Shown in pieces: positions 1-64,000 of a DNA stretch of 64,000 nt (positions within the stretch are counted from its first letter, which is position 1; each line of letters opens with the position of its first letter). The translations under genes were made by a program, and so were the position numbers. The DNA is taken from assembly GCF_018156225.1 (NCBI RefSeq), contig NZ_JAGTAR010000031.1, positions 1 to 64,000 of the forward strand. Reading direction: 5' to 3'. This DNA comes from Carboxylicivirga sediminis. Its GTDB lineage: Bacteria > Bacteroidota > Bacteroidia > Bacteroidales > Marinilabiliaceae. Below the pieces are notes generated by a model. The model was not told where the DNA came from, ran no database searches, and was given only the letters and a program-made list of their open reading frames with translations.

Positions 1-85
1 CCCGAAAACTTGACTCGATTATGCGCATAGTTTTTGTTTCAAAACTAGGTCGCCGGAATAAAGTTGGCAATATGTATCAGGCCGA

Positions 86-922
86 ATGGTTACTTATAAT
101 CAAATAAAGTTGCTTTGTAACTACCATAAGCAACCAATGCCCCGTTGCAAATATATTAAATGGCAGCAACGCTATTGGAACTATAGCCGTAAGCGGCGTA
201 AACCTAAAAAAGAAAGAGTTGCCATCACCAGAGGTCTGCTGAAGTTACTTCAAAAGCTTTTGGAAGAACTGGCAACTATTACACAGCAACTTAATGCCTC
301 AATGCCTGAGAAGTACTACAGGCAGTATGCAATTATTGAAAAAGTGTTGGCGCAGCAAAACTTTAAATTCACTACAGGTCAATCACCGGAAGACCGGATC
401 GTCAGCCTTTCAAAAAGCTATATCCGACCAATTGTCAGGGGAAAAGAAACGAAAGCTGTAGAGTTCGGGGCTAAGGTCAATAAAATACAAATTAATGGCA
501 TCAGTTTTATTGAGCATATCAGTTTTGACGCCTTTAATGAAGGCACTCATTTTAAGTCATCGGTTCACCTGGCTCAATCGTTGACGCATACAAAAGCAAA
601 GATAGTTGGTGCTGATGCTATTTATGCTACTAATGCCAACCGAAGGTTTGCCTCCTCAAATAATATCCGTACTGATTTTGTGCGAAAAGGACGGGCAGGC
701 AAGCATGAGCACCAGCGTAAACAATTGGCTGCACAAATTAAAAAAGAACGGGCTACCAGACTGGAAGGTAGTTTTGGAAAGGATAAACAACATTATTATT
801 TGAATAGAATTAAAGCCCGAACAAAGGATACTGAGATACTTTGGATATTTATGGGCATCCATGTTGGCAATGCTCTTGAAATAGGCAGGCGAATGCAAAA
901 TAAAGCATTCAAAGCAGCATAA
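86..922 (+). pseudogene. IS5-like transposase, C-terminal two thirds, probably frameshifted
   Basis: Resembles the C-terminal part of IS5-family DDE transposases common in Bacteroidota. A basic linker with 'NYSRKRRK' (about residues 32-39) is followed by 'VEFGAKVNKI' (125-134), a likely second catalytic Asp in 'GADAIYATN' (D177) and a likely catalytic Glu in 'RLEGSFG' (E227). The first catalytic Asp and the N-terminal DNA-binding part are not in this frame. Codons from base 3 in the third frame read '..YQAEW' and then stop, and 'YNQIKLLC' follows in the present frame. A one-base shift near 86-95 would join them into a family-like sequence. The element start lies outside the window, so terminal repeats cannot be checked. 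Probably a dead copy. The family call is good; the exact subgroup is not certain. Confidence 0.65.
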
Positions 923-1311
923 ACCCTTTTACCGAAAATCACTTCAATTAATGGGATTGCTATGTCTAATCGTCACAAGAATCCTTTGAATTATGAATCA
1001 ATAAATTATTATGAAAAGACAAAGAGACTAATCAGTTAAGATTAACCTCATAGATTCTTCTTTCTATGTATTACTTCTGAAATCGCCTAATGAGAACTAC
1101 TATTAGTAGCATCCTTAGGGCGTCCGAAAATCAAGGGAGACAATTGGTTTACAATAAGCTATAAATTCATCACCTCATCCCGGCCTTTTCACTATGGTGG
1201 AATAAATCCCCCCAAGGAGCTACCCTTTATTCACTTTATTGTTAAATATTAAAATACAACTTAGATATCTTTAGCCCTCGGTGCCGGGCAGGCACATCCT
1301 TTTTAAAAAGG
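923..1311. other. intergenic stretch downstream of the transposase
   Basis: No convincing gene, RNA or hairpin was found in these 389 bases. The right end of the insertion element should lie in its first part, but without the left end the terminal repeat cannot be defined. The last part is AT-rich and leads into the small gene at 1312. Confidence 0.4.
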
Positions 1312-1629
1312 ATGCAAAATCTGATTGAAAGAGGTGATTACTGCGCACCAGAGATGGATTTATTGCTTCAGGCTTACCTTTTCCTTCGTCAAGGCAGCCA
1401 TTACGCAAAATCCACTCTTATCACTGACTTTCAATCGTTCGAAACTATGTTTCGATTAGGACGTAAAGAGTTGAGCTTAAAAAAGAAAGAAGTTCTGGTT
1501 TGGTACGAAACACTCTCTGCTTCTTGGAAAATCGAGTTCGGTGAAGTGAAGGCATTGCCGGCCAAGGTCGATGATGAACACGTGAGTTTACCCATTCACA
1601 TCCATGCCGAACAGCAATGTACATTATAA
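1312..1629 (+). CDS. small hypothetical protein, 105 aa
   Basis: I do not recognise this family. The frame is open further upstream but without an ATG, and no clear ribosome binding site decides the start. The protein is soluble and mixed-charge, with no signal peptide or membrane segment. A Leu-rich first third ('LLLQAYLFLRQG') is followed by a Lys-rich stretch. It ends 2 bases before the convergent manC stop. Its place between an insertion-element remnant and the polysaccharide locus would suit a short accessory gene or a remnant of one. A spurious ORF remains possible. Confidence 0.4.
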   Translation: MQNLIERGDYCAPEMDLLLQAYLFLRQGSHYAKSTLITDFQSFETMFRLGRKELSLKKKEVLVWYETLSASWKIEFGEVKALPAKVDDEHVSLPIHIHAEQQCTL

Positions 1630-1631
1630 CC

Positions 1632-2678
1632 CTAACAGTTCTTCTGAAACTCCTTTATACGTTGCTCTTCAGACTTTTTACAAACCATAAATACGCCATT
1701 GGCTTCTGTAACAATGTAATCATCCAAGCCCTGAAGCACCACTTTCCGGTTATCCGCCACTGTGACAATATTGTTTTGACAATCGTATAACTGCACCTCT
1801 GAACCAACAACACTATTACCCTGCTCATCACGGGTTCTTTTCTCCCATAAACTGCCCCAGGTACCTAAGTCAGACCAGCCAAAATCGGCAGGCAATACAT
1901 AAATATTTTCAGCATGCTCCATGATGCCATAGTCAACCGAAATATTCTCACACTTTGGAAACTCTTCATCAATAAAAGCCTGCTCCCCAACTGTGAAATA
2001 TTTGTCTGTTCCGGCTTTAAAAATACCGGCTACTGCTGGTAAATGTTGCTGAAAGGCCTTCATAATAGAAGCAGCTGACCAAAGAAAAATACCCGCATTC
2101 CAAAAATAATTGCCTTCTGCCAGATATTTCTCGGCTGTTGCCCGGTTGGGTTTCTCCTTAAAAGCTTCTACCTTACGGAAAGTATCATTGCCCGATATAG
2201 CGTGAATATAACCATAGCCGGTCTCAGGGCGATGTGGTGCAATGCCAAGCGTGAGCAATACATCGTTTGAGGCTACAAATTCCAGCCCTTTATTGACCAC
2301 CCTCCTGAACTCGGTCTCATCAGTGATGAGATGATCCGACGGTGCCACAACAATATTTGCCTGCGGATTTCTTTTATAAATTTTATAGGTAGCATAGGCA
2401 ATGCAAGGTGCTGTATTACGCATGCAGGGCTCCAGCAAAATCTGCTCATCTTTCACTTCAGGCAATTGCTCATTAATAATGCTCTTATAGTTCTTACTGG
2501 TCACAATAAATACATTCTCAATAGGTACAATGCCATGCAAACGCTTTATGGTCTGCTGTATCATGGTTTGACCTGTTCCCAGGATATCCAGGAACTGTTT
2601 CGGTGTTTCGGGTGTACTCATCGGCCAGAAACGCGAACCAATGCCGCCGGCCATGATGATAAGATAGTTGTTATTCAT
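1632..2678 (-). CDS. manC: mannose-1-phosphate guanylyltransferase
   Basis: Makes GDP-mannose from mannose-1-phosphate and GTP in the cytoplasm, the precursor for the GDP-fucose route encoded just upstream by gmd and fcl. The N-terminal nucleotidyltransferase signature 'GGIGSRFWPMS' with 'PKQF' shortly after is intact, and 'APSDHLI' and 'FKEKP' are typical family motifs. At 348 aa it is the short form, lacking the C-terminal phosphomannose isomerase domain of two-domain ManC proteins. It is the last gene of the minus-strand block, 77 bases after fcl, with a purine-rich palindrome in that spacer. The family call is secure. Confidence 0.93.
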   Translation of the reverse strand: MNNNYLIIMAGGIGSRFWPMSTPETPKQFLDILGTGQTMIQQTIKRLHGIVPIENVFIVTSKNYKSIINEQLPEVKDEQILLEPCMRNTAPCIAYATYKIYKRNPQANIVVAPSDHLITDETEFRRVVNKGLEFVASNDVLLTLGIAPHRPETGYGYIHAISGNDTFRKVEAFKEKPNRATAEKYLAEGNYFWNAGIFLWSAASIMKAFQQHLPAVAGIFKAGTDKYFTVGEQAFIDEEFPKCENISVDYGIMEHAENIYVLPADFGWSDLGTWGSLWEKRTRDEQGNSVVGSEVQLYDCQNNIVTVADNRKVVLQGLDDYIVTEANGVFMVCKKSEEQRIKEFQKNC

Positions 2679-2689
2679 AATTTCAAAAG

Positions 2690-2757
2690 GTTAGAGATGA
2701 GAACTGAGGAGAGAGAGATGAGACATTCTCACCACTCACTTCTCTTCTCTCATTTCT
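2690..2757. repeat. purine/pyrimidine palindrome in manC-fcl spacer
   Basis: The spacer holds a GAGATGAG/GAGAGA-rich left arm (about 2691-2723) and a CTCACTTCTCT-rich right arm (about 2727-2755). They meet in TGAGA-cat-TCTCA, so the transcript can fold into an imperfect hairpin. The sequence type matches the inverted flanks of the four-helix-bundle gene at 3865-3899 and 4303-4337. It looks like a gene-less relative of that unit. Confidence 0.55.
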
Positions 2758-3853
2758 ATTTTTTATACCACTGATACATCTTCTCAATACCCTCTTCGAT
2801 ATCAATCTGGTGATGCCAGCCCAGCTCATGAATTTTAGACGGATCAGTTAATTTACGCATCGTGCCATCCGGTTTATCGGCATTAAAAACCAAATCACCC
2901 TCAAAACCAACTTTTGCTTTGATTGTTTCAGCCAGATCTTTTATTGAAATTTCTTTTCCAGTGCCAATATTGATATGTGTATTACGCACTTCTTTGCCTG
3001 TTGAATCATAGGTATCCTTGAAGTCCACATTTTCCATCACATATACACAGGCAGCCGCCATCTCCTCTGACCAAAGAAACTCTCGCATTGGCTTACCTGT
3101 ACCCCAAATCTCAATTGACACACGCGAATGGGTCGAATGATCACTCATTAAACGAATGCCGTACTTATCTAATATTTTAAGAATCTCGTCTTCTGATCTA
3201 CTGCCATTAATACCTTCGATGGGATTTTTATTCAGGTCTGCACGCAATGCTGTCCAATCATTATTCTGCAGACACTTACCCAAATGATTTTTACGAACCA
3301 GAGCCGGCAGAACATGCGACTTCTCCAAATCGAAGTTATCGTTGGGTCCATACAGGTTGGTTGGCATTACCGAAATAAAGTTGGTTCCATACTGCAGGTT
3401 GTAGGACTCACACATTTTAATCCCGGCAATCTTAGCAATCGCATAGGGTTCATTGGTATATTCGAGTGGCGAGGTTAGCAAGCAATTCTCAGGCATTGGC
3501 TGCGGTGCCTCTTTGGGATAGATACATGTCGATCCCAAAAACAACAACTTCTTCACGCCATGCACATAAGCCGAATGAATCACGTTATTCTGTATCATCA
3601 GATTCTCATAAATGAACTGCCCCCGATAGGTATTATTAGCTACAATACCGCCTACTTTAGCGGCTGCCAAAATCACGTATTCAGGTTTTTCTTCTTCGAA
3701 GAATCTATCTACAGCTACAGCATCCATCAAGTTAAGTTCATTGATAGAACGACCTACCAGATTGGCATAGCCTTTATTTTGCAGTGTTTTCCATAATGCT
3801 GAGCCAACAAGTCCTTTGTGACCGGCTATATAAATCTTGGAGTTATTATTCAT
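2756..3853 (-). CDS. fcl: GDP-L-fucose synthase
   Basis: NADPH-dependent epimerase/reductase that converts the product of Gmd, GDP-4-keto-6-deoxymannose, to GDP-L-fucose. It is an extended SDR with the nucleotide-binding 'GHKGLVGSAL' (residues 11-20), 'GSTCIYP' (107-113) and the catalytic pair Y137/K141 in 'YAIAK'. At 365 aa it is longer than the roughly 320 aa enterobacterial enzyme. The extra residues, about 190-245, form an insert I believe is usual in Bacteroidota homologues. Together with gmd and manC it gives a complete GDP-mannose to GDP-fucose route. The separation from gmd by a four-helix-bundle gene is unusual. Confidence 0.93.
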   Translation of the reverse strand: MNNNSKIYIAGHKGLVGSALWKTLQNKGYANLVGRSINELNLMDAVAVDRFFEEEKPEYVILAAAKVGGIVANNTYRGQFIYENLMIQNNVIHSAYVHGVKKLLFLGSTCIYPKEAPQPMPENCLLTSPLEYTNEPYAIAKIAGIKMCESYNLQYGTNFISVMPTNLYGPNDNFDLEKSHVLPALVRKNHLGKCLQNNDWTALRADLNKNPIEGINGSRSEDEILKILDKYGIRLMSDHSTHSRVSIEIWGTGKPMREFLWSEEMAAACVYVMENVDFKDTYDSTGKEVRNTHINIGTGKEISIKDLAETIKAKVGFEGDLVFNADKPDGTMRKLTDPSKIHELGWHHQIDIEEGIEKMYQWYKK

Positions 3854-3864
3854 GATAAAAAGTT

Positions 3865-4337
3865 AAGAGGTGAGAAATGAGATGGAAGAGATGAGTCATC
3901 TTACTTGCAGAATTTTTCAGGGCAATTAATCATCGAAATAAGCATTTTTCTTACTTCCTCATATTGAAGCATTAACTTAGAATGCTCTTCTACTGACAAA
4001 TATTTACAATCCATTGCGTATTTTAGCCACGTCTCTGTCTCAAATTCTTCACCTAAACAATCGGTTAATTTATTTATGAACACCTTTTCGTACCTTCTCT
4101 TTGCCCAGGCTTCAGATAAATTGGCACAAATGGAGCGGGATGAGCGACGAATCTGATCAACTAATGAATACCTTTCCTCTTTTGGAAATGTTTTTGTAAG
4201 AACAAATATCTCCATGGAAATCTTATAGGCCTTTTGATAGACAATTAAATCTCTGAAACTTGAAATTTGCCCCATACGGAATCTATCTATTTAATCTACC
4301 TAATTACTCATCTCTCAACGCTCACGTCTCTCCTCTA
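3865..4337. repeat. inverted-repeat-flanked unit carrying the four-helix-bundle gene
   Basis: The bases 3865-3899 on the plus strand and 4303-4337 on the minus strand match at 25 of 35 positions without gaps, ending in a shared GAGATGAGT. They lie directly outside both ends of the four-helix-bundle gene and point inwards. The arrangement recalls the intervening sequences of bacterial 23S rRNA genes, which have base-paired ends and often code for this protein family. Here the unit sits between two fucose-pathway genes. Mobility is an inference. Confidence 0.55.
3901..4275 (-). CDS. four-helix bundle protein (23S rRNA intervening-sequence protein family)
   Basis: A 124 aa protein of the S23/IVP four-helix-bundle family. 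It has the family pattern 'FRDLIVYQKAYK' near the N-terminus, then 'TFPKEERYSLVDQIRRSSRSI', 'ANLSEAW' and a Glu-rich final helix pair. The family is known from open reading frames in 23S rRNA intervening sequences and as stand-alone genes, and it is related to the Avd protein of diversity-generating retroelements. Its biochemical role is not settled. It has no evident link to fucose synthesis, although it sits between gmd and fcl in the same direction, with inverted-repeat spacers on each side. The family call is strong; the function is unknown. Confidence 0.85.
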   Translation of the reverse strand: MGQISSFRDLIVYQKAYKISMEIFVLTKTFPKEERYSLVDQIRRSSRSICANLSEAWAKRRYEKVFINKLTDCLGEEFETETWLKYAMDCKYLSVEEHSKLMLQYEEVRKMLISMINCPEKFCK

Positions 4338-4338
4338 T

Positions 4339-5454
4339 TTACTCAAAATAGTTGAGCACCTCATACCCACCATCTTTCAAATAGCGGTCCTTCTTCATCA
4401 ATTTCACATCCGACTCCATCATGTCCTTAACCAAACCAGCCAGGTCATATTCCGGCTCCCAGCCAAGCTTTTCTTTAGATTTAGTCGGATCACCAATTAG
4501 CAATTCTACTTCTGTAGGACGATAATAAGCCGGATCTACTTTTACTACTTCAGTACCAATGGCCACTTGATATTCCGGATTAGAACAAGCCTTGATAATA
4601 CCTACTTCAGCTTCAGCCTCACCTTTGAACTCCAATTCAACACCTACTTCTGCAAAGGCCATCTTCACAAAATCGCGAACGGTAGTCGTTACTCCGGTAG
4701 CAATCACATAATCCTCCGGGTGCTCCTGCTGCAAAATCAACCACATGGCTTTGATATAGTCTTTGGCATGTCCCCAGTCGCGTTTGGCATCCATATTACC
4801 CAGATACAAGCAATCCTGCATACCTAAGGCAATTTTTGATACTGCTCGGGTAATCTTACGGGTCACAAAGGTCTCTCCACGTAACGGACTCTCATGATTA
4901 AACAGAATACCATTACAAGCATACATATTATAGGCCTCGCGGTAGTTAACAGTAATCCAGTAGGCATACATTTTGGCCACTGCATATGGGCTTCGAGGAT
5001 AGAATGGCGTTGTTTCTTTCTGGGGCACTTCCTGTACCAATCCATACAACTCTGATGTAGAGGCCTGATACACTCTTGTTTTCTCAGTCAAGCCCAATAA
5101 GCGGATAGCCTCCAAAATACGGAGTGTTCCCAAACCGTCGGCATTGGCAGTATATTCCGGTGTATCGAAACTTACCTTCACGTGGCTCATAGCCGCCAGG
5201 TTGTAGATCTCATCAGGCTGTACCTCCTGGATAATACGCGTCAGGTTCATCGAGTCCGTTAAGTCACCATAGTGCAATATCAGATTACGGTTCTCCACAT
5301 GGGGATCCTGATACAAATGGTCAATACGATCGGTATTAAACAATGAAGAACGGCGTTTAATACCGTGTACTTCGTATCCTTTTTTCAATAAAAATTCGGC
5401 AAGGTAAGCGCCGTCTTGGCCGGTAATACCGGTGATAAGTGCTATTTTAGGCAT
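4339..5454 (-). CDS. gmd: GDP-mannose 4,6-dehydratase
   Basis: First committed step to GDP-fucose: oxidation at C4 and dehydration of GDP-mannose to GDP-4-keto-6-deoxymannose. It is a full-length (371 aa) extended SDR with '[12 protein letters not shown]' (residues 9-20), 'GIKRRSS' (31-37), 'STSELYG' (132-138) and the catalytic Y157/K161 in 'YAVAK'. It precedes the four-helix-bundle gene and fcl. A 251-base spacer separates it from the polymerase-like gene upstream, so the fucose genes may have their own start of transcription, but I could not fix a promoter there. Confidence 0.95.
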
Positions 5455-5705
5455 GTATTTGTTTTCTTTATGAAAGATCAGTCTGTAATTGATATCTAAA
5501 TCCTAATTATCAACAATACTGACTAAATCCTATGTGATAGATTATTTTATACCAGACAAATATCAATTTATAATATATTATTTCCAATCACTACCCCAAT
5601 AAATTAGATTTTAGCTATTCTGTGTATATAACTCTCCGAACCAAACGATTCATAGATCACCCTTCATACAAAACCTCGGGCATATAATAAAATCAATTGA
5701 GGAAA

Positions 5706-6866
5706 TCAGGAATTTTTTTCATCATTCAACATGAACAGAAACAAAGGTAAATAGAATGCATTAACACCGCTATATGTATATCGGCCTGCAATTGTAATCA
5801 TAACAAAAAACACAACTACAAAGAAAATAGCATATGAATGATTTCTGTTAAAATTGAAAAGTATTTTGTTGTAAAAAAATGCCAATCCTACAGTACCTCC
5901 TATCCCTAAAGTAAAAAAGAGATCAATAAGATCCATCTCCACAAAAAACTGAAATGGATTATCAAAACCAATTAATAAATCAAGAATATTTCCATTTTCC
6001 AAAGCTAAAGGCAATCTGTTCTGAAGCAATTCACTTCTTACCGAAGTTAATGCATAAAAAACTCCTTTATCGTCCAAAATTTTTTCCCAAAATGAATAGT
6101 TATAAAAACTAAAAAGAACAACCATAGAAAATAAACCAACGACAACAACATACTTCCTCAAAACCCCATCCACCAAAACTACATATGCCATCAAAAGAAC
6201 ATTTTGAAGATAAATAGCCTTTGTTCCTACTAGAAATGAAGCAAAGAAAACAATTGTAAACATCCACATTGGACATACCTTCTTAGTCCATCTATAAAAG
6301 AGGTAAAAATTACCTATTAGATAAAATAGTGAAACGTCATTAATTGACATTCTTGGAAAAATACCACTATATCCAAACCTTTCAGAATATGGATATGACC
6401 TGAAAAACTCAATTTGGAACAAAAATCCAACTATTATCAATGCTGAATTGAAAACAAAAATCCAATCTAATACTGAAGCGGCCTTTTTTTGTGAAAATTT
6501 ATAATGATTTAAAAATATCATTACATAAAAAAACAAAAATAACTTATTAATATGCTTTATCCCCCAAATAATATTTGTCCCACTTTTCCAATATATAACA
6601 GCTTTGGTTATTATTACAATAAAAGAAAATAGCAAGAACAGCTTTTCTTGTTTTAATAGGCGTTCCCACTTATTAATAATTAAAACCATAAGTATAGCTT
6701 GCCATATTAACTTTGGTATAGTCGAAGGACTAACAAACCATTTAAAGTCATAAAAAAACAATACCCCATTTACTGAATCTAACAAAAAAAACAATATCAA
6801 TGAGGCTATTACAAATCTAGTATTAGCTATTTCAGGTTCCTTTAAACTTTGCTTTAAAAACATCAA
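5706..6866 (-). CDS. polymerase/ligase-like membrane protein (Wzy candidate 1)
   Basis: A 386 aa protein made almost entirely of hydrophobic helices (about ten). A larger loop in the second half contains 'SVRSELLQNRLPLALENG' and a short 'LVGTKA' motif after a helix, both common in O-antigen polymerase/ligase families. Such proteins join undecaprenyl-linked repeat units on the periplasmic face. Its start overlaps the end of the GT26 gene by 35 bases, suggesting coupled translation. Base composition is strongly AT-rich, unlike gmd. A second protein of this type is encoded at 8713-9849, so one may be the polymerase and the other a ligase or second polymerase. The class is likely; the exact role is not assigned. 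Confidence 0.6.
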   Translation of the reverse strand: MMFLKQSLKEPEIANTRFVIASLILFFLLDSVNGVLFFYDFKWFVSPSTIPKLIWQAILMVLIINKWERLLKQEKLFLLFSFIVIITKAVIYWKSGTNIIWGIKHINKLFLFFYVMIFLNHYKFSQKKAASVLDWIFVFNSALIIVGFLFQIEFFRSYPYSERFGYSGIFPRMSINDVSLFYLIGNFYLFYRWTKKVCPMWMFTIVFFASFLVGTKAIYLQNVLLMAYVVLVDGVLRKYVVVVGLFSMVVLFSFYNYSFWEKILDDKGVFYALTSVRSELLQNRLPLALENGNILDLLIGFDNPFQFFVEMDLIDLFFTLGIGGTVGLAFFYNKILFNFNRNHSYAIFFVVVFFVMITIAGRYTYSGVNAFYLPLFLFMLNDEKNS

Positions 6867-7575
6867 TAAAGAACTTTGGTGAATAAACTAAATACCTTTT
6901 CCATAACCTCCTAGGCTCTTTAAGCAACCGAATAAACCACTCTAGCCTTAACCTAATCCAAAACTGTGACGGTCTTTGAACAGTGCCTGCATAGAAATCA
7001 AATACAGCTCCAATAGAACAAATAATACTTGCATTTATTTGACTTTTATTACTTTCAACCCACTTTTCTTGTTTTGGCGCTGTCATTCCAACGAAAAGGA
7101 TATCAGGATAAAAACTGTTTACCTTTTCTATCATTATTCGATTATCTTCCTCAGTAAAAGTTCTCTTAAATGGAGGAGAATATGCTTCGATGCAAACATC
7201 AGAGTATTCTTCTTGAGCCCGATTAATAATCTTCGTTAATGTACTTTCAGAAGCCCCCAAAAAAAATACCTTTTGCTTTTCAATATTTGCGTTAAACATT
7301 AAGTGCTTAAAGATATCTTCGCCAGCAATTTTTTCGATTCGAGTTCCTCTAAGAAAATGAGAAGCCAATTGTATTGGAAAACCATCTGGAAGTAAAATGT
7401 CAGAATTTGTCAAGGCATAACGAAAACTACTATCACTTTTCGCCATTACATATGAATAGGCATTTATAGTATTCACAACAATTTTCACATTCCCTTCAAA
7501 AAAAGATTCTGAATCCAGTTTCCCTTTAAACACATTGTAGCCTAAAATATCAATCTCGCTGTCTCTTTTTTTCAT
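6832..7575 (-). CDS. WecG/TagA/CpsF-family glycosyltransferase (GT26)
   Basis: A 247 aa cytoplasmic, membrane-associated transferase of the GT26 family, which moves ManNAc, ManNAcA or a similar sugar from a UDP donor to an undecaprenyl-linked acceptor. Family signatures include 'LLPDGFPIQLAS', 'GEDIFKHLM', 'VFFLGASE' and 'VGMTAPKQEKWV', and the typical C-terminus 'RLRLEWFIRLLKEPRRLWKRY' is intact. It overlaps the GT4 gene upstream by 26 bases and the membrane protein downstream by 35 bases. It probably adds an early or second sugar of the repeat unit. The specific sugar cannot be read from the sequence. Confidence 0.88.
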   Translation of the reverse strand: MKKRDSEIDILGYNVFKGKLDSESFFEGNVKIVVNTINAYSYVMAKSDSSFRYALTNSDILLPDGFPIQLASHFLRGTRIEKIAGEDIFKHLMFNANIEKQKVFFLGASESTLTKIINRAQEEYSDVCIEAYSPPFKRTFTEEDNRIMIEKVNSFYPDILFVGMTAPKQEKWVESNKSQINASIICSIGAVFDFYAGTVQRPSQFWIRLRLEWFIRLLKEPRRLWKRYLVYSPKFFIDVFKAKFKGT

Positions 7576-8713
7576 TTATTACGTCTTGATATATTTCAAT
7601 TTGCTTTTTATAGTTAACCTGCAAGCTATACTTTTTTAGGTATTCATTGTATGCGGCCATCCCATATTCACGCATAGAATCGAAATTATTATATGCCCAA
7701 TTTATTTGGTCAATTAGTTCCTCACAATCATCGATATTAAAATGCAAGCCTGTCCGATGATTATCAATTACACTAGACATAGCACCAATATTTGTGGCAA
7801 TAACTGGTAGTTTATTTGAAAAGGCTTCTAATATGGTCATTGGTAATCCTTCATACCATATTGAAGGAAAAACAAGAAATGACACCTGCTGCATTAATCG
7901 TTGCACTTCCTCATTTTTCTTTAATCCCAGCAATACATAGTTATCAAGTCCCCTTAATTTTTCAATCTCTGGACCATCACCTACTATTAATAACTTACCA
8001 TTTATTCGATCATTAATCTTAACAAGAATATCAACCCCCTTTTCAACACTGATTCTACCAACAAATAAACCTATATTATCCCGTTTAAAGCCAGAAAATT
8101 TCTTCTCTGTAACAAAGTTTGGCTTAACAACAATTTTACTATGCGTAAACCCAGCATCTACAAACTTACTTCGGGCAAACTCTGTTAAGCAAATAATACG
8201 ATCAATTTTTTCATTCCAGGTGTTTCTCAGGCGGTGTATAAAATCCATCAATGCAACCGATGTCGATCCTAAAAATGATTGTCGATAACACCTATTAATT
8301 ATCGCATATGTAAAATTTCCCTTAACACACTTTTCACAAATAGTATTGTCTTTCAATAGCAATGCTCCAGGACAAATTAACCGATAATTATGTAGGGTTT
8401 GAACTACTGGTATTTCATAACTATTAGCCAAGTCGTAAACTGATGGTGAAACAAGCGGAAAGAAATTATGAACATGTATAACATCTGGCCTAAACTTCTG
8501 TATTTCCTGAGCTAGTCTCTTTTTTGATTTAAACGAGTAAATAGCAGAAAAGAAGCCTAAAGCCTTCTGAGTAGAAGAGTTTATTTCGTCATTATTAAAT
8601 ATTATGGATCGAACTGTACATCCATAATGATCAAGCATTTTCTCTTCTGATAAGAGTACTGCGTCCTCTCCCCCAGCCTGTTTATATTTATTATGAATAA
8701 ATAAAATCTTCAT
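7550..8713 (-). CDS. GT4-family glycosyltransferase
   Basis: A 387 aa GT-B fold transferase. The N-terminal acceptor half has 'HNKYKQAGGEDAV' (residues 6-18) and 'HVHNFFPLVSPSVY'. The C-terminal donor half has 'GLFVGRISVEKGVDIL', 'IVGDGPE' and the nucleotide-sugar motif 'PSIWYEGLPMTILEAF' with its E-x7-E. This is a retaining GT4 transferase acting on a lipid-linked oligosaccharide in the cytoplasm. It starts at the last base of the membrane protein gene upstream. The donor sugar is unknown. It is one of only two classical transferases in the locus, together with the GT26 enzyme. Confidence 0.9.
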   Translation of the reverse strand: MKILFIHNKYKQAGGEDAVLLSEEKMLDHYGCTVRSIIFNNDEINSSTQKALGFFSAIYSFKSKKRLAQEIQKFRPDVIHVHNFFPLVSPSVYDLANSYEIPVVQTLHNYRLICPGALLLKDNTICEKCVKGNFTYAIINRCYRQSFLGSTSVALMDFIHRLRNTWNEKIDRIICLTEFARSKFVDAGFTHSKIVVKPNFVTEKKFSGFKRDNIGLFVGRISVEKGVDILVKINDRINGKLLIVGDGPEIEKLRGLDNYVLLGLKKNEEVQRLMQQVSFLVFPSIWYEGLPMTILEAFSNKLPVIATNIGAMSSVIDNHRTGLHFNIDDCEELIDQINWAYNNFDSMREYGMAAYNEYLKKYSLQVNYKKQIEIYQDVINEKKRQRD

Positions 8714-9849
8714 TATCGTAATCCTTTAATTTTATCATTCTCACTGAAACTTAGATAAATCAATAAATACAAGAAGTAACAGATAGGGTAAATTAAAATA
8801 TTATCAGTTAATAACAGTATATTGTAGAAAAGAGTGACATAGACCTGTAAGCCTTTGGAAAACTTGTACAGAAAAAACATGAACAATCCCCAAATAATAA
8901 TTCCATGCTCCAAAAATAACTTCAGTATATCATTGTGTAATAAATCTTCCGTTCCAGATGCAAACAAGATATTTGTAGTATTTCCTTGACCAGTTCCTAA
9001 CATCCAAATTTTGAGATCATTAAAGTCTATAACTCTTAGAACAGTGTCATATATTCTGGTCCTACCCATTGTTAAAAACTCAGGAGAAATTCCAAAATAA
9101 TTCCAAATCATTTCATCCCAATATCCTTGTGCTAAAAAAATAGAGAACAAAACAACTAATGCATTTAAAGATATGATGAGGTACTTATTTAAAACAATTT
9201 TTTTAAGCCCCTTAGGTAGCAAATAACAAATTATTACAACAAATAAGGACAATAAGACAATCCTTTTCAAGGTTAGTAATATACCTATTAAGGATAATAA
9301 AAATAGTAGCTTTTCCCTTTTAAAAAAATAATAGAGGGCAATAAAACCAAATACAAAGGAGATATTTCCTTCAATATTTGTGAAACCGTCCATTAGAATT
9401 GTCGATATCTGCAGATAATATTCACCATTTATTAGGGCAATACAAAAGAGTACGAAAATCGAAATTCTAAAAAACACAGATAAACTAATCACCTGTCGAC
9501 CAGGTAAGAATATGAACAGCATGATACCTGAGCTAATAAAAAAGATTTCTTCAATGCCACGTCCTGAGTACTGATTAACTTTTAGAATCGTAACAATCAG
9601 TATCAGAAGAAAAGCGATCGTACCTTTGTTAAAAGTAACTTTACTCCTTGATATAACAATTACATACAATGGAAAAAATAACAATGCACTATACCTTAAA
9701 AATCTCAAAGCATTGAAATTATATAAACCAAAAACGAAAAAGGAAATTGCTAAGACCAGAAAAAAGGCGGTACTAAGTATTAACTTCGGTATATAGATAT
9801 TTCTAAACTTACTGATCATCTCGCTTATAATTATCCTTGCGATTTTCAA
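8713..9849 (-). CDS. polymerase-like membrane protein (Wzy candidate 2)
   Basis: A 378 aa polytopic protein with about ten to twelve hydrophobic segments. A periplasmic loop contains 'TMGRTRIYDTVLRVI' and 'LGTGQGNTTN', and 'HNDILKLFLEHGIIIW' follows, a pattern very typical of O-antigen polymerases (a Wzy_C-like 'H-N-D-x-L' stretch). It lies between the flippase and the GT4 gene. This is the better Wzy candidate of the two polymerase-like proteins here. The family has little sequence conservation, so the call rests on topology, these motifs and context. Confidence 0.7.
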   Translation of the reverse strand: MKIARIIISEMISKFRNIYIPKLILSTAFFLVLAISFFVFGLYNFNALRFLRYSALLFFPLYVIVISRSKVTFNKGTIAFLLILIVTILKVNQYSGRGIEEIFFISSGIMLFIFLPGRQVISLSVFFRISIFVLFCIALINGEYYLQISTILMDGFTNIEGNISFVFGFIALYYFFKREKLLFLLSLIGILLTLKRIVLLSLFVVIICYLLPKGLKKIVLNKYLIISLNALVVLFSIFLAQGYWDEMIWNYFGISPEFLTMGRTRIYDTVLRVIDFNDLKIWMLGTGQGNTTNILFASGTEDLLHNDILKLFLEHGIIIWGLFMFFLYKFSKGLQVYVTLFYNILLLTDNILIYPICYFLYLLIYLSFSENDKIKGLR

Positions 9850-9903
9850 ATTTATAATTTTTCACTTGGGGGAAAAGACAAATCTAAGTCAGTTTAGTAG
9901 CCA

Positions 9904-11163
9904 TCAGGTCATCTCTGTTTTTAGAGAAAAAACAAAGGGAATCAAATTTTTAATAAAATAAAAAACTGCATATCCTATACCAATGTTAAGTATGGCTACA
10001 AAACAGCCCAAATAAAATCCAACGAAAGCTAAAATAAGACTAACAGCAGTTAGGTAAAAATATTGCCTAAACTTATCCAAACTAAAGTAAAATGGAGAAA
10101 CAACCCAATTGAAGGAATTGGCCAAAAATATAAAAATTGAGAAATAACCTACACTCAGAATATCGCTAATATTCTCTAATTTCCCATTAAATAAAGTCTG
10201 CAATGGAACTAGAGAATTAATAGCGGCCAAACCAACAAACATTAACAATGATATTAAAAAGTACAAAACTAAAATGTTCCATTTCAACCTATTAGCTTTT
10301 ACATAATTATTACGCACAATTAGATCCTTTACTCTCGGAGAGTATACTTGATTAATGCCGTATCCAAACAGAAACAAGACATTATAAACATTAATTATGT
10401 AACCAAGTATAACCAAATCATCATCAGTATTCCACAATTTGGCAACATACATAAAACCCAAACTACTGAGCCATCCCATGATAGCGATAAAAAAGCTATA
10501 GGATACTCTACCTTTCATCTCTTTCAAAACAGGTTTAATAAGCCGCAATGAAAAGCTAGAGAATGTTATTTTTCGGGCCAGAAAAATTATATAAAAGAAT
10601 AAGAAACCTAGAAATTTGCCTAAAAAGAATCCTAAAACTTTATCTTCCAGAACCATTACTCCCCCAAGTGCGACTACAAAACCTATAAAAAAGGGGAGTG
10701 ACCTATATTTAACGGCCTCACTATGTCGTTCTTGTAATTGCAAAATTACCGAATAATAGACCGATAAATTAGCAATAAAAGCATTAGCTGCCAGTAAAAT
10801 GAATACGATTTGATTATCATAGCTATAATAGGCAAATATGTATTGATTAAATAACAACAATAAAATAATGAAGATGCCTAATTGCAAAAGAGAAATTACA
10901 AAAAATACATTTAAGATACTTTTGGAAGGGAATAGATCGATTAACTTATATAACACATTACCATAAAAAGTCACATACACCATCTTCATTAAGGCCTCCA
11001 AACCGAGTAATAGCATTAGAACCAAGTACACATCATTGGCGATGAATGACGCTATAATTAATAATAATATTTGAAATCCACCTTTTGAAGCTCCTTCAGC
11101 AATACTATAGAGAATCGAACTCTTAAATAGTGTGAAATTTATTTTACTTCCAAAAATGCCCAT
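9904..11163 (-). CDS. oligosaccharide flippase (Wzx-like)
   Basis: A 419 aa membrane protein with about twelve hydrophobic helices in the arrangement of the polysaccharide-transport (Wzx/MATE-like) superfamily. It is expected to flip the undecaprenyl-linked repeat unit to the periplasm. An N-terminal 'LYSIAEGASKGGFQILLLII' resembles the opening helix of Wzx proteins, and a charged stretch 'YSPRVKDLIVRNNYVKANRLKW' joins the two halves. It starts 3 bases after the stop of the DUF115-like gene. The flippase call is supported by topology and by being the only such gene in the locus. Confidence 0.78.
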   Translation of the reverse strand: MGIFGSKINFTLFKSSILYSIAEGASKGGFQILLLIIASFIANDVYLVLMLLLGLEALMKMVYVTFYGNVLYKLIDLFPSKSILNVFFVISLLQLGIFIILLLLFNQYIFAYYSYDNQIVFILLAANAFIANLSVYYSVILQLQERHSEAVKYRSLPFFIGFVVALGGVMVLEDKVLGFFLGKFLGFLFFYIIFLARKITFSSFSLRLIKPVLKEMKGRVSYSFFIAIMGWLSSLGFMYVAKLWNTDDDLVILGYIINVYNVLFLFGYGINQVYSPRVKDLIVRNNYVKANRLKWNILVLYFLISLLMFVGLAAINSLVPLQTLFNGKLENISDILSVGYFSIFIFLANSFNWVVSPFYFSLDKFRQYFYLTAVSLILAFVGFYLGCFVAILNIGIGYAVFYFIKNLIPFVFSLKTEMT

Positions 11164-11166
11164 TAG

Positions 11167-12057
11167 TTATTCTTCTAATTTAAACGAAACTCTTTCGAAA
11201 GAATCAATCCAACTTTTACTTGAACAGTTTAATACTTTTATATTCAATACATCAGCTAACTTCCTTAATGTAGAGTACGATCTAAATGTTTTTGCCAAAC
11301 TTTCAAATTCTTCGTGAACTTTGGCGCTTTGTCCATAACGATTCTCTATTACATTCACAACTTCATCTTCTAAATCGTAAAAGTGAGATTCTCTAACATA
11401 GATCTTGTTATCCTCTTTTACAACATAGTTTTCAACCCAAGAGTGATCAGCCCCCCATACATGAATTGTTTTAATTCGCAATCGTATGGCTTGAAAGATA
11501 GAAGGTATCAGAATATTTTGATAAGGTGGATTTGCTAACAGATACTTAAAAAGAAAAATATTAATCACCTCAAAACCACCAACAAGAGGTACATAAGAGA
11601 AAGTCTGTAACTTGATCTTCTTGTTAACTAATATTCTTTTAACCTTGCTAGAGTTTCGGCAGGAATAGGGAACAAATAAAACCATATCCCAGGTGACTCT
11701 ATCAACCAATGCTTTTATTGTTGGCTCTTGTATATTCGTAACGCGTTCATCAACGTAATCAGCAAAGAATTTCTTATCTGAAATAATATAATAATTCGGC
11801 TGGATATCAATAAATTCTTTAGCAGTAGCAAATAGATTAACGCACATAACGTTACTATTTACGCTTAACAACTTCTTTAACGTGCCAAAATCATTCTTTA
11901 ACGATGGTCCATTTCCTAAAATGTGTATCTCATTTGCGTCAAAATGCTTTATTTGTTTTCGATTCGATAAAATTTCTGGTAGTTTGATTATTACAATTAC
12001 TAAATTCAGGCAAGTTTCAAATGTTTTTAAAACCGCCATATATACATTCCTAAACAT
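11167..12057 (-). CDS. DUF115/MAF-like putative glycosyltransferase
   Basis: A 296 aa protein with 'HILGNGPSLKND' (G48-N49-G50-P51-S52-L53) and a later 'VWGADHSW' (residues 200-207), the two signatures of the DUF115/MAF domain. In flagellated bacteria the domain occurs in Maf proteins, which put pseudaminic or legionaminic acid on flagellin. An amphipathic or membrane-touching helix lies at residues 7-27. No flagellar gene is visible, but a complete-looking nonulosonic acid pathway lies directly upstream. I therefore infer that it may transfer the CMP-activated sugar to the polysaccharide. This is not shown by the sequence; related DUF115 proteins can have other roles. Confidence 0.6.
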   Translation of the reverse strand: MFRNVYMAVLKTFETCLNLVIVIIKLPEILSNRKQIKHFDANEIHILGNGPSLKNDFGTLKKLLSVNSNVMCVNLFATAKEFIDIQPNYYIISDKKFFADYVDERVTNIQEPTIKALVDRVTWDMVLFVPYSCRNSSKVKRILVNKKIKLQTFSYVPLVGGFEVINIFLFKYLLANPPYQNILIPSIFQAIRLRIKTIHVWGADHSWVENYVVKEDNKIYVRESHFYDLEDEVVNVIENRYGQSAKVHEEFESLAKTFRSYSTLRKLADVLNIKVLNCSSKSWIDSFERVSFKLEE

Positions 12058-12160
12058 AGACTATTTATCTTCTTTCCAAATTCTTTCAACTAATACAACA
12101 CACGCATTTACCATAGTAACTATTAGGCTACTCTCTTAGGTCTAACAACATCGTATGATT

Positions 12161-12835
12161 TTAATCCAAAATAAAAGCGCTTCTGCTTTCAAACCAACTA
12201 GGCTCTTTTTGCTTAAGAATTAAATTCGGAGATTTTCCAAAAACAATAGTATTATCTGGAATTATCTCATCCTTCACATAGGAATGAGCTGAAACAAAAA
12301 CATTGTTTCCAATTTTACTGTTTCCGATTACAGTAGCACCGGCAAAAAGCCAAACACCATTTCCTAGAGTAGGGTAAATTCCTTTATTTCCACCAACCGT
12401 GCAGTTTTGTTGGAAGCAAAAGAAATTTCCAATTTTGCCTCTTCCAATAACACTCCCAACGGGATGCTCCATATAAAAGACTTCAGGTAATTCCACTTGG
12501 TAAAACAAATCACAAGAACTAATCATCCTATTCAGGCAATATATCTTGTCAGCTAAACCTGTGCCAAATCTCTTCCACACCATATTGGATAAAAAATAAA
12601 GAAATACAGAATATTGACCTAAGTGATAAGGATTAAACACAACTTCACCTCCTTGATAATAGTACTTATTCTTACATCTTCTAAAGCATTGATCAACACG
12701 TTGAAGAACACTATCCAGTACTTCATCTATTAATTTAGATTCTTCACTGCCAAGCAGAAAATTATTTTCAAGTTGCTTCTTCAGAAGAGGTATTAAAGGC
12801 TTTGTAATTCTCATAACGTTTATATTGCTGTCCAA
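12161..12835 (-). CDS. serine-acetyltransferase-like hexapeptide acyltransferase
   Basis: A 224 aa protein. The N-terminal helical part (residues 1-110) resembles serine O-acetyltransferases. A left-handed beta-helix of hexapeptide repeats follows ('GSVIGRGKIGNF', 'VGGNKGIYPTLGNGVW', 'ATVIGNSKIGNNVFV'). A likely catalytic His is in 'MEHPVGSVIG'. The family moves acyl groups from acyl-CoA to hydroxyls. In a polysaccharide locus it probably O-acetylates a sugar or sugar precursor rather than making O-acetylserine. It overlaps the SDR gene upstream by 16 bases. Confidence 0.72.
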   Translation of the reverse strand: MDSNINVMRITKPLIPLLKKQLENNFLLGSEESKLIDEVLDSVLQRVDQCFRRCKNKYYYQGGEVVFNPYHLGQYSVFLYFLSNMVWKRFGTGLADKIYCLNRMISSCDLFYQVELPEVFYMEHPVGSVIGRGKIGNFFCFQQNCTVGGNKGIYPTLGNGVWLFAGATVIGNSKIGNNVFVSAHSYVKDEIIPDNTIVFGKSPNLILKQKEPSWFESRSAFILD

Positions 12836-13560
12836 CCTCCGTCCACAATTAAATTTTGACCCGTGATGTATTTTGCTTCATCTGAAAGCATAAATGATAC
12901 TGCTGGAGCTATATCATCTGGCCTACCCATACGTTTTAATGGTACTTTACTTTCGTACCTCTCAACAAAAGTAGGATCTTGATGATTAAAAATACCACCT
13001 GGTGAAACGCAATTTACTCTAATTCCATATTTCCCATACATTGAAGCTAAATACCTGGAAAAGTTAATTATCCCACCTTTAATGGCAGAATATCCAGCTG
13101 CCGGGACAATTTCAGTTCCTTCATATAAGGAAAAGTCATTGCCAACTACTCCATATATGGAAGATATATTTATAATGCTTCCACCATTTTCTTGCGTTTT
13201 CATAATTGAAGCAGCCTTCTGGCAAGCGAAGCAATAGCTATTCATTTGCCAATCGACATTCTTACTCCAGGATTCAAATGAAGTTTTCTCAAAATCAACG
13301 CCCCAGTCTTTTGTTCTCGGATAAGCATTATTAACAAACCCATCAATAGTTCCAAAGTGCTCTTTGACCAATTGAATTCGCTCTTGGAAACCATCTATAT
13401 CTGTAACGTCACAATTAATTAAGCCACGCTCCCAACTCTCATCGCTATAGAGGTCAAAACTGATTACTTTTGCCCCCTTAGCATGCATATCATCACACAT
13501 TGACCTACCTAGTAATCCATTCCCACCTGTAATTATAATAACCTTATCTTTTAAACTCAT
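12820..13560 (-). CDS. SDR oxidoreductase, PtmA-like
   Basis: A 246 aa classical short-chain dehydrogenase: 'TGGNGLLGRSM' cofactor site (residues 11-21), 'NNAYPR', 'NISSIYG' with the catalytic Ser, 'YSAIKG' with catalytic Tyr and Lys, and the C-terminal 'YITGQNLIVDGGW'. Homologues called PtmA accompany legionaminic acid genes in Campylobacter, where they are thought to help make the amino-sugar precursor. The gene lies in the same run as ptmE-, legF-, legG- and legI-like genes, 7 bases after the Gfo/Idh gene. The SDR family is certain; the PtmA role is inferred from context. Confidence 0.85.
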   Translation of the reverse strand: MSLKDKVIIITGGNGLLGRSMCDDMHAKGAKVISFDLYSDESWERGLINCDVTDIDGFQERIQLVKEHFGTIDGFVNNAYPRTKDWGVDFEKTSFESWSKNVDWQMNSYCFACQKAASIMKTQENGGSIINISSIYGVVGNDFSLYEGTEIVPAAGYSAIKGGIINFSRYLASMYGKYGIRVNCVSPGGIFNHQDPTFVERYESKVPLKRMGRPDDIAPAVSFMLSDEAKYITGQNLIVDGGWTAI

Positions 13561-13566
13561 ACAAAT

Positions 13567-14478
13567 CTATTTTAAACAATACGTCAAAACATTTAAAGAT
13601 TCAGCAACGTTATTTTCATAATCATTTTTTGATTCTATATGATTAATAAAGTATTGCAACTGGTTCTCATAAGTGTCCAATACGTTATAATCCGGATTAG
13701 AGAACAATACTTCCCCTTGCTCATTTGTTACCTCACATTTAAGCAAGTTAGCAGTCCATATTTCATCTTTAAAAACTATTTCAATAATCCGTTTAGGCTT
13801 TTTTCTAAAGTAATTCAAGCTTATATTAGCAACAAATCTCTCATAAATAAAAGTATAATTGGCATAATCTTTACTTGTAATTTGCAGATCGGAAATTTTC
13901 AGCTTAACAGAGTTCACATTATCAGGCTTTCCAAACAACCAGTATACGTAATCTAATTCGTGTATTACATCAAGATGAACGCCTCCACCTCTTGATTCAC
14001 TGGCACTATATGATTTTGTATAATCAGTATTAGGACGCCAATCTGGCAAATAAGAGCCACAATAAACACTGGCTTCAATTGGTGTTTTACCTTTAATAGC
14101 TATTTTTAAAAATTTAATTACAGGATGAAATCTCAAACTAAAAGCCACATAACTTTTAATGTTGTTCTTCTCAAGGCTTGCCAAAAGTACATTACTTCCT
14201 TCTAAACTCTTCAAAACTGGTTTTTCAATAAACAATGGACATTTAAAAGGGATGCATTCTTTAATGGTCTCATAATGATTTACAGTAGGGTTACAGATCA
14301 TTATAAAATCGATGTTAGCAGGGGCATCAGACAGACTGTAAAGATTATGAACCCCCTCCATTTCATTTGAAGGTTTAATTGATCTTAGAGCATATAGTTC
14401 CAGTGGTGAAACCAGTTTTCTTAAAGCAACAATATGTTTTTTCGCGATTGAACCTAACCCAATTATTAAAACTTTCAT
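13567..14478 (-). CDS. Gfo/Idh/MocA-family oxidoreductase
   Basis: A 303 aa NAD(P)-dependent oxidoreductase with an N-terminal Rossmann fold ('IGLGSIAKKHI', residues 6-16), 'EKPVLKSLEG' after the fold and the 'GGGVHLDVIHELDYVYWLFG' stretch of the substrate domain, where His/Asp catalytic residues sit. It overlaps the CMP-sugar synthetase gene upstream by 4 bases, so it is part of the nonulosonic acid operon. In Campylobacter an oxidoreductase (PtmF) accompanies PtmA. Whether this gene is its counterpart cannot be settled by eye. It probably oxidises or epimerises a sugar intermediate. Confidence 0.82.
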   Translation of the reverse strand: MKVLIIGLGSIAKKHIVALRKLVSPLELYALRSIKPSNEMEGVHNLYSLSDAPANIDFIMICNPTVNHYETIKECIPFKCPLFIEKPVLKSLEGSNVLLASLEKNNIKSYVAFSLRFHPVIKFLKIAIKGKTPIEASVYCGSYLPDWRPNTDYTKSYSASESRGGGVHLDVIHELDYVYWLFGKPDNVNSVKLKISDLQITSKDYANYTFIYERFVANISLNYFRKKPKRIIEIVFKDEIWTANLLKCEVTNEQGEVLFSNPDYNVLDTYENQLQYFINHIESKNDYENNVAESLNVLTYCLK

Positions 14479-15194
14479 AAGTCGAAATCCAATTTGTCAT
14501 TCTTTAGAAGTAATTCCATTATAGTAAAGTCCATTGGATGATCAAGATCAAAACATGTATGAGACATTACATAGGCAAGTGACCGATTGGTAATACTACT
14601 AACATGTCTATCCTGGAAGAAACTCTTTCGAAAGATATAAAATGAAGCATTCATATCATACACATCCGGAGCTGCCTGCCTTGATAGGATATTCTCAGTT
14701 CCACTCTTAACAAGTTGAACATAGCCATCATTACGAGATTCAACCATATTAAAATACGGATTTCGATTTGCCGGACTTACGGAAAATACATTATAAGCTT
14801 GCTCATCATGGAGCAACATATCCAAAGCATTCTCTAAATCCATTACAGTTCTTAATGGAGAAGTTATATCCAGATCAATAACAAAATCAAACTCCAGATT
14901 ATTTTTTACTTCTTCATATTTCTTCAAATCTTCAATAACGGCAATTTTGCCGGCAGTATCTGTAGCCAAATTATCTGGTCTTAGATAGTCTGTTTTCAAC
15001 CCACATTCAGCTGCTACCTTTTGAATATCTGAAGAATCCGTACTTAAAGCTATAACAGTGGAAAACTTTTCCGCAAAGTGTTTTGCAGTCTGTATTGTAT
15101 ACCCTATTAAAGGTAAGCCATTTAGCAGTTTAATGTTTTTCCCAGGAATTCCTTTCGAGCCTCCTCTAGCGCAAATTGTTATTAATATATCCAT
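14475..15194 (-). CDS. CMP-nonulosonate cytidylyltransferase (LegF/NeuA-like)
   Basis: A 239 aa CMP-sugar synthetase that activates a nonulosonic acid with CTP. The N-terminal CTP-binding motif 'ARGGSKGIPGKNIK' (residues 9-22) is complete. 'ALSTDSSDIQ', 'DLDITSPLR' and a late 'FDLDHPMDF' are typical of the family. It follows the ptmE-like gene after 5 bases and overlaps the Gfo/Idh gene. By context its substrate is a legionaminic-acid-type sugar made by the LegI-like enzyme of this run. It resembles the PtmB/LegF group more than KdsB. Confidence 0.88.
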   Translation of the reverse strand: MDILITICARGGSKGIPGKNIKLLNGLPLIGYTIQTAKHFAEKFSTVIALSTDSSDIQKVAAECGLKTDYLRPDNLATDTAGKIAVIEDLKKYEEVKNNLEFDFVIDLDITSPLRTVMDLENALDMLLHDEQAYNVFSVSPANRNPYFNMVESRNDGYVQLVKSGTENILSRQAAPDVYDMNASFYIFRKSFFQDRHVSSITNRSLAYVMSHTCFDLDHPMDFTIMELLLKNDKLDFDL

Positions 15195-15199
15195 GTTAA

Positions 15200-16243
15200 T
15201 TACTTCAAGTGCCTGATTATTTCTTTTGCCTTATTGTACTCTTCATGTCTACCAATATCAATCCAGTAGCCCGTTATTGGATTATCAATAACCGTTTTCC
15301 CGGTTTGTATCAACTTCTCAATAAGATCTGTAGCATTAAAAAACTCATTTTTCGGAATGAGTTCCATTACTTTCCTTTTCATTAAATATATTCCTGCATT
15401 CGCATAATGAGTATTGGAAGGTTTTTCTTTTAAACCTTTAATACATCCATTTTCTCTGGTGAGGATGGCAAAGGGAATATTGACAGTATAAGGAATAGAT
15501 GCAACAGCTAAATCAGCCGCTCTTTCACAAAGATTAACCCACAGATCCTCAAAGTCTACATCGGTAAAAAGATCTGAATTCATAACTAAGACATAAGGAC
15601 TTTCATATTGATCTACCATACTTGCAGATCCTATCGTACCTAAAAACTCCTTTTCTTCTAAATACTGAATATTCAAACCCTTATCTTTACCATCCCCAAA
15701 ATAATCCTTAATCTGTTCTCCTAAATAATTGATGGAGATGTAGATATTCTCAATACCGAATGATCTTAACCGATCGATATTGTGTTCGATTATAGGTTTG
15801 TTTCCCAGAGGTAACATTGGTTTTGGGGTACTGTTTGTCAATGGACGAAGACGCTCACCTTTTCCTCCTGCCATAATCACAACATCAACTGGCAAAATAG
15901 TGCTTATCCTTTCCAGGTCGTAAACTTTACGAATTGATCCATCCTTATTAAGAACTGGTAATAGATTTACCCCAAAATTTCTATATTCTTTTATCTTGAT
16001 TGGATCAACGCTTCCATTAAGAGCTCTGAAATTAGTTGACATAAAGTTGACAACTGGATCAGAAATAGAATTTCCATTGATCAACCCTCTACGGATATCT
16101 CCATCGGTAATAGTTCCTATCAATTTATTATTACAATCGACTACAAAGACTGTTTGGGCAATTGTGAGGGAATCCAGACGTTTTAATACATCAATAACAG
16201 AGATGGTATCCTGGACAATGAATTTATCTAAGTCCATAAACAT
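15200..16243 (-). CDS. CBS-domain nucleotidyltransferase, PtmE-like
   Basis: A 347 aa protein. A pair of CBS repeats (about residues 5-115; 'GTITDGDIRRGLING' is typical) is followed by a sugar-nucleotidyltransferase domain (about 120-347) with 'MAGGKGERLRPLTNSTPKPML' and 'MNSDLFTD'. This two-part layout is that of PtmE, reported in Campylobacter to make a GDP-amino sugar for legionaminic acid. Its presence suggests a GDP-linked rather than UDP-linked route. The start overlaps legG by about 20 bases; the second Met, two residues in, is an alternative. The CBS pair may sense adenosyl nucleotides. Confidence 0.85.
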   Translation of the reverse strand: MFMDLDKFIVQDTISVIDVLKRLDSLTIAQTVFVVDCNNKLIGTITDGDIRRGLINGNSISDPVVNFMSTNFRALNGSVDPIKIKEYRNFGVNLLPVLNKDGSIRKVYDLERISTILPVDVVIMAGGKGERLRPLTNSTPKPMLPLGNKPIIEHNIDRLRSFGIENIYISINYLGEQIKDYFGDGKDKGLNIQYLEEKEFLGTIGSASMVDQYESPYVLVMNSDLFTDVDFEDLWVNLCERAADLAVASIPYTVNIPFAILTRENGCIKGLKEKPSNTHYANAGIYLMKRKVMELIPKNEFFNATDLIEKLIQTGKTVIDNPITGYWIDIGRHEEYNKAKEIIRHLK

Positions 16244-17336
16244 TTTTAATAATTTGAGTTATTTTTTCTGATGTTTCACCTTCTCCATAAATACAACAGG
16301 GGCTATCAAAGTGCTTATTCATGATACTATTTGCAGAATCAATAATAATCTTCTTTTCAATAGGGATAGTCACTATATTAGGAGTGTTAATTCTCCCATC
16401 TTGACGGCTACCAAGGTTAATTACTCTGGTTGGGAAGAAAGATGCCTCTACAAAACCACTCGATGTGTTACCAATCATCATCGAACAATGCTTCATACAA
16501 CTTAGGTACCCGATCATCCCAAACGACTCAACTACAAATACATTCGACCTACCTTTAGCGAACTCATTAATATACCGACGAACCATATTTCCCATGGTAT
16601 CTGAGTTAGGCATTGTAATAACCACTTGAAACTTCTCTCTTAAAATGTCAAATGCTTCTAATAACTCCTGAATAAAACTTTCATTCTTATCGTAAGCTAC
16701 AGTCTCTGGATGAAATGTAGAAAGTATGGTGGGTTCATCAAGGTCAATTTCAAATCTGTCCTTAAACTCTTCTATGGAATAAAGCCTCTGTTTTTTAAGG
16801 TTATCAACACTCAAAGCACCAACATTAAATACATTTTCCTCACATTTCGTTATCTCACATGCCCTTTGAAAATATTCCTTAGTTGATACAAAATGGTATT
16901 TCGACATAAGAGAAATAGCATGGCGGTATGCATTATCAATAGCTCCTAAAGTAGTTTCTCCTGCATGAATGTGTGCTATATCTATTCCAAAAGGAGAAGC
17001 TGCTGAAACAGCAGCGTACATCTCGTATCTATCTCCCAAAGCAAAAACCAAATCAAAAGAGTTTTTTTTCCAAAAAGATGAAAACTTTACTGTGGTATCT
17101 CCTAATGTAAAGGCAATATCTGAAGGTGTTTCGTTGTCAACGCAGGTAGTGATCTTGTGAGGCACATTAAAACCATAGGATTCTATTTCTGATAGTGTGT
17201 ACCCATGCATTTTACTTAAATGGGTACCAAAGGCTATAATATTAACATCGAATAATGGGTCATCATCCAATCGTTTAATCAAAGGATAAAGGACTCCAAA
17301 ATCAGCCCGTGAACTCGTTAAAACTCCAATCTTCAT
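16224..17336 (-). CDS. hydrolysing NDP-sugar 2-epimerase (LegG/NeuC-like)
   Basis: A 370 aa enzyme of the NeuC group of 2-epimerases. It has the N-terminal 'TSSRADFGVLYPLI' (residues 7-20), 'LGDRYEMYAA', 'HIHAGETTLGAID' and the C-terminal 'GNTSSGFVEASFF'. It removes the nucleotide while inverting C2, giving the free 6-deoxy-diamino-mannose-type sugar that LegI condenses with phosphoenolpyruvate. It overlaps legI by 4 bases. The sialic acid (NeuC) reading is possible from the family alone. The neighbouring LegB, LegC and PtmE types favour the legionaminic acid version. Confidence 0.9.
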   Translation of the reverse strand: MKIGVLTSSRADFGVLYPLIKRLDDDPLFDVNIIAFGTHLSKMHGYTLSEIESYGFNVPHKITTCVDNETPSDIAFTLGDTTVKFSSFWKKNSFDLVFALGDRYEMYAAVSAASPFGIDIAHIHAGETTLGAIDNAYRHAISLMSKYHFVSTKEYFQRACEITKCEENVFNVGALSVDNLKKQRLYSIEEFKDRFEIDLDEPTILSTFHPETVAYDKNESFIQELLEAFDILREKFQVVITMPNSDTMGNMVRRYINEFAKGRSNVFVVESFGMIGYLSCMKHCSMMIGNTSSGFVEASFFPTRVINLGSRQDGRINTPNIVTIPIEKKIIIDSANSIMNKHFDSPCCIYGEGETSEKITQIIKNVYGLR

Positions 17337-18346
17337 AACAAATCCTCCTCTTTTAACATGTGATCTTTTGGCAAATCAGTTGCTAGCACGCGACCACAAT
17401 ACTTATGATAATCTATTGGAGAAATGCCATTGCCTGGTCGTTTCATAATAAAATCGTTTTTTGACAATTTTTCTCCTTTCATCAAATCATGCTTTATATG
17501 GATACTTTTACGTGCAACAGCAATGTTTAATCTTTCCGAAGGTGTCACCTTCTTAACACTATGACCTAAAGCAACTTCAATATTTCGAATGGAACTAACT
17601 AATTGCTTTAGCTCAGAAGGTTCGATTGAGGCTTTATGATCTGGCCCAATCATAGAACGATCTAAAGTATAATGCTTTTCAATAATTTCAGCCCCCAAAG
17701 CCACAGCAGCAATAGATGCTTCCAATCCTTTGGTATGATCGGAATAACCTACCTTAAGTCCAAAAGCAGCTTTTAACATCGGAATCACATTCAAGTTAAC
17801 TTCATTAAAGGGGGCTGGATATTCTGTTGTGCAATGCAAAATAGAAATTTGATCATCAGAAAGCCCTCTCTTTAAAACATTAAGAGCAGTCTCAATCTCA
17901 CTTAAATTTGACATTCCAGTTGAAAGTATAACATCCCGACCCAAAGAAGATATATATTCTAAGTAGGGCAAATTGGTTATCTCACCAGAGGGGACTTTAA
18001 AATAATCCATGCCCAAATCATTTAAAAAATCAATGGACTGCTCTTCGAATGGTGTAGATAAAAAGTTGATTCTGCTTTCATCACAATAACTCTTTAGCGT
18101 TCGAAACTCAGGAAATGATAAGCTAATGCTTTTTATCATATCCAACTGCGTTTGCGAACTATCTGTTTCTCTCTTTTGGTATTCTGCCTTTGGAGCTAAA
18201 GTAGAGACCAGTAACTCCGGGATACCAGTTTGAAATTTGACAAAATCAACATTTGCCTCTTTTGCTTTATCAACAAGTTTTTTTGCTAGCGCTAAATCTC
18301 CATTATGGTTTACACCAGCTTCTGCTATTATTATTACCTTACTCAT
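17333..18346 (-). CDS. nonulosonic acid synthase (LegI/NeuB-like)
   Basis: A 337 aa two-domain enzyme. The N-terminal TIM barrel has 'IAEAGVNHNGDL' (residues 7-18), 'VKFQTG', 'STPFEEQSID', 'KVPSGEITN', 'LSTGMSN' and 'GYSDHTKG'. The C-terminal SAF/antifreeze-like domain (about 280-337) has 'RPGNGISP'. It condenses phosphoenolpyruvate with a six-carbon amino sugar to a nine-carbon nonulosonic acid. Start and stop overlap with legG indicate a single transcript. I infer legionaminic rather than sialic or pseudaminic acid from the gene set. Confidence 0.93.
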   Translation of the reverse strand: MSKVIIIAEAGVNHNGDLALAKKLVDKAKEANVDFVKFQTGIPELLVSTLAPKAEYQKRETDSSQTQLDMIKSISLSFPEFRTLKSYCDESRINFLSTPFEEQSIDFLNDLGMDYFKVPSGEITNLPYLEYISSLGRDVILSTGMSNLSEIETALNVLKRGLSDDQISILHCTTEYPAPFNEVNLNVIPMLKAAFGLKVGYSDHTKGLEASIAAVALGAEIIEKHYTLDRSMIGPDHKASIEPSELKQLVSSIRNIEVALGHSVKKVTPSERLNIAVARKSIHIKHDLMKGEKLSKNDFIMKRPGNGISPIDYHKYCGRVLATDLPKDHMLKEEDLL

Positions 18347-18406
18347 TAGTCAACTAGGTTTTCATTTTCCGATAGCAATGCCTATTCTACTACATTTCTC
18401 TACCGA

Positions 18407-19060
18407 CTAAAACTTAATCCTTCTTAAAACTCTTAAATTATCATAATCCCTATTGGTGCCTATAAAACCTGCATCTATATCTCTATCAATATAAGTTAAA
18501 GCATCAACAATGCAATCATTCCCAATTCTTTTGCCTTGTAAAATAAAAGAATTTGCACCTATCAGGGTCCGACTAGCTATGTGACAGTTACCTCCTATAC
18601 TAACTCCTGGATTAATAATATTATGATTTTCAATGGTTGTATCATGTCCTACTACAAGATTGTAGTTAAAAACATTATTATCTCCAACATTTACATTGGA
18701 AGATATCACTGCATTAGCAGCTATATAATTCCCTTTTCCAATAGTAGCAGAAGGCGAAATTTCAGCCTTTGGATGAATTACATTCGTAGGTTCAGCCCCT
18801 AATGAATTCATTAGCTCTTCTATTTTTAATCGCAGTTTATGATTGGCGAAGGATATAATAAACTTAGTGTTTTTATTCGCTATATCGGAAACCTCTGAAT
18901 CGTATAAATAACTTGGATTAAGCTTTTCCTCTGTATTGGCAATTACATGATATACTTTATCGTAATCATTACGGAAATATCGTTTGATTACTTCAAAAAT
19001 TTCAATTGCAGTGCTCTGTCCTCCAAAAATCAAAAGTGTACTACACATAACTATTCTCAA
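18407..19060 (-). CDS. NeuD/PglD-like sugar acyltransferase
   Basis: A 217 aa protein with an N-terminal Rossmann-like part ('LLIFGGQSTA', residues 9-18; normally 'GxGGxG') and a hexapeptide-repeat beta-helix ('HPKAEISPSATIGKGNYI' and following). The likely catalytic His is in 'VVGHDTTIENHN'. Related enzymes acetylate amino groups of bacillosamine-type sugars (PglD) or hydroxyls of sialic acid (NeuD). It lies directly before legI and is one of two candidates, with the GNAT at 20074, for the LegH N-acylation step. A start four codons later is equally possible. Confidence 0.8.
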   Translation of the reverse strand: MRIVMCSTLLIFGGQSTAIEIFEVIKRYFRNDYDKVYHVIANTEEKLNPSYLYDSEVSDIANKNTKFIISFANHKLRLKIEELMNSLGAEPTNVIHPKAEISPSATIGKGNYIAANAVISSNVNVGDNNVFNYNLVVGHDTTIENHNIINPGVSIGGNCHIASRTLIGANSFILQGKRIGNDCIVDALTYIDRDIDAGFIGTNRDYDNLRVLRRIKF

Positions 19061-19084
19061 AATTTAACTTTAGGGTGAGGATTC

Positions 19085-20077
19085 TTATTTGCTGTTCACA
19101 ACTTTATCAAGCCACGTATTCTCTTTTGCATTCCGATCCTTCGGTAAGTCATTGGTATCTAATCTAGAAAGTGTTAATCGGTTCTCATTTTTAATATCGG
19201 CAATATCAACATTCGTAGAAAAAGCAGCTTTACATTTATATTCTGTCAAAAGCTCTAATGTATCTTCATTAAAACCACCATAAGGAAAACACATGGTCCA
19301 TGATTCAGTAGATCCACCAACACACTTAATAAACTCAATTGACTTTTCTATTTCAAAGCGTTGTTGTTCCCTCGACAATGAGTTTAACCAATAATGATCA
19401 TAACCATGTGATCCAATATGCATTCCAAACCTCTTCATGATTTTGATTTGCTCAACACTCATGTATAATTCCCTAGAGAAGGAAGCCTCGCTCATCCCTA
19501 CGTATTTCTCAAAAAGGAAATCAGAAAGCTTTCTTCTAAGCTCTTCCTGAAGCTCTACTTGCAGCATACGCTTAATAAATATTACCTCTCCGGTATCAAA
19601 TCGGTTGGGTACAGCCAATTTATTATAGTAGTATTCATTGGAATTTAAATTGTATTTATCCCTATACTGGTCAAGTAATTCATAAATATCATCCACAAGC
19701 TTATGCTTATCTTTACAGGAAGCCAGAATATGATGTATTTTATTAACATCTAAAACAGTATGCTCAGTAATTGCTTTTCCAGGCGGAAAAAATGAACCTT
19801 GTATTTCATTTTCTACCAAGACAGGAAAGACATATGTATAATGATCTATGTAAGCATCATCAAAGGTTAATAATGCAGCTCTATCGGGTAGGATAATTTT
19901 CCCTTCTGCAGCTTCAATTAATTGCTCCATTGTAATAATGGAATACATGCTTTTTAAGTATGCAATTTGCTCTTTGAATAGTTGTATATCTAAACCTTTA
20001 ATCTCAGGGAATCTACTATTTTCGAGATCCCTGACATAATGATACATGACTACAGTTACTTTCGAATTCATTATCAA
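19085..20077 (-). CDS. NodB-like polysaccharide deacetylase family protein
   Basis: A 330 aa protein with a NodB homology domain: 'VMYHYVRD' near the N-terminus, the metal-site 'TFDDAYIDHY' and later 'HIGSHGYDHYWL', then 'CFPYGGFN'. There is no signal peptide, so it is probably cytoplasmic, unlike cell-wall deacetylases. Proteins of this kind in sugar clusters can remove N-acetyl groups from precursors. Beside N-acyltransferases it could strip an acetyl so that another acyl group can be added. It overlaps the GNAT gene by 4 bases. The family is secure; the role is inferred. Confidence 0.82.
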   Translation of the reverse strand: MIMNSKVTVVMYHYVRDLENSRFPEIKGLDIQLFKEQIAYLKSMYSIITMEQLIEAAEGKIILPDRAALLTFDDAYIDHYTYVFPVLVENEIQGSFFPPGKAITEHTVLDVNKIHHILASCKDKHKLVDDIYELLDQYRDKYNLNSNEYYYNKLAVPNRFDTGEVIFIKRMLQVELQEELRRKLSDFLFEKYVGMSEASFSRELYMSVEQIKIMKRFGMHIGSHGYDHYWLNSLSREQQRFEIEKSIEFIKCVGGSTESWTMCFPYGGFNEDTLELLTEYKCKAAFSTNVDIADIKNENRLTLSRLDTNDLPKDRNAKENTWLDKVVNSK

Positions 20078-21129
20078 ATTGATTCTAATTGATTTGGGCG
20101 ATCTTGGTCTGCATCTCCTTTATAAATTACTAAGTCTTCGTGTTCTGAATCTGTAGCAAACTCTATTCTTATATTCTTTTTGAGAAAAGGTTCAAAATAG
20201 TTAGGAATAGTCACCTCCTCAGAACTATGGTCTAACTCAATAAACCCATGCTTGTCAAATATCTTAGCTGATACTCCATAATTCAAACAGTCCAAATATT
20301 CAGAGTTTTCCTTTGTAAGTAATTTCTGAAATTCAGAATAAAGACAATCAACTTCATTCAGTGTTCCATAGATATCAACAATCCTTAAGCACGAAGATTC
20401 ACCAACAAATTGCTTCCGAATTATAATTATAGCTTCCGCCTTGGAACCATTATAAACAGCATAGCTTTTATATTTATATGTTGGATGCTCCCTAAAACGT
20501 TTAACTAAGTAATTAATGGATTTAGTTGGAAAACAAGATACATTTATAGAAATATCATCGATATCTTTAACTTCGCGAATCTCAACATTTGTTGATTCAA
20601 ACAAGGCTTTATGATCTATTTTGTTAGGAATAGAAGCAATATTGAACTCTTCACAATTAAGATTCAGTAAGTAGTAGTGTCTTAGATAGGATATTTTATA
20701 GTTTAGGACCTTGTAGATATTTTTAGCAATATCACTAATGCCAATCGCAGAATAAGTTATCCCTTCTTCCATATCCTTCAAGTGTCTCAATAAGGATATT
20801 CCTATTCCTAAATTTGCACCTTCAGCAGTTTTCCATATAGCACCCCAATAGTTTTTAGCCTCAATTTCTGGATCAAAGTGCTTGGGGGAAACATAACCTA
20901 ACAGAGAATCAATAGTTCCTGTTTCTATATTTTCAGCAAGTAAAAAATTTAAATACTCTCCTTCCCTATGTTGCCACTCAAATAGTTTTTTATCTTTCAG
21001 AAAAATATGATCCTTTGACCAATGTGTTTCTATAAAATCCAAAATCGATTGCTCATCAGAAACACATGCTCTTCTAATAATATGGTTCTTCTTTGACTTC
21101 ATTCTCTCATAAATGTGAATAATCATCAT
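20074..21129 (-). CDS. GNAT-like N-acyltransferase
   Basis: A 351 aa protein. The N-terminal half looks like a GNAT fold: 'IIRRACVSDEQSILDFI', a beta-strand with 'LLGYVSPKHF', then 'ANLGIGISLLRHL' at the position of the acyl-CoA pyrophosphate loop. The C-terminal half is a second, more divergent GNAT- or FemAB-like unit. It is larger than usual single GNAT proteins. It starts 14 bases after the LuxE-LuxC gene and overlaps the deacetylase gene by 4 bases. I infer it may place an acyl group, perhaps from the dedicated ACP, on an amino group of the sugar (LegH role). A start at the Met nine codons on is possible. Confidence 0.6.
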   Translation of the reverse strand: MMIIHIYERMKSKKNHIIRRACVSDEQSILDFIETHWSKDHIFLKDKKLFEWQHREGEYLNFLLAENIETGTIDSLLGYVSPKHFDPEIEAKNYWGAIWKTAEGANLGIGISLLRHLKDMEEGITYSAIGISDIAKNIYKVLNYKISYLRHYYLLNLNCEEFNIASIPNKIDHKALFESTNVEIREVKDIDDISINVSCFPTKSINYLVKRFREHPTYKYKSYAVYNGSKAEAIIIIRKQFVGESSCLRIVDIYGTLNEVDCLYSEFQKLLTKENSEYLDCLNYGVSAKIFDKHGFIELDHSSEEVTIPNYFEPFLKKNIRIEFATDSEHEDLVIYKGDADQDRPNQLESI

Positions 21130-21143
21130 TAGGGGTACTTATA

Positions 21144-23627
21144 TTATACTAAGGGTCCTCCGAATGTAGCCCATCGCACCAGGCGATCCATAATAAAAAT
21201 ACCATCCCATGGTGACTCAAAATTTAGCATTCTGCCAATTTCCGGACATCTCATGACACCAGATTCGACAGCTTTCGTTGCGAACTCAAGTGCTTTATCA
21301 CCATTAGCGGCTAATCCAATGGTTTGCGTATCTTCATCTACATACTTCAAGCAATCCATAATAGATAATACCGGATTAACACTAATAACTCTAGAATACA
21401 CGGGTTTATTCAACTCCAATTCATCGGAATAAAGAACCGTCCAAGTTGAGTCTTTGCTTGCGAAAACTTCTCCTTTAAAATCATAAACTCCCCTAATCGA
21501 ATGAATTTCTGAAATCTGCTCAATACTTGTTTCACCTTTGGGAATTTGTATGGAGGTTTTCTCCAACGATGTAGCCAGGTATTCGCAAAACTGTTTAGGA
21601 GAAATATTTCCTCCACTTTCGATAAAAAGATTATGAGGAGAGGCACAGCCGGTTTGGTCAAATATACTAACATCTACAGATACTTTTCGAGCCAGTTTCT
21701 TTGCTTTCCTTTCGGTCTCAAGCATTTCTTTGGATATAGCTGAAAAAGATAGCTTTGGCCCAAAAATTATATCTTCAGTATCAAATTTAGCCGGATATTG
21801 TGCCACTGCCTGAACGGCACTTCTCCCCCCCCAGGCAATTCTAACTTCAGCTTCTTTAGACATTAATTCACCTATCAATTTATTACCTGAAGAGAAATAG
21901 ACGATAGCAATAGTTTTTAATAGATCGTTCCCTTTAATTGTATACCCGCCAGGGGTAGTAAATTCTGTATCTTCAAAAGCTTGTAAGAGCTTGGTAAATA
22001 CACCATCGTCATTAGAAGAGACCTTAAGTAAATTGACATTTTTAGTTAAAATACATTGAATTAGTGCAAACATTCCCAAAATTTGGACATTTCCAGCCAA
22101 CCAATGAGCAACTAACCCTCTTGCATTCGCTTTAAGAAATTGCTTTCGCGATTGCCCGAAACTTAGGAACGATTCAATGTATCGTCTGTTACCTCTTAAG
22201 CCTAATGTTGCAATGCGATTCAGGTGTTCTGGTTGGGACCAGCTAGCAAGGAATGAAAGTCCTTTATCTTTGAGATTAACTAGTTCTCCTTCTGCTCTCA
22301 TCCATTTCTTCGAAACTTTGCCAATCAAACCAATTAAGGCATCAATAGGTTGATCATTCAACCATTTTTTCCTTTCCTTTAGTTGATCAATGACAGCTTG
22401 TAACTTTTTCTCATCTGAAAAATCCGAGGCTATCGGGGTATTCTTCCAATATATAACCTGAAGTTTATCGGATCCAGAATGAGAAGTGTAAATATCGACA
22501 TCAGAGAACTTCAGCTTACTTGACAATATATCACCACAACCGCGCACTTCTGCTTTTTTAAGGCGACCTAACACCTTAAACCTTGTACCTTTTCTTTTAT
22601 AGGGACAAGGTTCATTATTTACAACTCCTATATCATCAGTTAAAATAACATTTCCAGGGTAAGAATGTTGAATAGGGGATACGAATTGTAATACACCTTC
22701 TTCCCCATCAGGAAGAACTTCTCGTGTGGCAGGATCTCTTACAATGACTTCAGAGTAGGCAGGAACATGTTTATATCCACATTCACAATCTGGATAATTC
22801 AATCCCATTTGTTCAGTAAAGCCATATATATCAATAACATCGGCATCTCTAATGCCGAAAACGGAAGCAACTTGTTCATTAAACTTTTCTTTGCTTATTT
22901 TCTCTGATTCAAGTTTTTTCCAGCCTCCAATATGTATTACTTTAGACCCCTTTGGCAAACTCAACTTTATCCCCTTCAGATTAAGCTCCTTAACAACATG
23001 ACTGAACAAAATATAGGTAAATCCAAAAACAATTATAGGTTCGTCCTGAGATTGTTCTTTTACAAACTCATCTACTGATTCAAGTCTGAATTGCGCGAGA
23101 TTGCTTTTACTTAATTCAAGACCATACTCAACCTTGCTGGCAAAGTTTAAGTAGCCACTAATAGCCGCATATCTTGCACCTAAAAAATTAATATTTTCGG
23201 GTTTGGGACTCACATCTACTACTATAAAAGGCTTCCTATCAGCTCCGATAAATTCCTTCATCACTTTAACCATTACTTTAGATTGCCTTTTCGAAGTGAT
23301 CTTATCAACAACAACAGTGCTAGGGCGTCCAGAAGTAGCAGATGACTGTAAAGATATTTTAACTTCATTTTCAGGAACAGATCTTAACATTTGCCCCATC
23401 TCCTTAAACACACTGACTGCTACAGGAGGAATATCTTCGAGTTTACCATCAAAATTATTCGGATCAAATTGTTTTCTTGTACAAAACTGCTTATACTCAT
23501 TATTGTTATTATAATGATAACACAACTCTTCGATAAGTGCACTAAGAAACAATTTCGACTTCTTATTGCTATCTAACTCGTATGGGGCCGCGCCTACTAA
23601 TAAATCAACTTTACTTTTTTCCTTCAT
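21144..23627 (-). CDS. LuxE-LuxC fusion: acyl-protein synthetase / acyl reductase
   Basis: An 827 aa fusion. Residues 1 to about 390 are a LuxE-like adenylating domain with 'SSATSGRPS' (95-103), 'YGFTEQMG' (268-275), 'LTDDIG' (329-334) and 'EVRGCGDI' with Cys364, placed like the acyl-accepting Cys near the end of LuxE. Residues about 440-827 are a LuxC-like acyl reductase of the aldehyde dehydrogenase superfamily, with the nucleophile Cys661 in 'DQTGCASPHN'. Together they should activate a carboxylic acid with ATP, hold it as a thioester and reduce it with NAD(P)H to an aldehyde. No luciferase or LuxD gene is present. Overlaps the alcohol dehydrogenase gene by 4 bases. The acid is unknown. 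Confidence 0.85.
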   Translation of the reverse strand: MKEKSKVDLLVGAAPYELDSNKKSKLFLSALIEELCYHYNNNNEYKQFCTRKQFDPNNFDGKLEDIPPVAVSVFKEMGQMLRSVPENEVKISLQSSATSGRPSTVVVDKITSKRQSKVMVKVMKEFIGADRKPFIVVDVSPKPENINFLGARYAAISGYLNFASKVEYGLELSKSNLAQFRLESVDEFVKEQSQDEPIIVFGFTYILFSHVVKELNLKGIKLSLPKGSKVIHIGGWKKLESEKISKEKFNEQVASVFGIRDADVIDIYGFTEQMGLNYPDCECGYKHVPAYSEVIVRDPATREVLPDGEEGVLQFVSPIQHSYPGNVILTDDIGVVNNEPCPYKRKGTRFKVLGRLKKAEVRGCGDILSSKLKFSDVDIYTSHSGSDKLQVIYWKNTPIASDFSDEKKLQAVIDQLKERKKWLNDQPIDALIGLIGKVSKKWMRAEGELVNLKDKGLSFLASWSQPEHLNRIATLGLRGNRRYIESFLSFGQSRKQFLKANARGLVAHWLAGNVQILGMFALIQCILTKNVNLLKVSSNDDGVFTKLLQAFEDTEFTTPGGYTIKGNDLLKTIAIVYFSSGNKLIGELMSKEAEVRIAWGGRSAVQAVAQYPAKFDTEDIIFGPKLSFSAISKEMLETERKAKKLARKVSVDVSIFDQTGCASPHNLFIESGGNISPKQFCEYLATSLEKTSIQIPKGETSIEQISEIHSIRGVYDFKGEVFASKDSTWTVLYSDELELNKPVYSRVISVNPVLSIMDCLKYVDEDTQTIGLAANGDKALEFATKAVESGVMRCPEIGRMLNFESPWDGIFIMDRLVRWATFGGPLV

Positions 23628-24760
23628 ACCATTAATGACTTCAATATTGCGTCAATATAAGCTTTATCAATAACTACAGGATTACCTTGTCCACCCTTAT
23701 CATTAATGATATTCTCATATAGAATCGTATTACCATACATCTTACCCAGATCATCTTTAAATGCACTAATTTCGCTTTCCAGGCTTAATTCACTCTTAAC
23801 CTTATTGATTAAAGCGATCAAATCCTCATATGATTCTCCTAAACCAGAAGATTTAGCCAGTTTATTGTATTTCAACAAAGCTTCTTTATTCTTGGCATTT
23901 GCTTTAATAACTTCTGTTAAAACAAGAGCAATTCCCAATGCATGTGGGTAATTCATGGCTCCTAACTGATGGGCAATAGCATGACATGCTCCAACGATAC
24001 AATGGTTTTGAACCATTCCGGCAAAATAAGATGCCATCTGAAGGTTCTGAATTTTGCATTTATCTGAATCCAATATGCCTTTATAGTTGCTAGCTATTAG
24101 ACTAAGAGCTTTTTCGGCATAGACATCAATTAGTTCATTATCTACATTTGATACATATCCTTCTATTAAGTGAGCTAAAGCATCGATACATGATAAAAGC
24201 AACACTTTTTTAGGGGCATTTTCTAGAAAGATAGAATCAAAAACAACCACTTCAGGTATAAATGAATGAGAAACGACAAATTCCTTAGTAGCTTTTTCTT
24301 CATTTATCAATACAGCTGCAGATGATAACTCTGAACCACTTCCAATCGTTGTAGGAATAGCAATAAACTTTGTACTCCACTCTAACATGGAAAAATTATT
24401 GTTTTCAATATCAAAATATGGAAACTCATAAAGGCACCTTAAAATTTTGGCTCCATCGAGAACGCTTCCTCCACCAATGGCCAGTATCACATCTGGTTGG
24501 AATTCCTCAAGGTCTTTTAGATTCTCCTTAAAACTTTTGCGAGTAGGCTCATCAGCCCAAGTTTTTTTTATAAACTTTATAGAAAATGCAGAGGTGCTTT
24601 TAGTTATTAGTTCTTTGTGCCTTTCATTAATTCCAGTCCCGTGTATGACTGCTAACCTTGACATGGGCAGGGTCTTGAGTCCACCCATCGCATTTTCCCC
24701 GAATAGAATATGCGGCTGTTTTAAAATGAATTTGCTATATAGATTTTGTGGTGTCCACAT
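23624..24760 (-). CDS. iron-containing alcohol dehydrogenase
   Basis: A 378 aa group III alcohol dehydrogenase. The NAD(P)-binding motif is 'GGGSVLDGAK'. The metal ligands are visible: Asp and His in 'IDALAHLIEG', and two His in 'CHAIAHQLG' and 'NYPHALG'. The spacing between the last two His is one residue shorter than in FucO. Members reduce aldehydes or oxidise alcohols, and the family includes 4-hydroxybutyrate dehydrogenases. Between an acyl ligase and an acyl reductase it most likely reduces the aldehyde made by the LuxE-LuxC protein to an alcohol. It starts 3 bases after the ligase stop and overlaps the next gene. Confidence 0.88.
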   Translation of the reverse strand: MWTPQNLYSKFILKQPHILFGENAMGGLKTLPMSRLAVIHGTGINERHKELITKSTSAFSIKFIKKTWADEPTRKSFKENLKDLEEFQPDVILAIGGGSVLDGAKILRCLYEFPYFDIENNNFSMLEWSTKFIAIPTTIGSGSELSSAAVLINEEKATKEFVVSHSFIPEVVVFDSIFLENAPKKVLLLSCIDALAHLIEGYVSNVDNELIDVYAEKALSLIASNYKGILDSDKCKIQNLQMASYFAGMVQNHCIVGACHAIAHQLGAMNYPHALGIALVLTEVIKANAKNKEALLKYNKLAKSSGLGESYEDLIALINKVKSELSLESEISAFKDDLGKMYGNTILYENIINDKGGQGNPVVIDKAYIDAILKSLMV

Positions 24761-24763
24761 TTC

Positions 24764-26224
24764 TTAATTCCCTTTAAGTTTTAAACGTTGTATTTTCCCT
24801 GACTTGGTTTTTGGTATTTCTTCAATCCATTCATACTCGACAGGCATCTTGTATGATTCGAGTTTACCAGCTAATGCCGTTTTAATGTCTTCAAATACTA
24901 ACTTTTCATCAGATTTAACAACAAAGGCTTTGACTACTTCCCCCAATACCCCATTTTTATCTGGAATACCAACACATACCGATTCTTCAACTCCTTGAAT
25001 TAAATCAATTTGTGTTTCTACTTCCATCGGATTCAATTTCTTTCCGCCAACATTAATCGTCTCTTTTATCCGACCTGCTAGCACTATATACCCCTTTTCA
25101 TTACAGTAGCCAAAATCTCCTGTCCTGAAAAAAGATCCGTAGAAATAGTCTTCAGAAGGAAGCTTCCAATATGTATTTAATACATGCTCTCCTTTCACAC
25201 AAATTTCACCTTCCTGGCCTGGAGCAAGTTCATTACCAAGACTATCAAAAATCTTAACTTCTACATTGGGACTAGGTTTGCCAATGGTTTCTAGTTGTTC
25301 GAACTCACTATGAAATTCTATGAAACAGGAACGTGAAGCTTCTGTTAAACCATAATGCATACAAATACGTGTCTTCGGAAGATATTTCATTAGAACATGT
25401 TTATCCTCTAATGGCAAAAAAGCACTACCAAATTCAATATACTTTAACTGATCTTTAAATTCTGAAATACGATCTCCACTCATTTTTTTCAGAAACTGCC
25501 AGGCAGACGGTACCATAGCAAGACCTGATACATTATGAAGTGCCATTAAACGAAATAATTTCTTGACACTAGCAAAGCTACCCAATAGAATAAGGGTACT
25601 CCCCTTAGATAAAGCACACCTAATTCTACCTAACCCAAAGGAGTGACTAATAGGTAACGCAATAATTTCAATATCTTCTTCCTTATTCCCGATAAACTCA
25701 TTGATATTTCTTGCACTGGCTACTAAATTACTATGCGTCAACTGAACTCCTTTGGGAATTCCTGTTGTACCAGTTGTGAACAACAGGTCACTTATATCCT
25801 CCTTTTCAGGAAAGTGATATTCTATATTAGAGAATTGTTGTCCTTCCAGTATAGGAAATTTATGTGTCTGCACATTTAAGCTGGTAGTACTTAATCCTAT
25901 AATACATTTAGATTTTGTGTTTTCAATAACAAAACAAAGTCGTTCATCATTAATATCAACTGCTACCGGAATAGCTATAGCTCCAATTAAATGAATTGCA
26001 AAATAGGTATAAATAAACTCAATATTCTTATCTGTTGCTAGTACTATCCTATCATCCTTCCGAATATCTAAAGTCGATTCAAGGTACATTTTAGCACTAA
26101 GAATATACTCTTTTAAAGAGCGATAAGTTACTTCCTTTTTACCATGTATTATAGCGACTTTATCAGGTATCAACTTACTATTGATAAAAACCTGTTCTAC
26201 TATTGAATTCACATTTTCCATCAC
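24764..26224 (-). CDS. AMP-forming acyl ligase (acyl-ACP synthetase candidate)
   Basis: A 486 aa member of the adenylate-forming family: 'LFTTGTTGIPKG' (phosphate loop), 'YGLTEASR', 'TGDFGYCNEKGYI', 'GRIKETINVGGKKLNP' and the C-terminal catalytic lysine motif 'KTKSGKIQR'. It is full length. It begins at the last base of the ACP stop codon, so the two are translationally coupled, and the natural acceptor of its acyl-AMP is probably that ACP rather than free CoA. The acid is unknown. The Campylobacter flagellar glycan island also has an adenylating enzyme next to a carrier protein, so the pairing has a precedent in a nonulosonic acid setting. Confidence 0.85.
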   Translation of the reverse strand: MMENVNSIVEQVFINSKLIPDKVAIIHGKKEVTYRSLKEYILSAKMYLESTLDIRKDDRIVLATDKNIEFIYTYFAIHLIGAIAIPVAVDINDERLCFVIENTKSKCIIGLSTTSLNVQTHKFPILEGQQFSNIEYHFPEKEDISDLLFTTGTTGIPKGVQLTHSNLVASARNINEFIGNKEEDIEIIALPISHSFGLGRIRCALSKGSTLILLGSFASVKKLFRLMALHNVSGLAMVPSAWQFLKKMSGDRISEFKDQLKYIEFGSAFLPLEDKHVLMKYLPKTRICMHYGLTEASRSCFIEFHSEFEQLETIGKPSPNVEVKIFDSLGNELAPGQEGEICVKGEHVLNTYWKLPSEDYFYGSFFRTGDFGYCNEKGYIVLAGRIKETINVGGKKLNPMEVETQIDLIQGVEESVCVGIPDKNGVLGEVVKAFVVKSDEKLVFEDIKTALAGKLESYKMPVEYEWIEEIPKTKSGKIQRLKLKGN

Positions 26225-26457
26225 TATTTAATTCGTTCTTCAACTGCTTCTAATATATCACCAACATCTTCTAAATCCATTAAGACTTCTGGATCAAATT
26301 TAAAACCAAATTCGTCTTCAATTCCAGCAATAATTGTTAAGTGACCTAACGAATCCCATTTCGGGAAATCTCCAATAGCGGTTTCTTCTGTTATCTCACT
26401 CTTTTCAACACTAAGTCTTTCTGCAATAATTGAAATTACTTTCTCTGATACATTCAT
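26224..26457 (-). CDS. dedicated acyl carrier protein
   Basis: A 77 aa acidic four-helix carrier protein with the phosphopantetheine site 'WDSLGHL' (Ser36). The usual house-keeping ACP motif is 'DSLDTVE', so this is a specialised carrier. It sits 10 bases after the legC-like gene and overlaps the ligase gene. It needs a phosphopantetheinyl transferase, not encoded in the window. It is expected to carry the acyl group activated by the neighbouring ligase to an acyltransferase. Confidence 0.9.
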   Translation of the reverse strand: MNVSEKVISIIAERLSVEKSEITEETAIGDFPKWDSLGHLTIIAGIEDEFGFKFDPEVLMDLEDVGDILEAVEERIK

Positions 26458-26467
26458 TATTAAAATA

Positions 26468-27616
26468 TTAAAAAATTACACTACTTGGGATATTGACTAT
26501 CCTATCTTCTAACCAAATCGAATTCTCTAAATCACCCTTTTGCTCTTTCTTGTACATCGGCAATCGACTCATTAACTTCCAAATTGGCCTTGTCATTACT
26601 CCATTGTCGTTGGAGATCTTTAAAAACTCGTCTCTCTGAGCCTTATCTTTTAATACAATAGCATTTAACCAGTAGTTTGATCTACAGTCTTTTGGCTCAC
26701 AAATAAAATCAATGTCTAATTCTTTAAAAAACTCTTTGTATATACTAGCAGTTTCACGCTTACTTTTAATTATAAAATCAATTTGTTCTAGTTGAGCACA
26801 ACCTATTGCAGCATTAATGTTAGGCATCCTAAGATTATAGCCAATCTCATCGTGACTAAACTCCCAAGCATGTGGTTCTTTTGCTTGTGTTGTCAAATGC
26901 TTAGCTTTCTGAGCAAGCACATTATCATTAAAGAGGAGCATTCCTCCTCCCCCAGTGGTAATTGTTTTATTGCCGTTAAAACTTAAAACTCCTACTTTCC
27001 CATAAGTTCCTGTGTGCCTACCTTTATAATAACTTCCAAGGCTTTCTGCAGCATCTTCAACAAGCTCAAGTTTATATTCCACACAAACCTGAATTAACTC
27101 ATCAAGTCGAACCGGATGCCCAAAAGTATGCATCGGAACACACGCCTTGATTCTCCTTCCTGTTACCTTGTTATAACAAGCTCCTTTCTTAATTTCCGCG
27201 TTGGCAGCTAACCACTTCTTTACCGCCATTGGTGAGAGTCCAAGAGTATCGCGATCTACGTCTATAAATATCGGATACGCTCTGCAGTAAGATATCGCAT
27301 TAGCTGTTGCTATAAATGTAAGAGCCTGTGTTATAACTTCATCTCCTTGCTGCACTCCTACCAGCTGTAAAGCTAAATGAAGGGCATTTGTTCCATTAAC
27401 ACATACTACCGCGTTTTTGGCACCTGTGTAAATTGCCATTTCATTTTCAAATCGATCAACAAACTTACCTACACTAGAAACAAATGTTGAATCAATACAT
27501 TCGTTCAGATATTTCTTTTCATTGCCATTGAAAACAGGTGCATGCAAGGGAATGAAACCTTCAGAGTTATTATATATAGCCCTTATCTTATTTATAACAT
27601 TATGAAAACTTCCCAT
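26468..27616 (-). CDS. LegC-type PLP aminotransferase
   Basis: A DegT/DnrJ-family aminotransferase: 'IPLHAPVFNGNEKKYL', 'STFVSSVGKFVDRFE', 'VNGTNALHLALQ', 'EDAAESLGS' and 'SFNGNKTITTGGGG' with the PLP lysine. These match the LegC group, which aminates the 4-keto sugar made by LegB. The frame is open up to an ATG at 27676, but that overlaps legB by 44 bases. The ATG at 27616 lies 16 bases after the legB stop and fits the usual start of the family, so I chose it. The ATG at 27646 is a third option. It directly follows legB. Confidence 0.88.
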   Translation of the reverse strand: MGSFHNVINKIRAIYNNSEGFIPLHAPVFNGNEKKYLNECIDSTFVSSVGKFVDRFENEMAIYTGAKNAVVCVNGTNALHLALQLVGVQQGDEVITQALTFIATANAISYCRAYPIFIDVDRDTLGLSPMAVKKWLAANAEIKKGACYNKVTGRRIKACVPMHTFGHPVRLDELIQVCVEYKLELVEDAAESLGSYYKGRHTGTYGKVGVLSFNGNKTITTGGGGMLLFNDNVLAQKAKHLTTQAKEPHAWEFSHDEIGYNLRMPNINAAIGCAQLEQIDFIIKSKRETASIYKEFFKELDIDFICEPKDCRSNYWLNAIVLKDKAQRDEFLKISNDNGVMTRPIWKLMSRLPMYKKEQKGDLENSIWLEDRIVNIPSSVIF

Positions 27617-27632
27617 ATCAAATAACCTAAAT

Positions 27633-28820
27633 TTACATTTTTGCATCAAGGTATTTTCCTTTTTCCTGATGCCCAAAATCTTTAATCATTTCATGAAACA
27701 ACTGAACAATTTGCTCTTTTGACCACTTCCCTTCTATTTTTAATTCCTGGATTCTAGAAGTAAAATAATCAAGTTTATTATTATTATACTCAGGTACATT
27801 CTTAATCACACCAATATTATTAAACCGTGCTAAATCAAGTGTTTCATTTTCGGTATAAAACTCTTCAAAATCTTTCTCCCCTGTAGTATCACTTTCTGTA
27901 AATAAACAAGGCCATTTACCTTCTTCAGGAAGTGTATTAACCAATTCTCTTGCTTCATCCTCGGTAGAACACTCATATGGTTCGTACCCCAAGTCTCTTA
28001 AATATCCAATGGCAATATCTGAAAATGTAATTAAATGCAAATCTTCACTTAACTTGGGAAAGAAAATATCACGATTTTCACCGAATATACAAGACATTAA
28101 GCAAAGCTCTCCTGACTCTTTAGGAATGACGAAATAGCGCTTAATATCTTTTGGAGCAACAATAGGTTGTCTCTTTTGTATTCGTTGGTTAAATCCATGA
28201 AGCAAGCTTCCGTCAGAAAAAGCAACATTTGCAAACCTTGCAGTTGAAATTGTAATTTCTTCACTCCTGCGCATTAAAAACATTTCCATTATCCGTTTTG
28301 AGCCCCCCATCATATTTACCGGATTAGCCGCTTTATCTGTAGAAACACAAAAGTATTTTTTTGAGCCCTTACTAACTGCTTGCTGTATTGTTTTGTCTGT
28401 ATTAAAAACATTAACTTCAACCATACGCATTAAAGTGAACGGATCTTTTTCACTTCTAACATGTTTGAGAGCAGATAAATTCAATACATAATCATATTTT
28501 CCATCCGCCTCAATAAACGCATCATATTCAGCTGAACCGATATCTAGAGCGAAGGTTTGAAAATCACCATCTATATAACCAAACGAACTTCTAATGTCAC
28601 GTACCAGCTCAACCATATTGTTTTCGCTGATATCTACAATATGAAGCTTTTTAGGATTTCGCTTAAATATTTCTTTAGAAACAGCCTGTCCAATTGAGCC
28701 TGCACCGCCAATAACCAAGAATGATGATTTTGATACTATGTCATCAAGTTCATTATTATATCTCTCAATATCACTTGCAAATAATTCCTTATTACGTCCA
28801 ATCAGGTCTAGAATATTCAT
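27633..28820 (-). CDS. NDP-N-acetylglucosamine 4,6-dehydratase (LegB-like)
   Basis: A 395 aa extended SDR of the CapD/FlaA1 group. It has 'VIGGAGSIGQAVSKEIF' at the N-terminus, 'DISENNMVEL', 'LNLSALKHVRSEKDP', 'CVSTDKAANPVNMMGGSKR' (Met in place of the classical catalytic Tyr, as in related dehydratases) and 'ARFANVAFSDGS'. It forms the 4-keto-6-deoxy sugar for the LegC-like aminotransferase that follows. By the presence of the PtmE-like gene I infer GDP-GlcNAc as substrate; UDP-GlcNAc cannot be excluded. Confidence 0.87.
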   Translation of the reverse strand: MNILDLIGRNKELFASDIERYNNELDDIVSKSSFLVIGGAGSIGQAVSKEIFKRNPKKLHIVDISENNMVELVRDIRSSFGYIDGDFQTFALDIGSAEYDAFIEADGKYDYVLNLSALKHVRSEKDPFTLMRMVEVNVFNTDKTIQQAVSKGSKKYFCVSTDKAANPVNMMGGSKRIMEMFLMRRSEEITISTARFANVAFSDGSLLHGFNQRIQKRQPIVAPKDIKRYFVIPKESGELCLMSCIFGENRDIFFPKLSEDLHLITFSDIAIGYLRDLGYEPYECSTEDEARELVNTLPEEGKWPCLFTESDTTGEKDFEEFYTENETLDLARFNNIGVIKNVPEYNNNKLDYFTSRIQELKIEGKWSKEQIVQLFHEMIKDFGHQEKGKYLDAKM

Positions 28821-28831
28821 AAAAATCTGCT

Positions 28832-29941
28832 TTATTCTTTTTTCATAATTGAGTTTAATACGAGCTTTCCAAAAATCACTCCTAAACCAATAAACCCTCC
28901 TAAGAACACACTCACCACCAAAATAATCTTTTTCTTTGGTGCACTCTTCTCAATCGGCACCTTAGCCGGTTCTAGTATGGTAAAGGCGGGTGTTTGTTCA
29001 TTGACGGCTATTTTCGCTTGCTCCAACTGCTGAGCTAATCCTTTGAACACGGTAGATGACATATCGTATTCATCACTCAAACGCTGAAACTCGAGATTGA
29101 CACGCTCAGACACCATATTACGATGCTGATCCTTGTAGGCGAAAAAGGACTTTTGAGCTACTTCGTATTCCGCTTTCTTTTGATCGAACTGTCCTTGCAC
29201 AAACTCCAGGTGTTCACGAGATTGTTTGGTTTTGTATTTAATAATATAATCCTGCAATAACTCCACCGCTTTTTGCACCACCTGCGCCACCAATACAGGT
29301 TCGCCCAATTCAGCTGATACATTTATTAATCCCGTTTTTTTATCTACATCAATGACAATCACCTGTTCTACTGCAGCCATTGCCATTAGTTCTTCTTCGG
29401 ACAGATTCAATACACCATAGTCAGTTACAGCTAATTCTTCGTCGGTAGTATCGCTTAACGCATTTTTAATCGTCCAGGGGAGACGAATGGTATATTTAGC
29501 TATTTTGCTACCTAATGACTCAATGGTATCTGCTACTGCATAGTCATAAAAGGAAATTGGCTGTTGATACCCTTCAAAATGAAATTGCTGATCAATCATC
29601 GCTTTTTTAAAGGGATAGGAATTCACCACCTGCGGATATATTTCAGCAGGAATACCTGATGACTGTCCCATCATGGAACCCAGGTTAATGCCTGCCATAC
29701 TGGCTAAGCCACCTAAATTCCCCAATGCACCTGCTTGCTTTTCCTCTGATGGTATGAGCGTACAATATGCTTCATATTTAGCAGGACTGGCAAACGCAAT
29801 AATTAAACCAATAAAGATAGCGATACCAATAGAATAATAAATTGTTTTACGTCCGTTCCAAATCGTTTTGACGAGTGCAATCAGGTCTATTTCATCGTCT
29901 TTGATTATTTGGAGCTTATCGTTTTTATTTTCTGTATTCAT
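28832..29941 (-). CDS. chain-length determinant / Wzz-like protein
   Basis: A 369 aa inner-membrane protein. A short cytoplasmic start is followed by a transmembrane helix at about residues 36-54 ('IYYSIGIAIFIGLIIAF'). A large periplasmic part has a coiled coil at about 225-310, and a second transmembrane helix lies near the C-terminus ('IILVVSVFLGGFIGLGVIF') preceded by the Pro-containing 'EPAKVPIEKSAPKKK' typical of Wzz/PCP proteins. There is no tyrosine kinase domain. It controls polymer length or bridges to the outer-membrane export protein. It is separated from the wza-like gene by a repeat-filled spacer. Confidence 0.88.
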   Translation of the reverse strand: MNTENKNDKLQIIKDDEIDLIALVKTIWNGRKTIYYSIGIAIFIGLIIAFASPAKYEAYCTLIPSEEKQAGALGNLGGLASMAGINLGSMMGQSSGIPAEIYPQVVNSYPFKKAMIDQQFHFEGYQQPISFYDYAVADTIESLGSKIAKYTIRLPWTIKNALSDTTDEELAVTDYGVLNLSEEELMAMAAVEQVIVIDVDKKTGLINVSAELGEPVLVAQVVQKAVELLQDYIIKYKTKQSREHLEFVQGQFDQKKAEYEVAQKSFFAYKDQHRNMVSERVNLEFQRLSDEYDMSSTVFKGLAQQLEQAKIAVNEQTPAFTILEPAKVPIEKSAPKKKIILVVSVFLGGFIGLGVIFGKLVLNSIMKKE

Positions 29942-29994
29942 TTACTGAACTATTATTTTCTTTTATCCTCAGATGGAAATATTATTTCTTCTTT

Positions 29995-30579
29995 GCCCAC
30001 AGATTGGCCCAGATTATCACTGATTAGAAACAACGATATTGTTTCTAATAATCGTTTTAACAATTTTAACAATCAGAGAAATTGCATAGCAATTTATTTT
30101 CTGTGTTAGTCTGTGGACTTCTTTTTTAAACCTTTGTTTAGTATCTTTTCTTGTCCGCAGATTTTCGCTGATTAGCACAGATGCAAAACAACTACGTTGT
30201 TTCTTTTTGTATAGTTACAATAGACATAGCGATGCTATTTCTTTTTCTGTGATAATCTGTGTTAACCGGTGGTCCACATTTTATGTTATGCTAGATAAAA
30301 ACTTTGTTTACCACATTAAAAATAAGATTGATAAGACAAAACTAAGTATTGTTAGAATCATCCGTTGATGATTACCTTATTTTTTTGTCCGCAGATTGAC
30401 GCAGATTTTACGGATTAAAAATAAATAGCGTAACTATTTCAATTCTTTCAAAATCTGTGACAATCTGCGTAATCTGTGGTTCTATCTTTTTACTATTTTC
30501 TTTTACTTGTAAACAGGTTCGCGCGAATTATCACGGATGAAAAAAGACTACGATATTTCTTTTCTGTGTGAATCTGTGA
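29995..30579. repeat. four palindromic repeat modules between wzz- and wza-like genes
   Basis: The 675-base spacer holds four modules of one design: about 29995-30118, 30153-30277, 30387-30480 and 30516-30579. Each starts with a left arm of the type GTCCGCAGATT...GATTA.CACAGAT and ends with a right arm of the type AATCTGTG..AATCTGCGT..CTGTGG, which can pair with the left. Between the arms lie small perfect hairpins, for example GAAACAA/TTGTTTC (30027-30045), AAATTGC/GCAATTT (30079-30095) and AAATAG/CTATTT (30419-30440). Repeats of this sort are widespread between genes of Bacteroidota; their role is unknown. No gene was found here. Confidence 0.75.
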
Positions 30580-30616
30580 TTTATTTTTTCAACTACACTA
30601 TACAGTAATTATATCC

Positions 30617-33043
30617 TTAATTCCCCATTCGATCAGCAATAGTCACAATTGTCAATGACAAGGATGCCAACGCACTGGCCATGGCAATCCAGGCCGTTGC
30701 TGGCATTGGCTCACGCTCCGGCTTTTCAGGCACCACCACCTCTGAGCCTGGCATTACTTTAGGGTAGTTTCTAAAGAATAAGAAGCTCTTTGTGGATGCT
30801 GCTGCCCCGTTCGGGTAGATCACATAGGATTTTCCCTTTTTGGCGCGCAAACTAAACCCTCCTCCTGATTGCACATAGTGCTTCAGGCGCTTCCCTTCAA
30901 TAAAGGATACTGAGAGTGGATTCAATACGCCACCTGTCACCTTCACCGTTTGGAGCTCACGTGGTATCACCAGTTCATCACCATCCTGCAAAAAGATATC
31001 ATCCTTACTACCGGGTTGCTTAAGAATCTTCTCTAAATCGATACTCACCACATCAAATCCTAAATCATCAAATACCAATGAAGTATCAGATGCTACCAAC
31101 TGTTCACGTAAACGTTTAACTTTTTGAGACACTTCCACCTTACGTGTCAGCATAGCCCCTTTGGCATAAGCATTTGGCGATAAACCACCCGCACGTTGAA
31201 TAATCGTTGACACACGCTCTTTCTTGGAAGTCAGGCTAAATTGCCCTGCATAGTTAACCTCACCCATAATATTGACAACGCTTTTATCTTCATAGCCTGG
31301 TGAACGTCGGACAAATATTTGGTCGTATGGCTGTAGCACAAACATCGCATCTTCCCCATTCATCTTTAATTCGCGCGAAATGGTAAATTGAAATACGTGT
31401 GCTATTCTATCACCGGCCTTTTGGGCTTCATCGTATGACAGTCGTCGAGAAATCTCAATAAATGCCTCAGAAGCCGATTCCTTAAAACCACCTGCCTTAA
31501 AAACCAAATCAGATAAATTCATATCCTGATTGTAATCGAACTCACCTGGATACTGAACTTCACCAAATATTTCCACCGTTCGTATCTCACGCAGATCGTC
31601 AATTGAAGAGATTGTTATCATATCCTCTCGTTTGAGTTCAATATCAGATTCTCCTCTCAAAACGGCTCCCACATTGAAAGTGATGTTCTGAAGCGTTAAG
31701 TCTTCCATTAAACGGGTTATCAAACCTCTGTTCAGGAACACATCTTCCCTGACGCCATCTGCATTATCAATGAGTTGTTTCAGGGTTAATCCTTCCGTCA
31801 ATTCATAATTACCAGGCCGATACACAGCTCCCTGTATACTTACTTTATTTTCGTAACGTTCCAATATCGTACCGGCAAAAATACTGTCACCACTCTCCAG
31901 CATTACCTGCTCATATTCTTTAGCCAGTACATCCTTAAAAGCTCGCTGACGGGATGTGGTGCGATAGAGTTCTACGCGATGTGTGTAGGCATTTTCAGTA
32001 AAACCGCCTGCGTATTCAATCATATCGCTCATCTTCTCATTGCCCTTGGCTTCAAAAATGCCGTTACGCTTAAATTCTCCCCCTACTTTTATTCGTTTCT
32101 CGTAGGTTGGAACCAAAATCACGTCACCATCACTCAGAGATACATTGACATCGCTCTTTCCTTTTATTAGAAATTCGTATACATCGAGCTTTGTTACAAG
32201 CTCACCATTACGAATCACCTGTATGGCCCTAAAAGACCCTTCTTTATTGGGACCACCTGCCAGATACAGGGCATTAAATGCTGTAGCTGTTCCTGGTACG
32301 GTATAGGTTCCTGGAACAAACACTTCACCAATGACATTTACCTTGATGGACTTAACTGTTCCCACATTGATGCTCACAAATGTTTTGGGATTTGCCGATT
32401 TTAAGTCACTATAGATGGTTGTCAACTTACTACGTATGCGCTTTTGAGCTTCCTCCTGTGTTAAACGCCCCACTTGTATTGGTCCGATGTTTGGAATATT
32501 AATGAACCCATTCTTATCAACCAGTAAATTGTAGCTCTGCTGCGAAACGCCCCACACATCGATGATTATTTCATCGCCAGGCCCCAGTACATAAGATGGT
32601 GGCACGGGTAAATTCACATTAGGTTCAAAAGTCAGTTTATCATTATTAAAGAAGGAAAAACCAAATATACGCTGATCGATTACAGCTGAATCAACAGGCA
32701 TCTTCACCGACTCAATCATTCCAAATTCACTAACAGAACTTGATTCCATACCTGGCTGATTGAGGCCAGTGCCACCAGTTAACTTCACCTCATTGATGCG
32801 TTGACGGAGTTTGGTGATTTGCTCCTGGCTCATTCCTCTCGCCTGAGCTAAAGCGATAGCCTGCTGCTCACTTAAGCCACGCTTTTCCATTTCCTGAATC
32901 ATTCTCAGCACCTGTGCATCTGTCATCTCATCAACATTAACAGATTTAACATCCACTGAATTAGGATCAATACTTTGTCCCCATGTGGTAACTGAAGAAG
33001 CTACCAATAGCAATAATGACAGAAACAATAATCTCATCTTCAT
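30617..33043 (-). CDS. outer-membrane polysaccharide export protein (Wza-like, SLBB domains)
   Basis: An 808 aa exporter subunit. It has an N-terminal signal peptide ('LLFLSLLLLVASSVTTWGQS') and a short helical region with 'SEQQAIALAQARGMSQEQI'. The polysaccharide export domain follows ('YVLGPGDEIIIDVWG', about residue 150). Then come a chain of SLBB domains, each with a 'GEV..PGTY' type turn, and a C-terminal transmembrane helix near 'AWIAMASALASLSLTIVTI'. No lipobox Cys follows the signal. It is about twice the size of E. coli Wza, a usual size in Bacteroidota. It is the first gene of the minus-strand polysaccharide locus. Confidence 0.9.
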   Translation of the reverse strand: MKMRLLFLSLLLLVASSVTTWGQSIDPNSVDVKSVNVDEMTDAQVLRMIQEMEKRGLSEQQAIALAQARGMSQEQITKLRQRINEVKLTGGTGLNQPGMESSSVSEFGMIESVKMPVDSAVIDQRIFGFSFFNNDKLTFEPNVNLPVPPSYVLGPGDEIIIDVWGVSQQSYNLLVDKNGFINIPNIGPIQVGRLTQEEAQKRIRSKLTTIYSDLKSANPKTFVSINVGTVKSIKVNVIGEVFVPGTYTVPGTATAFNALYLAGGPNKEGSFRAIQVIRNGELVTKLDVYEFLIKGKSDVNVSLSDGDVILVPTYEKRIKVGGEFKRNGIFEAKGNEKMSDMIEYAGGFTENAYTHRVELYRTTSRQRAFKDVLAKEYEQVMLESGDSIFAGTILERYENKVSIQGAVYRPGNYELTEGLTLKQLIDNADGVREDVFLNRGLITRLMEDLTLQNITFNVGAVLRGESDIELKREDMITISSIDDLREIRTVEIFGEVQYPGEFDYNQDMNLSDLVFKAGGFKESASEAFIEISRRLSYDEAQKAGDRIAHVFQFTISRELKMNGEDAMFVLQPYDQIFVRRSPGYEDKSVVNIMGEVNYAGQFSLTSKKERVSTIIQRAGGLSPNAYAKGAMLTRKVEVSQKVKRLREQLVASDTSLVFDDLGFDVVSIDLEKILKQPGSKDDIFLQDGDELVIPRELQTVKVTGGVLNPLSVSFIEGKRLKHYVQSGGGFSLRAKKGKSYVIYPNGAAASTKSFLFFRNYPKVMPGSEVVVPEKPEREPMPATAWIAMASALASLSLTIVTIADRMGN

Positions 33044-33402
33044 ATATATCTTTTATCTTTCTTTGCCAGAAACTTGGAACTGCTTAAGCAAGAATTACAC
33101 CTGCAGTTTGAATCTTATTTTCAGCAAATATCCCTTACAAAAACTAACTATTTACGTCAGCTAGGTGACCTTTGGATACACTGCCGCTTCCTGACTCACA
33201 TAGCGAAATTCCATTCATACGCAAACCAGCAATTCCTATCAGACTGTAAACCAACCCACAACACCAACCAACCCTATAGCCCAACATTTGACGGCGCGAA
33301 GTTATGGATAAATAAGGACAAAAGCACGTTAAAAAAACCTATTTTTCAACATAATAATTGTTGAAATAAATCAGGCTTCATGGTTAGTCCTTACTATTCA
33401 AA
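33044..33402. other. leader region upstream of the wza-like gene
   Basis: No gene that I trust lies in these 359 bases. The minus-strand promoter of the polysaccharide locus should lie here, but no good TAnnTTTG box was found. The part next to lspA holds an AT-rich hairpin described separately. No UpxY/NusG-like antiterminator gene, common at the head of capsule loci in Bacteroides, is present. Confidence 0.4.
33334..33366 (-). terminator. possible terminator after lspA
   Basis: TTTCAACA (33344-33351) and TGTTGAAA (33359-33366) form an 8-bp stem with a 7-base loop. On the minus strand it is followed after a few bases by a run of T at 33331-33337. It lies 37 bases after the lspA stop. The stem is AT-rich and therefore weak. 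Confidence 0.4.
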
Positions 33403-34005
33403 CTACTCCTTAAAAAAACGTTTTTGGAAGAATAATATTATAATGATGCCAATAGTTATTGATGAGTCAGCTATATTAAAAACAGGTCGGAAGAAGATAA
33501 ATGGATTTCCGCCCACATAAGGCATCCACTCAGGGTATCGTCCTTCAATCAATGGGAAATACAGCATATCAACCACCTTACCATGTAAAAATGACGAGTA
33601 ACCGCCAGCTTCGGGGAAGAAAGTCGCGATTTGCCCATAACTATGATCGAATATCATTCCATAAAAAGCACTGTCGATAATATTACCAAGAGCACCTGCT
33701 AACACAAGGCCTACGCAATAAATGAGTCCCTTTGGCGCACCTTTTCTACTTAAATTAACCATGTACCAGCCAATACCCACAACCGCTACTATGCGAAAGA
33801 TACTCAAAAATGCTTTGCCAAATTTACCGGCCAGCTGCATACCAAAAGCCATTCCGTTATTTTCAACAAAATGTATAATGAACCAATTGCCTAACACAGG
33901 AATCTCATCCCCAAGCATCATGTGTGTTTTGATATAAAACTTTGACACCTGATCAACCAACAGAATCAGGAAAATTATAAGAAATGATTTTTTTAATACC
34001 GACAT
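33403..34005 (-). CDS. lspA: lipoprotein signal peptidase II
   Basis: Inner-membrane aspartic protease that removes signal peptides from prolipoproteins. Four hydrophobic helices are present with the family motifs 'ENNGMAFG', 'GALGNIIDS' and 'FNIADSSI'. The catalytic Asp pair is in the last two motifs (D118 and D187 counted from the upstream Met at 34026). An insert of about 35 residues between them ('DHSYGQIATFFPEAGGYS' and following) makes it longer than the E. coli enzyme, as in other Bacteroidota. I chose the Met at 34005, directly before 'SVLKKSFLIIF', because it gives a normal first helix. The gene follows the DksA-like gene in the ileS block. Confidence 0.93.
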   Translation of the reverse strand: MSVLKKSFLIIFLILLVDQVSKFYIKTHMMLGDEIPVLGNWFIIHFVENNGMAFGMQLAGKFGKAFLSIFRIVAVVGIGWYMVNLSRKGAPKGLIYCVGLVLAGALGNIIDSAFYGMIFDHSYGQIATFFPEAGGYSSFLHGKVVDMLYFPLIEGRYPEWMPYVGGNPFIFFRPVFNIADSSITIGIIIILFFQKRFFKE

Positions 34006-34089
34006 ATTCTCAAGAAATAAATACAATTAGTAATTACGGCTGACACCTTAACATGTTTCAAAAAAGATCATGCTATATAAAACGCACAA

Positions 34090-34124
34090 AAGACCAATGG
34101 AGTATTTACTATCATCCATTGGCC
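34090..34124 (-). terminator. hairpin after the DksA-like gene
   Basis: CCAATGGA (34094-34101) and TCCATTGG (34115-34122) pair perfectly, extended by a further pair and a wobble pair. On the minus strand a TCTTTTG follows. It lies about 35 bases after the DksA-like stop codon and before lspA, and may only partly end transcription. The T-run is short. Confidence 0.45.
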
Positions 34125-34157
34125 ATTATGCATATTGATATTTTAAATGATATCTTT

Positions 34158-34535
34158 CTACTTCTGTCCCTGCTTAGCTTCCACACTCAATGTTGCATGC
34201 GGAACAGCCTTTAAACGCTCCTTAGGAATGAGCTTACCGGTTACCCGGCAAACACCATAGGTCTTGTTTTCGATGCGCACCAAGGCCGCCGAAAGATGCT
34301 GAATGAACTTTTGTTGTCGCTGAGCCAGCTTACCCGCTTCTTCTTTGGATAATACTGCAGCTCCCTCTTCCAACACTTTAAAGGTTGGTGAGGTATCCTG
34401 TGTATCATTACCATCCTGGTGAGTAATGGTATTTCTCAGCAGCTCATAATCTTTTTTGGCCTTATCAAGTTTCTTCAGAATAATCTCTTTGAATTCCTGA
34501 AGTTCTTCGTCCGAGTAACGTGTTTTTTCAGCCAT
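34158..34535 (-). CDS. TraR/DksA-family protein with degenerate zinc finger
   Basis: A 125 aa member of the DksA/TraR family. An N-terminal helical hairpin is followed by a finger region 'YGVCRVTGKLIPKERLKAVPHATLSVEAK'-like, of which only the first of the four usual Cys remains (C-x-x-T and S-x-x-A replace the C-x-x-C pairs). In E. coli, DksA enters the RNA polymerase secondary channel and works with ppGpp. The ungainly zinc site suggests metal-independent folding, and I recall similar finger sequences in other Bacteroidota. It lies 29 bases after ileS and is probably read with it. Confidence 0.87.
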   Translation of the reverse strand: MAEKTRYSDEELQEFKEIILKKLDKAKKDYELLRNTITHQDGNDTQDTSPTFKVLEEGAAVLSKEEAGKLAQRQQKFIQHLSAALVRIENKTYGVCRVTGKLIPKERLKAVPHATLSVEAKQGQK

Positions 34536-34564
34536 AATGACTAAGTTTTAGTTTACACATACCA

Positions 34565-37500
34565 CTAGGCCTTCATTACATGAATGGCTGTGGTTATTTC
34601 ATCATCAATCTCAACGGTTGTAACACCATCGTTATTGCATGTATCAACCAATTTAACTTCTACAGCGAGTGTTTGTGCACCAATGTACTCAGCATGCTTT
34701 TCCACTGCGCTATTGATTGCGTCATGCTTTTGAATTTGCAATTTGATTTTATCTGTTACATCAAATCCAGAATCTTTGCGCAGGTTCTGAATGCGATTGA
34801 CAAACTCACGGGCAATCCCTTCTTCACGCAGCTCATCTGTTACATTAATATCCAATGCAACCGTGATTTTGCCCTCATTAGTCACTAACCAACCCGGAAT
34901 ATCTTCAGATAATATCTCAACATCTTCAAGTGTAAGAACGATGGATTGTCCATTGACATCCAATGTAAATTGTTCTTCTTTCTCGAAGATAGCAATTTCT
35001 TCCTGACCCATGGCATTTATAGCCCCTGAAATTACCTTCATATTTTTACCATGCTTAGGTCCAAGGGTTTTAAAATTAGGCTTAATCTTCTTCACTAATA
35101 CACCCGATGAATCTTTCAGGAACTCCATCTCCTTCACATTCACTTCAGTAAGCACTAAATCTTTGATAGCCTCCAACTGATGCTCAAAGGTTTCATCTAA
35201 AATTGGAATCATCACCTTACCTAAAGGCTGACGTACTTTCAGATTCACCTTACGACGCAGACTCAATACCATTGAAGAGATAGACTGCGCATACTCCATA
35301 CGCTCCTCAAGTGCTTTATCAATCAGCTTCTCATCAAATTTCGGAAACTCAGCCAGGTGAACGGATACATCGGTATACCTACCTGAAACCTTATTTAAAT
35401 CAGCAAATAACTGGTCGGTAAAGAACGGAGCAATAGGAGCTGATAGCAGCGCCACTGTTTCCAAACAAGCATATAGCGTCTGGTAGGCAGCCAATTTATC
35501 TTCGTTCATTTCACCACCCCAGAAACGCTTACGATTCAAACGCACATACCAGTTACTCAGGTTCTCCATCACAAAATCCTGAATGGCACGGCCAGCACGC
35601 GTCGGCTCATAGCTTTCGTAACTGTCGTTTACTTCTTTAATCAGTGAGTTAAGTAAAGACATGATCCAGCGATCAATCTCTGAGCGTTTCTCAATTGGCA
35701 CCAAAGCCTCCTGGCCGGTAAATCCATCGATATTGGCATACAGGGCAAAGAATGAATAGGTATTATACAATGTTCCGAAGAACTTACGCTTCACCTCATC
35801 CACACCTGAGATATCAAACTTCAGATTATCCCATGGCTGTGCGTTGGTAATCATGTACCAGCGCAATGGATCAGAACCATACTGCTCAATTACCTCGAAT
35901 GGATCTACGCCATTACCAAGGCGCTTCGACATCTTATTGCCATTCTTATCCAGAACCAGACCGTTTGAGATAATATTTTTAAAGGCCACCGAATCGAATA
36001 ACATAGTGGCAATAGCATGCAAGGTAAAGAACCAGCCTCTTGTCTGGTCAACACCTTCGGCAATAAAGTCCGCAGGATATACTTCATTGAAGCCTTCTTT
36101 GTTTTCAAATGGATAATGCATTTGAGCATAAGGCATGGCACCCGAATCAAACCATACATCAATCAGGTCCGACTCGCGATACATAGGCTGCCCACTATCG
36201 GATGACAGGATAATATCATCTACATGGTGGCGGTGCAAATCAATCTTTTCGTAATTCTCTTTTGAATTATCACCCACCTCAAAACCTTCAAACGGATTTT
36301 TATCCATCAGACCGGCTTCTACGGCCTTATTTATTTCATTCATCAGCTCTTCTACAGAGCCAATACATTTTTCTTCTGTTCCATCCTCTGTCTTCCAGAT
36401 AGGTAGCGGCGTTCCCCAATAGCGCGAACGGCTAAGGTTCCAGTCCACCAAATTCTCCAGCCACTTGCCGAAACGACCTGTACCTGTTGATGCAGGTTTC
36501 CAGTTGATGGTCTTGTTTAATTCAATCATGCGCTCGCGCACCGCTGTGGTTTTAATAAACCAGCTATCCAGTGGGTAGTACAATACCGGCTTATCGGTAC
36601 GCCAGCAATGCGGATAGTTGTGAACGTGCTTCTCTACCTTGAAAGCCTTGTTCTCTTTCTTCAGCATCACCGATAAATCCACATCAAGGGTAGCATCTTC
36701 CTCGGTTAATGAAGGATCATAAGCATTCTTCACAAAACGACCGGCATACTCACCATAAACTTCAGTGTTTACAAACCTGGCGACAAAATCAGCATCCAGA
36801 TCTTCAATTTTGAAGAACTTACCACTTTTATCAACCATCGGCTGACGTTTACCTTCTTTATCAATTAAGATGAGCGGCGCAATGCCAGCTACTTTAGCCA
36901 CACGGTCATCATCAGCACCAAAGGTAGGTGCGATATGCACGATACCTGTTCCATCTTCTGTGGTTACATAGTCACCCAGAATAACGCGGAAAGCATCACC
37001 ATCAGGCTTCACCCATGGCATCAGCTGCTCGTAGCGAACACCTTCCAAATCGGTTCCTACATACTCGGCCACCACCTTAAACGGTATCTTTTTATCACCT
37101 GGCTGATAAGCATCAAATTCCAGTTCAGCATTCTTAGGGTTAAAATAGTTATTCACCAATGACTTGGCAACAATAACTGAAACAGGCAACCCGGTATAAG
37201 GATTGTATGATTTAACTTTTACATATTCGATTTTCGGCCCAACAGCCAGTGCAGTGTTAGAAGGCAAGGTCCACGGCGTAGTAGTCCAGGCCAGGAAGCT
37301 TAGCGCCTCATCGTTATCAAATAGCTTTTCAGAAGCCTCGTTACGCACAATTTTAAATTGCGCCGTACAGGTAGTATCCTTCACATCGCGGTAACACCCT
37401 GGCTGGTTCAGCTCGTGGGTACTTAATCCGGTACCTGCAGCAGGCGAATAGGGCTGTATAGTATAGCCTTTGTACAACATGCCTTTTTTGTACAACTCTT

Positions 37501-37999
37501 TCAGCAGCCACCAAAGGGTTTCAATATATCGGTTATCGTAGGTAATGTATGGATCATCCATATCCACCCAATAGCCCATTTTATGTGTTAAGTCTTCCCA
37601 CAAATCAGTGTATTTCATCACATCTTTGCGACAGGCTTCGTTATATTCGGCAACAGAAATACTCTTTCCAATATCTTCTTTGGTAATACCCAAGGCCTTT
37701 TCAACGCCCAGCTCAACCGGTAAGCCGTGTGTATCCCAACCGGCTTTACGTTTCACCAGGTAACCCTGCTGCGTTTTAAAACGGCAAAATATATCTTTAA
37801 TGGTTCGCGCCATTACGTGGTGAATACCAGGAATACCATTGGCTGAAGGCGGCCCTTCGTAGAATACGAACGTTGGTTTACCTTCTCTGGTCGTAATACT
37901 CTTCTCAAATGCTCCGTTTTCTTCCCAGGTCTTCAGAACATCCTTGTTCACCTGCGACAGATTCAATCCTTTATATTCCGGAAATTTTGCGCTCATCAA
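34565..37999 (-). CDS. ileS: isoleucyl-tRNA synthetase, long (type 2) form
   Basis: A 1144 aa class I synthetase charging tRNA-Ile. The HIGH-type motif is in 'PPSANGIPGIHHVMARTIKD', the editing domain contains 'AWTTTPWTLPSNTALAVG', and the lysine motif is 'KMSKRLGNG'. The length and the C-terminal part, with 'LRKDSGFDVTDKIKL' and no zinc-finger tail, are those of the eukaryote-like type 2 group, which is common in Bacteroidota. That group is known to include mupirocin-insensitive enzymes. A good promoter lies 33-64 bases upstream. The gene heads the ileS, DksA-like, lspA run. Confidence 0.96.
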   Translation of the reverse strand: MMSAKFPEYKGLNLSQVNKDVLKTWEENGAFEKSITTREGKPTFVFYEGPPSANGIPGIHHVMARTIKDIFCRFKTQQGYLVKRKAGWDTHGLPVELGVEKALGITKEDIGKSISVAEYNEACRKDVMKYTDLWEDLTHKMGYWVDMDDPYITYDNRYIETLWWLLKELYKKGMLYKGYTIQPYSPAAGTGLSTHELNQPGCYRDVKDTTCTAQFKIVRNEASEKLFDNDEALSFLAWTTTPWTLPSNTALAVGPKIEYVKVKSYNPYTGLPVSVIVAKSLVNNYFNPKNAELEFDAYQPGDKKIPFKVVAEYVGTDLEGVRYEQLMPWVKPDGDAFRVILGDYVTTEDGTGIVHIAPTFGADDDRVAKVAGIAPLILIDKEGKRQPMVDKSGKFFKIEDLDADFVARFVNTEVYGEYAGRFVKNAYDPSLTEEDATLDVDLSVMLKKENKAFKVEKHVHNYPHCWRTDKPVLYYPLDSWFIKTTAVRERMIELNKTINWKPASTGTGRFGKWLENLVDWNLSRSRYWGTPLPIWKTEDGTEEKCIGSVEELMNEINKAVEAGLMDKNPFEGFEVGDNSKENYEKIDLHRHHVDDIILSSDSGQPMYRESDLIDVWFDSGAMPYAQMHYPFENKEGFNEVYPADFIAEGVDQTRGWFFTLHAIATMLFDSVAFKNIISNGLVLDKNGNKMSKRLGNGVDPFEVIEQYGSDPLRWYMITNAQPWDNLKFDISGVDEVKRKFFGTLYNTYSFFALYANIDGFTGQEALVPIEKRSEIDRWIMSLLNSLIKEVNDSYESYEPTRAGRAIQDFVMENLSNWYVRLNRKRFWGGEMNEDKLAAYQTLYACLETVALLSAPIAPFFTDQLFADLNKVSGRYTDVSVHLAEFPKFDEKLIDKALEERMEYAQSISSMVLSLRRKVNLKVRQPLGKVMIPILDETFEHQLEAIKDLVLTEVNVKEMEFLKDSSGVLVKKIKPNFKTLGPKHGKNMKVISGAINAMGQEEIAIFEKEEQFTLDVNGQSIVLTLEDVEILSEDIPGWLVTNEGKITVALDINVTDELREEGIAREFVNRIQNLRKDSGFDVTDKIKLQIQKHDAINSAVEKHAEYIGAQTLAVEVKLVDTCNNDGVTTVEIDDEITTAIHVMKA

Positions 38000-38031
38000 T
38001 TCAATATTTTACCCTAATTTTAAAAAGTTTA

Positions 38032-38063
38032 CAAATATAGATGTTGGTGCAGTGAAAAACAAA
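38032..38063 (-). promoter_or_regulatory. promoter of ileS
   Basis: On the minus strand TTTG (38060-38063) is followed after 20 bases by TATATTTG (38032-38039), matching the Bacteroidota vegetative consensus TTTG-N19/20-TAnnTTTG. It lies just upstream of the ileS start at 37999. Confidence 0.6.
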
Positions 38064-38154
38064 TGATTCATACCACATAACGCATCAATTTACCCTTTCT
38101 TTTACTCACTATAAATAAGCCTTCTAAAAGACAAATGCGGATATTCTTCATCAA

Positions 38155-38180
38155 TTGCATTAACTTTTTATTTACTTTTG
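38155..38180 (+). promoter_or_regulatory. possible promoter of the DUF5020-permease pair
   Basis: TACTTTTG (38173-38180) matches the TAnnTTTG element and lies 42 bases before the start at 38223. The only upstream TTG (38155-38157) is 15 bases away, closer than usual, so the -33 part is doubtful. Confidence 0.35.
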
Positions 38181-38222
38181 CGCCATCAATAACTAGTATA
38201 AACTATTAATTACACATCACTT

Positions 38223-38924
38223 ATGAAAAGAATTCTATTTTCATTGATGGCCGCTATGGCATTTGGAGCTGTTGTAAAAGCTCAAAACCTGCAAGTTCAC
38301 TATGACTTTGGTAAGGAAAGAAAAATGATTACAACCACACTGGAAATGTTTAAACCAGACAAGTATGGTAGTACCTTTTTCTTTGTTGATATGGATTACA
38401 GCAACGATGATATTCGTGGCACTGAAAATGGCATTTCATTAGGTTATTGGGAGATTGCCCGTAGCTTTAAGTGGAAAGATACGCAAAAATTCGAACCTCG
38501 CGTTGAGTTTAATAGTGGAGGTGCATGGTTTGGTCCTATCAACAATGCGTGGCTAGTGGGTGGCCAGTACACATTTAACAACGCCGACTTTAGCAGAATA
38601 CTTACACTTCAAGCTAATGCCAAGCATATTAAAGATGGTAAAATCAACGATGATTTTTCTACCGAGAACCTAATGAGCTTCCAATTAACTGCTGTGTGGA
38701 TTGTTCAACTAATGGAAGGAAAACTATCCTTGATGGGCTTTGCTGATTTTTGGAGAGAAGACACCTATTTCGGCGATAAGAAATTCAGATTCCTTACTGA
38801 ACCACAAATCTGGTATAATACCTGTAAAAACTTCTCATTTGGTGGCGAGATCGAGATGAGCAACAACTTTGTTGAAGACGGATTTCAGGTTAACCCTACC
38901 CTGGCTGTTAAGTGGACATTCTAA
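38223..38924 (+). CDS. DUF5020 outer-membrane barrel protein (Tsx-like candidate)
   Basis: A 233 aa exported protein. The signal peptide is 'LFSLMAAMAFGAVVKAQ', with cleavage probably after 'VKA'. The mature part is rich in alternating beta strands with aromatic residues and ends 'PTLAVKWTF', an outer-membrane barrel C-terminus with terminal Phe. 'HYDFGKERKMITTTLEMFKPD' and 'TFFFVDMDY' are typical of DUF5020. The family resembles the nucleoside channel Tsx in layout. The next gene, 16 bases on, is a nucleobase permease, so I infer uptake of nucleobases or nucleosides across the outer membrane. Transport has not been shown from sequence. Confidence 0.72.
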   Translation: MKRILFSLMAAMAFGAVVKAQNLQVHYDFGKERKMITTTLEMFKPDKYGSTFFFVDMDYSNDDIRGTENGISLGYWEIARSFKWKDTQKFEPRVEFNSGGAWFGPINNAWLVGGQYTFNNADFSRILTLQANAKHIKDGKINDDFSTENLMSFQLTAVWIVQLMEGKLSLMGFADFWREDTYFGDKKFRFLTEPQIWYNTCKNFSFGGEIEMSNNFVEDGFQVNPTLAVKWTF

Positions 38925-38940
38925 TTAATACAACAATATC

Positions 38941-40242
38941 ATGTTAGAGAAATTCTTCAAACTATCAGAAAATAAAACCACTGTCAAAACAGAGATCGTT
39001 GCCGGTATCACTACGTTTATGACAATGGCCTACATCCTGGCTGTTAACCCCGATATTCTTTCGGCTACAGGCATGGATAAAGGTGCCTTATTTACCGCCA
39101 CAGCAATTTCGGCTGCCATTGGCACCTTAGTTATGGCACTGTGGGCTAAATTACCATTTGCCCTGGCTCCAGGCATGGGCCTGAACGCTTTCTTCGCCTT
39201 TGGTGTATGCATTGGTATGGGCATGTCGTGGCAATTTGCATTAACAGCTGTATTCCTCGAAGGTATCCTGTTTATTTTAATGACCGTATTCAATATACGT
39301 GAGTTAATTATCAATGCGATTCCTGGCAGTATCAAAAACGCCATTTCGGTAGGTATTGGTTTATTCATTGCTTTTATTGGTATGAAAAATGCGGGTATCA
39401 TTGTTGCACACGACGCCACCTTTGTTCACTTAGGTGATATGAAGAGTGGTGCTGTATTACTGGCATTGGGCGGCATTGTTATTACTGGCGTATTGCTGGC
39501 ACTAAAGGTAAAAGGAGCCCTGTTAATTGGCATGGTAGCTACCACAGTAGTTGGCTTACCATTAGGCGTAACTCAGTTGCCACACTTCGATTTCTCAGTA
39601 CCTTCTATCTCTTCAATTGCCTGGCAGTTTGACTGGAGCTGGCTGAATAACCCGGAAGGCATCTTCACCATGATTACTGTACTTTTCACTTTCCTTTTTG
39701 TGGATATGTTTGATACGGTAGGTACCTTAATCGGTGTGTCGACCAAAGCAAAAATGATTAATGAAGACGGCCGCATACCAAATGTGAAGCAGGCACTGAT
39801 GGCTGACTCTATTGGTACTACCGTAGGAGCTGCCTTAGGTACTTCAACGGTTACAACATATGTGGAGTCTGCAGCAGGTGTTGCCGAAGGTGGACGCACC
39901 GGCTTAACAGCGTTAACAACGGCTGTATTATTTATTTTCGCATTGTTCCTGTCGCCATTATTCCTGATGATTCCGGCAGCTGCAACTGCACCTGCATTGG
40001 TGTTGGTAGGTGTAATGATGATGACACCTATTCAGAATCTGGATTTAGATGACTTTACTGAATCTATTCCTGCGTTCTTCACATTAGTGATGATGCCACT
40101 AACCTTCTCTATTGCCGAAGGTATTGTATTTGGTATCCTCTCGTATGTGATTTTGAAATTACTGACCGGTAAATTCAAGGATATTTCAATCATCAGTTAC
40201 ATTCTGGCTGTGTTATTCATCATGAAGTTTATTTTCATGTAA
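38941..40242 (+). CDS. NCS2-family purine permease (AzgA-like)
   Basis: A 433 aa permease with about 13 hydrophobic segments. 'TVKTEIVAGITTFMTMAYI' near the N-terminus, 'PGMGLNAFFAF', 'FLFVDMFDTVGTLIGV' and 'GTSTVTTYVESAAGVAEGGRTGLTAL' are the signatures of the AzgA/PbuG branch, which takes up adenine, guanine or hypoxanthine with protons. It follows the DUF5020 gene and is ended by a strong hairpin terminator at 40265-40297. Which purine is moved cannot be told. Confidence 0.9.
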   Translation: MLEKFFKLSENKTTVKTEIVAGITTFMTMAYILAVNPDILSATGMDKGALFTATAISAAIGTLVMALWAKLPFALAPGMGLNAFFAFGVCIGMGMSWQFALTAVFLEGILFILMTVFNIRELIINAIPGSIKNAISVGIGLFIAFIGMKNAGIIVAHDATFVHLGDMKSGAVLLALGGIVITGVLLALKVKGALLIGMVATTVVGLPLGVTQLPHFDFSVPSISSIAWQFDWSWLNNPEGIFTMITVLFTFLFVDMFDTVGTLIGVSTKAKMINEDGRIPNVKQALMADSIGTTVGAALGTSTVTTYVESAAGVAEGGRTGLTALTTAVLFIFALFLSPLFLMIPAAATAPALVLVGVMMMTPIQNLDLDDFTESIPAFFTLVMMPLTFSIAEGIVFGILSYVILKLLTGKFKDISIISYILAVLFIMKFIFM

Positions 40243-40264
40243 CGATTGATAGTCAAAATACTTC

Positions 40265-40297
40265 AAAGAGGCCTTTCGAAAGATTGGCCTTTTTTTG
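40265..40297 (+). terminator. terminator of the permease operon
   Basis: AAAGAGGCC (40265-40273) pairs with GGCCTTTTT (40286-40294) through nine pairs, one of them a wobble. The loop is 12 bases, and the right arm runs into a T-tract. It begins 23 bases after the permease stop. Confidence 0.7.
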
Positions 40298-40308
40298 TCC
40301 ATAAACAT

Positions 40309-40540
40309 CTCCGGTCGATACTATACCCCTTCCCGTCGCGCAAGCAGAGCTTACGGTCACGTAATTTCCCTCTCCGGTCGGTAACATACCCCTTCCGGTC
40401 ACGTAAGCAGGGCTTCCGGTCGCGTAACTTCTATCTCCGGTCGGTAATATACCCCTTCCGGTCGCGTAAGCAGGGCTTCCGGTCGCATAACTTCTATCTC
40501 TGGTCAGCGCTATACCCCCTTCCGCTTGCGCAATTAGAGC
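40309..40540. repeat. tandem repeat: 21-base subunits in 63-base units
   Basis: Eleven consecutive 21-base subunits start at 40309 and follow the pattern a-b-c-a-b-c-a-b-c-a-b. Type a is CTCCGGTCGGTAATATACCCC-like, type b TTCCGGTCGCGTAAGCAGGGC-like and type c TTCCGGTCGCGTAACTTCTAT-like, so the higher-order unit is 63 bases. All share a YTCCGGTC core. The middle copies are nearly identical and the outer ones decay, with one extra base in the last. The array lies between the facing terminators of two convergent genes. Because 63 is a multiple of three, it leaves an accidental open frame. Confidence 0.88.
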
Positions 40541-40639
40541 TTCTTATGTCTTACCATCCCTTCCTAAACTGTTACAAAAGGCTTGTTGGTCCTTACATTG
40601 GGTTCTTTGGATATTAGAATGAGCTTCTGGAATTGGACT

Positions 40640-40670
40640 AAAAAAAAACAGCCACCAAAGGCAGCTGTTT
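40640..40670 (-). terminator. terminator of the MFS gene
   Basis: On the minus strand AAACAGC and GCTGTTT (40664-40670 and 40648-40654 on the plus strand) pair around a short loop with extra GCC/GGT pairs. A run of nine T follows. It lies about 27 bases after the MFS stop. Confidence 0.65.
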
Positions 40671-40696
40671 CTATATCATTTAAGGCATTTAAAAAA

Positions 40697-42136
40697 CTAC
40701 GCCATATTTGGTTTTTCAAGACCGTAACCACTCTTCTTATCCTGACGTTTAAGCATTATTGCCAGGAATAATGCGGCGATTGTCAGACCTACAAAAATCA
40801 ACCAGGTGTTAGTATAGTCATAGTTTGGTAAATCACCGGCAATTCGCATTTCGGTAATTTTATCACCCACCTCTGAGGCACTCAAACCTTGTGCTTTAAG
40901 ACTTTCACGAGCGGCATCCAATTTATCCGATACGCCCGGATTCATAATATCCAGTACTTTACCCACAAGGATAGGAATTCCCATCAATCCAATATTCTGA
41001 ATAAAGAAGATTAAAGCATAAGAGGTTCCCAGGTAACGATCTTCAACAATTTTTGGTACTGAAGGCCACATTGCCGAAGGCACCAATGAAAAACCAATAC
41101 CCAGAACGATTACCGCCAGGTAAGCAAATCCAACTGTATCTAAGGATGGTGTCCAGTAAATTAAATGCACAACAATCAGAAGAATGGCGCCAAGAATCAT
41201 GATAGATGCCCCTTTTCCTTTACGGTCGTACAAGGTTCCGAAAACAGGCGTTAACAGCATTGTTCCAATCGGCAACCATCCAGGAATGTCACCAGCTTTA
41301 GCTGGATCAACGCCGTACTTATTAACCATTAAATCGGGCCCGTATTTGTAGAATGGGAATACAGCAGAGTAAAACAATAAACATAACAATGCGATGTACC
41401 AGAAACCAGGGTTTTTGATGATATGCCCGATATCTGAAATTTTAAAGTCATCTGATGAATCCGACTCTGATGCTACAGCTTCACCTTCCTTATCATACTT
41501 AGCATCCATCATAGCATAAACTAAGAAAAGAATTAAGCCAACCAGCAACAGGATAGCTGCAAACATAATAGGTGTTGGAATATCCATGGCTGCAGCAATA
41601 CGAGGAGAGCCAAATAGTGCCAAAGCAGAACCCAGACGGGCCGAAGCCATTTCAAGCCCCATTGATAATGCCAGCTCCTTACCTTTAAACCACTTAACTA
41701 ATATTTTAGAAACAGTAATTCCTGCTGTTTCAGCTCCTACACAGAAGATAGCGAAACCTGACGCAGCCAGAAAAACTTGCGATGGTATACCTAAAATGTC
41801 TCCACCTGGTTCGGCAATAAATGCATAATATTTAAGAGCAGCACCGCCCAACATTACAATACCTGAGGTGATAGCGGTAAAACGGATACCCATTTTATCC
41901 AAAATAATACCACCAAGAATTAACATCCCGGCAAATACATTGAGGTAGCCCTGAGCCCCGGTTACAATTCCCCATTGAGAGTTATCCCAACCGTAGGCAT
42001 TTTGAACCATTGTCTTAAGAGGAGATAAAATCTCCATAAAAAGATAGGCTGTTAGCATCGCCAACGATACTAAAATAAGCACGACCCACCTTGCCGTTTT
42101 AGAGTCGCGTAAACTGCTCTTTATAGCTTCTGTCAT
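40697..42136 (-). CDS. MFS transporter, substrate unknown
   Basis: A 479 aa major facilitator with twelve predicted helices in two halves, joined by an acidic loop 'KEGEAVASESDSSDD' at about residues 220-235. The MFS motif between helices 2 and 3 is 'GGIILDKMGIRFT', and it is repeated in the second half as 'FGTLYDRKGKG'. A cytoplasmic C-terminus has 'KRQDKKSGYG'. The pattern is that of anion or organic acid transporters (nitrate/oxalate-type relatives), but I cannot name the substrate. It is a single gene with its own terminator. Confidence 0.82.
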   Translation of the reverse strand: MTEAIKSSLRDSKTARWVVLILVSLAMLTAYLFMEILSPLKTMVQNAYGWDNSQWGIVTGAQGYLNVFAGMLILGGIILDKMGIRFTAITSGIVMLGGAALKYYAFIAEPGGDILGIPSQVFLAASGFAIFCVGAETAGITVSKILVKWFKGKELALSMGLEMASARLGSALALFGSPRIAAAMDIPTPIMFAAILLLVGLILFLVYAMMDAKYDKEGEAVASESDSSDDFKISDIGHIIKNPGFWYIALLCLLFYSAVFPFYKYGPDLMVNKYGVDPAKAGDIPGWLPIGTMLLTPVFGTLYDRKGKGASIMILGAILLIVVHLIYWTPSLDTVGFAYLAVIVLGIGFSLVPSAMWPSVPKIVEDRYLGTSYALIFFIQNIGLMGIPILVGKVLDIMNPGVSDKLDAARESLKAQGLSASEVGDKITEMRIAGDLPNYDYTNTWLIFVGLTIAALFLAIMLKRQDKKSGYGLEKPNMA

Positions 42137-42160
42137 TTTGATTATAGTTAGTTATACGAA

Positions 42161-42197
42161 CAAAAAAGAATAGCCACAACTTATATTGCAGCTATTC
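42161..42197 (-). terminator. terminator of pepD
   Basis: GAATAGC (42168-42174) and GCTATTC (42191-42197) form a 7-bp stem with a 16-base loop. On the minus strand the stem is followed by TTTTTTG. It lies just after the pepD stop codon. Confidence 0.62.
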
Positions 42198-42212
42198 CTA
42201 TAGATTTATTAA

Positions 42213-43676
42213 TTACTTTTTAACCGGTACATTTTTGAGGGTTTCCACCAGGTAATCCCAGAACAAAGAAACGGTCTCAATATTCACCTTCTCATCAGGT
42301 GAGTGAGGATAACGAATGGTTGGTCCGAACGAAATCATGTCCCAGTGCGGATAGGCACTACCCAAGATACCACACTCTAGTCCGGCATGGATAGCCTTTA
42401 TTTCCGGCACTTTTCCCCATTTATTATTATACACTTCCTGCATGGTTTTCAGGATTGGTGAATCCATATTGGGTTTCCAACCAGGGTACTGACCACCGAA
42501 AGATACCTCGGCACCAGCCAAACGGAAAACACTCTCCATTTTCGACTCCAGCTCTTCAATAGCGGTATTCACCGAGCTTCTCATCAAACATTTAACATCA
42601 ATAACGCCATTGGCTGATTTTACGATTGCCAGATTCGTTGATGTTTCAACCAGACCTTCCATATCGGTGCTCATGCGCATAACGCCATTAGGCGCCGCGA
42701 TAACGCCATTAATCAGGTCATCTTGTGTGAGCTCATCTATCAAAGTAGCCGGCAAGTCTGATTTTTCGGCAGTAAATGACAAGTTTGGCTCTACGTTGCC
42801 AAACTCGGCCTTATACATATCTTCAAATTCCTCCAGGCTTTCAACAAAGTCATCTGCATTTTCGGCAGGCACAGTAATCACTGCAAAAGCCTCGCGTGGG
42901 ATAGCATTACGCAAGCTACCACCATCGATTGAAGCCAGACGTGCATCTAAATTAGCTACAGCATACTTAATGAAGCGGAACATCAGGATATTGGCATTAC
43001 CACGTCCGATATTGATATCAAGACCTGAGTGACCGCCTTTCAGGCCAGTAATAGCCATTCGGAAAGCTACAGAATCAGCAGGTACCTCAGACTCAGTATA
43101 GTTAAATTTGATGTTGGCATCTGAACCACCGGCACAACCTACGTACAATTCACCTTCGTCTTCTGAGTCCATATTCAAAAGGATATCGCCTTCAAGCAAT
43201 CCCGACTTTAGTCCGTTAGCACCAGTCATACCAGCTTCTTCATCCATGGTAATCAATGCCTCAACCGGTCCGTGCTCCAAATCTGTTGCCTGCAGCACAG
43301 CCATTGCAGCTGCCACACCAATGCCATTATCAGCCCCCAATGTAGTACCATTGGCTGTCACCCAGCCATCCTCGATATATGTTTCAATAGGATCGGTTTC
43401 GAAGTTGTGCACTTTATCACTATTCTTCTGTGGCACCATATCGATATGACTCTGCAGAATAACGCCCATTCTATCTTCATAACCAGGTGTGGCTGGCTTA
43501 CGAATAATTACATTACCTACCTCATCACGGATAGTGGTAAAACCAAGCGATTTTCCAAATTCTTCAATAAAGTCAATGGCTTTACCTTCTTTTTTTGAAG
43601 GACGTGGTATTTGTGTTAGTTTATAGAAATTTTCCCATAGCCCCTGGGGAGATAATTTAGCTATTTCGTCGTTCAT
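42213..43676 (-). CDS. pepD: aminoacyl-histidine dipeptidase (M20 family)
   Basis: A 487 aa cytosolic metallopeptidase that splits dipeptides such as carnosine-like Xaa-His. The M20 metal ligands are visible: His in 'QSHIDMVPQ', Asp in 'LGADNGIGVA', the Glu pair in 'TMDEEAGMTGA', Asp in 'LNMDSEDEGELYVG' and a final His in 'GPTIRYPHSPDE'. The dimerisation (lid) domain is at about residues 205-385. The length and motifs match PepD/PepV-type dipeptidases. It is preceded by a DUF4831 lipoprotein gene 36 bases upstream and followed by a terminator. Confidence 0.93.
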   Translation of the reverse strand: MNDEIAKLSPQGLWENFYKLTQIPRPSKKEGKAIDFIEEFGKSLGFTTIRDEVGNVIIRKPATPGYEDRMGVILQSHIDMVPQKNSDKVHNFETDPIETYIEDGWVTANGTTLGADNGIGVAAAMAVLQATDLEHGPVEALITMDEEAGMTGANGLKSGLLEGDILLNMDSEDEGELYVGCAGGSDANIKFNYTESEVPADSVAFRMAITGLKGGHSGLDINIGRGNANILMFRFIKYAVANLDARLASIDGGSLRNAIPREAFAVITVPAENADDFVESLEEFEDMYKAEFGNVEPNLSFTAEKSDLPATLIDELTQDDLINGVIAAPNGVMRMSTDMEGLVETSTNLAIVKSANGVIDVKCLMRSSVNTAIEELESKMESVFRLAGAEVSFGGQYPGWKPNMDSPILKTMQEVYNNKWGKVPEIKAIHAGLECGILGSAYPHWDMISFGPTIRYPHSPDEKVNIETVSLFWDYLVETLKNVPVKK

Positions 43677-43712
43677 AACTTATTGTTTATAAAAGGGATT
43701 ATTTTAATGTTA

Positions 43713-44822
43713 TTACTTTTTATCTACACTTTGTAGTGCTCCGGTTGCGGGGTTGATGCGAATGCTCACATCAGCTTTTTCAAGCACATTGGCAGGCATG
43801 GATACCACCTGTCCATATTGCCCAAGATAAAGCTCCTGCTCTTTTACCAGCACATTTTTATCAATTACCTTAATTTTAACCTTGCCAGGCTTGCAGTAGA
43901 ACAGGCCGTTACGCACTTCCTGATTTTTATTACTGATCACCACATTATCCGGCAGGTCAGGGCTATCAATAGCTTCCAGCTCAATATACACCGGAGCGCC
44001 GCTCACATCCATTTTGTCAACGATACCATTAACCGCTGAAAAACGAAATAACACATCGTTATTGGCACTCATCTTATCAGGTATAATATCAAAGGACTTG
44101 GTAAAAATAAATGACTCAGTTTTGCCAATGAACAGCTCCATGTGCTCTTTTTCAAGTGCATTAAGCTCACGCACCATGACTTCGTATGATTGGCCGTCGG
44201 GAGGTAATTGCTCATAATCGCTGGCTAATATCTTAAACCTGCGCTTACGTATTTTATAAATATAATTGGCCGTTTCTTCGGCCATGGCAGCAGTTGATGT
44301 TTTAACCATTTGTTTTTCAATCATGCCCACCTCATTAAAATTAACATCCTTAAGCGATGGCACATATTCATTGGTAAACTCCTTCAGGTAATCATCAAGC
44401 ACCAGTGCATCAGTGTTGATCCCGGCCAATACACCTGATGGTGTCAGGTTCAGATAAGGTGCAGCATTATCACCTGAAAATGAAATGGCATACTGCTTTG
44501 CCGGGTCAGGTTTACCATATGTTTCGATATTAATGGATTTTATTTTCCACTCTTCTTTATCCTGTGTTACCACATCGCTGATGTTAAGCATTTTTTGAGA
44601 GTAACGATAAAAAGGCCCTACACGGCTGATAGTCTTTTCCACCTCAACATTAACACGTACAACAGTAACGGGCAGGCTATAAAGCAAGGCATCACTGGTG
44701 GCATTGGTCATAGTTGCCACATCCTGCACATTCACTTTTGATGGAATTGTCTGTTCAACAGCACACGAGGTAAGTGCCGCAACAATACCTATTGAAAGAA
44801 ATAATTTCTTCATCATTCTCAC
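43713..44822 (-). CDS. DUF4831 lipoprotein
   Basis: A 369 aa predicted lipoprotein. The signal peptide 'KKLFLSIGIVAALTSC' has a lipobox Cys at about residue 20. The mature protein has the DUF4831 pattern, with 'DALLYSLPVTVVRVNVEVEKT' and 'PYLNLTPSGVLAGINTDA', and a second half made of beta strands. The function of the family is unknown. It is probably read with pepD, which follows after 36 bases, from a promoter at 44928-44957. Confidence 0.8.
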   Translation of the reverse strand: MRMMKKLFLSIGIVAALTSCAVEQTIPSKVNVQDVATMTNATSDALLYSLPVTVVRVNVEVEKTISRVGPFYRYSQKMLNISDVVTQDKEEWKIKSINIETYGKPDPAKQYAISFSGDNAAPYLNLTPSGVLAGINTDALVLDDYLKEFTNEYVPSLKDVNFNEVGMIEKQMVKTSTAAMAEETANYIYKIRKRRFKILASDYEQLPPDGQSYEVMVRELNALEKEHMELFIGKTESFIFTKSFDIIPDKMSANNDVLFRFSAVNGIVDKMDVSGAPVYIELEAIDSPDLPDNVVISNKNQEVRNGLFYCKPGKVKIKVIDKNVLVKEQELYLGQYGQVVSMPANVLEKADVSIRINPATGALQSVDKK

Positions 44823-44927
44823 TATTTCTGATTAATAAAGGTCTTGAGAGCTACAATTTTCACACCAATAGCTTTCAAAACAATTATTTAATTGAACGTT
44901 ACTTTTACATTAAAAGTACAAGGACAT

Positions 44928-44957
44928 CAAAGGTAAACGAAAAAAATTAAAAGCCAA
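44928..44957 (-). promoter_or_regulatory. promoter of the DUF4831-pepD pair
   Basis: On the minus strand TTG (44955-44957) and TACCTTTG (44928-44935) are 19 bases apart, in agreement with the TTTG-N19-TAnnTTTG pattern except for the first T. This puts the transcript start about 100 bases before the DUF4831 start codon. Confidence 0.45.
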
Positions 44958-44965
44958 GATGATAA

Positions 44966-46474
44966 TTATCGCCTTAAAGACTGAAACGCAGCACCAATTT
45001 TTGAAATAATATCGGAAGCAACAATGGCTTCTTCGGCCATCTGCTGCAACAACAAATCGGCGGCCAGACCATGCAAATAAACTCCCAGACGGGCCGCCTC
45101 CAAAACGGAATAACCCTGCGCCAACAATGCCAGTAAAATACCAGTAAGTGCATCACCACTTCCGGCAGTTGCCATACCATAATTACCACTGGAGTTGAAA
45201 TAGCAATGCCCATCTACATTGATTACCGCTGTGAAGGCTCCTTTCAGCACTATTACCACTTGCATATCAATGGCAAACTGTTGGGCTTTCTGCAAACGCT
45301 CAAAAGCTGAATAACTTGGCCCGGCCAAACGGTCGAACTCACCAGGATGTGGCGTAATAATGGCATTATCCGGCATCAACTCCCACATCGACTCATCCTG
45401 CGATAGTATATTTAATGCATCGGCATCCATCACAATTGGTTTGCCATTAAGCGCCTGCAACAACTCTCTCATGGCAGTTATTGTATTAGGTTTTGTACCA
45501 ATACCCGGACCAACCCCAACCGCATCGAACCCATTTATATCAGGAAATTCAGATAGTAGAATATCCGATCGATCGATACTAGCCATTGCTTCAGGCACCG
45601 CTGTTTGTATAATTCCATACCCTAAACGGGGCACATGTGTTGTCAATAGCCCAACTCCTGCCTTCAGGCATGCTTTGGATGCCAGTACAGCTGCTCCCAT
45701 TTTGCCATAACTGCCAGCCAACAATAATGCATGCCCCATATCTCCTTTATGGCTAAACCTGCCTGGTTGCTTCAATAGCTGCCTGATTAACTGCCTGTCT
45801 GAATAACAATAGTCAGAACTGGTTTCTTTAATAATCTGAGGATGTAAGCCAATTTCTTCCACCACCCATTCACCAACAAAAGCTTCATTTTCGGCCAATA
45901 GAAACGCCAGTTTAGGAAATTGAAAGCTAATGGTGTAATCCGCCATAATAATAGCTTCCGGATCATTCCCCGCATTATCTTCACCAAACAAGCCTGAAGG
46001 TATATCGATGCTGACCACCTGTACATTGGTATTATTAATATAAGCAACCAGCTTTTGAGCCAAGCCTTCCAAAGGACGATTTAAACCAGAACCAAAAAGT
46101 CCGTCAATAATCGTATTTTCAGTACCAATGGCTGTCAACTGCTCCTCCGATTGCAAAGTGACGGTGCACTTTTTAATACGCTGCAGTCGTTGGTAGTTTA
46201 GCTGCGCATCCTGACTTAGCTTATCTTCACTGGTCAGCATAAATACTTCAACATCCCTACCATCCTGCAAGAGCATACGAGCCACAGCTAATGCATCTCC
46301 CCCATTATTTCCCGGACCTGCCAACACACTCACATCGCCGTGCGGGTACAATGCCGTAAAACGACGGTAAAAGGCCGAAGCTGCACGCTCCATTAAATCA
46401 ATGGAAGCAATTGGCTCATTTTGTATGGTGTATTGGTCGATGCTGGATACCTGGGCAACGGGAAATATCTTCAT
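44966..46474 (-). CDS. nnr: bifunctional NAD(P)H-hydrate epimerase / dehydratase
   Basis: A 502 aa repair enzyme for hydrated NAD(P)H. Residues 1 to about 215 form the epimerase domain (YjeF_N; 'GPGNNGGDALAVAR'). About 225-502 form the ADP- or ATP-dependent dehydratase (carbohydrate-kinase-like; 'KGDMGHALLLAGSYGKMGAA', 'VGPGIGT', 'TPHPGEFDRL' and the catalytic 'GSGDALTGIL'). The fusion is the normal bacterial form. It stands alone, with the DUF4831 promoter directly behind it. Confidence 0.95.
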   Translation of the reverse strand: MKIFPVAQVSSIDQYTIQNEPIASIDLMERAASAFYRRFTALYPHGDVSVLAGPGNNGGDALAVARMLLQDGRDVEVFMLTSEDKLSQDAQLNYQRLQRIKKCTVTLQSEEQLTAIGTENTIIDGLFGSGLNRPLEGLAQKLVAYINNTNVQVVSIDIPSGLFGEDNAGNDPEAIIMADYTISFQFPKLAFLLAENEAFVGEWVVEEIGLHPQIIKETSSDYCYSDRQLIRQLLKQPGRFSHKGDMGHALLLAGSYGKMGAAVLASKACLKAGVGLLTTHVPRLGYGIIQTAVPEAMASIDRSDILLSEFPDINGFDAVGVGPGIGTKPNTITAMRELLQALNGKPIVMDADALNILSQDESMWELMPDNAIITPHPGEFDRLAGPSYSAFERLQKAQQFAIDMQVVIVLKGAFTAVINVDGHCYFNSSGNYGMATAGSGDALTGILLALLAQGYSVLEAARLGVYLHGLAADLLLQQMAEEAIVASDIISKIGAAFQSLRR

Positions 46475-46680
46475 AATCTAAACTACTAAAAGTGGGTGTT
46501 ATCAAATTTACAAATATTTACGAGAACCCTATAACTCAACAATAGTCCGTGCGCAAGAGGAACCACAATTACGATACCTTGGCGCACTCTATCGGCAACA
46601 AATTAAATTATTATTGATGACGTACGTAACTAACCATCATAACCTTACATAAAGACTGCTGCAAAGCATGACACTTACGA

Positions 46681-46711
46681 TTTGTAAGTGCTGCAAAAAA
46701 ATATATATTTG
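46681..46711 (+). promoter_or_regulatory. promoter of the POT transporter gene
   Basis: TTTG (46681-46684), 19 bases, then TATATTTG (46704-46711): a full match to the Bacteroidota consensus. It lies 40 bases before the start codon at 46752. Confidence 0.68.
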
Positions 46712-46751
46712 CTTCGCTTTGATTTAACAACTAATTATAAATTAAATAGAT

Positions 46752-48272
46752 ATGTTTAAAGGACATCCTAAAGGACTCATTCCTGCCGCACTAGCAAATA
46801 TGGGAGAACGTTTCGGCTTCTATACCATGATGGCGATATTAGTGCTATTTATTCAGGCTAAGTTCGGTTTGAACGAGCAAATTTCTGGTACTATTTACGC
46901 CACTTTTTATTCTTCAATTTACTTCCTCGCCATTGTAGGTGGTATAATTGCTGACAAAACCAAAAATTACAAACGCACCATTCTTGCAGGTTTATTAATG
47001 ATGGCTGTTGGCTATTTTCTGATGGCAATTCCTTCAAATACCCCGGTGGCCAGTGTTCCGTTTTCACTAACCTTAACTTGCTTAGCTCTTTTTGTTATCG
47101 CTTTCGGTAATGGTTTGTTTAAGGGTAATCTTCAGGCTCTTGTTGGACAGATGTATGATAACGAAGAATATGGAAAGATGAGAGATTCAGGCTTTTCAAT
47201 TTTCTACGCTTTTATTAACATCGGCGCCATCTTTGCTCCAATGATTGCTCCTGCCGTTAGAAGCTGGTGGCTTGGTCGTTCAGGATTCACTTACAATGCT
47301 ACACTTCCTGAATTGTGTCACCAACACTTGAATGGAACAATCAGCGAATCTGCTACTCAAAGATTTCATGAAGTTGCCAATTCAGTAAGCTCAACTCCTA
47401 TTACAGATTATACTGCATTTTGCAATGAATACCTTAACGTATTTAATGAAGGTTTCCATTATGCATTTGGTGTAGCAATTTTTGCAATGCTTATTTCACT
47501 AGTAATTTACCTTAAGAATAAAAACAACTTCCCGAATCCAGCACTTCAAGCTAAGTCTACTGATGGAGGCTATGATACAAAGATGGCTGAAATGGATGCT
47601 AAAGAGGTTAAGCAGCGCATCTACGCTCTTCTTGCGGTATTTGGGGTAGTTATTTTCTTCTGGTTCTCATTCCACCAGAATGGTTTAACTCTTACATTCT
47701 TTGCAAGAGATTACACACACCTAAGTCTATTAGGTTACGAAATATCTGTAGAGTTCTTCCAGTCTATGAACCCATTCTTCGTTGTATTCCTTACTCCTGT
47801 TGTGGTAGGTATTTTTGGATTCCTTAGAAAAAAAGGCATAGAACCGTCAACTCCAAAAAAGATTGCAATTGGTATGTTTATTACTGCTCTTGCATTCGTT
47901 TTAATGGCTGTAAGTTCTCTAAACCTTCCAATGCTTAACGAAGTTAAGGAAATGGGTGGACTACCTGAATCTATGAAAGTTTCTGCCTGGTTGCTTGTTA
48001 TCACTTATTTAATTCTAACAATTGCCGAGTTATTCATTAGTCCTCTTGGAATCTCTTTCGTATCGAAGGTAGCTCCTCCTAAATACCAAGGACTGATGCA
48101 AGGATTGTGGCTTGGTGCAACCGGTCTAGGTAACCAGCTATTATTAATTGGTGGATTACTATATGCAGGTGTACCTTTATGGATTACATGGACTGTATTT
48201 GTAATTGCATGTGTTCTTTCAATGCTCACCATGCTATTTATGCTGAAATGGTTAGAAAGAGTTTCGAAGTAA
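46752..48272 (+). CDS. POT-family peptide transporter
   Basis: A 506 aa proton-coupled oligopeptide transporter of the PTR2 family with about 12-14 helices. The N-terminal signature reads 'NMGERFGFYTMMAI' (residues 16-29), so the first Glu of the usual ExxER motif is Asn16 while Glu19 and Arg20 are kept. A large insert between helices 5 and 6 ('ATLPELCHQHLNGT' and following, about residues 180-235) is not found in the E. coli members. Later motifs such as 'FFWFSFHQNG' support the family. It is a single gene with a good promoter and a strong bidirectional terminator. Confidence 0.9.
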   Translation: MFKGHPKGLIPAALANMGERFGFYTMMAILVLFIQAKFGLNEQISGTIYATFYSSIYFLAIVGGIIADKTKNYKRTILAGLLMMAVGYFLMAIPSNTPVASVPFSLTLTCLALFVIAFGNGLFKGNLQALVGQMYDNEEYGKMRDSGFSIFYAFINIGAIFAPMIAPAVRSWWLGRSGFTYNATLPELCHQHLNGTISESATQRFHEVANSVSSTPITDYTAFCNEYLNVFNEGFHYAFGVAIFAMLISLVIYLKNKNNFPNPALQAKSTDGGYDTKMAEMDAKEVKQRIYALLAVFGVVIFFWFSFHQNGLTLTFFARDYTHLSLLGYEISVEFFQSMNPFFVVFLTPVVVGIFGFLRKKGIEPSTPKKIAIGMFITALAFVLMAVSSLNLPMLNEVKEMGGLPESMKVSAWLLVITYLILTIAELFISPLGISFVSKVAPPKYQGLMQGLWLGATGLGNQLLLIGGLLYAGVPLWITWTVFVIACVLSMLTMLFMLKWLERVSK

Positions 48273-48292
48273 TCTGAACTTGAATATATAAT

Positions 48293-48320
48293 AAAAAAGA
48301 GGCCAATTGGCCTCTTTTTT
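48293..48320. terminator. bidirectional terminator between POT and universal stress protein genes
   Basis: AAAAAAGAGGCC (48293-48304) and GGCCTCTTTTTT (48309-48320) form a perfect 12-bp stem with a 4-base loop, with A- and T-tracts on both sides. It serves both convergent genes and touches the stop codon of the minus-strand gene. Confidence 0.85.
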
Positions 48321-49141
48321 TATGCCTCGTCATGAAGGATTAACATGGGATGTTCAGGATGCAATACCATCTTCTTAGTAACACTTGGATGGAATAAACG
48401 CTCAAAAAATGATTCATTATGACGCACAAGTGTAACAATATCAGCATCATTATCATCCATAAACTTCAGGATGCCATTACTTACATCTTCGCCCTCAATG
48501 AAGTTAAATGACAAATTAAGCCCCTCGAAGTGCGATGCAATTTTATTTTCTGCCTCCAGGCGATTAACGTAATCATCTTCCATCACATTTACAAACATCA
48601 AATCAGCATGGAAATGATGTGATAAATCGCGCAATGGTTCAACTACTTCATCCACTTTCAGATCTTTCAAATCTGTAGCGAATACAATTTTATCAGGCTT
48701 TTTAAACTTGGCATGCTTAGGCACAACCAAAATGGCGGCATTAATGTTCTTCACCACTTCATAAGCATTACTGCCTAAGAGGAAGTTCTCCAGAGCTGTT
48801 TCTCCCCTGCAGCCCATCACAATCAACTCTGGTTTAAATTCTGTAATTTCATTCTGGACAACATCTAACAGTGAACCAAAGCGAGAGGCTAATTCCACCC
48901 GGGCATTTGGAAAACGTCGATGTAAAAGGGACAGTTCATTCTTCAGGCCTTTAAGGCTTTCTTCAGCCAATTCCTCCTTTACCTGCATGATATACGGACT
49001 ACCGCTAAACTCGAGATCGTAGGCATTAAGAAGATCAAAATACACCTTCTCATTTTCAAACATCTTAAGCGCATACATGGCAGCATTCCTGGCAGTGTCA
49101 GAAAAATCGGTCAGTAACAAAATCCGTTTCATAACACACAA
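48320..49141 (-). CDS. universal stress protein, tandem UspA domains
   Basis: A 273 aa cytosolic protein of two UspA units (about residues 4-145 and 150-273). The first unit keeps the ATP-binding pattern G-x2-G-x9-G-S/N ('GCRGETALENFLLGSN'), the second does not. It starts 'KRILLLTDFSDTARNAAMYA', typical of the family. Members bind ATP or AMP and are made under stress; a specific role cannot be given. The Met three codons on may be the true start. Confidence 0.9.
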   Translation of the reverse strand: MCVMKRILLLTDFSDTARNAAMYALKMFENEKVYFDLLNAYDLEFSGSPYIMQVKEELAEESLKGLKNELSLLHRRFPNARVELASRFGSLLDVVQNEITEFKPELIVMGCRGETALENFLLGSNAYEVVKNINAAILVVPKHAKFKKPDKIVFATDLKDLKVDEVVEPLRDLSHHFHADLMFVNVMEDDYVNRLEAENKIASHFEGLNLSFNFIEGEDVSNGILKFMDDNDADIVTLVRHNESFFERLFHPSVTKKMVLHPEHPMLILHDEA

Positions 49142-49406
49142 TTTAAACGATAAGGTAAGCTACATGCGGCACCGGCACTTGCTGCCGTAGGAAAACTCAT
49201 TACCGAACCTTTTCGGAAAAGCAACTTGTGCTGTCGAATATGAAATACATTAGCTCAACACAATAAGAAACCACGCTATAATAGTATACGAGAAATATAA
49301 AAAGATAGTTCAGCTTTTAATCAAAGCAAACCATTGTTTAGTCAACAATTTTAGTGCGTTAATCAACAATAGGAAACCTAAAGACAAGAATCATGTAATA
49401 AAATAG

Positions 49407-49766
49407 TTATGCCTGATAAGCATTGACACGCCTCAGAATAAAGCGCCCTTCAAGGTTTTGATCATCCACACTATGCCCTTCAATCTTATGAGGATTTGTC
49501 AGCTCTGCAATACGATCGTCCAAACAATATTCAATGGCAAACGGTGCTTCAATGATTTCATATGACTGCCCCCGCAGCATCAGCCTGTCTTCAATTACCT
49601 CTCCCTCTACACGGATAGCAATAAGAAAAGAACCCTCCTCATAAATATACTCGCGGTACACCAGGGTACCAGTTATCTGTTCACCATTTTGCTTCAAAAT
49701 GGCATAACCCATATCAAACCCTGCCTCAAACTGCTCAAAAAAATGCCACTGACCGGTTAAATTCAT
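49407..49766 (-). CDS. hypothetical protein, 119 aa
   Basis: I do not recognise a named family. The protein is small, acidic and beta-strand-rich. It opens with 'LTGQWHFFEQFEAGFDMGYAILKQNGEQITGTLVYREY', which resembles the first strands of lipocalin-like or small stress-related barrels, and ends with 'LEGRFILRR'. There is no signal peptide or membrane segment. It stands alone behind the V-type ATPase operon and its terminator. Confidence 0.7.
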   Translation of the reverse strand: MNLTGQWHFFEQFEAGFDMGYAILKQNGEQITGTLVYREYIYEEGSFLIAIRVEGEVIEDRLMLRGQSYEIIEAPFAIEYCLDDRIAELTNPHKIEGHSVDDQNLEGRFILRRVNAYQA

Positions 49767-49836
49767 GTAGTTAGTTTCTAGTCGGATGGCTAAAGTCAGT
49801 GTAGTATCAATGACTTAAACCCCATTCGTTTCAAAT

Positions 49837-49869
49837 AAAAAAGAGCTGGCAAAGATAGCCAACTCTTTT
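49837..49869 (-). terminator. terminator of the V/A-type ATPase operon
   Basis: AAAAGAG-C-TGGC (49839-49850) and GCCA-A-CTCTTTT (49858-49869) form an 11-bp stem with one mismatch and a 7-base loop. A T-run follows on the minus strand. It lies 35 bases after the K-subunit stop. Confidence 0.65.
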
Positions 49870-49904
49870 AAATATTATTCTGTCATTCTTAACAGAAGCA
49901 AGCA

Positions 49905-50366
49905 TTATGCACTTGGAATAGCTCCCATACCAAATACCATTGCCAAAAGAGCTACTGTTTCAATAACACCCATTGCAGCAATGTACATACCTGCACCTTG
50001 CTTATCATCTACTGCCAGGTTAGAACAAGCGGCAGCACCTGCACGGCCCTGCATAATAGCCGATGCAGCAATGGCAATACCTACAAACAAGGCAAAAACC
50101 ATCTGGTTCATATAGCTATCAGGATTCAGATTAGCACCAATCAATGCATTCATGAAGATCATACCATAGATCACCTGACTTAAAGGCATGCCTACCATGG
50201 CCAGTGCCAGCGCAGGTAACTTCTTTTTGTCTTTAATGGATTGCTTCCATAGTCCCATAGCACCCATAGCTGCAATTCCTGTTCCTATTGCTGAACCAAC
50301 TCCAGCGATTCCTAAAGCGATAGCGTGTCCGCCAAAACCGTTTACTACTGTTGTTAATAATGTCAT
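49905..50366 (-). CDS. V/A-type ATPase membrane ring subunit K
   Basis: A 153 aa proteolipid with four transmembrane helices, a duplicated hairpin. The ion-carrying Glu136 is in 'GVIETVALL'. The residues S63, Q64 and Y67 ('MPLSQVIYG') and Q106 ('IMQGRAG') lie where T64, Q65, Y68 and Q110 of the Na+-binding NtpK of Enterococcus hirae lie. So the set looks like that of a Na+-binding ring rather than a proton ring. This is by-eye alignment. The first hairpin carries no acidic residue in the membrane. Last gene of the operon. Confidence 0.9.
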   Translation of the reverse strand: MTLLTTVVNGFGGHAIALGIAGVGSAIGTGIAAMGAMGLWKQSIKDKKKLPALALAMVGMPLSQVIYGMIFMNALIGANLNPDSYMNQMVFALFVGIAIAASAIMQGRAGAAACSNLAVDDKQGAGMYIAAMGVIETVALLAMVFGMGAIPSA

Positions 50367-50391
50367 TGTATATAATTTTATTAGATTTTAC

Positions 50392-52209
50392 TTACTTTTT
50401 TATTTTAAATGGATTGTATTCACTGCCTGAGAATTCTACACTCGCGTGTCCGGCATATTCCAGCATATTCAAACGGACACCATGTACCAACACAGCCATT
50501 GCTGCCAATGTCATATTTAAAGCATGTCCCAATATTAGTACCAATACGGCACCTACTCCGGAAGCAATAGTGGTGATACCTTCGCCGATGGCCATGTCGT
50601 TAAAACTACTTGCCATCAACACCGTTGACAAACCTACTGCGTATAAACGAATGTATGAAATTACATCAGAAAAACCGTTAATGACGTTCAAAGGCAAATT
50701 ACCCAAAGATGATAATATGCCTTTTACTATTGGCTGGCTCGGACTGGAGAACAGCGCAACTAATACACCTCCCCCAATAAATAACCATGGCATAAATTCA
50801 GGTGCCTCTATACCTAGCACCATTTTATTTACCAAGAAGTAGAGCCCCCATACAATGGCCACCCAACCTAGCTGGGCAATTACCAATATAGAGTTGATGT
50901 ATTTCCACCCCTTTTGGATATGACCAATGGTTAAGTGTACAGCCCCAATCAGGAACATAAACTGCTGAATCCGGAGGTTATCTCCACCAAAACTAGCCAA
51001 CTGCTCAACCTGCAATTGCTTTAAGAACGGAATATTAGCAAGGGTTTCAGCCCCAAAATATGTTCCGGTAAGCACTCCCCATATCATAACCGATACAGAC
51101 AGAGTGTAAAACAAGCCAAACTCAATCTTTTTAACAAAGCCTGATTTCCAGTGAGCCAAAAGGGTCAATACAAAAAAGATGATACCATAGCCAGCATCTC
51201 CAACCAATATACCTGTAAAGAAGGTGAAGAAAATCAGAAATACATGTGATACATCAATCTCATCATAACCAGGCACTAAGCCCATAAAGTTCATAACCGG
51301 CTTAATCTTATCGGTCCACTTTGGATTCTTAAGCAAAGTAGGTACCAGATCAAACTCATCATGACGAGGATCGCTCACCATATAACCCCAGCCGTTTTCA
51401 TCAGCTGCATCGGTCACAGCGTTAACCTTATCAACGGGCACATATCCTTCCCAGCAACGCACTTTACCATGGAAAGCTACCCCTCCATATTGAACGGTAC
51501 GCACTTTTAATCGGCAGTTACGTTCCTCCAAAGCATCTATTAATAAATCCTTTTGAGTTGCTAACTGCAACAAGAGTTGCTGGCCAGTTGCCAGTTCCTC
51601 TGTATTCTTTGCAAATGCCTCGTCAACTTCCTGCTTTGATACACCAGGGAATTCTATTTGATGATAGTTTAAAGTAGCTTCCTTGTCTTCAGCAATAAGC
51701 ACTACCTGACAGAGCCCTTTTGCCTGCCCAACGACTTGTACACTTGCCTTAGCCTGAACACTTTTCACATCCCTTTCAGGCACCTCATACAATTTCAGGT
51801 AAATACCTTTACTGTTGATGGATTGAATATCATCCAGTGAGATATTTCCCCAACTACTATACCACTGTTGTACTTGCGAAAGTTCAGCAATCTGCTTTTG
51901 AAGTTCTCTATTAGCCCGATTAGTTTCCAGCACTTTCTCCAATAAGGCAATCTCACCTCTTTCTTCTTTGGCATAATCAATTATCCCAACCGAATCAGAA
52001 GGTTCTGCGCCTTCATATTCATCCAGCACCTCAATGGCCTTCTCCAGTTGCTCGATGCGTTTGTTTAATCGTTCAATCGAGTCATCTTTTGCTGGTTGAA
52101 ACGGAGAAATATGCATCAAACCTAATTTGCCCAAAACCGTTAAGTCGTCATCCATATCATTGGTTGGATGGGCCATAAAGAGCAATAGTTTTTTCATTTT
52201 TGTAATCAT
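50392..52209 (-). CDS. V/A-type ATPase subunit I
   Basis: A 605 aa stator and half-channel subunit (the equivalent of subunit a). A cytoplasmic N-terminal part with coiled coils (about residues 40-110 and 195-235) is followed by seven to eight transmembrane helices from about residue 310. The start reads 'KMKKLLLFMAHPTNDM'; the second Met three codons on is also possible. The membrane part has 'HVFLIFFTFFTGILVGDAGYG' and 'SYIRLYAVGLSTVLMASSFN' with the functional Arg near the ring. It overlaps the D gene by 4 bases. Confidence 0.92.
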   Translation of the reverse strand: MITKMKKLLLFMAHPTNDMDDDLTVLGKLGLMHISPFQPAKDDSIERLNKRIEQLEKAIEVLDEYEGAEPSDSVGIIDYAKEERGEIALLEKVLETNRANRELQKQIAELSQVQQWYSSWGNISLDDIQSINSKGIYLKLYEVPERDVKSVQAKASVQVVGQAKGLCQVVLIAEDKEATLNYHQIEFPGVSKQEVDEAFAKNTEELATGQQLLLQLATQKDLLIDALEERNCRLKVRTVQYGGVAFHGKVRCWEGYVPVDKVNAVTDAADENGWGYMVSDPRHDEFDLVPTLLKNPKWTDKIKPVMNFMGLVPGYDEIDVSHVFLIFFTFFTGILVGDAGYGIIFFVLTLLAHWKSGFVKKIEFGLFYTLSVSVMIWGVLTGTYFGAETLANIPFLKQLQVEQLASFGGDNLRIQQFMFLIGAVHLTIGHIQKGWKYINSILVIAQLGWVAIVWGLYFLVNKMVLGIEAPEFMPWLFIGGGVLVALFSSPSQPIVKGILSSLGNLPLNVINGFSDVISYIRLYAVGLSTVLMASSFNDMAIGEGITTIASGVGAVLVLILGHALNMTLAAMAVLVHGVRLNMLEYAGHASVEFSGSEYNPFKIKK

Positions 52210-52814
52210 ACCATCACTCCTTCCTTTTGACTGGTTTTAACAACTTTAGCTGTAGCAATTGTCAGGCGCTCATCATCCTGCAGCTTCTGACCAATTTTTC
52301 TAATCGCTGTTTTTGCATTAGGTATGCGGCGATTTTCAAACAGTTTGATACGGGCACGCACATCAAGCAGTTCCTCTTCAAGTAAATGAATCTGCTTTTG
52401 CAGACAATCAATTTCAGCCATCAGCTGTAATTGCTCTTTCATTAACTCAATAGCATCGTCCACCCAAAGCGGTGTATCAGCATGAATGGGAGCTACATTA
52501 AAGTCCACACCTTCATATTGATCAACCCGCACTCCAGCCACATCAATATGCTTCGTAAGTACCTTGTTAACCGATATAAATGACGTAATATCAACGTGAG
52601 AATCACTCATCACAGCTACCCATGGATCAGCATGCCTGTTATTCCGCTCTATCACCTGACGAATTTCCTCAATTCTTTCAGCAATTGTGTTGATAGTAGA
52701 CATCAAGGACTTCTCCATGGCTTCGAACAAAGGCAGCATGCGTAACGACACCTTCAGAATTTTTTTCTGACGGGCTCGCTCTGTTTTAGTATATTTTATT
52801 TTTACTCCTGCCAT
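52206..52814 (-). CDS. V/A-type ATPase subunit D
   Basis: A 202 aa central-shaft subunit. The N-terminal helix starts 'KIKYTKTERARQKKILKVSLRMLPLFE', and a long antiparallel C-terminal helix ends with 'RIPNAKTAIRKIGQKLQDDER'. This matches the coiled-coil layout of subunit D. It couples ATP hydrolysis or synthesis in the A/B head to rotation of the K ring. Its ends overlap both neighbours, DUF2764 by 1 base and I by 4 bases. Confidence 0.9.
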   Translation of the reverse strand: MAGVKIKYTKTERARQKKILKVSLRMLPLFEAMEKSLMSTINTIAERIEEIRQVIERNNRHADPWVAVMSDSHVDITSFISVNKVLTKHIDVAGVRVDQYEGVDFNVAPIHADTPLWVDDAIELMKEQLQLMAEIDCLQKQIHLLEEELLDVRARIKLFENRRIPNAKTAIRKIGQKLQDDERLTIATAKVVKTSQKEGVMV

Positions 52815-53317
52815 TATTCCTCCTTCTTTTTAGGCGGGTTAACGACTGATGCCAACACCTGTGAACCGCGCTCTTTATCAAAGGAATTCAGCCGGTTTAA
52901 TATCTGCAATCGCAGTTTATAAACCATTACCTCCGTTAAAGTAAATGATTCGCCAGCCTGGATGGAATCAAGTTCTTCCCATTGCCATCGCATAATCTGC
53001 TTTTCGCGCTCTAATGGATTGGCATGCACCACAGTTACCGGGAGTCGCATTAAATTAGGGGTGCGTTTCTGAGCCTTTGCCTCTCTGAGTTCAGCCATGT
53101 CTTCTTTCATATCATCCAACATCACTGCAATACTCTTCAAACTCACCTTCCCTTCCGAATCGGTTGCCTGATAAATATCAACCGGTTCGAGTTTCTTAAA
53201 GTGCTTTGCCGACAGTTGATTTCTGGCATCTTCGGTAAACTCATCCATGGTGATGGGTGGTGCCTGGCCAAATTTCAACGAGGGCAAACTACACATTAAA
53301 TAAACCAAGTTCGACAT
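52814..53317 (-). CDS. DUF2764 protein of the V/A-type ATPase operon
   Basis: A 167 aa protein with the N-terminal DUF2764 signature 'VYLMCSLPSLKFGQAPPIT' and a mainly helical rest with 'REKQIMRWQWEELDSIQ'. The family occurs only with bacterial V/A-type ATPases, where a normal subunit C gene is missing. It may be a reduced subunit C (the shaft-to-ring link), which is inference. In most Bacteroidota it lies between E and A; here it lies between E and D, 2 bases after E. Confidence 0.82.
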   Translation of the reverse strand: MSNLVYLMCSLPSLKFGQAPPITMDEFTEDARNQLSAKHFKKLEPVDIYQATDSEGKVSLKSIAVMLDDMKEDMAELREAKAQKRTPNLMRLPVTVVHANPLEREKQIMRWQWEELDSIQAGESFTLTEVMVYKLRLQILNRLNSFDKERGSQVLASVVNPPKKKEE

Positions 53318-53319
53318 GT

Positions 53320-53934
53320 TTAGTCCTCCTGGTTTTGGGTTATGCGCTCAACCAAATCTTTATTTAACAAGGTAAACATGGCCTCTTGTATATCACTAGC
53401 ACTTAATACAAACTGAACGCCACTGTTTTCCTTCGATTGTACCACTATTTTGGCTGCACTATTAGTCAATGGCTTCAACTCCACTGATTCTTTCAGTCCA
53501 GCCTGAGCGATAAACGCTTCCATGGCTTTTTGCGTTTCAGCAGGTACTGATACCGTTTTATTTCCTTCAATAGAAGCCACCACTGCTTTGGTTAATTCTT
53601 GCAGGTATTGCTCCTGCGTGAATAAGCTATGGCTCATGTTGCCAAAAATTGATTCCATGTACTTCAGCACAGCCACCTTCGTAGCCTCTATCATATCACG
53701 AGATGCCTGCTTTAAAGCCATTTGAGCATTATTTTCTGCCTGCTCTGCTTTTGCATTGGCCTCTTCGATTATTGTATTTTTTTGAGCTTCTGCTTCTGCT
53801 ATAATTTCTTCGGCTTGTTTTTTAGCCTCTTCGATGATTCGTTGCTTTTCGGCTTCTCCTGCATCAATACCTTGCTCTTTCAGCTTCGAAACTATCTTTT
53901 CCAGGTTTTCTTTATTATCGTGCATTTCTTTCAT
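53320..53934 (-). CDS. V/A-type ATPase subunit E
   Basis: A 204 aa peripheral-stalk subunit. Residues about 5-85 form a long Ala/Glu/Lys-rich helix ('EAKKQAEEIIAEAEAQKNTI'), expected to pair with another stalk chain, and the C-terminal part is globular. No separate subunit G or H gene is seen in the operon, as usual for this bacterial group. It is found after B rather than first in the operon. Start choice: MKEMHDN or the Met three codons later. Confidence 0.85.
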   Translation of the reverse strand: MKEMHDNKENLEKIVSKLKEQGIDAGEAEKQRIIEEAKKQAEEIIAEAEAQKNTIIEEANAKAEQAENNAQMALKQASRDMIEATKVAVLKYMESIFGNMSHSLFTQEQYLQELTKAVVASIEGNKTVSVPAETQKAMEAFIAQAGLKESVELKPLTNSAAKIVVQSKENSGVQFVLSASDIQEAMFTLLNKDLVERITQNQED

Positions 53935-53955
53935 TTTTGTTAATAGAATAACCGA

Positions 53956-55266
53956 TTAGTTCTTATCCCAATATTCGTCAATCAGTTTTTTACTGAGGCC
54001 TGTTTCTGTTGGTTCAAAATGACGTTTTAGAATAGCCCAACATTTATCAAGGGCTGCCTCCAACTCAATTGGTTCACCAAAAGGCTCCTCAATATTATTG
54101 ATGAAGTCAGTACGATAACGCAATAATTTTTGTGAATATGGATCATTTGCCGCACCTACTTCTGATGCTTCATGGGCTTTCTCGGCATCAGCCAATAACG
54201 AAGCCATGGCCGTCATAATAGCACGGTGGTCGCTCCTGGTTTTTCCGTTTACACCTTGCTTCAAACGTGAAAGCGAACGAGCCAACTTCAGCTTACCATT
54301 TTCCAGGAAGAACTGACCTTCTGTGATATAACCTGTATTATCTGGCACCGGATCTTCTAATGATTCAAGGGTCGTGGCTCCGATAATAGTAATCGAACCA
54401 GCCCCTTCAATATCAGCAGCTACCTCGTATCGTTTGGCCAATTCAGAATACAACGAACCCGGATAACCTTGCAGTGATGGAATCATATCCTGATAGTTAG
54501 CCACGTTACGAAGGATGTTTGACCAGTTGGTCATATCCGTCAGCAACACCAACACATCTTTACCCTGATCACCGAACTCGCGGGCTACACTTAATGCCAC
54601 ATCAGGGAGCATTAAACCCTTGATCTGAGAATCACCAGCCAAGTGAGTAAACATGATGGTTTTATCGATGTTACCCGACTGTGAAAGCTGATCTTTGAAG
54701 TACTGGTACTCATCGAACTTCAACCCAATACCGGCAAAAATAATCACATCAGCCTGAGCACCCTGAGCAATTTGCGAAAGCAATCGGTTATAAGGCTCTG
54801 TAGGACCAGCAAAAATCGGAATCTTCTGCGATTTTACCAATGTATTAAATACATCAATCATCGGTATACCTGTCCACAAGGCTTGTTTTGGTACATTACG
54901 AACGGTTGGGTTTAATGTATCCAAACGTGTCGAAATTTCTTTTTCGAAGATAACCTCAGGGCCTCCATCAGCCACCTGGCCAGCACCGTCAAAACTACGC
55001 CCAAGCATTTTGTTCGAGAATCCAGCTGTAAGCGGCACCTCAAGCATACGTATTTTGGTTTTTGTACTCAATCCAGCAGTACCATTAAAAACCTGAAATC
55101 GAGTTGCATCCTCGGTAATATTAATGGCTTTAGCAAAGGAAAGGCTTTGATTGGTATCAGCTTCCAATAATTCAACCACATGGTTTAATGCCACTCCGGG
55201 ATTACCTTCCACCGAAATCAGGGCTTTCCCTACTTCGCTTATCTTGTTAATTTCTTTCCTTATCAT
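53956..55266 (-). CDS. V/A-type ATPase subunit B
   Basis: A 436 aa non-catalytic head subunit. It is an ATPase-fold protein without a Walker A lysine ('IPIFAGPTEPYNRLLSQI' in its place) and with 'VLVLLTDMTNWSNILRNVA' and 'YPGSLYSELAKRYE', typical for B. It overlaps the A gene by 4 bases, ensuring equal synthesis. It forms the A3B3 hexamer with A. Confidence 0.94.
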   Translation of the reverse strand: MIRKEINKISEVGKALISVEGNPGVALNHVVELLEADTNQSLSFAKAINITEDATRFQVFNGTAGLSTKTKIRMLEVPLTAGFSNKMLGRSFDGAGQVADGGPEVIFEKEISTRLDTLNPTVRNVPKQALWTGIPMIDVFNTLVKSQKIPIFAGPTEPYNRLLSQIAQGAQADVIIFAGIGLKFDEYQYFKDQLSQSGNIDKTIMFTHLAGDSQIKGLMLPDVALSVAREFGDQGKDVLVLLTDMTNWSNILRNVANYQDMIPSLQGYPGSLYSELAKRYEVAADIEGAGSITIIGATTLESLEDPVPDNTGYITEGQFFLENGKLKLARSLSRLKQGVNGKTRSDHRAIMTAMASLLADAEKAHEASEVGAANDPYSQKLLRYRTDFINNIEEPFGEPIELEAALDKCWAILKRHFEPTETGLSKKLIDEYWDKN

Positions 55267-57038
55267 ACGGCGTATTCCTCCTGTAAAATAAATTTATCCA
55301 CTGCTTTAGGTAATTTGGCGAGCTCTTCTTCTGTTTTAGCTGAGTAATTCCAGTCTCTCCACCATTGACGCAATTCATCAAACTTGTGTTTGATTAACTC
55401 CTTCAGTTGCTCATCATCCAAGTCACCAGCCTGGAAATCAATCGTGTTATCAATAAGGTTTTGAGTCGCTTGATTGATGATTTCCAAACGTTCAGGACGC
55501 GTACAGGCATCGGTCTTCTCAAATGCATCTTGTTGCATCACACAGAAGTCGATTGTAAGCCCTTTTTGGTATTGTATGTAATTAGATACCGGCACTTTTT
55601 TCAGACCGATTGTACTAATTGTTTGGTCGATATCATTGGCTTCATTCAAGGTGGTAAGCATTTTTTGGCGATCCTTCCATGAAATGAAACCATCATAAAC
55701 AGAAGTTGTATATACCAGAGGATCAATCGCCGGATATTTTTTTGCATCAGCACGATCCTGAGAAAGTCCCCAGAAACCACCGGTTGCATCCATGGTAGCT
55801 TGGGTAACGGGCTCCTGGAAGTTACCACCAGCTGGCGATACCGTTCCGATGAATGTAAGCGATCCGCCAGTACCTAGATCTTCACCGGCACGCTGATACA
55901 TACCTTTTATCTGATCCGGAATATCCATTGGAAATGCCTCTGGCCCTGGAATATCACCCTGACGACCACTACGCTCACGGAGAGCCTGTGCCCAACGCGA
56001 TGTTGAATCGGCCAGCATGACTACTTTTTTACCCTGATAGCGGTAATACTCACCTACGGTTAATGCAATAAATACAGAGGCCTCACGCGCTGCTACAGGC
56101 ATCGAACTTGTATTACCGAAGATACACATACGCTTCATCAAAGACTCACCTGTTGTTGGGTCTTCCAACTCGGCAAATTCTTTAAATACCTCCACAGCCT
56201 CACCAGCACGCTCTCCACAGGCTGCCATCACAATAATATCGGCAACTGCATACTTACACAGTGAGTGCTGAAGCACCGTTTTCCCTGCGCCAAAAGGTCC
56301 AGGGTTACCTACCGTACCTCCATAGCCTACAGGCGCTAATAAATCTATCACCCGTACACCTGTTGAAATCGGCTTAGTAGGAATAGCACGTTCTTTAAAC
56401 GGAATTGGCGATTTTACAGGCTGACGGAAAGCTAGTTTAAGCTCATGCTTATTACCCTGCTCATCTACTACAATAGCCACCTGTTGTGTAATGTTAACCG
56501 AACTTTTTTCGATTATGCTCTCCACTTTGCATGGTCCGAAACTAAATGGCACCAGTATTTTATGGTCCACTTTACCTTCAGGCACTGTTCCTATTACATC
56601 TCCTCCTGCAACAGCATCACCTACTTTTACAATTGGAGTAAAATCCCATATAGCCTCCTCGTCCAAAGCAGGAGCATTCATACCCGGTGTCAAATAAGCA
56701 TCTTGTTCACTTAACTTATACAACGGATTCTGAAGTCCATCCCATACGCTTGTCAGGAGTCCTGGCCCTAGTAAAACAGATAAAGGGGTCCCTTTAAAGA
56801 CCACTTCATCACCAATTTTAGCGCCGGTTAAATCTTCAAACACTTGCATTTCTACAATACCTGCATCGGCATTTTTTGGATCAGGTAGTATCTGCAGCAC
56901 CTCCGCCTGGAGGAATTTCCCATCTACGGAAATCTCTGCAGTTTCACCCATTATCACATCATCAAAGAATCGGGCTTTCACCAATGAGTCCTGAATGGAA
57001 ATAAGGTTTCCTGTCCTCTTTTTACTGATATCGTTCAT
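55263..57038 (-). CDS. V/A-type ATPase catalytic subunit A
   Basis: A 591 aa catalytic subunit. The Walker A loop is 'GPFGAGKT' (residues 247-254). The catalytic Glu is in 'ACGERAGEAVEVF', and the Walker B region is 'KKVVMLADSTSRWAQALRE'. The A-specific inserted bulge (about 115-200) between the N-terminal barrel and the nucleotide domain is present. It is the first gene of the operon. In Bacteroidota relatives E and DUF2764 usually precede A, so the order here is altered. Confidence 0.95.
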   Translation of the reverse strand: MNDISKKRTGNLISIQDSLVKARFFDDVIMGETAEISVDGKFLQAEVLQILPDPKNADAGIVEMQVFEDLTGAKIGDEVVFKGTPLSVLLGPGLLTSVWDGLQNPLYKLSEQDAYLTPGMNAPALDEEAIWDFTPIVKVGDAVAGGDVIGTVPEGKVDHKILVPFSFGPCKVESIIEKSSVNITQQVAIVVDEQGNKHELKLAFRQPVKSPIPFKERAIPTKPISTGVRVIDLLAPVGYGGTVGNPGPFGAGKTVLQHSLCKYAVADIIVMAACGERAGEAVEVFKEFAELEDPTTGESLMKRMCIFGNTSSMPVAAREASVFIALTVGEYYRYQGKKVVMLADSTSRWAQALRERSGRQGDIPGPEAFPMDIPDQIKGMYQRAGEDLGTGGSLTFIGTVSPAGGNFQEPVTQATMDATGGFWGLSQDRADAKKYPAIDPLVYTTSVYDGFISWKDRQKMLTTLNEANDIDQTISTIGLKKVPVSNYIQYQKGLTIDFCVMQQDAFEKTDACTRPERLEIINQATQNLIDNTIDFQAGDLDDEQLKELIKHKFDELRQWWRDWNYSAKTEEELAKLPKAVDKFILQEEYAV

Positions 57039-57592
57039 AATTTATATTTTAAAGACAGTTGATAACATACAACCACCTCCTCATTACATATTTTAAAAGC
57101 CAATTATTAAAAGAGTCATTCTTCACTTGCATCAGAGTTCAAACTTAATTTGTTGTGAAACTATGACATCTGGCAGAATTTATATACTTCTGCAAAGTAA
57201 CATGGCTATTTCATCCACTTAACAACACATAACCACAATGGTTCTGCCTACGTAACTCAACCGATTACAATTGTTTCAGGCAATTCTTCATTAAAAATAT
57301 GACCTGTTTATTCCTCCAGCTCAGCAGGCATAGTGCCTGTGTTTTTAAGCTGTAAAAATATTAATTAACATTTTTTGGGATTTCAAATATAGTTCTTTTT
57401 ACCTCTCTTTTACCATTAGTTTAGAAAGATTATAAAGAAGCTATTTGGTGATAGGTAATAGTTGTAACGAATGTATATAATTAATTATACAATTGGAAGT
57501 AATTGAGGGCGAAGACCGATAATTTTCGTATAAAATAACAAATATCGATTACGAATTTACATTTGTTATGCATTCGTCATTTTTGAGGCAAC
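57039..57592. other. long leader region of the V/A-type ATPase operon
   Basis: No gene is seen. Two TAnnTTTG-like boxes occur on the minus strand, TAAGTTTG at 57140-57147 and TATATTTG at 57384-57391, neither with a good TTTG at the right distance. On the plus strand a hairpin CAGGCA-tag-TGCCTG (57325-57339) is followed by GTTTTT and looks like a small terminator, although no gene is found before it. A short RNA ending there is possible. Confidence 0.35.
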
Positions 57593-57621
57593 AAAAAAGC
57601 CGTCCCACCACAGGACGGCTT
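57593..57621 (-). terminator. terminator of the methionine gamma-lyase-like gene
   Basis: AAGCCGTCC (57597-57605) and GGACGGCTT (57613-57621) form a perfect 9-bp GC-rich stem with a 7-base loop, with an A-tract giving a T-run on the minus strand. It lies 42 bases after the stop. Confidence 0.78.
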
Positions 57622-57662
57622 AGCAAAACATTAACCATAAAAACCAAATTCAAGCCAAATGC

Positions 57663-58937
57663 CTAACAGATGGCCGAACTATTAGCCTTCGTAACCACTT
57701 CGAAGGCATTTCTTATTTGTTCTATCAGATCTTGCGGATCTTCAAGTCCAATACTTAATCTAACTAAAGATGGTGAAATACCAAGTTTCACGCGATCTTC
57801 CGGCGACACATCAACATGTGTCATGGTAGCGGGGTGTTCAGCTAAACTTTCGGTTGAACCCAAGCTTACTGCTAATTTAAACAACTTAAGGTTATTAAGA
57901 AAGATAAATGCTTCTTTTTCGCCACCTACAATGTCAAAAGCTATCATAGAACCTGCAGATAAACACTGTTTATCAAACACTTTCTTCATATCACTCTCTT
58001 CATCGAGCATGCCAAGATAATGGATTTTATCTACCATCGGGTGATCTTTCAGGTACTCTGCAATCACCTTTGCACTCTTAGCTTGTGCCTCCATGCGCAC
58101 CTTAATAGTTTCTAAACTACGCTGTAACAACCAGCTGGAATTAGGATCCAACTGACTTCCGAAGAAAGTACGCATCACCTTTACCTGACCAACAAACTCG
58201 GCAGCACCGGTAATAGCCCCGGCAATTACATCGCTGTGACCTCCGATAAACTTAGTGGCAGAATAAACAACCAAATCAGCACCAAACTGCAATGGATGCT
58301 GGAACACTGGCCCTAGGAAAGTATTATCAACAGCCAACACGCATTTCCTTTCTTCAGTACTAAAATAGCGCGCCACCCTTGATACCATATCAATATCAAT
58401 GATTGAGTTTGTAGGATTACCTGGTGTTTCAACATAAACCATGGATGGTTTTTTACCCGGGTAGGCCTTTTCAACCCGCTCAATAATTATGTCTTCCTTT
58501 TCGCCTTTAACGAATCCGACTACTCCAATATTAAACTGAGGCAGTACATGATGAATAAAATGGTCGGTACCACCATAAACTGGAGAAGAGAAAAGCAACA
58601 CATCACCTGGCTTCACAAAAGATAGTATGGTCGTTGAAATAGCCGCCATACCACTTGAAAAGAACGCTCCAGCTTCAGCCTCATCCCAAAGAGCCAATCT
58701 TTTTTCCAGAATATCCATATTAGGATGATTCAGACGAGAATAAATCATCCCCATTTCTTCACCTTCCTCTTTCTCCCTAAGCCCATAGGCTAGTTCAAAA
58801 AAGGCCTTCCCTTCTTCACAATTATTAAATGCAAAGGTAGATGTCTGATAAATAGGGCATTTCACTGCCCCCTGATGCTCGTGGGCATCATATGCATGGG
58901 ACATCATCAAACTCTCTGGCTTCATCTGCTTATTCAT
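57663..58937 (-). CDS. methionine gamma-lyase-like PLP enzyme
   Basis: A Cys/Met-metabolism PLP enzyme, probably splitting methionine to methanethiol, 2-oxobutyrate and ammonia. The PLP lysine is in 'YSATKFIGGHSD', and the family motifs 'YSRLNHPNMDILEKRLA', 'SSGMAAISTTI' and 'YGGTDHFIHHV' are clear. The Cys that marks Pseudomonas methionine gamma-lyase is Gly in 'YGGTD', so cystathionine-type lyase activity is possible. The frame opens at 58958, but a TAAATTTG promoter box at 58956-58963 overlaps that ATG. I therefore chose the Met seven codons on ('NKQMKPESLMM'). It diverges from an Lrp/AsnC gene, its likely regulator. Confidence 0.86.
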   Translation of the reverse strand: MNKQMKPESLMMSHAYDAHEHQGAVKCPIYQTSTFAFNNCEEGKAFFELAYGLREKEEGEEMGMIYSRLNHPNMDILEKRLALWDEAEAGAFFSSGMAAISTTILSFVKPGDVLLFSSPVYGGTDHFIHHVLPQFNIGVVGFVKGEKEDIIIERVEKAYPGKKPSMVYVETPGNPTNSIIDIDMVSRVARYFSTEERKCVLAVDNTFLGPVFQHPLQFGADLVVYSATKFIGGHSDVIAGAITGAAEFVGQVKVMRTFFGSQLDPNSSWLLQRSLETIKVRMEAQAKSAKVIAEYLKDHPMVDKIHYLGMLDEESDMKKVFDKQCLSAGSMIAFDIVGGEKEAFIFLNNLKLFKLAVSLGSTESLAEHPATMTHVDVSPEDRVKLGISPSLVRLSIGLEDPQDLIEQIRNAFEVVTKANSSAIC

Positions 58938-58955
58938 CGTCGAATTATTTTTTAA

Positions 58956-58963
58956 CAAATTTA
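58956..58963 (-). promoter_or_regulatory. possible -7 box of the methionine gamma-lyase-like gene
   Basis: TAAATTTG on the minus strand fits TAnnTTTG and lies 18 bases before the chosen start at 58937. No TTTG was found at the expected upstream distance, so the match is partial. Confidence 0.35.
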
Positions 58964-59064
58964 CATTATAGCAGTTGTTTATGCCACCCTTGATTATTAT
59001 ATTGGTTTATTATTCTATTTTATCTATATATTTTAGATATTTCACACTTTCACAATCATACAAT

Positions 59065-59553
59065 ATGAACAAAACAGAAAATTTTTCTAGAATCAACCTT
59101 GATGAGACTGATAAAAAACTCCTAAGTCTGCTGCAGCAAAACGCAAAAATGACGACCAAGCAGCTTGCTCATCATCTAAATCTATCAACCACGCCTGTTT
59201 TTGAACGTATCAAACGACTTGAACGGACGGGGGTAATAGAAAAATATGTGGCCATCGTTAATAAAGAGAAGGTAGGTAAAGAGCTGGTTGCTATATGTAA
59301 CGTTTCACTTAAGCAGCATTCTCACGATGTGATTAGAGAGTTTGAGCAAGAAATTGCTAAGCTTCCTGAAGTGATAGAATGCCTGCATATTGCCGGGATG
59401 TTTGACTACATCTTAAAGATCATTACTAAAAACATGGATACCTATCACAACTTCATATACAATAAGCTGGCCTCAGTTAATAATGTCGGAAACGTTCAGA
59501 GCTCTTTTGTTATGCGCGAGATAAAATCAGGAACTGAGCTATATCTGGATTAG
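59065..59553 (+). CDS. Lrp/AsnC-family regulator
   Basis: A 162 aa transcription regulator. The N-terminal winged helix-turn-helix is 'LDETDKKLLSLLQQNAKMTTKQLAHHLNLSTTPVFERIKRLE', and the C-terminal RAM ligand domain holds 'VIECLHIAGMFDYILKI'. The frame is open from an ATG at 58975, but the 30 extra residues are hydrophobic and unlike the family, and the ATG at 59065 gives the usual start. It faces away from the methionine gamma-lyase-like gene and probably controls it in response to an amino acid. Its stop overlaps the convergent kinase stop in TTAG. Confidence 0.9.
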   Translation: MNKTENFSRINLDETDKKLLSLLQQNAKMTTKQLAHHLNLSTTPVFERIKRLERTGVIEKYVAIVNKEKVGKELVAICNVSLKQHSHDVIREFEQEIAKLPEVIECLHIAGMFDYILKIITKNMDTYHNFIYNKLASVNNVGNVQSSFVMREIKSGTELYLD

Positions 59554-62500
59554 CTATGTTTGGTTAGCGGTAGTTGAAAATAAAAGTTGGTACCAACACC
59601 CAGTTCTGATTCAACGTTTATAGAACCCTTTAATATTTCAACCAGATTTTTGGTGATTGTCAGCCCTAAGCCATTCCCACCATATAAATTCTCATTTGTA
59701 TTATCAATTCTTGAAAAGCGCTCAAATATACGGGTTTGATGCTCAAGGCTGATGCCAATTCCACTATCTTCTACACTAAATAAAGCCTGATTACCCTCCT
59801 CTTTTAGCGCCACTTTAATATATCCGGAATTAGTGAATTTAATCGCATTACTGATCAGATTATTCAGTATTTGTCTTAAACGGAATGCGTCAGTTTGCAA
59901 TATAATTGGCTCATTAGCGCAAATCAGCTCATACTTAATAACTGGCTTCTCCTGCAGTAATCTGGAGGTTTTAAAGGTTTCAAAAACTTCTTTTATCAGT
60001 TCATTCACATCAATTTGAGTAAGCACTACTTTTAGCTGCCCTGATTCAATCATTGAAATATCAATAATATCATTTAAAAGATGTAGCAGGTTATCGCCAT
60101 TAGTTCGTATCAGGTGTGCGAAATCATTTTTCTCCTGTTCGTTAAATGAACTATCGAGCAGCAACTCTGAAAAACCCATAATAGCATTCATTGGCGTCCG
60201 AATCTCATGGCTCATATTTGACAGGAAAGCTGATTTTAAGCGGTCTGATTCTTCAGCTGCTTCTTTGGCCAGTTTGAGCTCCCTGGTACGCTCATCTACA
60301 ATACCCTCCAGATTCTTAGCCAAATGTTCCAGCTCTTCTTTCTGCCTTGCAATTTCATCACGCTGGCGGTGAGCAATATTACGTTGAAGCTGTATTTCTT
60401 TAGTTCGTATGTGTACCCGTTTCTCAAGCACTTCTTTATCACGCTTCATACGCAAATAATACAGACGCCCTGCCATGTAAACCAAAACAATGGCCATCAA
60501 CACACTAAGTACAACAAACCATGGCTCTTTCCACAATGGAGGCTGAACAATGATGGTAATTCTTTTGGCGTTATCACAGAAATAGCCTTCAGCATTGGTG
60601 GAACGCACCTCCAGCTTGTATTGTCCGATATTTAAGTCAATAAATGTAAGGTTTCGTTTGTCATCAAGAGGAATCCAATCGGGCGAAATAGGCAGCATCC
60701 GATAGTAGTAATCTATTTGCAATGGTGCCTGATAATCGAGCGCTGTAAAGTTTATGGTAAAAAAACGCTGCTCAGCATCAAGTGTAATCTGGTCTGAATT
60801 TAATAAGGAGCTTCGAACCACACGTCGGTCTATCGCAAGCGAATCCATATCCTGAAATGCCTGATCATACAACTCCAGAGAGGTGAAATATATGGGTGGT
60901 GAAAATGTTGATTGCTTGATACTATCAGGATGAAACACATTAAAGCCATTAATACCTCCAAATAACATCCTTCCATCATCCAGAATCTCAGATGCCGGGT
61001 TAAACTCATTACTCTGTAATCCATCCTGAACATCATAACTAATCACATCCTCTGTTTCCAGGTTAATGCGAGAAATGCCTTTATTGGTCGATACCCAAAG
61101 CTCATTGTTATGCTCATACAAATGATAAGTATAGGCATTGGCTAAGCCCTGCTCTTCACCATAATGCTTGATAATATGGAGGCTATCATTAACCAGATTA
61201 ATTCCTTTACTGGTAGTCAACCATATACGATTTCGGCTATCTTCATAAACTGAAGTTACATTGTAACTACTCAAACCTAATGTGTCAGCATCAGTATTAA
61301 AAAGGTAGGTAAATGAATCTGTTTCGGGCCGATAAATATTAACCCCATATTGGGTTGTCACCCAAAGACGCTCCTTTGAATCACAATAAACATCCCAGAT
61401 CATCTCATTGGTGAGCGCTCCGTCATAATTGGCAAATTGATAGCGAATAAATTTATCGGCAGAAGGATCAAACTTTGACAAGCCATAAGCAGTGCCTATC
61501 CACAAATTGCCTGCTGCATCCTTTTCTATTGCAAACACTTCATTGTCGGATAAGGATGTGGAATCGCCCTCAATGTATTTATAAGTATCAGTTGAGCGGC
61601 TAATTTTATTGTGCTTAAAAAGACCTTGTGAAGTCCCAATCCATAAGTCATCATTATCATTATATAAAGCCCATACCGATACATCATCTTGGTGGTCTAA
61701 GAAATAATATGGTCTGATATTACCCGTTGAAGCGTCCCATATCGAAAGGCCTTTCATGGTACCCACCCATACTTGCTGTTGCTTATCTTTGCTTAAGGCA
61801 AAAACTGTTTTGCCATTAACTCCCTTTCCGTCTTTAGTTTGGTAATAGTGGACAAACTGATTACCCGAAACATCCATGTGAATACATCCACTGCTTTTAG
61901 TTCCAATCCACAGATGCTCTCTGTCATCCAGATATAAGCAACGCACCGAATTTTCTTCCAATGAATAAATATCGTATGGATCATTCTTTAAACTGGTGAT
62001 AGTACCAGCAGGTGAAACATAGGTGATGCCATCCAATCCACTACTCAGCCAAATACCTCCATTCTTATCCACCAGAGCATCACTCACCTTAGTGTTTTCG
62101 AGGTACAGCAATCTAAACCGGCCCGTTTCTTTATCGAATTCATAAAACCCATTATCGGTGGCCAACCACAAATAACGACTCTCATCCGATGGTCGTATCT
62201 CATCAATTATATTGCTGTTATAGCGTTGCTCTTTTCGCGAGTTTGTATATCGGGTAAAAGTTCGGGATGCCACATCCAGCTTCACCAGACCGAATCCATA
62301 TGTGCCGGCCCAAATAACTCCGTTTTCATCCGCAAACACTGAGGTAGCAACCACAAACGGAAACTCAGCATCTTCGGCCTCCGAAGATTCAAAATTATCA
62401 AACTGCTTAGTATCTGGATTGAATATACTAACACCGTATGATGTGGCAATTATAATGTTCCCGCTTTGGTCTTTAAATAAATCATATACAAAACCCGACG

Positions 62501-62924
62501 AAATGCTATTTCCAGAATCTCGATATGGATAATGAGTAAACTTCTCGGCATTTAAATCAAATATGCTTAAGCCACCGCCATTTGTGCCGATGTAAATCAA
62601 ATCTTTATCCCGATCTTCAATAAGGCTATTAACTGTGTTAATTATCAAACCCTCTTCGGGATTCCCTTTTGAAACGAAAGTAGTTACTTCTTTACCGTCG
62701 TACCTGTTTAAACCATCTTCGGTGCCCAACCATATAAACCCACGCTTATCTTTAAGAATGCAAGTCACCGAGTTTTGAGAAAGGCCATCGTCAATGGAGA
62801 AGGTGTAGGTTGAGTAACGTCTGACCTGAGCTTTTCCAGTCTCTGCAGCAAAAAGCAACAGCAGTATGACTATTGACAGTCCATATGTTTTCCTGAAATA
62901 TCTCAAAGGCGATTCTTTATACAC
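59550..62924 (-). CDS. propeller-sensor histidine kinase without receiver domain
   Basis: An 1124 aa membrane sensor. Signal or anchor helix at about residues 10-32; two seven-bladed periplasmic propellers of two-component-regulator repeats at about 40-710 ('LWIGTxxGL' blades); a YYY domain at about 715-795; one transmembrane helix at 802-823; a coiled coil at 825-895; HisKA with His906 in 'SNMSHEIRTP'; HATPase with 'NLISNAIKFTNSG', 'DSGIGI' and 'GGNGLGL'. It ends directly after the ATPase domain, so it lacks the receiver and AraC domains of the hybrid systems that usually carry this sensor. No response regulator gene is next to it. The signal is perhaps a glycan. Confidence 0.93.
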   Translation of the reverse strand: MYKESPLRYFRKTYGLSIVILLLLFAAETGKAQVRRYSTYTFSIDDGLSQNSVTCILKDKRGFIWLGTEDGLNRYDGKEVTTFVSKGNPEEGLIINTVNSLIEDRDKDLIYIGTNGGGLSIFDLNAEKFTHYPYRDSGNSISSGFVYDLFKDQSGNIIIATSYGVSIFNPDTKQFDNFESSEAEDAEFPFVVATSVFADENGVIWAGTYGFGLVKLDVASRTFTRYTNSRKEQRYNSNIIDEIRPSDESRYLWLATDNGFYEFDKETGRFRLLYLENTKVSDALVDKNGGIWLSSGLDGITYVSPAGTITSLKNDPYDIYSLEENSVRCLYLDDREHLWIGTKSSGCIHMDVSGNQFVHYYQTKDGKGVNGKTVFALSKDKQQQVWVGTMKGLSIWDASTGNIRPYYFLDHQDDVSVWALYNDNDDLWIGTSQGLFKHNKISRSTDTYKYIEGDSTSLSDNEVFAIEKDAAGNLWIGTAYGLSKFDPSADKFIRYQFANYDGALTNEMIWDVYCDSKERLWVTTQYGVNIYRPETDSFTYLFNTDADTLGLSSYNVTSVYEDSRNRIWLTTSKGINLVNDSLHIIKHYGEEQGLANAYTYHLYEHNNELWVSTNKGISRINLETEDVISYDVQDGLQSNEFNPASEILDDGRMLFGGINGFNVFHPDSIKQSTFSPPIYFTSLELYDQAFQDMDSLAIDRRVVRSSLLNSDQITLDAEQRFFTINFTALDYQAPLQIDYYYRMLPISPDWIPLDDKRNLTFIDLNIGQYKLEVRSTNAEGYFCDNAKRITIIVQPPLWKEPWFVVLSVLMAIVLVYMAGRLYYLRMKRDKEVLEKRVHIRTKEIQLQRNIAHRQRDEIARQKEELEHLAKNLEGIVDERTRELKLAKEAAEESDRLKSAFLSNMSHEIRTPMNAIMGFSELLLDSSFNEQEKNDFAHLIRTNGDNLLHLLNDIIDISMIESGQLKVVLTQIDVNELIKEVFETFKTSRLLQEKPVIKYELICANEPIILQTDAFRLRQILNNLISNAIKFTNSGYIKVALKEEGNQALFSVEDSGIGISLEHQTRIFERFSRIDNTNENLYGGNGLGLTITKNLVEILKGSINVESELGVGTNFYFQLPLTKHS

Positions 62925-63028
62925 TCATAAAAGTAATTAAACAAATGGCGAAAGCAAAAGTAAACATCATCCAAACAAAAGTGCTGGTGCGTTGTTATTT
63001 CTCAAAAGCAAAAAACAATCAATAATAT

Positions 63029-63658
63029 ATGAATATTTTAGAAAAACTGAACTGGCGATATGCCACTAAACATTTTGATGTTAATAAAAAACTATCAAAA
63101 GAGCAATTAGACCTAATAAAGGAAGCTACGAACCTTACACCTTCATCATTTGGCCTTCAGCCATTCAAAATCATTATCATTGAAAATAATGATATCAGGC
63201 AAAAACTTCAGGAAGCTGCTTGGAATCAACCGCAAACAACTGATGCATCTCACTTGGTGTTATTTGCTGCCAACACACATCTTTCATCCGATGATGTAGA
63301 GGCATTTATCAAATTGATTTCTGAGGTGCGCAACGTACCTGTTGAGGCATTGGCTGAATACGATGCCATGATGAAAGGTAGTATTGCTTCAATGAGCCAG
63401 GAAGATGCTACTAATTGGGCGGCTAAACAGGCTTATATTGCCCTTGGACAATTAATGGTAACCTGTGCTGTTGAAGGCATTGACACTTGCCCTATGGAAG
63501 GATTTGACAAGAAGGCCTTTGACCAGATTCTGGACTTACCATCAAAAAATCTGACGTCAATAGTGATGGCAGCCGTTGGCTTTCGATCGTCTGACGATAA
63601 ATACCAGCATCTGCCCAAGGTCAGAAAAGCACTGGATGATATTATCATCACCATCTAA
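63029..63658 (+). CDS. NAD(P)H-dependent nitroreductase-family oxidoreductase
   Basis: A 209 aa flavoprotein of the nitroreductase (NfsB-like) family. The N-terminal FMN phosphate contact is 'RYATKHFD', followed by 'TPSSFGLQPFKIIII' with the conserved Ser and Gln. The C-terminal flavin contact region is 'VCAVEGIDTCPMEGFDKKAF' and 'VAVGFR'-like. It probably forms a homodimer with FMN and reduces quinones, nitroaromatics or similar. It is a single gene with a strong terminator. Confidence 0.92.
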   Translation: MNILEKLNWRYATKHFDVNKKLSKEQLDLIKEATNLTPSSFGLQPFKIIIIENNDIRQKLQEAAWNQPQTTDASHLVLFAANTHLSSDDVEAFIKLISEVRNVPVEALAEYDAMMKGSIASMSQEDATNWAAKQAYIALGQLMVTCAVEGIDTCPMEGFDKKAFDQILDLPSKNLTSIVMAAVGFRSSDDKYQHLPKVRKALDDIIITI

Positions 63659-63661
63659 AAG

Positions 63662-63695
63662 AAACGGCTTGCAAGGTTTTTGCAAGCCGTTTTTG
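63662..63695 (+). terminator. terminator after the nitroreductase gene
   Basis: AAACGGCTTGCAA (63662-63674) and TTGCAAGCCGTTT (63680-63692) form a perfect 13-bp stem with a 5-base loop, followed by a T-run. An A-tract on the other side may let it serve the convergent mannosidase gene as well. Confidence 0.82.
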
Positions 63696-63697
63696 TA

Positions 63698-64000
63698 CTA
63701 TTCCATTTCTGTACTCATCGATGGCGGATAAGTATTGGCACTGACACCACGTTTTGTATTTGGCTCAGCTCCCATTGTAAACTTTAATAGCCCACCTTTA
63801 AGCAGAGCTTCATGCTCAATATAATTTTTATCCCACTGAACACCATTTAGTGTCAGTTTTTGCACATATACATTTTCTTTACTATTGTTATCACTGGCAA
63901 TAACTAACTCATTTCCATTAGGCAATTGTACGGTTACCTTATCGAAAACCGGACTTCCAAACACGTACATATCTTCTCCTGGACAAACCGGGTAAAAACC
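63698..64000 (-). CDS. GH92 alpha-mannosidase, C-terminal end (partial)
   Basis: The frame runs to the window edge on the minus strand without a start codon, so this is the last 100 residues of a larger gene. It begins 'GFYPVCPGEDMYVFGSPVFDKV' in two parts (bases 63935-64000), a pattern typical of the C-terminal barrel of GH92 enzymes. It goes on with 'VQKLTLNGVQWDKNYIEHEALLKGGLLKFTMG', the usual end of the family. GH92 members are exo-acting calcium-dependent mannosidases, mostly exported, acting on alpha-mannans or N-glycans. The catalytic residues are outside the window. Confidence 0.88.
   Translation of the reverse strand, partial: GFYPVCPGEDMYVFGSPVFDKVTVQLPNGNELVIASDNNSKENVYVQKLTLNGVQWDKNYIEHEALLKGGLLKFTMGAEPNTKRGVSANTYPPSMSTEME

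Follow-up and report, generated by a model that had tools for sequence, protein, structure and literature searches.

A candidate portable acyl-donor cassette with a fused LuxE-LuxC protein in a legionaminic acid locus of Carboxylicivirga sediminis

The N-acyl groups of surface sugars influence serotype as well as immune and phage recognition. Among the closest described gene sets are the ACP-FabG-ligase-LuxE-LuxC sets of flagellin islands, published in 2016 (PMC4875605) and 2021 (PMC7874193) and read by their authors, in the available portions of both reports, as a 'liposugar' or fatty-aldehyde route. According to the same portions, the sets of Aeromonas group II and enterobacterial islands comprise an acyl carrier protein (ACP), an AMP ligase, LuxE, LuxC and one carbonyl reductase, as does the locus described here, and those of Aeromonas adjoin pseudaminic acid genes, a likeness to the nonulosonic acid (NulO) setting of the window, i.e., the whole 64,000-nucleotide stretch of contig NZ_JAGTAR010000031.1 that was analyzed; they differ in having LuxE and LuxC as individual genes and an SDR in the reductase role. 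In Flavobacterium psychrophilum, a 3,5-dihydroxyhexanoyl group of the O-antigen was established by NMR, and a dedicated ACP encoded within wfpC-wfpG is predicted to carry a short hydroxyacyl for an acyltransferase acting on a sugar amine, as proposed here; however, ketoacyl-ACP synthases together with a ketoreductase are predicted to make the acyl, UDP-Qui2NAc4N serves as acceptor for a PglD-like transferase, and the available text names neither LuxE-LuxC nor an iron-type alcohol dehydrogenase (Fe-ADH) nor a ligase (PMC6519341).

The LuxCDE fatty acid reductase of luminous bacteria also displays LuxE and LuxC domains with conserved cysteines, whereas in the window the two are fused in one chain and accompanied by an ACP and a ligase in a sugar locus, in a genome in which no luciferase gene was found. 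The LuxD acyltransferase (PF02273) gave no match in this genome and likewise none in 14 control genomes. The O antigen of Yersinia ruckeri O1 reportedly carries a 4-hydroxybutyramido nonulosonate. The O1-only genes BI323_13885-13905 of this species encode a phosphopantetheine protein, an AMP synthetase, an oxoacyl-ACP reductase and a polysaccharide deacetylase, in addition to a legionaminic cluster, so that carrier, synthetase, reductase and deacetylase are linked to a legionaminic O antigen as in the window; on the other hand, LuxE and LuxC are absent from the gene list in the available text, and a 4-hydroxybutanoyl group there would therefore need an aldehyde from elsewhere, the reductase is annotated as 3-oxoacyl-ACP reductase, and the locus tags place these genes apart from the Leg cluster (PMC5552943).

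The window carries an apparently complete legionaminic acid locus of the GDP branch, comprising LegB, LegC, LegH, LegG, LegI, LegF, PtmE, PtmF and PtmA types (Table 1). Gene names derive from Pfam and NCBIfam profiles; TIGR04181, TIGR03568 and TIGR03569 score above cut-off, and the remaining assignments are by Pfam family or below-cut-off matches. Profiles and the predicted GNAT fold bear out the original prediction that the ACP, ligase, Fe-ADH and LuxE-LuxC genes lie between legC and a GNAT gene in a nonulosonic locus: legC is upstream of the ACP gene (10-base gap), the GNAT-fold gene is downstream of the fusion (14-base gap), and a deacetylase gene follows. The overlaps of 1-4 bases claimed at the outset hold for two of the three junctions, ACP/ligase (1 base shared) and Fe-ADH/LuxE-LuxC (4 bases shared), the ligase and Fe-ADH genes being separated by a 3-base gap, when every ORF is taken to begin at its first start codon. 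Further sugar genes, encoding a nucleotidyltransferase, an epimerase and a GDP-mannose-dehydratase family protein, are located at 1632-5454.

Table 1. Genes of the four-gene set and the surrounding legionaminic acid locus, all on the minus strand
Feature	Position	Strand	Length and profile evidence
LegB-like UDP-sugar 4,6-dehydratase	27633..28820	-	PF02719 1.3e-41
LegC aminotransferase	26468..27676	-	TIGR04181 4.7e-170, above cut-off
Acyl carrier protein (dedicated)	26224..26457	-	77 aa; PF00550 8.5e-8; DSL serine (takes phosphopantetheine)
AMP-forming acyl ligase	24764..26224	-	486 aa, GTG start; PF00501 5.7e-61 + PF13193
Iron-type alcohol dehydrogenase (Fe-ADH)	23624..24760	-	378 aa; PF00465 9.7e-26 + PF25137
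LuxE-LuxC fusion	21144..23627	-	827 aa; PF04443 2.2e-119 (residues 8-372), PF05893 1.2e-81 (residues 424-819)
Tandem GNAT-fold protein, putative N-acyltransferase	20074..21129	-	351 aa; predicted fold + Foldseek
Polysaccharide-deacetylase-family protein, putative N-deacetylase	19085..20077	-	330 aa; PF01522 1e-21; motifs TFDD, SHGYDH
LegH/NeuD-like hexapeptide N-acetyltransferase	18407..19060	-	TIGR03570 2.7e-39, below cut-off
LegI/NeuB nonulosonic acid synthase	17333..18346	-	TIGR03569 (model named N-acetylneuraminate synthase) 2.8e-138, above cut-off
LegG/NeuC 2-epimerase (hydrolysing)	16224..17336	-	TIGR03568 (model named for neuraminate) 2.6e-111, above cut-off
CBS + nucleotidyltransferase, presumably PtmE-like; GDP branch of legionaminic pathway	15200..16243	-	PF00483 3.5e-36; PF00571 6.6e-5, just below cut-off
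LegF-like CMP-nonulosonate synthetase	14475..15194	-	PF02348 4.1e-18
Gfo/Idh/MocA oxidoreductase, presumably PtmF-like	13567-14478	-	PF01408
PtmA-like SDR	12820-13560	-	NF050062 PtmA 4e-46, below cut-off

A profile search of the genome returned a single LuxC match, and the fusion was matched in none of 13 same-genus genomes, so that the cassette was probably acquired.

The catalytic residues expected of each family are present. The LuxE-LuxC fusion preserves C364 in the LuxE part and C661 in the LuxC part, which we take to be the acyl-accepting cysteines, in all 46 fusions, and the presumed metal ligands of Fe-ADH, D193, H197, H260 and H273, are kept in 28/28. The phosphopantetheine serine (DSL or DSM) occurs in all 21 extracted ACPs, that of the window included, and the window ligase displays the adenylation motifs TGTTGIPKG, YGLTE, RTGD and KTKSGK; the deacetylase motifs TFDD and SHGYDH are presumably those of the polysaccharide-deacetylase family. 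The solved chains nearest to the fusion are LuxE and LuxC of 7xc6, and those nearest to the ligase by sequence, a gramicidin synthetase module and oxalate/malonyl-CoA ligases, do not fix the acid. Fe-ADH scores 94.8 bits against the NCBIfam 4-hydroxybutyrate dehydrogenase model NF058672 (cut-off 500), below its scores for the AdhE and lactaldehyde reductase models, which shows no more than a distance from this particular model. The GNAT-fold protein matches neither Pfam nor NCBIfam models; its AlphaFold model (mean pLDDT 82) retrieves tandem GNATs with Foldseek (best E 1.5e-8, TM-scores mostly <0.5), so that the name stands at the level of predicted fold, with moderate fold matches.

A full LuxE-LuxC fusion is present in 45 of 80 retrieved loci, and in 22 of these 45, all outside the window, Fe-ADH lies directly upstream (gap -70 to +21 bases), a recurrence that is more than chance. 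The ligase precedes Fe-ADH in every one of these 22 Fe-type loci, that of L060 being more distant (29% identical), and the ACP precedes the ligase in 21, the exception being L089, whose contig begins inside the ligase. In a 46-row tree of LuxEC, the Fe-type loci form one side of a single branch (100/100; 0/500 shuffles as low) that covers Bacteroidota, Spirochaetota, Bacillota, Pseudomonadota and, by one metagenome contig, Verrucomicrobiota. Mantel tests on 22 rows, window included, gave r values of 0.93 (LuxEC/Fe-ADH), 0.79 (LuxEC/ligase) and 0.66 (Fe-ADH/ligase), with 0/5000 permutations each. Judged by constant order and correlated distances, the four genes form a unit, as originally proposed, often beside acyltransferases and mostly in glycan loci; on the same comparisons, the cassette is real and mobile across five phyla while the neighboring sugar genes change.

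The genomic context places homologous modules mostly in glycan loci, and the refuting outcome named with the original prediction, modules found mostly away from amino-sugar pathways, did not materialise. Clear amino-sugar pathway genes accompany 10 of the 22 Fe-type loci, with NeuB, hence a nonulosonic acid setting, in seven and FdtA plus an aminotransferase in two; three more display a deacetylase and/or a GNAT without clear amino-sugar pathway genes, five have other glycan genes only (partly by local profile labels), and in four (L051, L052, L090 and L091) no glycan gene was recognised within the fetched stretch, L051, L052 and L091 nevertheless carrying an acyltransferase-family gene. Overall, such a gene occurs within the fetched stretch in 14/22 loci by Pfam or direct homology, and in three more by local labels only. 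The FdtA-type arrangements include (i) RmlB-RmlA-FdtA-ACP-ligase-FeADH-LuxEC-hexapeptide transferase-DegT in Marinomonas polaris and (ii) FdtA-GNAT-ACP-ligase-FeADH-LuxEC-DegT in Anaerovibrio.

The strongest evidence for the acyl-donor reading is substitution, as judged from gene neighborhoods. Relatives of the window GNAT elsewhere adjoin KS III-ACP-FabG, FkbH-like-ACP or ligase-SDR sets, and a GNAT adjoins a deacetylase in L067, L073, L086, L087, L095, L120, L220 and L226. L220 comprises Leg genes, a deacetylase (62% to the window's), a GNAT (38% to the Vibrio one) and SDR-ACP-KS III; L212 comprises NeuB/NeuC/LegF-like genes with FkbH-like-ACP-glyoxalase-GNAT, no deacetylase being found there; L226 displays ligase-SDR-GNAT-deacetylase near LegF- and LegC-like genes, with neither ACP nor NeuB recognised; L221 has a deacetylase and a weak GNAT relative, with no ACP recognised; and L120 carries ligase-LuxE-LuxC-LDH-deacetylase-GNAT within a NeuB locus. 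The SDR occupies the reductase slot in 31/36 unfused sets with the Vibrio fortis order, which resemble those of the flagellin islands, and Fe-ADH, a window-type GNAT and a window-type deacetylase were each found in 0/36. Because GNAT relatives sit beside these other acyl makers, the preferred reading is that the cassette would be one of several exchangeable acyl-ACP donors serving an N-deacetylase/N-acyltransferase pair, by which an N-acetyl group would be replaced.

The four genes probably constitute a portable acyl-donor cassette for amino-sugar N-acylation, here of legionaminic acid, with succinate as the likeliest source of the acyl group. We infer the individual reactions, their order and the acylation site; gene families, catalytic residues, gene order, correlated distances and the pairing of GNAT and deacetylase with other acyl makers provide the support. 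The LuxE part would activate an acid with ATP and transfer it, by way of the two cysteines, onto the LuxC part for reduction with NAD(P)H to an aldehyde that Fe-ADH would convert to an alcohol, yielding an omega-hydroxy acid if the starting acid has two carboxyls. The ligase would then adenylate the remaining carboxyl and load the hydroxy acid onto the dedicated ACP, the deacetylase would cleave one N-acetyl off the sugar itself or one of its precursors, most likely at the nitrogen destined for N5, since LegH would supply the N7 acetyl, and the GNAT would transfer the hydroxyacyl to the freed amine. The outline of the original prediction, a hydroxyacyl-ACP serving a sugar amine, is retained, but it overlooked the adjacent N-deacetylase, which matters because deacetylation would explain how a non-acetyl group could reach a nitrogen that arrives acetylated; its view of the reductive part as new in this role gives way in part to the flagellin-island sets, which were published with a lipid reading.

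Chances are roughly even that the acid is succinate, giving 4-hydroxybutanoyl, since no additional biosynthetic gene would be required and 4-hydroxybutanoyl has been described on the amino sugars of the Marinomonas-locus type. Thioesters of 4-hydroxybutanoyl can lactonise, which counts against a 4-hydroxybutanoyl-ACP. In the available text of PMC3210612 the group is found on 3-amino-3,6-dideoxyhexoses, and a title in reference lists names such a 4-hydroxybutanoyl-bearing sugar for Idiomarina abyssalis. Use of another acid by the same mechanism, namely malate to dihydroxybutanoyl or malonate to 3-hydroxypropanoyl, is an unlikely alternative. In Aeromonas piscicola AH-3, an ACP-FabG-ligase-LuxE-LuxC set lies beside pse genes; a pseudaminic derivative of 376.14 Da and a moiety of 102 Da were found on its flagellin, the latter regarded by the authors as an unknown carbohydrate in the available text (PMC7874193); by our calculation, Pse5Ac7Ac with one acetyl swapped for C4H6O3 is 376.148 and C4H6O3 alone 102.03, yet two C3 hydroxyacyl groups also give 376.148, and this lineage is unfused and uses an SDR. 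An LDH/MDH-family gene adjoins LuxC in L120, whereas the hydroxybutanoyl structures named on 3-amino-3,6-dideoxyhexoses, as far as the sources were available, are 4-hydroxybutanoyl.

That LuxE-LuxC and Fe-ADH would make a fatty aldehyde or alcohol, with ligase and ACP providing a fatty acyl and the glycan carrying lipid, is suggested by the family names, the nearest solved chains and the published readings of related sets, but is very improbable: luciferase (PF00296) has no match in this genome, with 10 of 14 control genomes positive, the NCBIfam long-chain LuxE and LuxC models score far below cut-off (NF052244 118.6/550 bits; NF052251 103.7/750 bits), and the companions of GNAT relatives, KS III-ACP-SDR and FkbH-like-ACP, are expected short-acyl makers. 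The order of the reactions cannot be read from gene order alone, and LuxC homologues can take acyl thioesters, so the ligase might load the ACP first and LuxC reduce the acyl-ACP to an end-product alcohol attached otherwise than by the GNAT; this is improbable, since it leaves no role for LuxE or an ACP-linked transferase, and the frequency of neighboring acyltransferase-family genes speaks against it. It is likewise improbable that the cassette serves another sugar of the same repeat unit, the legionaminic locus being related by position only; its occurrence in dTDP-3-amino-hexose loci and the additional sugar genes of the window favor this, but all three components, namely cassette, GNAT and deacetylase, are enclosed by the Leg operon of the window and neighbor NeuB together with other NulO genes in L067, L073, L086, L087 and L095, and FdtA was found in none of the window genes scanned with Pfam.

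A broader model, which we put forward tentatively at slightly under even chances, is that NulO N-acyl groups are edited by the joint action of an N-deacetylase and a tandem GNAT, with the acyl-ACP supplied by interchangeable cassettes, including KS III-ACP-FabG, FkbH-ACP, ligase-SDR and the phylum-mobile reductive LuxE-LuxC/Fe-ADH cassette converting a dicarboxylic acid to an omega-hydroxy acid; the window product would be 5-N-(4-hydroxybutanoyl)-7-N-acetyl-legionaminic acid, and the Aeromonas and enterobacterial 'liposugar' genes would also be short hydroxyacyl makers. If the acyl-donor reading is right, the cassette would serve as a genetic marker of hydroxyacylated nonulosonic and 3-amino sugars, the LuxE/LuxC family would gain a glycan-building role apart from light, the flagellin-island genes and both AH-3 masses would be reinterpreted, and the four-gene donor with its deacetylase/transferase pair could be used for glycan engineering.

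Among individual loci, L080 displays one gene inserted in the otherwise constant order, and L060 contains a thioesterase and extra ACPs and may be a secondary-metabolite cluster.

The gene content of the window confirms that an acyl carrier protein (ACP), an AMP ligase, an Fe-alcohol dehydrogenase (Fe-ADH) and a LuxE-LuxC fusion, here called the cassette, lie inside a nonulosonic acid locus, as in the original prediction, whereas the overlap claimed for all four genes holds at two of the three junctions, the other being a 3-base gap. The names PtmE and PtmF, which we take to apply to the window genes, come from the Campylobacter pathway, and the PtmA-like SDR matches the NCBIfam PtmA model below its cut-off. 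Upstream, the window encodes a Wzz-like protein and a polysaccharide export protein. In its N-terminal part, the deacetylase displays an 87-residue match to the PgaB model TIGR03938 (72.5 of 321.9 bits, below cut-off). In addition, positions 1632-5454 hold further sugar genes, for an epimerase, a member of the GDP-mannose 4,6-dehydratase family and a nucleotidyltransferase that has a ManC-type helix; they may supply the same polysaccharide with another sugar, of the GDP-fucose type. The genome containing this contig measures 5.8 Mb, and the fusion has no match in 13 genomes of the same genus.

Genes of the nonulosonic acid locus and its acyl cassette
Feature	Position	Strand	Remark
LegB	27633-28820	minus	
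LegC	26468-27676	minus	
ACP	26224-26457	minus	
AMP ligase	24764-26224	minus	
Fe-ADH	23624-24760	minus	
LuxE-LuxC fusion	21144-23627	minus	
351-aa protein (GNAT-fold)	20074-21129	minus	no Pfam or NCBIfam match
Polysaccharide deacetylase	19085-20077	minus	
LegH/NeuD-like transferase, LegI, LegG		minus	after the deacetylase, in this order
PtmE-like CBS-nucleotidyltransferase, LegF, PtmF-like Gfo/Idh/MocA enzyme, PtmA-like SDR		minus	

In the proposed mechanism, LuxE-LuxC would convert an acid into an aldehyde, as family chemistry suggests, and the Fe-ADH would reduce the aldehyde to an alcohol. In most unfused sets an SDR fills the slot of the Fe-ADH, and some of the other fusions have a transketolase there, which could use this aldehyde as a substrate. 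The ligase, adjacent to the ACP, would load it. The recurrent pairing of GNAT and deacetylase suggests that deacetylation precedes re-acylation, which would let a pathway starting from an N-acetylated sugar introduce a different acyl group, with N5 as the simplest site; its fold and the neighbourhoods of its relatives make the GNAT the candidate for this transfer. The residues expected for such chemistry are conserved, including (i) LuxE C364 and LuxC C661, presumably the acyl-carrying cysteines as in luminous bacteria, invariant in 46 of 46 fusions (45 from the best 80 of 547 relatives, plus the window); (ii) Fe-ADH D193, H197, H260 and H273, invariant in 28 of 28 proteins; (iii) the ACP serine motif, found in all 21 ACPs extracted, window included, with L080 and L089 left out of the extraction; and (iv) the usual adenylation motifs of the window ligase. 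Among solved chains, the fusion comes closest to those of LuxE and LuxC in 7xc6, and the structures closest to the ligase and the Fe-ADH single out no particular acid. A sequence search of solved structures with the GNAT returned weak, unrelated matches only, and its fold was therefore predicted (mean pLDDT 82). Among the 50 matches listed, the model matches tandem GNATs, glucosamine N-acetyltransferase and N-myristoyltransferase (E 1.5e-8 to 2.4e-6, query TM-score 0.34-0.54, rmsd 5.2-9.6), a predicted resemblance at the superfamily level and not a functional one.

The strongest support for this assignment comes from the GNAT in other acyl contexts. A 9-row profile of the window GNAT (match, E up to 0.001; strong, below 1e-60) gives 7 matches, 4 of them strong, in the 394 genomes from the Vibrio fortis order, 6 in 198 relatives of the window genome and 5 in 395 genomes of the phylum, with two strong matches in each of the latter sets, one being the window itself. 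Three strong loci display no LuxE-LuxC match on the fetched stretch and differ from each other in their neighbourhood: (i) L220 (7323-19415), from the window's own family, comprises Leg genes, a deacetylase 62% identical to that of the window and a GNAT 38% identical to the Vibrio one, followed by SDR, ACP and KS III genes (Pfam-checked), the set expected, from its gene families, for a 3-hydroxyacyl group; (ii) L212 (9692-17073) comprises LegF-, NeuB- and NeuC-like genes, an FkbH-like protein (PF21211, 1.1e-8), an ACP, a glyoxalase-like protein and the GNAT, with no deacetylase seen on the stretch; and (iii) L226 (8570-14404) comprises an AMP ligase, an SDR, the GNAT and a deacetylase, adjoining HisF/HisH-like (amidotransferase), LegF- and LegC-like genes, with neither ACP nor NeuB recognised on the stretch. 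FkbH proteins charge an ACP with a glyceryl unit, and a glyceroyl nonulosonic acid is a possible L212 product; the same NeuB/NeuC locus also carries a polysialyltransferase-like gene. Two loci of the first scan place the GNAT beside unfused genes: L120 (8599-15403), a NeuB locus with the order ligase-LuxE-LuxC-LDH-deacetylase-GNAT, whose ACP lies some 4 kb beyond, and L121, with transketolase-SDR-ligase-LuxE-LuxC, where the 95-aa ORF upstream of the ligase gives no Pfam ACP match. A weaker case, L221, pairs a deacetylase with a distantly related GNAT and has no recognised ACP. Because a constant GNAT, mostly with a deacetylase, adjoins varying acyl makers, the cassette product is best explained, on gene neighbourhood, as an acyl-ACP used by the GNAT. 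The gene directly after ligase-LuxE-LuxC in L120, before the deacetylase and GNAT, is of the lactate/malate dehydrogenase family, a hint of a malate-like acid.

A fatty-aldehyde or luminescence role was considered for the Lux proteins and rejected: luciferase was not found in the genome, and the long-chain LuxE/LuxC models score far below cut-off; a LuxD search gave no match in the control genomes either. The proposed role already has a known precedent in a short hydroxyacyl group placed on a sugar amine by a predicted ACP route: the available text on Flavobacterium psychrophilum reports such an R-group by NMR, and its authors predict the ACP-based route (PMC6519341). Unfused LuxE/LuxC sets were compared in 36 regions from the Vibrio fortis order. 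Of 60 genomes with a match, 40 supplied regions, and L201-L203 (weak LuxE, ACP and ligase not found) and L204, which has the Fe-ADH arrangement of the window, were set aside. The 36 regions carry ACP (35), ligase (35), SDR (31), NeuB (26) and transketolase (4) genes, and none displays an Fe-ADH or a window-type GNAT or deacetylase. In gene content they resemble the flagellin islands described in the available parts of PMC4875605 and PMC7874193, whose authors suggest a liposugar. A limited literature survey, not directed at Fe-ADH, found no link of this enzyme with LuxE-LuxC and an ACP in a sugar locus.

Regarding the acyl group, LuxE and the ligase give the cassette a pair of enzymes that activate acids. 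A dicarboxylic acid would require just such a pair, one end being reduced and the other loaded. Since the cassette lacks a gene for making an unusual acid, a central metabolite (succinate, malate) is the economical choice, and the case for 4-hydroxybutanoyl as the window acyl group is about evenly balanced. The Fe-ADH has no close match to the 4-hydroxybutyrate dehydrogenase model, which counts against this group; three pointers, from 3-amino-sugar structures, Yersinia ruckeri O1 genes and Aeromonas AH-3 masses, favour hydroxylated C4 acyl groups. The O1 antigen of Y. ruckeri contains a 5-(4-hydroxybutyramido)-7-acetamido nonulosonate. The available text describes 3,6-dideoxy-3-(4-hydroxybutyramido)-D-galactose from Pseudoalteromonas (PMC3210612) and cites 3-N-(4-hydroxybutanoyl)-3,6-dideoxy-D-glucose from Idiomarina abyssalis (PMC8074265, PMC9695755, PMC7281560). 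The genes neighbouring the cassette in Marinomonas and Anaerovibrio point to a sugar of this kind, a 3-amino-3,6-dideoxyhexose, which links the cassette to these structures indirectly. Besides a legionaminic cluster, the available part of the list of genes exclusive to Y. ruckeri serotype O1 shows a separate group whose locus tags run from a phosphopantetheine protein through an AMP synthetase and a 3-oxoacyl-ACP reductase to a polysaccharide deacetylase; one tag between reductase and deacetylase is unlisted, and the list has neither LuxE nor LuxC (PMC5552943). L226 resembles this list in its gene order (ligase-SDR-GNAT-deacetylase), and by analogy a GNAT may stand at the unlisted tag. As far as their available text extends, other Y. 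ruckeri papers name no acyl cassette (PMC5981175, PMC10174560, PMC6028603, PMC5320707, PMC6770984), and a survey of Vibrionaceae nonulosonic clusters mentions neither acyl carrier nor alcohol dehydrogenase (PMC7371886). Aeromonas piscicola AH-3 is described, in the accessible excerpts, with an ACP-FabG-ligase-LuxE-LuxC island and a 376.14 Da pseudaminic derivative plus an unknown 102 Da moiety (PMC7874193). Changing one acetyl to C4H6O3 (102.03) gives 376.148, a fit that is not unique, as two C3 hydroxyacyl groups give the same value.

Of 547 relatives in the named genomes, the scan covers the best 80, a sample that leans to window-like proteins. A full fusion (best match to the window fusion, more than 700 aa) occurs in 45 of these 80 loci, and the 45 comprise (i) 22 with an Fe-ADH directly upstream, the so-called Fe type, (ii) 14 with a split transketolase and (iii) 9 with neither, of which L057 and L063 are cut, on contigs of about 4-5 kb. 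The order ACP-ligase-FeADH-LuxEC is kept in 20 of the 22 Fe-type loci in this best-80 sample, the exceptions being L080, with one gene inserted, and L089, whose contig begins within the ligase; the L060 ligase is distant (29% identical). In a tree of the 45 fusions and the window, a single branch (support 100/100; 0 of 500 shuffles as low) separates all Fe-type rows, window included, from the remaining fusions. Under midpoint rooting, the transketolase and "other" fusions nest within the Fe type, an arrangement in which the Fe-ADH form may have come first. Distances correlate over the 22 rows (LuxEC/Fe-ADH, r 0.93; LuxEC/ligase, 0.79; Fe-ADH/ligase, 0.66; 0 of 5000 permutations each), and the Vibrio fortis and Agarivorans fusions are 98% identical (L086, L087; approximately 10001-12445 in each), pointing to a recent transfer between families. 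The single branch, the correlated distances and this transfer argue that the cassette genes travel together. The Fe type spreads over Bacteroidota, Spirochaetota, Bacillota, Pseudomonadota and, by one metagenome contig on a long branch (L092), Verrucomicrobiota; phage and plasmid collections hold distant relatives only, all below 60% identity.

ACP, ligase and Fe-ADH genes also lie upstream of separate LuxE and LuxC genes in L093, within a NeuB locus, L096 and L100; the fusion is therefore not required for the Fe-ADH form. A two-subunit transketolase replaces the Fe-ADH in L055, L056, L058, L059, L061, L062, L068, L069, L075, L076, L081, L082, L083 and L102. These 14 loci carry ligase-LuxEC, usually with an ACP and often with KS III and SDR genes, and the aldehyde may here be extended by a ketol unit rather than reduced.

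The surroundings of the 22 Fe-type loci (from the best 80 of 547 relatives) include (i) NeuB in seven (L054, L067, L073, L086, L087, L089, L095); (ii) FdtA and a DegT aminotransferase in two (L074, L088); (iii) DegT- and LegB-like genes in one (L092); (iv) a deacetylase and/or GNAT without NeuB on the stretch held in three (L072, L080, L084); (v) only other glycan genes, by local profile or Pfam, in five (L050, L053, L060, L071, L079); and (vi) no recognised glycan gene in four (L051, L052, L090, L091). An acyltransferase-family gene lies on the fetched stretch in 14 of the 22, by Pfam or direct homology, comprising the window GNAT family (L067, L073, L080, L084, L086, L087, L095), GNAT Pfam matches (L060, L071, L074), hexapeptide transferases, with N- and O-transfer undistinguished (L051, L088, and L052 by the same weak match and the arrangement of L051), and an aminoglycoside-acetyltransferase-like gene (L091). 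Acyltransferases of L053, L090 and L092, labelled by local profile or BLAST only, are counted apart, and the L079 "GNAT_3" local label was dropped since Pfam gives a GT28-like domain. The GNAT gene of L084, a metagenome assembly, is split over two ORFs (7516-8568), by a break or an assembly error.

Judged from gene order, Marinomonas polaris is the clearest case of the cassette outside nonulosonic acids, displaying RmlB, RmlA, FdtA, ACP, ligase, Fe-ADH, LuxEC, a hexapeptide transferase and a DegT aminotransferase. Its sugar genes form the set for a dTDP-3-amino-3,6-dideoxyhexose, with the cassette adjoining its transferase. In Treponema parvum, a cultured spirochaete (L054), the cassette lies in a NeuB locus and is followed by a small polysaccharide-deacetylase-family gene (13290-14072). 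In a Lachnospiraceae locus (L060, 2770-15020), it is accompanied by an extra ACP, KS III, an SDR, a second ligase and a thioesterase, and may serve a secondary metabolite.
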